A DNA stretch of 23,823 nt from a virus. The translations under genes were made by a program, and so were the position numbers. Below, piece by piece: positions 1 through 23,823 of the stretch (positions within the stretch are counted from its first letter, which is position 1; each line of letters starts with the position of its first letter). Under the pieces are notes generated by a model. It was not told the DNA's origin and ran no database searches. It saw nothing but the letters and a program-made list of their open reading frames with translations. The DNA lies in IMG/VR virus record IMGVR_UViG_3300028843_000271, positions 1 through 23,823 of that record; one strand, 5' to 3'.

Positions 1-50
1 AGAACGAGAGTGGCTGCAATAAGCAGACCGATCATAATTGACTTTTTCAT
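1..50 (-). CDS. Secreted or lipoprotein, N-terminal fragment (cut by window edge)
   Basis: Only the first 16 complete codons are present. They read MKKSIMIGLLIAATLV, a lysine pair followed by a hydrophobic stretch, which is a typical signal peptide start. A good ribosome binding site (AGAGGGG) lies about 10 nt upstream. The start codon follows the stop of the 52-264 gene after a single base, the same TAA-N-ATG spacing seen at other junctions here. Because the next two upstream genes are lipoproteins of the same style, this is probably a further member of the cassette, but the lipobox cysteine, if any, is outside the window. Function is unknown. Confidence 0.6.
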   Translation of the reverse strand, partial: MKKSIMIGLLIAATLV

Positions 51-51
51 A

Positions 52-264
52 TTAACATTTCCCCTCTGCACGACTCTCGACTGAACACTCACCTTCGCTG
101 TTTGTTCCAACAGGTTGAGTGGTTGAATCAGGTAGACTTACCTGAGTGCCTGAACTGCCATCTGCAATAATAGTACCGCTTCCTGATGCGGAGTATGAAT
201 CACCCCCACAGGCCGCAAGTGTGAGTGTGCTGGCAAATACCAAAAAATACATAATTTTCTTCAT
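52..264 (-). CDS. Small predicted lipoprotein (70 aa)
   Basis: The start chosen is the ATG at 264. It follows a strong ribosome binding site (GAGGAAT) and begins MKKIMYFLVFASTLTLAAC, a lysine-led hydrophobic signal peptide ending in the lipobox LAAC (Cys19). A longer frame reaches back to 390 but would run through the upstream lipoprotein gene and bury the signal peptide. The residue after Cys is Gly, not Asp, so outer-membrane sorting is expected under the +2 rule. The mature part is short, rich in Ser, Gly and Thr, and carries two Cys near its end. I recognise no domain. Position after the tail fibre genes allows a lysis (outer-membrane spanin), host-interaction or superinfection-exclusion role; none is shown by sequence. 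Confidence 0.75.
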   Translation of the reverse strand: MKKIMYFLVFASTLTLAACGGDSYSASGSGTIIADGSSGTQVSLPDSTTQPVGTNSEGECSVESRAEGKC

Positions 265-265
265 C

Positions 266-466
266 TTAATTCCTCGTTGCTGAAGTATAGCGAAATTGGG
301 CTGTGTTCTTACACACGACTTTGACTGTGTTCTTATAGACGTTGTCAATGGTGGAGATCCCACCATTGTTCTGACAATATCCTTCAGCACGGGTTATATC
401 GTTCTGAGACATCGTGGTTGCGCATCCAGCTAAAAATAGCAGGGGTGCTATTGCTAGGGTTTTCAT
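266..466 (-). CDS. Small predicted lipoprotein (66 aa)
   Basis: The protein starts MKTLAIAPLLFLAGC, a short signal peptide with a clear LAGC lipobox (Cys15), followed by Ala-Thr-Thr, so an outer-membrane lipoprotein is likely. The ribosome binding site TGAGGAAG is well placed. The mature part has two further Cys (in AEGYCQNN and VVCKNTA) that could form a disulphide. A short KNT-V/A motif occurs twice (KNTVKVVCKNTAQ). Small phage lipoproteins with a Cys pair and an NNGG segment like this are common but unassigned. The stop is separated from the next start by one base, so the genes are translated together. Confidence 0.8.
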   Translation of the reverse strand: MKTLAIAPLLFLAGCATTMSQNDITRAEGYCQNNGGISTIDNVYKNTVKVVCKNTAQFRYTSATRN

Positions 467-580
467 TTTACTTCCTCATAGTTAAAGTTAATGCGCCTGT
501 GGTTGTAGCACAGACGACTTGCTGTTTTATCGCCACAGCCATAGGCGCTTCATGAGGAAGTCTTTACAGAGGACTACCCC
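467..580 (-). other. Intergenic segment with an imperfect hairpin
   Basis: This is the only real gap in the lipoprotein cassette. It contains a long imperfect hairpin at 493-548. GCGCCT at 493-498 pairs with AGGCGC at 543-548, and CTGTGG at 497-502 pairs with CCACAG at 533-538. The two helices share bases, so one must be bulged. No T-tract follows on either strand, so it does not look like an intrinsic terminator. It may stabilise or separate the downstream part of the message. No sigma70-type promoter is visible in it. A 24-codon frame (468-542) lacks a ribosome binding site. Confidence 0.4.
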
Positions 581-748
581 TTAATTCTCTAATACCTTGC
601 CACCGGCATTTGTACATTCTACATGGCTCAGCAAAATCGTCTGTGACTTTTTTACGCAGTTGATAGGCTCGTTACTATCAACTGTAACCGTCTGTGTTAC
701 GCAAGCAGTTACGATTAGCGAGCCGATCACAATCATTACCCATTTCAT
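581..748 (-). CDS. Small predicted lipoprotein (55 aa)
   Basis: This short gene is easily missed. Its ATG (746-748) overlaps the TGA stop of the upstream gene as ATGA, a classic coupled start. It encodes MKWVMIVIGSLIVTAC, a signal peptide with lipobox VTAC (Cys16), followed by a short mature chain with two more Cys (INCVKK and VECTNAGG), and ends ...KVLEN. The residue after the lipobox Cys is Val, so outer-membrane sorting is expected. The mature part resembles the 266-466 product in style: small, a Cys pair, an Asn/Gly-rich end. The two could be diverged duplicates, but similarity is too low to claim by eye. Function is unknown; an o-spanin-like role is possible from size and position. Confidence 0.75.
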   Translation of the reverse strand: MKWVMIVIGSLIVTACVTQTVTVDSNEPINCVKKSQTILLSHVECTNAGGKVLEN

Positions 749-1197
749 GTGTGAATGCCATAATATATAGCCATTTCATCTGCCACTCTCTCTTTCATAG
801 TGGGGCAATGGATAGGCTTGTTTAGCCGGTATGCAATGAAACTCCCAGCACCTACAACAACTCCCGCGATAGGATTAGCGCCAGCAATCATTGCAATATT
901 CCAGCCACTCGCTGCGTATGTCACCGTGTTGATAACCTTCTCAAGTTGTACACCTTCTTCGCACGGCCTAGTATCTGCGTACTTTGTCACACCATACTTA
1001 ACAGGAAGCAATGCTAAACCTAGGGGATTACCTTCTGTAAAACCTTGAGATAATGCAACAGCGGTTGTACCTATATCCACACCTTGAGCTGTAGCGACTG
1101 ACTTACCATAAGAGGTAGCGCAAGCAGAGACAGCCATTGCAACTATAGCAATCACCATCCATCTGGTTGCGTCAATCATTTCAGCTCGGTGCTTCAT
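745..1197 (-). CDS. Predicted lipoprotein with a hydrophobic C-terminal half (150 aa)
   Basis: I chose the ATG at 1197, which overlaps the TGA of the tail gene as ATGA; an upstream in-frame GTG at 1206 would only add three residues. The protein has a charged N-terminus, then TRWMVIAIVAMAVSAC (lipobox VSAC, Cys26). Next comes a stretch around residues 41-58 with the pattern D-x-x-T-T then G-x-x-E-x-N-P, seen in small membrane proteins of the DUF5658 type. A Gly/Ala-rich hydrophobic segment at about 92-124 could form one or two membrane spans. Two further Cys lie at 79 and 131. Possible roles include lysis (holin-like or spanin-like) or envelope modification; none is proven. Confidence 0.75.
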   Translation of the reverse strand: MKHRAEMIDATRWMVIAIVAMAVSACATSYGKSVATAQGVDIGTTAVALSQGFTEGNPLGLALLPVKYGVTKYADTRPCEEGVQLEKVINTVTYAASGWNIAMIAGANPIAGVVVGAGSFIAYRLNKPIHCPTMKERVADEMAIYYGIHT

Positions 1198-3836
1198 AAC
1201 CCCCACTTCACCATTAACTCTTGACGGATAGAAGCCTGCCTGTTCACACTAACTTCTCGATTATACAGCCTGAATTCTGCAAACTCACAATCAGTGAACA
1301 GTGAATAACTGCCTGTAAGTATCCTTGCACCTAATGCAAATAGTTGAGGCTTGATTAATCCTTCATCAGATACGGTATCAGTAACAGTCTGCACACCATT
1401 GACGTAAGCAGTTGCTACACCTGTATCGTAATTAACCGTCATCTCGAATAGTGCGAACTGGTTAGGATCAGGGAATGCTGAAGTCAGAGATAAGCCATCA
1501 CCACCTGCCTCTCTAATCATTATCGCCTTGCCTTGATCGCCTGAACCGCTATGAACCAGAAAACCAAAACCATTAATCGCATCCCAATCATTACCACCAG
1601 TATCAGCGCAGGTAATCAATCCACCATTATTCAGATGTGTTCCATAAGTCATCACAGCGTAGAATGAAAAGTTCCTCATTTCAGGCGTGAATGCACCTGT
1701 CATCACATTGCCAACACCGTCGAACTTAATCGTACCTAATCCGTTCTGGTTGTTGGCGTTGTATGTGGGTGAGTCGGTAGAGGTTAGAAAGCCTAGCGTT
1801 TTTACTGCATCGCCATCGTTTAGTGTAAGTGTTGAGGTATCCAGCGCAATATCAGGGTCAATGATTATCTCGTCATCGGTTAGGTCACCTGTTTGTACTG
1901 TGATATTGCCGATGTTACTATTAATATAGTCGTTTGTCGAAGTACCTGAGCCTATGCTCAAAAATTCCTTAGGGTTTACCAAATCTCCAGTAGCTGCTGG
2001 ATTATCTGCCTTTCCTGCTCCATCTAGCCAAGCGGATATCCCTGTTGTGCGCGAATATCTTACTTTTGTCTCAATACGCCCAGATGTCGGCGCACCTGTT
2101 AATGTTGCGGTCTCTAATCCAGAAGCCGCAGTATTTTTAGCGCAGAATACCCTTGAGACACTCCCCGTATATATTCTAATGCTATCGCCTAAGCCTCCTA
2201 CAAGGTTCAATAGATCTTTATTAGAAGGCCAGTCCCAAGCGTATAAATCGCACGAAAGAATAAAATCATTCACAACACCCGCAGGCCAAGCAACTTGTAC
2301 GTCATCAGCGAGCCTTGTAGCAGCAGCACCGTTGGTGAATATTAGTGGTGTTGGGTATGACTTGAGTTCTGTTTGTGCATATTTTACATATAAGTTAAAT
2401 CCTGTCTGCCCAGTATTCTGATGAAATCCGTTATGAGATGCTAGGCCTGTGGACGCTTCAGTAAATTCAACATCAGTCCATTCCTCACCCACAGTAATGT
2501 CAGGTGATAGTGTTGATGATTGTCCTAATCTTAGTCTAAATGTAGCGATTGTATTTTTTGCCCTCACTCGGACTTTTATTGTGTAAGTATCTGTTGTTAG
2601 CGGTAGATTAGCATCACACGCATACCCACTGGCTGAGCTATTATCAACTGTAATCTCGTGCGAGTTATCAGGGCCTAGTCCTATATATGATCCCCCGTTA
2701 AGATACGCCCATTGGCTAAGATCATGTGAATAGTTGATTAAATTCTCACTCTCCTCCCACACCGCCAGCCTTTTCATAGTCCCGCCAGCATCTACACCTT
2801 CGATGCCGAGGTAAACACCCGCAGCTTCATGCACTACGCCATTAGCATCAACACTATTACCGTTAGTTGTGTCGAAGTATCGAACGGGTATATCGTGGTC
2901 GGAACAGGCTGAGTCGTTGGGGGATACGAATTCTGATACTTCAGATGTTTTAGTGATTGAAAATTCTTTAATGTAGAAATCAACTTTGTCTGCTGTACCC
3001 TGCCCGCCGCGTAGTCTTACGCCGAAGTTAACAGTGCCATCAAACGCGCCATTACTAAACACCGCATATCTAGCCCATTGGTCGGTAATCGTTATATTCT
3101 GACTGCCACCTGTAGGCAGGATTAGTTGCACGACAGCCGATGTTCCGACTGCTAGTTTCATCCAGCAAGAATGGTAAAACTTATCTCCTGTTTTGACTGC
3201 TACCGCATTACGCCTTATCGCAATATCTCCAGTTGCTGTTCCTCCATTAAGATTTAAAACAACACGACTTTGTTGCCCGTCAAAGGTAACGGAATCAATA
3301 GTTGCTGTGCCAGCAATAGAGTCAGTCCAAGGCCTAGCCTCCCCCACTTCGTCTGTATCTCTTAAGTCACTATTGAATGTCGCTAGTTCTTCAACCCGCC
3401 GAGCACCCTCAAACCCAAACTCATGCGGCAATGTCTCAATCACATTATCTTCAAAATCTGTGACGCTACTTGGTGAGTTGCGGGATAGTGTGGCGTGTTG
3501 TTTTAACGGGCTACGGTCGTAGCGGTCAATCAACAAAGGCAGGTAACACATAAAGCTACCGTCTGGTATAGTAGATGAAGCCCCACACCAATAAGACCTC
3601 CATCTGTCTGATAAGTTTTTCCCCGTCACCCCTTGGTCTCCAAGCCAATTGAACCAGCGGTCATTTATGTGACCAGTAGGGACATTGTGGCGGTCCAGAA
3701 AGTCATGTTGGGCTGAACTAAGATTCTTTGATACATCGCCAGATAACTTTAGCCAATCTAAGAATAGATCATCTATGTGACCCTGCCCGAATAAAGACTC
3801 TAGCTGGAACAGCTTACAGTCGTTGACACTAGACAT
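1194..3836 (-). CDS. Tail fibre / receptor-binding protein with lectin-like domains (880 aa)
   Basis: The N-terminus carries two copies of a motif 36 residues apart: GHIDDLFLDWLKLSGDVSKN (19-38) and GHINDRWFNWLGDQGVTGKN (55-74), each followed by an LS-x-x-x-x-x-F/Y segment. Such motifs occur in phage tail adaptor regions. Residues of about 150-295 and 355-495 look like beta-sandwich carbohydrate-binding modules; the second begins ENLINYSHDLSQWAYLNG, typical of CBM-like starts. Residues of about 510-655 and 690-880 look like LamG/concanavalin-type folds. The last ends EFRLYNREVSVNRQ, a signature of LamG domains in tail proteins. The likely role is host glycan recognition at the tail. The start has a GGAG site and overlaps the 3829-4428 gene by 8 nt. 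Confidence 0.8.
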   Translation of the reverse strand: MSSVNDCKLFQLESLFGQGHIDDLFLDWLKLSGDVSKNLSSAQHDFLDRHNVPTGHINDRWFNWLGDQGVTGKNLSDRWRSYWCGASSTIPDGSFMCYLPLLIDRYDRSPLKQHATLSRNSPSSVTDFEDNVIETLPHEFGFEGARRVEELATFNSDLRDTDEVGEARPWTDSIAGTATIDSVTFDGQQSRVVLNLNGGTATGDIAIRRNAVAVKTGDKFYHSCWMKLAVGTSAVVQLILPTGGSQNITITDQWARYAVFSNGAFDGTVNFGVRLRGGQGTADKVDFYIKEFSITKTSEVSEFVSPNDSACSDHDIPVRYFDTTNGNSVDANGVVHEAAGVYLGIEGVDAGGTMKRLAVWEESENLINYSHDLSQWAYLNGGSYIGLGPDNSHEITVDNSSASGYACDANLPLTTDTYTIKVRVRAKNTIATFRLRLGQSSTLSPDITVGEEWTDVEFTEASTGLASHNGFHQNTGQTGFNLYVKYAQTELKSYPTPLIFTNGAAATRLADDVQVAWPAGVVNDFILSCDLYAWDWPSNKDLLNLVGGLGDSIRIYTGSVSRVFCAKNTAASGLETATLTGAPTSGRIETKVRYSRTTGISAWLDGAGKADNPAATGDLVNPKEFLSIGSGTSTNDYINSNIGNITVQTGDLTDDEIIIDPDIALDTSTLTLNDGDAVKTLGFLTSTDSPTYNANNQNGLGTIKFDGVGNVMTGAFTPEMRNFSFYAVMTYGTHLNNGGLITCADTGGNDWDAINGFGFLVHSGSGDQGKAIMIREAGGDGLSLTSAFPDPNQFALFEMTVNYDTGVATAYVNGVQTVTDTVSDEGLIKPQLFALGARILTGSYSLFTDCEFAEFRLYNREVSVNRQASIRQELMVKWGL

Positions 3837-4428
3837 TGTTTTTCTCCATTATTTCCGCCACAGCACTCTTTGCAGATTCTACTGCAGCGGAGGTTATCAC
3901 TTCTATTGCAAATTTTTCAGCTTTTGCTTTTCTGGATGCTATTTCGGCTCTTTCCCTTGCGTTGTTTGCCTCGACTTCATCCTGCTCTGCTTTATATGCC
4001 AATGCCTTTTCATGGCCCAATAAAGCAACAGTCAAGTTCCTCTCAGCATCGTTGGCGTCCACAACGGAAGACACATAATCCATATTGTCCAGTTCCGCAG
4101 TAATGATGTCTTTTTGGTTTTCCATCTTGTCCACTTGATCTATTAACCCTTCGATGGAATCCGATAGATTATCAAGAGCAATATTGTACCTTGATACTGA
4201 ACGTTTGATCATCCTTACTTTAGCTTTCATGGCCTTGCATTCAGATTCCGCAGAAACCAATGAATTTTTGGACTCTATTACCTTTTCACATGCTACTGCA
4301 AGCTCCCCTGTGGGCATGAATCCTTTTACAATATCTTCAGTTGTATGTAGCCTGATAGATATGTCTTTAATGGACATACCATCTAAGTGTAGTGTTCCTA
4401 GAAGTTTTATTTGGTCTTGTCTTAACAT
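3829..4428 (-). CDS. Coiled-coil protein with an HTH-like N-terminus (199 aa)
   Basis: Residues of about 4-37 (QDQIKLLGTLHLDGMSIKDI onward, then SIRLHTTEDIVKGFM) read like a helix-turn-helix: helix, MSIKDIS turn, second helix. The remainder (about 45-190) is charged and helical with long heptad-like stretches (for example KAMKAKVRMIKRSV and NNARERAEIASRKAKAEKF), consistent with a coiled coil. It lies between two tail fibre genes with an AGGA ribosome binding site and overlaps the next gene, so it is part of the late operon. It might be a tail fibre assembly chaperone or an elongated virion protein; the HTH-like part may instead be a non-DNA-binding helical hairpin. I do not recognise a named family. 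Confidence 0.7.
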   Translation of the reverse strand: MLRQDQIKLLGTLHLDGMSIKDISIRLHTTEDIVKGFMPTGELAVACEKVIESKNSLVSAESECKAMKAKVRMIKRSVSRYNIALDNLSDSIEGLIDQVDKMENQKDIITAELDNMDYVSSVVDANDAERNLTVALLGHEKALAYKAEQDEVEANNARERAEIASRKAKAEKFAIEVITSAAVESAKSAVAEIMEKNNV

Positions 4429-4442
4429 GTCCTGTTCCTGTT

Positions 4443-6020
4443 CTAAGTTAATATGTCACCGAGGCGTTCTATATATAGCACACTTTGATCATCTGCGGAG
4501 TTCAACGTACATGGGGCGTTTTTAGCCAATGCAAGCAAGTAACAATAATCGCCTTCCTTTACATTAACGATATGCACCAAACCTATTGTTTCATTCGCAA
4601 GTGGTTCTATGGTTCTATTGGCCGCAGCCTTTTCTTTAAGCGTCAAATCAGCATTATGTACATCAAGTTCAAGACCAAGGGCGGTTGCCGTTCCAGAGTC
4701 GGTAGACGTAGCCCTAATATGAACAGTCATAGAATACCTGCCTGATTCTGTGAATGTATATTCTTCTACTCCATTATCAAATATGTTAGTGCCATACAGC
4801 AATTTGTCCATGGAAAGAGTTGCTGTTGAGTTTGCCACCAAGGCCTTATCGGCGCTAAAACCATATCCACTAGTGTCACCTATGGTCGGAGTAATAGAGC
4901 CACCTGCGGCACTATGAGCCATTAAGTCCCAGTCAGCACTAACTGATAACTCTTGGAAGGCAACATAAAGTCCATATGCGTAATTGCCATCATTGGGCTG
5001 TAAGCTATTGTCTATGTATAGTTCTGTGGAAATTGTAGCAAAGGAAGGCTGACCAGTTAGGTAATAATCCTGTGATTCAAAATATTCATTGACCTCATTC
5101 AATAATACATCTACGCTTATATCAGCTGTTTTTCCATCCCTTACATCTCTACTCTGTGAAGTTGTTGTGATGGCATAAACAGTGTAAGCTGCATTATCCA
5201 CATTAATACTGGATATTTTAGCTTCAATGTATCTATCTGGTGAACCCTCTTCGTTGATTAGCAGTATGCTACCCACAGGGACTCCTCTCAGTTCAGCAGT
5301 CCTGTCTGTGCCAGTAAGGTCGTTGTGGCTAATGGCCATTACTGTAGGGAACTGTGAGTCATCATAGGCAACCTCTTGGTTACCAACAGTTGTAACATCT
5401 GCAGTTATTACTGTATCCCACTTACCTTCTATTTTTTCTTGAGGATCTGACCTATAATATTCAAAGGTAAATTCTATAGTCTGTCCGGCCTTGTAAGTTA
5501 GTTCTGTTGACTTAATAAGATTCCACACACCAGCGTCTAAAATAAAGCCTGTTTGTATAATTACCTCGCCTGTGCCCAGATTAGTCATGGTCAGTCTGGT
5601 CTCGGTATCTAGATTAAAGAAGGGTACCTTAATATAAAATTGTAGAAAAGAACCATCTACCTTTGTGACAATAGATGTTACAGTCTTAATTGTACCGTAG
5701 GCCGCATTCTCAGTAAAGGCAACTGTTGGGTCTAAAGAATTCTGCACAGCGCCAATATTCTTAGGGGCAAGGTCATCAGATGTTGCCTTATTAGTTATGC
5801 CCAACCAACCATCTTGGGTGGCCATGACATTTTTTACCTTCTCACCACTTGCCCATGCCCCATGCCAAGATATTCCATTGATTGAAGTCAGCAAGTCAGC
5901 AAAGGTTATCTTTTTGGTCTGGTCTGGGGAATCAGCAGGTTGTATCTCTAATTCATCTGCATCGACAGCTGACGATACTGGAACAAGTTCCCTTATGAAC
6001 TTGGGTATGATAGTAGACAT
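4443..6020 (-). CDS. Tail fibre / virion surface protein, C1q-like end (525 aa)
   Basis: The start (MSTIIPKFIRELVPVSSAVD) shares its A with the TAA of the small gene upstream (TAATG). The first hundred residues contain DELEIQPADSPDQTKKITFA and a GISWHGAWASG segment, the style of phage tail fibre N-termini that mention sequence-adjacent trimer modules. The middle (about 100-330) is Thr/Val-rich beta structure. The last about 120 residues (from about 405; TFTESGRYSMTVHIRA, then GLVHIVNVKEGDYCYLLA) look like a C1q/TNF-type jelly roll, a common trimeric receptor-binding tip in phages. The likely role is a side or main tail fibre, working with the 1194-3836 product. The assignment rests on architecture, not on a recognised homologue. 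Confidence 0.7.
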   Translation of the reverse strand: MSTIIPKFIRELVPVSSAVDADELEIQPADSPDQTKKITFADLLTSINGISWHGAWASGEKVKNVMATQDGWLGITNKATSDDLAPKNIGAVQNSLDPTVAFTENAAYGTIKTVTSIVTKVDGSFLQFYIKVPFFNLDTETRLTMTNLGTGEVIIQTGFILDAGVWNLIKSTELTYKAGQTIEFTFEYYRSDPQEKIEGKWDTVITADVTTVGNQEVAYDDSQFPTVMAISHNDLTGTDRTAELRGVPVGSILLINEEGSPDRYIEAKISSINVDNAAYTVYAITTTSQSRDVRDGKTADISVDVLLNEVNEYFESQDYYLTGQPSFATISTELYIDNSLQPNDGNYAYGLYVAFQELSVSADWDLMAHSAAGGSITPTIGDTSGYGFSADKALVANSTATLSMDKLLYGTNIFDNGVEEYTFTESGRYSMTVHIRATSTDSGTATALGLELDVHNADLTLKEKAAANRTIEPLANETIGLVHIVNVKEGDYCYLLALAKNAPCTLNSADDQSVLYIERLGDILT

Positions 6021-6199
6021 TACGCGACTCTCCTATATGTATTTATTTCGGTTGCCCTATATTCATCAAATGCAGAACGTCTTCCGTCTATGACTGTTGC
6101 GCTTCCACAGAAGCTGATATTTTGACCTCGCACCTGAGTCTTCATCAAGTTTGATCCTTTAAGAACTTGGCTCACGGAGGATAATATGCATTTAGGCAT
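6020..6199 (-). CDS. Small conserved-looking protein of unknown function (59 aa)
   Basis: This gene fills an otherwise empty 170-base gap. The ATG at 6199 lies inside the end of the 6192-6512 gene (8-nt overlap), and its TAA shares a base with the next ATG (TAATG). A GGTGA element upstream could serve as ribosome binding site. The protein begins MPKCILSSVSQVLKGSNLMK and ends with a basic segment (DGRRSAFDEYRATEINTYRR). Both junctions are of the coupled type used throughout the operon, which is the main evidence that it is real. It sits between the ejection protein/Ig-like pair and a tail fibre, so a small virion or assembly protein is the natural guess. Confidence 0.75.
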   Translation of the reverse strand: MPKCILSSVSQVLKGSNLMKTQVRGQNISFCGSATVIDGRRSAFDEYRATEINTYRRVA

Positions 6200-6512
6200 T
6201 TACGGTCACCGTAACGTCAGCGTTTATTGTTTCTTTAGAACCATCTGCATGTATAACATCTAACTCAAGCACATATTCACCTTCTACTGTAGTGTCTGAT
6301 GGTAAAATATAATAGTACCAATGGAAAGTGCTGAAATTGGGGTTATTTGAAGCACCATCATATCTGACCACAGGACCAGTAAAAGGACCAGAATTAGAAC
6401 CGTTGGCTAGTAACGAAACTGCCATGCCGTTGGTGTCAACATCTCCCTTATATGTGATTACGCCCCTTATATCAGGATAGGTATCATCTACCTTATATAT
6501 GAATAAGCTCAT
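6192..6512 (-). CDS. Small beta-sandwich (Ig-like) virion protein (106 aa)
   Basis: The start overlaps the upstream stop as ATGA. The protein is almost entirely beta-type: DTYPDIRGVITYKGDVDTNG, then a variable loop, then STFHWYYYILPSDTTVEGEY, then VLELDVIHADGSKETI and a TVTVNA end. The pattern of an alternating-hydrophobic strand set closing in EGEYxLELDVxxADG resembles BppU N-terminal-like or Ig-like domains on phage tails and neck fibres, where an upper baseplate or collar part anchors other fibres. Its place directly before the fibre genes supports a structural adaptor role. The family call is by fold impression only. Confidence 0.65.
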   Translation of the reverse strand: MSLFIYKVDDTYPDIRGVITYKGDVDTNGMAVSLLANGSNSGPFTGPVVRYDGASNNPNFSTFHWYYYILPSDTTVEGEYVLELDVIHADGSKETINADVTVTVNA

Positions 6513-9500
6513 TCTACTTCCTCTCCTATTACTCTGGCTACTTCATCAAACAATCGTCTGGTGAATATTAAATTTTGATAGGGCAGCAATCTTCTAACAG
6601 CATTTATGTCACTAGGGGATATTTCCCCGTCCGCCAACGCATCAAAAATTGCGTTAGTTATCTTAATAGTATCTTTCAATGTTCCCATTGACGGACCCAT
6701 TAAATCGTTAATTACCGATCTGGCTCTATATTTGGATATCTGCTCTCCTCCCAACAATGGCTGAAGACCCACCCTTCCGGCCGACAGCTTTTCTGTTATG
6801 GCGTTCACGTTGCCCCACATGCCAAAAACACCAGAACGGTCAACGCCCTCACGCACGAGCGTTCCTATGTCCGTACTAGGGGTTCTTCCAGCAGCAAGTT
6901 CTTTTATGCTGTAGGAAAACATTCCCAACATCACCATAGTTACAGCACCTGCAGCCTTCTGAGCATCAAACGTCTGTATCATGGGGGTCAATAGCCTAGT
7001 GGTGGCTGACATAGGGAAAGTGGAAAATTGCAACCACATCTTGCCAACAGCATGCCTTGATACCAATGGGAGGTCACCTGCGCCAGGTGTTACTATGCTA
7101 GTGTTTGCCTCTTTTAATATTGCAGCCTCTAATATCTCTTTGGCTCTAGCATTGGTCCATTTGTCCGTGTTGGGAACTCTTAATCCTTCCTCTACAGTGC
7201 CATATTTTTTCCATTGGCTCTTTATGTCAGCCAATGAATCTTTTGGTATTTTGTGCTCCGCCAACCAAGCTTTTGTTGATTTGCTCATGCCAGAAGGGGT
7301 TATGATGGCACCTACTTCATCCATAAACGCACCGGACGCAACACCCTTCCAGAACGTGTTCCAATATGTCATGCCTGTCAGGTTGCCGAATTGACGCACC
7401 GTTTTATTTATTCCAGTATCTAGCTTAGACACATGGCCATAATTGTCATCTATCATCAACATAGACTCTGCACGACCCTGTAGCTGGTAATCTAGTGATG
7501 CACCCACCTGTTTAGCCTGAGCCCTGTTAATGAAGCTTTTTGGGTTAGGCAGGGCCACCATCAGTTGTTTAGCTAGCCTCTTGAACCCAGACCTCATAAC
7601 CACATTGCCGACATCAGGTATTGCTGCTACCGTCATACCACCTAATTTGGTCACATAGTTCCACTCTCTTAACCTCTTTCCGGACATATTAAATATACCA
7701 GATGGGTCGTCAGGTCTTTTATAGTTTCTAAGTAAAATATCCCTCATGCCAAGGAGATCACGTATTACGTTTTCTTTTTCCTTAGTCAGTTTAGATTTTT
7801 CTTTGCCGTCTGGCATATTCCTAACCAGACCCTCGTATTCTTCATTTATCTTAATGAATTCCTCTTTCATAGAGAAATCACCGTCAAATTTCTTAGCTAA
7901 CTCTACCCTAGGAATCATGGAATCCAAATATCCATGTAGGACATATCGTATGTCTTGGATTAAGAAATCTTGTATGGCTGGAGTTGAAATATTTAACGTT
8001 CGCTTCAGCAGATGGGAACCTTTAAACGCCATGTCCTTTGGTATGAAACCAGTGGGAGTTCCTATTATGTTGCGGATAAACTCACCCATGCCATCCCTTA
8101 TTTGGCTCAATTCATCCTTTATCTCTTCTTCTAGGATGCGCTTGACTTCAGCCTTTACTTTTTTATCTATGGTCGCTTGCTTATTCTTTTTCCCTCTTTT
8201 TTCAAGATCAGCTATTATTCTGGCCTCAACAGCTTCCTTTATAGCAACAGCATCTAAATTGTGCTTATTTCTTATTCCTTTTTCAACTTCCTTCATCATA
8301 ATATCTGAGAATTCAGTCTGGTTAGATTTAAGCCTATCAAAGTTCCACATCCTTGGTAAAAACCAAGTGTCGCCAGTTGGAACTTTAGCAGTCCTCCTGA
8401 TATCTAATTCACTAAGGTCAACGCCAACCAAATTTCCATCAGCATCAGCATCTTCTTTGACATACTTATATAGTCCTGTTTCTTTGTCTATTACTTGGCG
8501 AACCTTTTCATCCGTCCCCTTAATGAAGAATTCATCTTTGCCTATTAATTTAGCATCCAACAATTCCTTCTCGAAAGGGATCATTATTTCGTCACGTATC
8601 TTAGTAGCTGTGGCTGAAATCACAGGATTGTCATGCACTCCACCATCCACTATTGCTCTGCCTATTTGGGTCGAAAAATCTTCCAGAGTCAACATGTCTG
8701 GGTTGCCTTTAGCCTTTCTGTTTCCTCTGAACGTAGCAAACATCTTCCCGTTAGTATCAACATGGTCGCGCCATGCAGACCCAACTATGTCATATGTATT
8801 GGCTAAGGCAACATCCCTTTTGCCAGATATGATGGTTTCTACTGCCGGACCAACAGAAAACCCTTCTGCGTTCCTTCCAGTTACCAGCGTTCCTTCCGCC
8901 AGCTTTTCATTTATGATTCTGGCCGATGTGAACGGGCTGGTGGCTACCCTTACATATGGGGAAATCCTAGCTAACGCTCTGGTTACTCTTGGAAACTTAG
9001 TACCTGTCCACTCCAACTGATGGGCTCTTAATGTGACTGCAGCCTCCTCTGGGGTAATAAGTCCTTTTTCAACCTTTTCGTTTAACTCCTTGACGAATTT
9101 AGGGTTGTTAAAATTAGGGTCTATCACTGCAGCAGCACCTGCATCCATCGGTGCTCCTAGATGTTCATCTATCGCAGCCTGTATCTCTGGGGTCAACTCT
9201 TCTGGTTTAATCACAGAAACGCCCATTGCTCTTCCTATGCCATAGGCAACTCCCCCTAAGGTTATGCCAAATGCTGTGCCGAGACCAATATTAATAGCCG
9301 ACTGCTCTCCTGTTCTTAGTGGGTCTAAAGACTGTAACGATCCTTCAGCTATTAATGAACTTGCCAATCCTCCAGCACCTACTCCCGCCATAGTCTTAGC
9401 TAACGTAGCCGATTTTAGTGCAGGTATGGCCATCAAAGGAAACTGGATAGGGTCCAATGTGCCAGCTATGATACCGGCGCTTAATTGAGCCCCCAATCCG

Positions 9501-9862
9501 GCTTTGGATATGGTGTCTCTGTCTTCTTCTATTCGCCTAAGGTTAGTTACCGAAGCATCAAAATCTATTTGGTTTTTAGATAGTGAAAGATAGTCCAGAG
9601 CATCCTGATCTTCAGTGAATTCTGTGGTGTTGGCTTGATCTTCCCAATTCCACTCACCGTTGGCATAGTCCACCATTTCCTGTCTTGTGGGCGTGGCAAA
9701 TTCAGTTTGGTTAGCAAAGATAGCACCTATTGTGTTTTCAGTTCTAAACATCGGACCCAAAATATCTCCAAATCCAACTTCCTCTTCAACAGGAGCAGAA
9801 AACCCTACCCCCACAGGCAAACCTTCGTTGAATTCTACTTCTGATGGATCAATAATCGGCAT
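6509..9862 (-). CDS. Large internal virion (DNA ejection) protein, T7 gp16-like position (1117 aa)
   Basis: I chose the ATG at 9862 (MPIIDPSEVEFNEGLPVG) because it has an AAGGTG site six bases upstream; a longer frame starts with TTG at 9916 and lacks one. The gene overlaps the previous one by 14 nt. It is the third and largest of the three internal virion genes, as in T7 gp14-gp15-gp16. Features include hydrophobic or Gly/Ala-rich stretches near residues 120-215 (AGLGAQLSAGIIAGTLDPIQ, then GLGTAFGITLGGVAYGIGRA), as in proteins that cross the host envelope, and a highly charged Lys/Glu helical region near 540-590. I see no lysozyme or transglycosylase signature at its N-terminus, unlike T7 gp16. 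The function call rests on size, order and composition. Confidence 0.75.
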   Translation of the reverse strand: MPIIDPSEVEFNEGLPVGVGFSAPVEEEVGFGDILGPMFRTENTIGAIFANQTEFATPTRQEMVDYANGEWNWEDQANTTEFTEDQDALDYLSLSKNQIDFDASVTNLRRIEEDRDTISKAGLGAQLSAGIIAGTLDPIQFPLMAIPALKSATLAKTMAGVGAGGLASSLIAEGSLQSLDPLRTGEQSAINIGLGTAFGITLGGVAYGIGRAMGVSVIKPEELTPEIQAAIDEHLGAPMDAGAAAVIDPNFNNPKFVKELNEKVEKGLITPEEAAVTLRAHQLEWTGTKFPRVTRALARISPYVRVATSPFTSARIINEKLAEGTLVTGRNAEGFSVGPAVETIISGKRDVALANTYDIVGSAWRDHVDTNGKMFATFRGNRKAKGNPDMLTLEDFSTQIGRAIVDGGVHDNPVISATATKIRDEIMIPFEKELLDAKLIGKDEFFIKGTDEKVRQVIDKETGLYKYVKEDADADGNLVGVDLSELDIRRTAKVPTGDTWFLPRMWNFDRLKSNQTEFSDIMMKEVEKGIRNKHNLDAVAIKEAVEARIIADLEKRGKKNKQATIDKKVKAEVKRILEEEIKDELSQIRDGMGEFIRNIIGTPTGFIPKDMAFKGSHLLKRTLNISTPAIQDFLIQDIRYVLHGYLDSMIPRVELAKKFDGDFSMKEEFIKINEEYEGLVRNMPDGKEKSKLTKEKENVIRDLLGMRDILLRNYKRPDDPSGIFNMSGKRLREWNYVTKLGGMTVAAIPDVGNVVMRSGFKRLAKQLMVALPNPKSFINRAQAKQVGASLDYQLQGRAESMLMIDDNYGHVSKLDTGINKTVRQFGNLTGMTYWNTFWKGVASGAFMDEVGAIITPSGMSKSTKAWLAEHKIPKDSLADIKSQWKKYGTVEEGLRVPNTDKWTNARAKEILEAAILKEANTSIVTPGAGDLPLVSRHAVGKMWLQFSTFPMSATTRLLTPMIQTFDAQKAAGAVTMVMLGMFSYSIKELAAGRTPSTDIGTLVREGVDRSGVFGMWGNVNAITEKLSAGRVGLQPLLGGEQISKYRARSVINDLMGPSMGTLKDTIKITNAIFDALADGEISPSDINAVRRLLPYQNLIFTRRLFDEVARVIGEEVE

Positions 9863-12395
9863 CCCACACCTTCTGGTAATTATTGGCGAACCACACAGCT
9901 TCTTTCTTGGTGCCAAACTTTATATAATCATTCATATATATAGAATAATCTTGCGCATTCTGATCGCTGTCAAATTCGCCGGACGGGAACACTATCCATC
10001 CTTCAGGACTATTACTGACTATCACATTTTGGTCTTCTTTATTATTAAGTATGCCCTTAACGAACTTTTTACTTTTATTATCCTGCAATATCTCCATAGC
10101 ATTGTCTGCATCTTCAAGCAAACTTCTTATGCTGTTCATTTCTCTTTCTTCTTTAGGGTCATTTTCCATGAAATCTTGCCAAGGAAGATTTTCTTCCTGT
10201 CTGCCCCACGCCTCACCGCCAGGTGGTGGCATTTTTGTTTCACGTTTATATTGTTTGTCTCTCTCTACCCTCATTCTTCTATTTTTTTCTTCTGTCTTAG
10301 TGGCTTCTATCTGTTTTTTGCCGACCTCTGAGTCAGCATAATTGAAACCTACTAATATTTCATTATTGTTCTTGTCCAATAAAAATTTACCATTATCATA
10401 CATCATCCATACTCTATTTCCGTTGCTGTCTTTTCCAGCTTCGAACAGTTGTACGTCTTCGGATGTGATGGCGGGTTCAGATTCCCCGTATCCAGCCTTT
10501 TCCAATACCGAATCTACTTCTTCACCGTACCAATCCATCCCATATTTATCGCCATACATGGATTCAGGTTGATCCGGGCCAACAATCTCCAGCGACCCAG
10601 ACCTATTGGATAGAGGATAAGAATTGCGCAGTTCAGAATATGCTTCGCTGGACGCTGAATCTATGTCGCCACTAAGCAAGAATTTATGTTGCACCAAGTC
10701 GTTAAACTTTTTCTTTACTGGAGAACCGTAGGTTGCTGCTGCTGAAAACCAAGGGTCTGCCTTCCCGTCTTCATCTATCTGAGCCTCAAACAAAGAATCT
10801 ATTTCAGGTTTATAGTCTGCCTTAAATTGGGTAGACCTATCTGATATGATGGATTGGTCCAGCTTGAATATGCCATCTCTTATCTCTTTAATGGTTTCTT
10901 CAGTAGGCCCTATTACATTATCTACCCTGTCTAAAAACAATCTTTCTTTCTCAGTAAGTTTCATATTACTTACTGCCAACGGATTGTATTTTTTTGCAGC
11001 CCTGTAAAAATCTGCAGCCTGAGCCACCAATTTAGGGTCTGTACTAGATGAATACCTAGATATTTCATCCTTTACTTGAGATGGAAAAAACACCTGATTA
11101 GTGGAAACAGCCCCTACAGCTTTAACCCAATCTTGGCTGAATGGGGTAGGGTCTTCAGAGCCCCCCAATATGTAATTGAACGCTGAGTTATAGTCTTTTT
11201 TATCTTGGGTTACACTCTGGCTTATTGGCATGCCGGACATTATTCTATTGGCGTTCACAGAGCCTTTAGTGCTAGACATTTGATCCTTCAGACCAAAAGA
11301 GATATTGTTGATTGCGGTCTTCATATTGCCCACTACAGAAGACTGTGATTTATTATCTACATATCCCATGCTGGACGCAGACGAGGACGACAGCCTTCGC
11401 AATTCAGCCTTCGCAGCAGTTATGCCTTTAGAATTGGCCACATTTTTTATGCTACCTATCCAATAATCATCTAGTCTAGAGTCTAAATTAGATGATAAAA
11501 CCGACATTTGTTCTTTATTGAGCGACCCATAGATTTCCTTGTTCTTAAGGGAATCTCTCATTGCAACTATGTCCGTAACACTACTTATCCGCTCTGATTG
11601 AGCAGAAAATATGTTCATTGCATTAGTTGATTCAATGGCATTCTGTATCTTAGGTATATCTTTTGCTGAGATAAGACCATTATCTGCACCGGCGTTCAGC
11701 AATTGAGTGGCCCCCTCAACATCTCCGGCCTCCAGAGTCTCTGACATTGCCTTGTCAAATATTATCTGGTTATTGTTCATGGTCCAATTATAGGACGTGT
11801 CACTTATGGATGTGCTAGTGCCTATTGATAGAGAATTGAATTTCTTAGATAGATATTCATTTACTCTAGGATCATCAACAATACCCAATATGCCCTGTTT
11901 TATGTCATTAAGGCCTTCAAAATATGCATCCGCTATAGTATCTGCATTGGATACTACTTTACCGTTTTCAATCCTAAATGGGTCTCTAGTTAGCCCTTTG
12001 CGTAGATCTGCTTCTTGTTGCTTATAATCGGACAGATAATCTGCGCCTTCTGCCACAGCCTTCTGCTGAGCAGATTTCTGCATATATGAACCAAACGAAA
12101 CAGCAGACGAGGCAAAGTTTAACCAATTATTGGTTACCGTTGACTTATATCTGATATCGTTCATCTTGCGACTATTATCTCTTGCGTTGGCTCTATCCAC
12201 GCTAGCACCGGCAATATTGTTGGCTCTGGTCAAGCCCTGATAATATTCATTGGAGCCTCTTAACTTAGTAACAACAGCTTCTTTCTTGGCGGTAGCTGCA
12301 TCATTCCTAGCTTCAGCCACGCGAACAGGGGCTGTAATATCATTACGACCCAAAAATTCCGCTTTCCCGCCTCTGTCGATTCTAGGCAGTTTCAT
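9849..12395 (-). CDS. Internal virion protein, T7 gp15-like position (848 aa)
   Basis: The start shares its A with the TAA of the upstream gene (TAATG). The N-terminus (MKLPRIDRGGKAEF) is followed by a long helical region with many Ala, Lys, Asp and Asn (AEARNDAATAKKEAVVTKLR) and a segment with NWLNFASSAVSFGSYMQKSA. This is the type of sequence seen in second core/ejection proteins of T7-type podophages. A helical middle contains TPR-like text (ALEAGDVEGATQLLNAGADN-type, near residues 225-245). The C-terminal part is charged (EEKNRRMRVERDKQYKRETK). Expected to be packaged in the head and ejected with the DNA. No enzymatic motif was seen. Confidence 0.75.
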   Translation of the reverse strand: MKLPRIDRGGKAEFLGRNDITAPVRVAEARNDAATAKKEAVVTKLRGSNEYYQGLTRANNIAGASVDRANARDNSRKMNDIRYKSTVTNNWLNFASSAVSFGSYMQKSAQQKAVAEGADYLSDYKQQEADLRKGLTRDPFRIENGKVVSNADTIADAYFEGLNDIKQGILGIVDDPRVNEYLSKKFNSLSIGTSTSISDTSYNWTMNNNQIIFDKAMSETLEAGDVEGATQLLNAGADNGLISAKDIPKIQNAIESTNAMNIFSAQSERISSVTDIVAMRDSLKNKEIYGSLNKEQMSVLSSNLDSRLDDYWIGSIKNVANSKGITAAKAELRRLSSSSASSMGYVDNKSQSSVVGNMKTAINNISFGLKDQMSSTKGSVNANRIMSGMPISQSVTQDKKDYNSAFNYILGGSEDPTPFSQDWVKAVGAVSTNQVFFPSQVKDEISRYSSSTDPKLVAQAADFYRAAKKYNPLAVSNMKLTEKERLFLDRVDNVIGPTEETIKEIRDGIFKLDQSIISDRSTQFKADYKPEIDSLFEAQIDEDGKADPWFSAAATYGSPVKKKFNDLVQHKFLLSGDIDSASSEAYSELRNSYPLSNRSGSLEIVGPDQPESMYGDKYGMDWYGEEVDSVLEKAGYGESEPAITSEDVQLFEAGKDSNGNRVWMMYDNGKFLLDKNNNEILVGFNYADSEVGKKQIEATKTEEKNRRMRVERDKQYKRETKMPPPGGEAWGRQEENLPWQDFMENDPKEEREMNSIRSLLEDADNAMEILQDNKSKKFVKGILNNKEDQNVIVSNSPEGWIVFPSGEFDSDQNAQDYSIYMNDYIKFGTKKEAVWFANNYQKVWDADY

Positions 12396-13111
12396 TATTT
12401 ATACCCACCCTGATCCGTATTGTCTTCTAACTTTTTCTTAGGTTTGGCAACTGATACGGGTTCCGGTTTTATTAGACCGGCAAATGCTGCCTCTGCACCA
12501 AGCACCCCAACGTCTGCCATCCTCATTGAATTATTGGCAGATGCCTCTGTGGCATCTGCTTGAGATAAGGCCTGCTGACTTGATATTTCAGCCAATGTGC
12601 GCTCAAACACCCCTCTTTCCTCTTCCAACAGAGCTTTAGATTCAGTGGCCTTATTCATCCAGCTAACTATTTGGCTGTTGGAATCTATGGTGTCGTTGTA
12701 ATATAACTTGGCGGATTTAGATGATGTCTTTACTCCTGATGCAGCTTGTCTCGCCAACACTAATCCTTCCACTTCATCATTAACCAATTCTTGCCTGCGG
12801 ACGTCTTCAGAGCCTTCTTCTCTTATGAAACCGGCATTTTCTACTGCTAAATTGTATGCGTCTTGTCCAGATGCAGCAATGGCTTTAGCTGTCTCTCTTT
12901 GCCCTGCAGCCACACTAGCCAATTCACCTGCATATGCATATGATGCTGCAGAGTTGGCTTGTGCCACCGCAAGATTAGCCTGCGCTGTGTTATACTCGGC
13001 CTCATATTGCTGCTGTAAATATGCATTATTCTGGGTTCGGGTAGCACTAGCATTACGGTTTCCTGATATTAAACCTACTACTGCAATACCTAATGCTGCT
13101 ACTCCAGCCAT
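12395..13111 (-). CDS. Internal virion protein, T7 gp14-like position (238 aa)
   Basis: The protein begins MAGVAALGIAVVGLISGN, a short hydrophobic Gly/Ala segment, then a long Ala/Gln-rich helical region (QQQYEAEYNTAQANLAVAQA) and a middle with VRRQELVNDEVEGLVLARQA followed by ASGVKTSSKSAKLYYND. This arrangement (hydrophobic start, alanine-rich helix, then an ARQAASGV-type segment) is typical of the first small ejection protein of T7-like and related podophages, which inserts into the outer membrane during DNA entry. The start follows the previous TAA after one base; the stop shares a base with the next ATG. Confidence 0.8.
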   Translation of the reverse strand: MAGVAALGIAVVGLISGNRNASATRTQNNAYLQQQYEAEYNTAQANLAVAQANSAASYAYAGELASVAAGQRETAKAIAASGQDAYNLAVENAGFIREEGSEDVRRQELVNDEVEGLVLARQAASGVKTSSKSAKLYYNDTIDSNSQIVSWMNKATESKALLEEERGVFERTLAEISSQQALSQADATEASANNSMRMADVGVLGAEAAFAGLIKPEPVSVAKPKKKLEDNTDQGGYK

Positions 13112-13112
13112 G

Positions 13113-13556
13113 TTATATCCTCTTAGCCATTATTTTTTCCACGAAAGCATAGCCTAGTCTACTCAATACCGGAGAAAAATCGTGCTGTACTTTAACATGA
13201 TATTGAATTATATCAATCCCTGAACTAGTCATTATGTCTTCAACATGCCTAAATAGCTTAATGCCCAACATTTTTCCTCTATATTCTGGGTCCAAATAAA
13301 CAGCGTCGACGAAGCACTGTAGTGATGTGGAATAGTGCATGTTGGAATGAATGAAGCACGAGCAATAACCCACTATGATTCCTTCATCTCTAGCCACAAA
13401 AAGCTTTAAGTGCCCAGCTTCCTGTAGTTTATCATATGCTTGCCAATTGACGCATAAAGGAAGATCAAAACTGGCCACTTCATCTTTATGGGCTTCTATG
13501 ATAGGGTTCAATTCGCCTATCAATTTTTCAGTTAATCTTTCTTGTTTAATTATCAT
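13113..13556 (-). CDS. GNAT-fold acetyltransferase-like protein, T7 gp13 position (147 aa)
   Basis: Residues of about 52-68 (LFVARDEGIIVGYCSCF) form the beta-hairpin that precedes GNAT motif A, and 84-102 (DAVYLDPEYRGKMLGIKLF) is motif A itself. The acetyl-CoA pyrophosphate loop reads R93-G-K-M-L-G98, so the first glycine of the Q/R-x-x-G-x-G/A consensus is Met. A C-terminal LSRLGYAFVEKIMAK matches the usual GNAT ending. The gene overlaps the tail tubular B gene by ATGA. A GNAT-like protein between gp12- and gp14-type genes is common in T7-like phages, where gp13 aids virion assembly. It may be enzymatically inactive and act structurally. Confidence 0.8.
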   Translation of the reverse strand: MIIKQERLTEKLIGELNPIIEAHKDEVASFDLPLCVNWQAYDKLQEAGHLKLFVARDEGIIVGYCSCFIHSNMHYSTSLQCFVDAVYLDPEYRGKMLGIKLFRHVEDIMTSSGIDIIQYHVKVQHDFSPVLSRLGYAFVEKIMAKRI

Positions 13557-15793
13557 AATCTACTTTGAGACATTTCACCGTATATGCCTAATACTTCTAA
13601 GTCATATGGCAAATCTTGTTTAATATTTATTACTGCATGCAGATCATGTCCTAGGTTGGTAACTTTAACATCTTCTATATCTAGGCCATTGAGCTGATAT
13701 TCGTTTTCAGTAGGTCTTTCCCCATTTATCATAGGGTAGTGACTAGAAGTTACCATCCTTAAATATATCTGATTCCATCTCTTCTTCCAGCTTGGCGTAG
13801 AGCCAGCTTGAGTAGCAAAATCCATAGGTAAAGTTTCCATCTCGCACTCATAATCTATCCCTACTTGGGTGTACTCTGAGAAATAAGGAGGATTATAGGG
13901 ATATGACGGTAGCCCATATACATCACCGTGATCACTTCCAATAGTGCCATCATTATTGGAAGTACCATCATTAACAGTTACCCCTTTTACGAGATTTCCA
14001 TAATAATCTATGGCCGAATACTTGTGATCTATCAACCAAGGCATTTTTATGTCGGCTTTAGCGGATAAATCTAGGTTATAATCATTATCCATAGTAGCCA
14101 AAACAGTAAGCCTAGAATCATTGTCGCCCCAAGCTGATGCTGTTAAGTTGGTACGTATAAGTGCCATAAGCACACTTTCACCATCTACCTTATCTGTGCA
14201 TATGTCAATTATGCCATTGCATGACGTGTGAGTGTGCCAGCCTACAAATTCCATAGAGTCATCGAAAGTAGCGCCAGTAAGCACACCATCATGACGCAGT
14301 ACCCATAATATTTTGTCTGGGTGATTTTGGTACGCAATTCTCTTTATGCTGTTGTCTTTAAATAGGTGTTCGGCCAAGAAGGTTATGTCTTTAGACTTCC
14401 AAGCATTCTCTTCCCATCTCCAGAATGAAGACCTAACTTTAGATGAATTACCTGATACGAATGTTGCCGTGTTTCCTATCTCAACAGCTTGTATGAACGT
14501 AGAAGCGCCATTAGATGATTGTTGTTCCATTTGTATGTCGGATACAGTCAACACACCATCTGCACTAGTTCCTATTAATTCTGCGAATCCAGAACCAAAA
14601 AGGATATTTTTAAGGCCTAACATCCATCTTAGATTTCCTTTCTTGGCAATATCAAATTCGAATGCATCATCTGCAGCTGTCCCTACGGTAAAATCTGTGT
14701 AATTACCTGATTTAGACGCCCAAAACCTTTCTGGGTTCACAGGACATCCTCCTAACCAAAACCTACCTTGGAAAAACGTACCACAAGTGGGAAAATTATC
14801 TATGTCCCAATCAGCCGGAGGACTAGTGAATGTAATATTGCCATATGTAAAAGTTCCATCAGTAATATCATATGTTAAATACTTAACTGGAGCCCCGCTT
14901 TGCAGCATATATATGGTGTTTTCACCTGGCACTTGCAAATATTGCATGTCCAAAGCCAAACGCTTTGGTATAGCAGACCGGATGCGATATGGTTCAGGCC
15001 CACTATTTGTAGGAAAAGCATTTATAGATTTTACTATGAGCCTAGGATTTGAATTATTTTGCTGGCCGCCTTCTATTACTACCTTTATCTGGGGGGCAGT
15101 GTATGACAGAAACGTAGATATTTTTAGCGTTGCCCTTCCAGAGTAATTAAATAGATCCCCTTCATCACCAACAGATTCATCGCCTATGTATACTCCATAT
15201 GTTATGTCTCCATCAGGCATTTCAGTATCAACAACTATGGTCCATTCAGTAGTAGATGTCACAGGGGTGTGTGGTGTTTGGGACATTAAAATCCTATCTA
15301 TTTTAGGATCGTCTGTGGAGAACAGAGTGACTGAACCTACTGCCTGTAGAAATCTAACTGATGGAACTGGGGCAGCGGGTATAGATTTTCCCTCCTCCAC
15401 TACCCAATCTTCTATGCCGTGCCTAAAATTAGTATTAAATAATATCTTTTCTGGTTCTGTGAGATATTCACCATATTTAGTGTTGATTAATATATCGAAA
15501 TATACATCTTTCCCATTTATATCATCTTGAGTTATGTGAGGGAAAAAAACTAAATCGTCGCTTATCCTTAACGATATTATTCTCTGATACTGCTCCATGC
15601 TTTGGTACATCGGTATCTTGGCATCATCACGACTTACAAATCTAAACCCGCCTCTTCTTTTAGCCGATCCCTGAGAAGTGATTATCATGTTCTTAGAGAC
15701 AGATAATGCCTTGTTAGATACTCCTTCTCTTCTCCATAAACGACTAGATACTTCACCTAATGAGAAATTATCCCATATGGGATGTACCTTCAT
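13553..15793 (-). CDS. Tail tubular protein B / nozzle, T7 gp12-like (746 aa)
   Basis: The N-terminus MKVHPIWDNFSLGEVSSRLW, followed by NKALSVSKNMIITSQGSAKR and RGGFRFVSR, is the strong signature of podovirus tail nozzle proteins: few-residue lead, SLGE/ISP segment, and a G-x-x-RR-GGFRF segment. Later TFFQGRFWLGGCPVNPERFW and ASKSGNYTDFTVGTAADDAF, the latter with its D-A-F-E-F continuation, match the conserved central region of this family. Length is close to T7 gp12 (about 790 aa). The protein forms the distal tail tube below the gp11-like ring. Start and stop both overlap neighbours by four bases (ATGA). Confidence 0.93.
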   Translation of the reverse strand: MKVHPIWDNFSLGEVSSRLWRREGVSNKALSVSKNMIITSQGSAKRRGGFRFVSRDDAKIPMYQSMEQYQRIISLRISDDLVFFPHITQDDINGKDVYFDILINTKYGEYLTEPEKILFNTNFRHGIEDWVVEEGKSIPAAPVPSVRFLQAVGSVTLFSTDDPKIDRILMSQTPHTPVTSTTEWTIVVDTEMPDGDITYGVYIGDESVGDEGDLFNYSGRATLKISTFLSYTAPQIKVVIEGGQQNNSNPRLIVKSINAFPTNSGPEPYRIRSAIPKRLALDMQYLQVPGENTIYMLQSGAPVKYLTYDITDGTFTYGNITFTSPPADWDIDNFPTCGTFFQGRFWLGGCPVNPERFWASKSGNYTDFTVGTAADDAFEFDIAKKGNLRWMLGLKNILFGSGFAELIGTSADGVLTVSDIQMEQQSSNGASTFIQAVEIGNTATFVSGNSSKVRSSFWRWEENAWKSKDITFLAEHLFKDNSIKRIAYQNHPDKILWVLRHDGVLTGATFDDSMEFVGWHTHTSCNGIIDICTDKVDGESVLMALIRTNLTASAWGDNDSRLTVLATMDNDYNLDLSAKADIKMPWLIDHKYSAIDYYGNLVKGVTVNDGTSNNDGTIGSDHGDVYGLPSYPYNPPYFSEYTQVGIDYECEMETLPMDFATQAGSTPSWKKRWNQIYLRMVTSSHYPMINGERPTENEYQLNGLDIEDVKVTNLGHDLHAVINIKQDLPYDLEVLGIYGEMSQSRL

Positions 15794-16359
15794 CTCGCAC
15801 CGCCCCTTACGTTAATAAACGTGTCAGATTTAGTCCTTTGAGTCATCTGTTGTCTGCCATCAGACGCTCTAGCGTCATTTATAGCCGACCTATATCCATC
15901 ATCTAAATCTTGTTTTAAAGTTCTAGATTCCGCTATCGCATTGCATATCAGCGACGCTAATTTGTGAATCACAGCTTGTGTGAAAAATGGAGACCACAAT
16001 ATGTCATTCATTTGGTCCCATACATACTTTATTTGCACAGGGTTGGCATTAGTTAAAATAGCCAACCCATCATCATTTGTTACTACATCATACTTTGCTC
16101 TTTTTACCTTGACCAAACGAATATGGTCAGTAGGTAATTGGAATGCATATCCCCATTCAGAAGGGGTTGAAACCAAAGGAATGTCGAGTTCTAAGTCCTT
16201 AGTGGCAAAAGTCCACTCTCCTTCAGACAGCGCTACCCTCCGTGCTTCATCATAATGGATGTTGCACAGTTTAGCATTACGAACATTGTCACTGATAGTG
16301 GCTAATAAAGTACCTCCTACCAGCGACAACGACGAATTATAAATGCTCAGAAGAGACAT
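15790..16359 (-). CDS. Tail tubular protein A / head-tail adaptor, T7 gp11-like (189 aa)
   Basis: MSLLSIYNSSLSLVGGTLLA, then an ARRVALSEGEWTFATKDLEL segment and YAFQLPTDHIRLVKV, match the podovirus gatekeeper/tail tubular A family: an alpha-helical bundle beginning with an N-x-A/S-L-x-x-LG motif, a cysteine or alanine followed by Y-D-E-A-R-x-x-x-L, and a W-x-F-A strand. The C-terminal helices (FFTQAVIHKLASLICNAIAE) are also typical. It forms the ring between portal and nozzle. The start shares one base with the stop of the upstream small gene (TAATG). Confidence 0.93.
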   Translation of the reverse strand: MSLLSIYNSSLSLVGGTLLATISDNVRNAKLCNIHYDEARRVALSEGEWTFATKDLELDIPLVSTPSEWGYAFQLPTDHIRLVKVKRAKYDVVTNDDGLAILTNANPVQIKYVWDQMNDILWSPFFTQAVIHKLASLICNAIAESRTLKQDLDDGYRSAINDARASDGRQQMTQRTKSDTFINVRGGAR

Positions 16360-16541
16360 TACGAGTTCTCGTAATCTTCATCTTCATCTTCATCGGAATC
16401 TTCATCTATCCCCATAAAGTGTCTGCACGTAGCTTCATTGATGCCAAAGACGCGAGACACCTCTTCAGGGTCTGCTCCTTCAGCACCGTACTTTCTGAGC
16501 CTTAGTTGCTCAGAATGGTTTGCTCCAGTTTTACCAGCCAT
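16359..16541 (-). CDS. Small protein with HTH-like segment and acidic tail (60 aa)
   Basis: Residues of about 24-43 (DPEEVSRVFGINEATCRHFM) look like a short helix-turn-helix. The last 15 residues are almost all Asp, Glu and Ser, encoded by a GATGAA-type microsatellite (16371-16394). The gene is joined by TAATG to both capsid and tail tubular A. A small gene in this slot is common in podophages; a head completion, decoration or assembly role is plausible, but the protein is not recognised. The acidic tail could mimic DNA or bind a basic partner; this is speculation. Confidence 0.75.
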   Translation of the reverse strand: MAGKTGANHSEQLRLRKYGAEGADPEEVSRVFGINEATCRHFMGIDEDSDEDEDEDYENS

Positions 16542-17413
16542 TATGTTACCGTATCTGCGAGTTTAAGTCGTACGATCTGCTCGTCTTCAACACGAACTGC
16601 ACCCAGAGTCATGTGTGTGTAAACGCGCCATGCAAAGGAAACGGTCGGGTCTTCTGCAATACGAGCAGTAATATCGCGGTTGATTGACATGCCTAGTGCA
16701 TCTTTGGTAAACGCCAGACAATCAATTTGTGCGCCTGCAGGGGCTAACAGTCGGGTAGACATGATCCACGTGAAACCCATCCAATTAGGCACGATGCCTG
16801 TGGCCGACAATTCATCAAGGCCTCGTCGGACGTAATCCGAACTGGTCTGTTGAGTTGTATTCATCAGTTTGCGAATCTGTTTAGGGCCGATGATCATGAA
16901 CTTCGGAATATCCGGAGTGATGTCATTTTCCATAAACCGTTCTTGAACCTGAGTAACCATGTCAAAGTCGATTTCACCTGTGTAATTGCCAATTTCTTGG
17001 GCCACAGGAAACACGTCATTGCCACCGGAACCATTCAATGCGTCGCCCGTCGCAGCCTTGATGATAATGTCATCGACACCACGATTCATGCTCATTGAGA
17101 GCGCACGTGTAAGGTTGGAATTGGGGTCTACCAGCATTTGAACCGGATCTTCTTGCTCAACCGCATCACCATCATGCCAAGTTTCTGCAAGTGAAACCCT
17201 TCGGGACCAAGACAACTCGGAAACAGGGGTAGGGGTGAGAACCGAAGCTTTCAATGTGGCAGCAGATGTTCCCATGCGCTCCCAATTATGTTTCTCGCTC
17301 GCGTTGCTTTTGACCTGAACGCAACCACGTAGTCGGGTCTGCGTTTGTTGAGCTAAATGCCGGACGTTATTCTCAAACGTCTCGACATAAGCATTGCTAA
17401 TTGTAACAGCCAT
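16541..17413 (-). CDS. Major capsid protein (290 aa)
   Basis: MAVTISNAYVETFENNVRHL, followed by AQQTQTRLRGCVQ, is the start of the gp32/P22-independent capsid family found with Bbp-type podophages. Later SWSRRVSLAETWHDGDAVEQ and VDPNSNLTRALSMSMNRGVD match its E-loop and spine-helix regions, and AFTKDALGMSINRDITARIA, then VYTHMTLGAVRVEDEQIVRL, match the conserved end. Its place after the scaffold, with its own promoter (17530-17558) and a strong AGGAGA ribosome binding site, agrees with high expression. Codon choice looks more host-adapted than in the surrounding genes. The protein is shorter than T7 gp10A, so it is not of the T7 gp10 type in sequence; the HK97 fold is inferred. Confidence 0.9.
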   Translation of the reverse strand: MAVTISNAYVETFENNVRHLAQQTQTRLRGCVQVKSNASEKHNWERMGTSAATLKASVLTPTPVSELSWSRRVSLAETWHDGDAVEQEDPVQMLVDPNSNLTRALSMSMNRGVDDIIIKAATGDALNGSGGNDVFPVAQEIGNYTGEIDFDMVTQVQERFMENDITPDIPKFMIIGPKQIRKLMNTTQQTSSDYVRRGLDELSATGIVPNWMGFTWIMSTRLLAPAGAQIDCLAFTKDALGMSINRDITARIAEDPTVSFAWRVYTHMTLGAVRVEDEQIVRLKLADTVT

Positions 17414-17522
17414 TTCTTTCTCCTAATAAATAAATTAATTTTACTGAGAGGAATCTGAACATTCAGGGTCTCGATCTGAGTGTTACAGGGCTGTTAAATT
17501 AACAGGGAGTCCGTTGTCACCA
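17414..17522 (-). promoter_or_regulatory. Capsid mRNA 5' leader with two palindromes
   Basis: The roughly 110-nt leader between the capsid promoter and the capsid ATG has a perfect 7-bp inverted repeat around one base (CTGTTAAATTAACAG, 17491-17505) and a smaller one (CTGAACATTCAG, 17455-17466). The ribosome binding site AGGAGA is about 8 nt from the ATG in an A/T-rich stretch with little structure. The palindromes may protect the 5' end of the message or be an operator. No T-tract follows, so a terminator is unlikely. Confidence 0.5.
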
Positions 17523-17529
17523 CCCCCTA

Positions 17530-17558
17530 ATTATAACACATGACGGGGCTCGTGTCAA
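17530..17558 (-). promoter_or_regulatory. Sigma70-type promoter for capsid and downstream late genes
   Basis: On the minus strand there is a perfect -35 (TTGACA, 17558-17553), a 17-nt spacer (CGAGCCCCGTCATGTGT) and a perfect -10 (TATAAT, 17535-17530) with an extended TGT. The scaffold stop codon TGA is inside the -35. The spacer starts C-G and ends TGTGT as in the other two copies (22113-22141 and 23364-23392). The promoter gives capsid and tail genes transcription in addition to the operon-long transcript. Expected start is near 17523. Confidence 0.88.
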
Positions 17559-18418
17559 CCCCTCCCAAACGACGAATCGAACGCTTTTTCATCGAACTTT
17601 TCACCTGCCACCACCGATGATAACATAACAACCTTCTTGATTGCCGCAGCATTAGATGGGTCTTCTGGATTATTATATGGGTGATCCTTGTTGTTGCGAA
17701 TCTCCGACAATTGCTGCTGTGCTTCATTGGGGCTCATTGAATCGTGCATTGATTTCTTTCGAGCAAAATTAGTAGTTTCCTCTCCAATCTGGGACCCTAC
17801 ACTATACATCCATTTCAATAAATCAGGGGATGCGTTACCTCCCTTAATAGAGTCAATGACTGATTGCGGAGCGCCGGAAGCTTCAGCAGCAAGAAGAGCA
17901 GACGCTATACGATCATTAGTGGCCATTCCCCATTCTTCCTTCAAGGAAGACATTGCAGCCTTGTGGCTGTCCATCTGGGTCGAAGCCGAATCGATTTCAC
18001 CAGACATGAAATCTTTGACGATATTGGAGTATTGATCCTTAGTAAGCCCGTACTTATGGGCAATGGCCTTAAATCCTTCCATTCTGGACACATTTACCTC
18101 CACCCCTTCAGGGGCTTCAAATTCCGGCATTTCATAGTCTTCATGAGAATTAGGCATGCCAAGAGTCCTGAAAAATTCCTTACTCTGGGTGTCATCGTCA
18201 AAGTTTGGCTTTAGCATCAAATTAGGTGCTCTTTCCATCAACTTAGTGTTGAAGTTATTGACATCTTCGTCGGACGCATCTTCGCTTGGAATCCTTATGG
18301 AATCCCCAATCAGTGATTTGGTTTCAATCAAACCTTTAGCTAAGGCATTGACATCCTCATATCGCTTAATGGTTTCATTTTCTGCGTATTGTTCTTCAAG
18401 GCCTTCAATCGGTGGCAT
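17555..18418 (-). CDS. Capsid assembly scaffolding protein (287 aa)
   Basis: I chose the ATG at 18418 (MPPIEGLEEQYAENETIKRY), which follows a GGAGAATTAAAG ribosome binding site; a TTG six codons earlier (18436) lacks one. The protein is acidic and helical, with EDVNALAKGLIETKSLIGDS and a following IRIPSEDASDEDV segment. That pattern is common in scaffolds of podophages (K-L-E-D/E-A-K-x-L, then I-x-I-P-x-E). The C-terminus (KKVVMLSSVVAGEKFDEKAF) contains a charged helix expected to bind capsid. It sits between portal and capsid, the normal place. Its last codons overlap the capsid promoter. Confidence 0.85.
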   Translation of the reverse strand: MPPIEGLEEQYAENETIKRYEDVNALAKGLIETKSLIGDSIRIPSEDASDEDVNNFNTKLMERAPNLMLKPNFDDDTQSKEFFRTLGMPNSHEDYEMPEFEAPEGVEVNVSRMEGFKAIAHKYGLTKDQYSNIVKDFMSGEIDSASTQMDSHKAAMSSLKEEWGMATNDRIASALLAAEASGAPQSVIDSIKGGNASPDLLKWMYSVGSQIGEETTNFARKKSMHDSMSPNEAQQQLSEIRNNKDHPYNNPEDPSNAAAIKKVVMLSSVVAGEKFDEKAFDSSFGRG

Positions 18419-18611
18419 CTTTAATTCTCCGTTCAATAAATGTTACGAGTTTATGACCGCCTAAGTTTATGTGGGTAGCATAGGGGTCGTTGGGTACGTG
18501 CAAATCGCAATTTTTAAAGCGATCCTGCAGATCTTTAAGTACGCTAGCACCTTCTTCTGTTGAAAACACGCGCGCGTACGGGGTCTTACATTGGGGGGGT
18601 TTCTTGTGCAT
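18405..18611 (-). CDS. Bbp19-like small phage protein (68 aa)
   Basis: I chose the ATG at 18611 because AGAATGAGG precedes it at good spacing; an ATG four codons earlier has no site. The sequence KTPYARVFSTEEGASVLKDL, then ATHINLGGHKLVTFIERRIK, matches the pattern of the Bbp19-like phage domain (PF25181), named from a Bordetella phage: F-x-T-x-x-G-x-x-V/L-x-x-L, then G-x-x-x-V/L-x-F/Y-I. Members lie between portal and scaffold, as here. The gene overlaps the portal end by 26 nt and the scaffold start by 14 nt. Function is not known; it may be an assembly or connector accessory protein. The family call is from memory of the motif. Confidence 0.7.
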   Translation of the reverse strand: MHKKPPQCKTPYARVFSTEEGASVLKDLQDRFKNCDLHVPNDPYATHINLGGHKLVTFIERRIKDATD

Positions 18612-20196
18612 TTTGTGCCTCATTCTGCATTTTTAATAATTCAGCGTCCCTCATTGGCTTCTGCTGAGCTTCCCTTCCTGATCTGATTTCTTTCATAGTG
18701 GCTTCATCATTTATCATGTCAGCCGGAACACCAAGCATTATAGCAGTTCCTAATGCTGCTTCATCATAATTCACGATATCATCTATGTCAGGACGGATTT
18801 CTTTAAGTTGAGCCAAAGCTTGAATCCATTGATTGACAGATTGAACCACGTCTGCTCTTTGTGATCTTGCCAATGGTCCGGTGTACTCAATTATCATTTC
18901 GGCTTCAGATAACTCTGCTGGCATATCTGGAAGTTTTCCTTCACGCATTAAAATTGAAAATGTCCTCCATAACATTGGGTCCAAAAAGTCTACTTTAAGC
19001 CTGCCAAGTGTCGGACCAAGGAGACGTTGCATCAGTTCATATCTAACCTGAACCTCCATCGCGGTCATGGCAGGTGAATTTTTCATCTCCAGTTGGTCTA
19101 CGAAGAATGCTCGATTTATGGCAGCTTGCAGGTTGTTGATCTTCAATTCACCAACATCAAATCTAGCGCGCGACTCGTGAGGCCTGATGTCATCTAATGA
19201 CCTAACTACTGATAATCCTCCCCTACCTAAATCCAAATCAGAAAGAAGTCCGAACTCTGTGACCAATGTAGCAGGGTCCACCACTTTACCTAATGCCTCA
19301 AGTGTCACTTCTGCTATTGAGTTTAATGTGAGTATGTCCGCCAAGCACACAGTAGCCGGAGAAAATCCCCATTGCGATCTCGATGTCTTGCGCCACCTTG
19401 TCACATATGACGGCATTTCGTAATAACCACCGGCTTTTCCGATAACTTCCTTTGATGTGTGCAACACGTACTTCCACCCGTACGCGCGTTTACTGGGAGC
19501 CATTTTCTTGATGCCATTGGCCTCTTTATTTTGCAGATATATGCAAAATACAACCTTGAACTTTCGTTTCTTTGCCGTCGGGTTGCCGTTGATTAAGATT
19601 TCCCTTATTTTATCTGGAAGGTCTGAGAAATCATCCTTTTCGCTCAATTTATCGGCTATCTGAATGGGAGTCCATAGTAATTCTTGGTAAAAGTTTATTA
19701 CTTTACCATCACTGCCTTCGTCAAAATAGAACTCCCTTAGTGGCACAGCCTGATATACCATCTTGTTGTCTTCATACTCTTGGGTCATTATTGCAGTGCC
19801 AAAAGTAGTCAAATCCAGATAGAACTCAGAGGCTTCGAGATTGAAGTTAGAGTTGTGAATGGTTTTGCTGATGATGTTGTTTACCGTCTGAAGCCACTCA
19901 AGAGCGATCTTCATTTTCATCAACTTAGGATCTGCGAACCTCATTTGATGCCACGTCACGGCAGGGTTGGTTAAAGCACCTTGCATGGATGATGAAAGAA
20001 TCTGCGACGCAATGATGGCCGTAGAGTCAAAAATTTCTGGTTTCCGCCAATCTATTTGGTGCTCCGAAAACTGATCCTCAAAAAATTCCCCCCTGAATGG
20101 TGCTACATATCTCTCAATTAGTTCAAATAACTGATCTACAGTTTTTCTATCAGTTACATTCTTATCAAAACTTTCAATAATCTCTTGCGTTCGCAT
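18586..20196 (-). CDS. Portal / head-tail connector protein, T7 gp8-like (536 aa)
   Basis: The protein begins MRTQEIIESFDKNVTDRKTV and proceeds to PEIFDSTAIIASQILSSSMQ with GALTNPAVTWHQ. This is the DSTA...A...LASSLQGALTNP-type signature of the podovirus head-tail connector family (PF12236). AEVTLEALGKVVDPATLVTE and MTAMEVQVRYELMQRLLGPT, with LGRL, match the conserved stem and wing. The length agrees with T7 gp8 (536). It forms the dodecameric gate to which terminase and tail bind. The gene overlaps terL by 23 nt and has an AGAGGAA ribosome binding site in the terL end. Confidence 0.95.
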   Translation of the reverse strand: MRTQEIIESFDKNVTDRKTVDQLFELIERYVAPFRGEFFEDQFSEHQIDWRKPEIFDSTAIIASQILSSSMQGALTNPAVTWHQMRFADPKLMKMKIALEWLQTVNNIISKTIHNSNFNLEASEFYLDLTTFGTAIMTQEYEDNKMVYQAVPLREFYFDEGSDGKVINFYQELLWTPIQIADKLSEKDDFSDLPDKIREILINGNPTAKKRKFKVVFCIYLQNKEANGIKKMAPSKRAYGWKYVLHTSKEVIGKAGGYYEMPSYVTRWRKTSRSQWGFSPATVCLADILTLNSIAEVTLEALGKVVDPATLVTEFGLLSDLDLGRGGLSVVRSLDDIRPHESRARFDVGELKINNLQAAINRAFFVDQLEMKNSPAMTAMEVQVRYELMQRLLGPTLGRLKVDFLDPMLWRTFSILMREGKLPDMPAELSEAEMIIEYTGPLARSQRADVVQSVNQWIQALAQLKEIRPDIDDIVNYDEAALGTAIMLGVPADMINDEATMKEIRSGREAQQKPMRDAELLKMQNEAQNAQETPPM

Positions 20197-21535
20197 GTTT
20201 CCTCTTGCCTCCTACGGCTGTTATGACCTTTGCTCTGTGTCCGGTCAATATTAAATGGTCCAATGTCCCGCCAGATTCCCTGTATCCTTGCGCCAAATAC
20301 TGGAACGCTTTTGCCCCGTGACTTGCCCAATCATGTAGAGGTTTCTGCCTGAATACTTTGTTTTTATCATCATATTGCCTGCGGTAACTAACTAAACAGT
20401 CCCACAACTCTTGGCAATTCTCAGAATTTATTTTTACCTTCTTTAAAAATCTGCGTGAAGCATCAATGCCTTCAACGTCTGACGATTTCGCTACCACATC
20501 GAAGTTAAATCCTAACTTCCTAGCAAACTCACGTCTTGTTATCCCTATTGTGTAGTCGTGTTGGCTAAGATCATGTGGTCCTACGTGGCGGTTATAGATG
20601 TAAGGTTTCTCAGATATGATCTTTATCCACTCTTGCAGGGACTTATTGTTTCCTTTCTCTACATCTATGATGCGGGTATATTCACCGTCATGCTGAGTGA
20701 AGATTATAAAATTATCATCTGACCAGCCTAAGTCCCAAAAAGTTTGAACCGGCTTATCTTCCATCCAAGGATATTCACCGAATCTGCCTTCTTTCTCTAT
20801 AACGGCACATTGGTTTGTGAAATAAGCACCCACCATTCCTGCGTCAAAGGAGCAGTAATACTCCTGTTCCGCCATTAGTGGGTCCATTCCGTCTTCTATT
20901 TCTTCCTCAATATCCTCTTCGGTGAAGATGTGTGTTCCGTCCTCACGGTAAGTATCATCAACAGTAAGTATCTCACAGAACCAACGAGGAGATTTCTTAG
21001 CTGTCTCATATAATTTATGTCCATGATTTTTACCCCTTGGTGTATATATAAATATTGCCCATCCACCGTTTTCTTTCAGCATAGGCCTTATGTAGTCCCA
21101 TGCAGACGGATCTGCGACTGAATATTCTGAGAATATCACACCGTAGGGTGCAGAACCAATGAGTGAATCGTAATTGTCTGAGCCAACACACTGCCATATG
21201 GAGCCACATTTTAGCTCTATCTTCATGTCTGTGTTGTTTATACTGTGCCTTATCTGTTTCGGGAAGGCTTGATCTATGACACGTACTCCTGTGTGAGGAT
21301 TTATGTTCTCCCACACTACTTTCCTAGCATGAGTCTGCGTGGGAAGCATGTGCCAATATGTCGCTATTTTTTGGTGTGCTTGCGCTGCAGTAAAATTTAT
21401 CGACGCTGAATCTTTCCCTGCTCTGCGATGCCAGATACATACAGCCCTCTTTCCTCCTCCAGCACCTAACATGTACTCCATAAATGGAGACTGATGCTGC
21501 CTAGCTGACCAACCATATGGTATCTCAATATCCAT
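20174..21535 (-). CDS. terL: Terminase large subunit (453 aa)
   Basis: An N-terminal ATPase is seen with Walker A as WHRRAGKDS (35-43, Lys41), Walker B as YGVIFSEY (131-138, Glu137; the usual Asp is Ser, as in many of this subfamily), and coupling motif IYTPRGKNHG (163-172). A C-terminal RNase-H-like nuclease follows: Asp268 in TFWDLGWSDDN, Asp322 in GPHDLSQHD, and Asp402 in HDWASHGAKAF. This is the motor that packages DNA into the prohead through the portal. The start shares a base with the terS stop (TAATG) and follows an AGGAC ribosome binding site. Confidence 0.95.
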   Translation of the reverse strand: MDIEIPYGWSARQHQSPFMEYMLGAGGGKRAVCIWHRRAGKDSASINFTAAQAHQKIATYWHMLPTQTHARKVVWENINPHTGVRVIDQAFPKQIRHSINNTDMKIELKCGSIWQCVGSDNYDSLIGSAPYGVIFSEYSVADPSAWDYIRPMLKENGGWAIFIYTPRGKNHGHKLYETAKKSPRWFCEILTVDDTYREDGTHIFTEEDIEEEIEDGMDPLMAEQEYYCSFDAGMVGAYFTNQCAVIEKEGRFGEYPWMEDKPVQTFWDLGWSDDNFIIFTQHDGEYTRIIDVEKGNNKSLQEWIKIISEKPYIYNRHVGPHDLSQHDYTIGITRREFARKLGFNFDVVAKSSDVEGIDASRRFLKKVKINSENCQELWDCLVSYRRQYDDKNKVFRQKPLHDWASHGAKAFQYLAQGYRESGGTLDHLILTGHRAKVITAVGGKRKHANARDY

Positions 21536-22014
21536 TACTGTCCTACTAAATTTTGTATGTTCACGGTCACGGTCACTTTATTATCTGAATCGTCAACCCT
21601 TTGGAATTCCGTAGATTTAGACATGTCCCGAAGGGCTGTAAGTGCAGCATTAGCATTAAATACACGGTCTGTGTGTCCTGCGCCATTTGAAACCAAAGGG
21701 ACACTAGTGTCCCCCATCAGCATTGGCATCAACCTCACATAATGCTGTTCTATGTAAGATTCGGTGATCATGTTGTGGGTCTGGTTTTCTTTCAACTCTT
21801 TTAATATGTACGCGCGTACGCGAGAATCTACTGACAACTTCCGACCCAATGAGGAAACAATGCCGACTTCCTTAGAGGCTCTACGGTAGTTATAGTCTAC
21901 CATGTAACTTAACGCAAACGCAGATTCCTGTAATGTCAGATCGCTGGCAAGAGCCAAGGGGCTGTCTTTTTGCACTGTCGGATAAGCTTTTGCTGTATTG
22001 TCTGTACTAGGCAT
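21535..22014 (-). CDS. terS: Terminase small subunit (159 aa)
   Basis: The position directly before terL and the first gene after the late promoter make this the DNA-recognition subunit. Residues of about 25-75 (SDLTLQESAFALSYMVDYNY, then RRASKEVGIVSSLGRKLSVD and SRVRAYI) form a typical TerS HTH: a first helix with L-T-x-x-E/Q-x-x-F-x-x-x-Y, then a second HTH helix with A-S-x-x-x-G and R-V-x-x-x-I. A helical middle follows, with a C-terminal VTVTVNIQNLVG strand likely for the oligomer crown. No strong ribosome binding site is seen before the ATG at 22014, which is unusual here; it may depend on coupling with the overlapping frame at 21936-22106. Confidence 0.85.
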   Translation of the reverse strand: MPSTDNTAKAYPTVQKDSPLALASDLTLQESAFALSYMVDYNYRRASKEVGIVSSLGRKLSVDSRVRAYILKELKENQTHNMITESYIEQHYVRLMPMLMGDTSVPLVSNGAGHTDRVFNANAALTALRDMSKSTEFQRVDDSDNKVTVTVNIQNLVGQ

Positions 22015-22106
22015 GTGTGTGATTTCGTTAAGGCCATATTCAGCTGTTGCTCCCTATAGAACAAGTACGCTAAATCTCCGGCATGTTTAGGGTCGAATGA
22101 ATCCAT
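21936..22106 (-). CDS. Possible leaderless leader ORF overlapping terS (56 aa)
   Basis: The ATG at 22106 is exactly seven bases from the last base of the late -10 (22113), so the transcript may begin at its A and be translated without a leader. It starts MDSFDPKHAGDLAYLFYREQ, which looks protein-like, then runs into the terS gene in another frame. It would end 79 bases after the terS start, so it could help open the terS start region. No homologue is recognised, and the shared part must encode terS. The call is speculative. Confidence 0.3.
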   Translation of the reverse strand: MDSFDPKHAGDLAYLFYREQQLNMALTKSHTCLVQTIQQKLIRQCKKTAPWLLPAI

Positions 22107-22112
22107 ACCACG

Positions 22113-22141
22113 ATTATAACACACGAACGGTCACGTGTCAA
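22113..22141 (-). promoter_or_regulatory. Late operon sigma70-type promoter
   Basis: On the minus strand there is a perfect -35 (TTGACA, 22141-22136), a 17-nt spacer (CGTGACCGTTCGTGTGT), and a perfect -10 (TATAAT, 22118-22113) with an extended TGT. It precedes terS by about 90 bases and is the start of the whole leftward operon. Its -35 lies three bases from the edge of the 13-bp repeat array. The TGACAC...GTGTTA dyad (12-nt centre) overlaps both hexamers, so a bound protein could occlude polymerase. Confidence 0.9.
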
Positions 22142-22144
22142 GCG

Positions 22145-22352
22145 GATCGTGCTATATGATCGTGCTATATGATCGTAATATATGATCGTAATATATGATC
22201 GTGCTATATGATCGTGCTATATGATCGTAATATATGATCGTAATATATGATCGTGCTATATGATCGTAATATATGATCGTGCTATATGATCGTGCTATAT
22301 GATCGTGCTATATGATCGTGCTATATGATCGTAATATATGATCGTGCTATAT
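22145..22352. repeat. Tandem array of 16 x 13-bp GATC repeats
   Basis: Sixteen uninterrupted 13-bp units occur in two forms, A (GATCGTGCTATAT, ten copies) and B (GATCGTAATATAT, six copies), in the order AABBAABBABAAAABA. A degenerate copy (GATCGTATTAT, 22360-22370) follows after seven bases. Each unit starts with GATC, so there are 17 GATC sites in about 220 bases. Units are A/T-rich at one end. The array begins three bases from the late -35 and separates the leftward and rightward genes. Comparable 13-bp GATC-led repeats occur at bacterial oriC, so an origin or a methylation-sensitive control array is possible. Confidence 0.95.
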
Positions 22353-22370
22353 GGCATCGGATCGTATTAT

Positions 22371-22578
22371 TTCCGAAAACCAAAATTTGAGGTGAGAAGG
22401 GTCCCCCCCGCCCCCGCCATTTGCGCGTTTCGTCGGGTGGTGGGGTATTTTCGGCTGTTCCCCAACACCGAAAGCTGTTCCCGTTTTTCGGCCCGTCCCG
22501 ACGGGCGTTCCCAAACGGTCGGAGCGTTCCCCAACGGCAGATATCTACACTATTTTGTCCATCTATATACACGGAGAT
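22371..22578. other. Non-coding GC-rich control region
   Basis: No convincing gene is seen on either strand. The C-rich tract at 22403-22417 (CCCCCCCGCCCCCGC) gives a G-rich opposite strand. CCGAAAA (22374-22380) and TTTTCGG (22448-22454) could pair around it. A perfect 6-bp hairpin, GCCCGT-CCCG-ACGGGC, lies at 22491-22506. GTTCCCCAAC-type decamers occur at 22457, 22507 and 22526. Base composition is clearly richer in G+C than the late genes. The region is likely regulatory or part of an origin. Confidence 0.6.
22457..22535. repeat. GTTCCCCAAC decamer cluster
   Basis: Two exact copies of GTTCCCCAAC (22457-22466, 22526-22535), one variant GTTCCCAAAC (22507-22516) and a half-match GTTCCCGTTT (22476-22485) lie within 80 bases upstream of the first rightward promoter. 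Further copies are at 23335-23344 (GTTCCCCAAT, 19 bases before another promoter) and 23744-23753 (exact). The motif has a GTT-N4-AAC dyad, as an operator would. I saw no exact copies in the late genes. Confidence 0.6.
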
Positions 22579-22608
22579 ATGGCGCAATGGCGCAGTCTGT
22601 GGTATAAT
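22579..22608 (+). promoter_or_regulatory. Extended -10 promoter for the 22668 gene
   Basis: TATAAT at 22603-22608 is preceded by TGG (22600-22602), an extended -10. The -35 place is poor (TGGCGC, 22580-22585, 17-nt spacer) and lies in a direct repeat of ATGGCGCA (22579-22586, 22587-22594). An activator could bind this repeat. The start would be near 22615, about 53 bases before the ATG at 22668. It differs from the three TTGACAC-type promoters. Confidence 0.55.
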
Positions 22609-22667
22609 GGTTCTGTAGTCGAGGCACACTCGCTGAGACACAAATCGCCCAACGAGGGGCAAACACG

Positions 22668-23006
22668 ATGACAAACAAGAAAACCGAAACCGAAACCGAA
22701 ACTCCCAAAGCAACAATGGCGAGCCACCTGCGCAAATACCGCGCCAACTACATCAAAACACACGGGTACAACCAGCAGGGTTCTCTGGACAACGGAGACA
22801 AGCTGGCAACAATTCTCCGTCCTCTCGATCCTGATCGCGTTGTGGCACTGGCCGAGAAGGTGCTGGGAAAGAAGAAAGGCGAGCTGGCAACACGCTACGA
22901 GCACCTTAACAAGGGCCAACGCCGAATGAACAGCGGAAACCTCCTGCGCAATGCGATCAAGAGGGGAGACACCACCGCAACAGCAATCAAGAAGGCAATC
23001 GCCTAA
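22668..23006 (+). CDS. Basic phage protein of unknown function (112 aa)
   Basis: First rightward gene. The ATG at 22668 follows GAGGGG at about 10 nt. The first residues (TETETET) come from a repeated ACCGAA hexamer, so the conserved part may start at Met17 (MASHLRKYRANYIKTHGYNQ). It then has DNGDKLATILRPLDPDRVVA and ends with RYEHLNKGQRRMNSGNLLRN. The LN-x-GQ-x-RMN-x-GN-x-x-R segment recurs, as I recall, in small uncharacterised phage proteins. It is basic and helical, so nucleic acid binding is plausible. G/C-rich codons set it apart from late genes. A hairpin terminator follows directly. Confidence 0.85.
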   Translation: MTNKKTETETETPKATMASHLRKYRANYIKTHGYNQQGSLDNGDKLATILRPLDPDRVVALAEKVLGKKKGELATRYEHLNKGQRRMNSGNLLRNAIKRGDTTATAIKKAIA

Positions 23007-23015
23007 CAACAACCA

Positions 23016-23039
23016 GCCCCGCAGACGCGGGGCAATTTT
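23016..23039 (+). terminator. Intrinsic terminator
   Basis: A perfect 7-bp G/C stem (GCCCCGC-AGAC-GCGGGGC, 23016-23033) is followed by AATTTT. It lies 10 bases after the stop of the 22668 gene and ends 13 bases before the next ATG. The T-tract is short, so some readthrough into the next gene is likely. Confidence 0.75.
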
Positions 23040-23051
23040 CAGGACAAGAAC

Positions 23052-23234
23052 ATGGAAACAATTCTAATATGGGTTTTATTCTGGGCTCCAAGCCATTCCG
23101 ATTTTGATGTAGAAAACAGAGCCCAATGGGTGGCGGTAGCGGAAACCAAAAAGGCGTGCGACGAAGCAAAACTCCGACACGAGAAAACAGGCTTCTATTG
23201 GTGCATGGCATTGGATGCAGACACTGACAAGTAG
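23052..23234 (+). CDS. Small protein of unknown function (60 aa)
   Basis: The ATG follows AGGACAAG. The protein begins METILIWVLFW, a short hydrophobic stretch that could be a signal or membrane anchor though it has no basic lead, and continues NRAQWVAVAETKKACDEAKL, then HEKTGFYWCMALDA. Two Cys and aromatic residues near the end resemble small phage or periplasmic proteins in which a W/F-x-x-x-x-A-C helix is followed by a strand with C. There is no recognised family. It has no obvious promoter of its own and may rely on readthrough of the terminator at 23016-23039. Confidence 0.65.
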   Translation: METILIWVLFWAPSHSDFDVENRAQWVAVAETKKACDEAKLRHEKTGFYWCMALDADTDK

Positions 23235-23363
23235 GACCACACGGGGCCACGGACGGCCCGATATATTCGAGCAACGAGCGAGTCCAACGACGGGCGTCCC
23301 CGTGCGTCCCCGTGTATGTCGTGCGTGTCCGACTGTTCCCCAATCCGCCCGCGTCAACAGTAC
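23235..23363. other. Intergenic GC-rich stretch with short repeats
   Basis: No gene is supported. It holds an inverted repeat GGGCC-ACGGAC-GGCCC near 23244-23259, two tandem copies of CGTCCCCGTG (23295-23304, 23305-23314), and a GTTCCCCAAT decamer (23335-23344) 19 bases before the next promoter. It is probably the regulatory region for the rightward promoter. Confidence 0.5.
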
Positions 23364-23392
23364 TTGACACAAGCCCACTGGTGTGTCATAAT
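23364..23392 (+). promoter_or_regulatory. Rightward sigma70-type promoter, third copy of the conserved type
   Basis: Perfect -35 (TTGACA, 23364-23369), 17-nt spacer (CAAGCCCACTGGTGTGT), -10 CATAAT (23387-23392). It has the perfect dyad TGACAC-N12-GTGTCA, and shares with the two leftward copies TTGACAC, a G and CC in the first half of the spacer, and TGTGT before the -10. Expected start is near 23399. It faces away from the late operon. Confidence 0.85.
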
Positions 23393-23436
23393 GGAGAGCA
23401 CCCAAACCAAACAGACAACCCGACGCATGTGACAAG

Positions 23437-23562
23437 GTGTTTTTCTCCTTGGAAGACGCAAAACGGGCAATCCCACATGGACCAATGGAGTGGGAAACAG
23501 TTGCACACAACAGATTTGCGGCCAACAACTGCATTTGGACCATCGTAGAGGCGACAACATGA
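23437..23562 (+). CDS. Small reading frame, possibly truncated start (41 aa or more)
   Basis: From a GTG at 23437 the frame reads VFFSLEDAKRAIPHGPMEWE, then TVAHNRFAANNCIWTIVEAT. This looks like real protein and ends with a TGA overlapping the next ATG (ATGA, 23559-23562). There is no ribosome binding site for the GTG. An ATG at 23427 would join in-frame as MDKVFF if the extra T at 23430 were absent, so either the start is weak or a base is inserted. It is the first frame after the 23364-23392 promoter. There is no recognised family. Confidence 0.5.
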   Translation: MFFSLEDAKRAIPHGPMEWETVAHNRFAANNCIWTIVEATT

Positions 23563-23714
23563 AAACGATCACAATACATCAGCGAATACGAAATAGAAGT
23601 CCCCGACTGTTCTACCCTTTCTGACATATTGGAAGCCTTTAACAAATCCAAGGAGACATGGAACAAGACGGCGGGACACTGTTGTATGGAGACGAAACAA
23701 TTACCAGCTGGTAA
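23559..23714 (+). pseudogene. Small gene broken by two frame changes
   Basis: An ATG at 23559 with AGAGG upstream begins MKTITI, but the frame ends at 23624. In the +1 frame, ISEYEIEVPDCSTLSDILEA with FN follows at 23578; then, back in the first frame from about 23646, IQGDMEQDGGTLLYGDETIT with SW and TAA at 23712 follows. Joined, the parts make a plausible acidic protein of about 50 residues. Two compensating single-base changes (near 23577 and in the AAA at 23643-23645) would explain it. The gene is either decayed or carries sequence errors. Confidence 0.4.
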
Positions 23715-23823
23715 ACCTCAGGCCAAGGAAGGCCGTGCCTGCTGTTCCCCAACCTATATTCTAAGTAGCCCGCCCGCCTGCATTCCAAAGAGGGGTTCTC
23801 ATCTACCTGTATGGTTCGGGGGT
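23715..23823. other. Right edge, no supported gene
   Basis: An inverted repeat CAGGC...GCCTG (about 23719-23741) follows the broken gene but has no T-tract. A GTTCCCCAAC decamer is at 23744-23753. I see no ribosome binding site with a convincing frame before the window ends. Confidence 0.4.

Follow-up and report, generated by a model that had tools for sequence, protein, structure and literature searches.

Small lipoproteins encoded singly by phages are known to jam receptors in the outer membrane of the host or to fuse its membranes at lysis. T5 Llp, Cor and Rtp45 are small superinfection-exclusion lipoproteins, the genes of which directly adjoin the receptor-binding tail gene (PMC9586334; PMC12685063). 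Llp and Cor have an intramolecular disulphide in common (PMC9586334; PMC12685063), and Rtp45 blocks LptD (PMC12685063). In the records that we inspected, N15 cor and rtp45 adjoin tail genes, and the sequences of N15 Cor, Rtp45 and an Llp contain two further cysteines each. A different type of phage lipoprotein, the unimolecular spanin, combines an N-terminal lipobox with a C-terminal transmembrane domain (PMC6139136). Here we describe a phage contig in which four lipobox genes follow one another directly behind a tail fibre gene.

A podovirus late region ending in lipoprotein genes

The window (the whole stretch of 23,823 bases analysed here) is an entire IMG/VR record. Profile and sequence matches across its length identify the minus strand as a podovirus late region. 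It encodes a small terminase (21535-22014), a large terminase (20174-21535), a portal (18586-20196), a protease-like gene (17555-18436), the major capsid protein (16541-17413), tail tube proteins (15790-16359 and 13553-15793), a GNAT-like gene (13113-13556) and internal virion proteins (to 6509), followed by further tail genes and then the fibre. The portal is 43-45% identical to those of Enhodamvirus-type Vibrio phages, which are among the best named-phage matches; the corresponding figures against Alteromonas phage ZP6, in which the gene order is the same, are 47% for the large terminase and 51% for the capsid protein. The window is probably a fragment of a podovirus of about 40 kb related to Alteromonas phage ZP6 and Enhodamvirus VP5. 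Since ZP6 and Enhodamvirus-type genomes measure about 38-41 kb, some 15 kb (a third) is probably absent from it. An exact 28-base pattern, searched in viral contigs for a leftward extension past the window end, was unmatched, and a contig from another assembly (L002) overlaps the window at 13883-22167 only. A search of bacterial genomes with the major capsid protein profile revealed no prophage relative.

Positions 22145 to 22353 hold 16 tandem copies of a 13-bp unit (GATCGTGCTATAT / GATCGTAATATAT), which separate the terminase genes from a GC-richer plus-strand region. Given that the L002 match ends there (22167), this array may mark a junction in the assembly or be an origin-like repeat. The region beyond it (22400-23823) is about 53% GC, with a positive AT skew and plus-strand ORFs (22668-23006), and could be an early region or a chimeric end. 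In several relatives, PurZ-like proteins (VDLQFGSTGKG) adjoin the late-operon end (L176:3374-4420, L200:13009-14046, L208:12413-13480), and likewise in ZP6. The lineage may thus use 2-aminoadenine DNA, as may the phage of the window by way of its absent part.

The fibre gene (1194..3836, minus strand, 880 aa) lies immediately upstream of the lipoprotein genes. Its product exhibits a weak Laminin_G_3 match (E-value 5.9e-6, under the curated cut-off), shares its N-terminal domain with a fibre gene of the relative L005 (E-value 1e-7), and is a receptor-binding candidate. The N-terminal ~90 residues form a short repeated domain around HINDRWFNWLGDQGVTGKNLSDRWRSYW. In relatives, genes that encode fibres or stand alone also begin with a domain of the HINDRWFNWLGDQGVTGKNLSDRWRSYW type (L005:2706-4163, L195:18918-19196, L196:1529-2116).

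Directly behind the fibre, and as an earlier note on this DNA had read it, four consecutive minus-strand genes encode lipobox proteins: 745-1197 (VSA/C), 581-748 (VTA/C), 266-466 (LAG/C) and 52-264 (LAA/C). This run of four tandem lipobox ORFs is a real feature of the DNA. A strict lipobox scanner applied to the entire window returned, besides these four, a single antisense ORF that is a false positive, and dinucleotide shuffles of 1-1197 (n=300) contained at most one lipobox ORF each (mean 0.02). The start of 745-1197 overlaps the fibre stop, 581-748 overlaps 745-1197 by ATGA, and good Shine-Dalgarno sequences precede 266-466 and 52-264. All four ORFs score higher in codon usage than the opposite-strand ORFs at 597-770, 694-825 and 800-1048; the margin is clear for 745-1197 (0.156 nats per codon) and weak for the three short ORFs (0.03-0.04).

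Apart from the lipidated cysteine, each mature chain contains two more and no others. With cysteine as frequent as in the remaining proteins of the window (0.63%), the probability of at least two further cysteines in all four is about 8e-6. This uniformity supports export to an oxidising compartment with one disulphide in each protein; it does not identify a function, two cysteines being common in small exported proteins. The signal peptide is the sole hydrophobic stretch in three of the four proteins, and they have little mature sequence in common. The earlier note had also stated that none carries Asp at +2, and indeed this position is occupied by Ala, Val, Ala and Gly. That such proteins go to the outer membrane is a rule from E. 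coli; lipidation and outer-membrane location of the four proteins are predictions from their sequences. Defence-system libraries contained no match, and a search of solved structures returned nothing relevant. Since the proteins are very short, homology searches have low power. A pattern scan gave no convincing early promoter, with fewer promoter-like sites than in shuffled sequences.

Four dissimilar proteins and a hairpin

Lipoprotein 1 (745..1197, 150 aa) has a mature part of 125 aa with its two further cysteines. A second hydrophobic, Gly-rich segment lies at about residues 100-121 (hydropathy peak 1.61 at 103-121), with about 29 residues past it. With this segment the protein may be integral to a membrane, and among the four lipoboxes this one is the least secure. 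It has no PHROG match and no Pfam match over the cut-off; a DUF5658-like motif fell under the cut-off and was discarded. No homologue was found by tblastn in viral contigs, genome contigs, phage records and 50 related records.

Lipoprotein 2 (581..748, 55 aa) also has two further cysteines. Its frame stays open for 17 codons past the TAA (527-580, minus strand; GVVLCKDFLMKRLWLWR up to the next stop), running into the hairpin described below. The tail encoded past the stop (GVVLCKDF...) is similar to the C-terminal half of 266-466 (shuffle p 0.007, for a comparison chosen post hoc). To judge from this resemblance, 581-748 may be a truncated paralogue of the 266-466 family, or its stop codon may be read through.

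Lipoprotein 3 (266..466, 66 aa) exhibits a C-x3-GG-x15-C motif and belongs to phrog_6873, a phage lipoprotein family with no assigned function that is matched by none of the other three proteins. The full-length protein matches at an E-value of 1.1e-6 and its mature part by itself at 0.001; since the match survives removal of the signal peptide, we take the membership as real. Other matches were rejected. A Cor-profile match (E-value 0.074) was gone without the signal peptide, as was a spanin-profile match (phrog_6073, E-value 0.011) for the mature protein, and a T2 match (E-value 6) is due to chance, being antisense to an annotated gene. No homologue was found by tblastn in phages or plasmids at E-value≤1.

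Structure prediction of the chains, proposed in the earlier note, gave a usable picture for one of the two proteins modelled. The AF2 model of 745-1197 is uninformative (pLDDT 35), and the single-sequence AF2 model of 266-466 (pLDDT 69) consists of a helix and three strands. Foldseek with the latter gave best viral matches at E-values of 0.016-0.2 and no PDB match under 0.9. The sixth-ranked structure, at a weak E-value of 0.19, comes from the T5-like phage FFH1; it is a small lipoprotein whose cysteines are similarly arranged, and agreement in length and lipobox led us to take it for ORF65 of the FFH1 record. Two relatives encode small exported proteins with a C-x3-GG-x-C pattern, at L192:15126-15410 (within the lysis cassette of G008) and at L178:1498-1683 (beside the lipoprotein of G013). 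They are possibly related to 266-466, to which their similarity is weak.

Lipoprotein 4 (52..264, 70 aa) has a Gly/Ser/Thr-rich mature part with its two cysteines near the C-terminus. A fifth gene starts behind it (1..50, minus strand) with a good Shine-Dalgarno upstream. The earlier note had counted its product as a fifth secreted protein. Only 16 residues, hydrophobic and signal-like (MKKSIMIGLLIAATLV), precede the contig end, and they would suit a lipoprotein, a secreted protein that is not lipidated, or a membrane protein, for instance a holin.

The sole sizeable gap of the cassette, between 581-748 and 266-466, holds an RNA hairpin (464..562, minus strand, -38.2 kcal/mol). Its outer stem of 11 bp pairs the Shine-Dalgarno of 266-466 (AUGAGGAAG) with the upstream CUUCCUCAU, and the inner stem is a weak terminator-like site by pattern scan. 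The hairpin is the most stable among 23 start-site regions tested in the window, and none of 200 shuffles was equally stable (z -6.32). Neither a match in Rfam nor DNA related to this stretch was found. Possible roles of the hairpin are a delay in 266-466 translation, recognition by RNase III and attenuation of transcription.

The same slot in related phages

We read 80 loci related by the capsid protein and 80 related by an internal protein, at the late-operon end where it was covered. The slot behind the fibre is variable. In G008 (L192:14363-16285) it holds an amidase (Pfam Amidase_2) together with two holin-like proteins and Rz and Rz1 genes that overlap, the secreted C-x3-GG-x-C protein mentioned above sitting within this lysis cassette; in G010 an M15 endolysin is flanked by membrane proteins on both sides, G030 has a lysozyme-like gene, and G039 an M15 endolysin nearby. 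G017, G013, G021, G040 and G041 have a single small lipoprotein each in the slot, as has L005, where it is placed between two fibre genes. The slot of G011 and G024 holds a larger secreted protein, and that of G029 and G038 nothing evident. The single post-fibre lipoproteins of G017, G013, G021, G040 and L005 are like those described here in operon position, size class and lipobox, but there is one per genome and the mature sequences are unrelated; in G013 the lipoprotein is accompanied by one non-lipidated cysteine protein.

Over all loci retrieved, 3.55 Mb in total with some redundancy and with reference phages included, the lipobox scanner returned 39 ORFs, no two of which were neighbours. 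The scanner is strict and undercounts, missing for example the L005 gene. From the survey and these counts together, one lipoprotein in the slot is ordinary for the lineage and four in a row are unusual. No close relative extends over the slot, and none with the whole four-gene set was found in the collections.

The lysis genes in the slot of G008, G010, G030 and G039 lend some weight to a lysis role, one of the functions that the earlier note had suggested. The lipoproteins would then be the outer-membrane end of a lysis cassette running beyond the contig end, with lipoprotein 1 as a unimolecular spanin, or a short one as an o-spanin with its i-spanin to the left. The protein of 745-1197 indeed resembles the T1 gp11-type unimolecular spanin in its layout of a lipobox and one further, C-proximal hydrophobic segment (PMC6139136), but differs in the long tail of some 29 residues past that segment and in matching no spanin-family profile. 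Likewise, the Rz1 o-spanin of G008 is a small lipoprotein in the same slot behind the fibre, but there it has an overlapping i-spanin, an amidase and holins, whereas in the 23.8-kb window no gene was recognised as a holin, endolysin or i-spanin. In particular, an i-spanin (N-terminal transmembrane segment plus coiled coil) was not seen at 1-4428 of the window, where the contig ends inside the cassette; all three partners could lie in the absent third of the genome. The cassette proteins include no proline-rich o-spanin, the phrog_6073 match of 266-466 rests on the signal peptide, and its match to G008 is no evidence for a spanin, the Rz1 being aligned mostly over the signal peptide. One o-spanin moreover suffices, so that four are not needed. 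The slots of G008 and G010 have the holin, endolysin and i-spanin parts, and a lipoprotein once at most, as an Rz1 gene that overlaps Rz. A multi-part lysis system thus has the slot of its relatives in its favour and lacks its defining partners in the window, and we consider a lysis role, the chief competitor of the receptor-blocking interpretation given below, possible but somewhat unlikely.

The same variability of the slot, whose content ranges from lysis genes through one lipoprotein or a larger secreted protein to nothing, would also suit a mixture of accessory genes of unrelated function or under weak selection in a tolerant place. The dissimilar mature sequences, the family-like tail beyond the stop of 581-748, which may make this gene a truncated copy from the 266-466 family, and the weak codon-usage support for the three short ORFs all fit such a mixture. 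Four intact lipoboxes and a uniform cysteine count, however, suggest selection for export, and the overlapping starts, good Shine-Dalgarno sequences and strong hairpin suggest that expression control is maintained; we regard a mere mixture as unlikely. Very improbable, in our judgement, are virion-associated or assembly lipoproteins acting with the fibre, or inner-membrane proteins with a lipobox-like first transmembrane segment (mainly 745-1197). An operon in common with the fibre, whose stop the first gene overlaps, and the second hydrophobic segment of 745-1197 speak for them; on the other side, known tail proteins are not Sec-exported and three of the four proteins are hydrophobic at the signal peptide only.

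Comparison with receptor-blocking lipoproteins

Most likely the cassette modifies the outer envelope of the host, and perhaps it blocks receptors against further infection. Our leading, still tentative interpretation is an accessory slot for envelope lipoproteins that has expanded, with receptor blocking like that of Llp and Cor as its function. Behind the fibre, the late operon would close with a variable slot that accommodates accessory genes for small exported proteins and has expanded here to four or more lipoproteins. Exported, lipidated and carried to the outer membrane, each would present a small periplasmic domain with one possible disulphide. At least one of them, 266-466 being the best candidate, would bind the outer-membrane receptor used by the neighbouring fibre. 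Superinfection would thereby be stopped, and progeny would be kept off receptor-bearing debris after lysis. The multiplicity of lipoproteins might serve several receptors or envelope partners. A more specific, combinatorial version, in which four or more unrelated outer-membrane lipoproteins each jam a different receptor or translocon and at least one is translation-gated until late infection by the hairpin hiding its Shine-Dalgarno, has in our view only a slim chance of being correct.

A tandem set of four lipoproteins would suggest that some podoviruses hit several envelope targets at once and would supply small, testable inhibitors of outer-membrane proteins. Should the set be a mixed one instead, the end of the late operon would still be marked as a place for envelope-acting genes.

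Receptor blocking had also been suggested in the earlier note, and the comparison with Llp, Cor and Rtp45 sustains it in architecture but not in sequence. Those three are single genes, whereas four are found here, and Llp is expressed early, whereas the cassette stands at the end of a late operon. No similarity to Llp, Cor or Rtp45 was detected for the three short proteins (shuffle p 0.13-0.84). Because size, position and cysteines match but sequence does not, and because no sign of an early promoter is present, we hold receptor blocking as a tentative reading and do not file the cassette under the Llp/Cor family. The likeness lies in the plan of the locus: in both cases small lipobox proteins with two extra cysteines are encoded beside a tail gene that binds the receptor or, as here, is a candidate for doing so.
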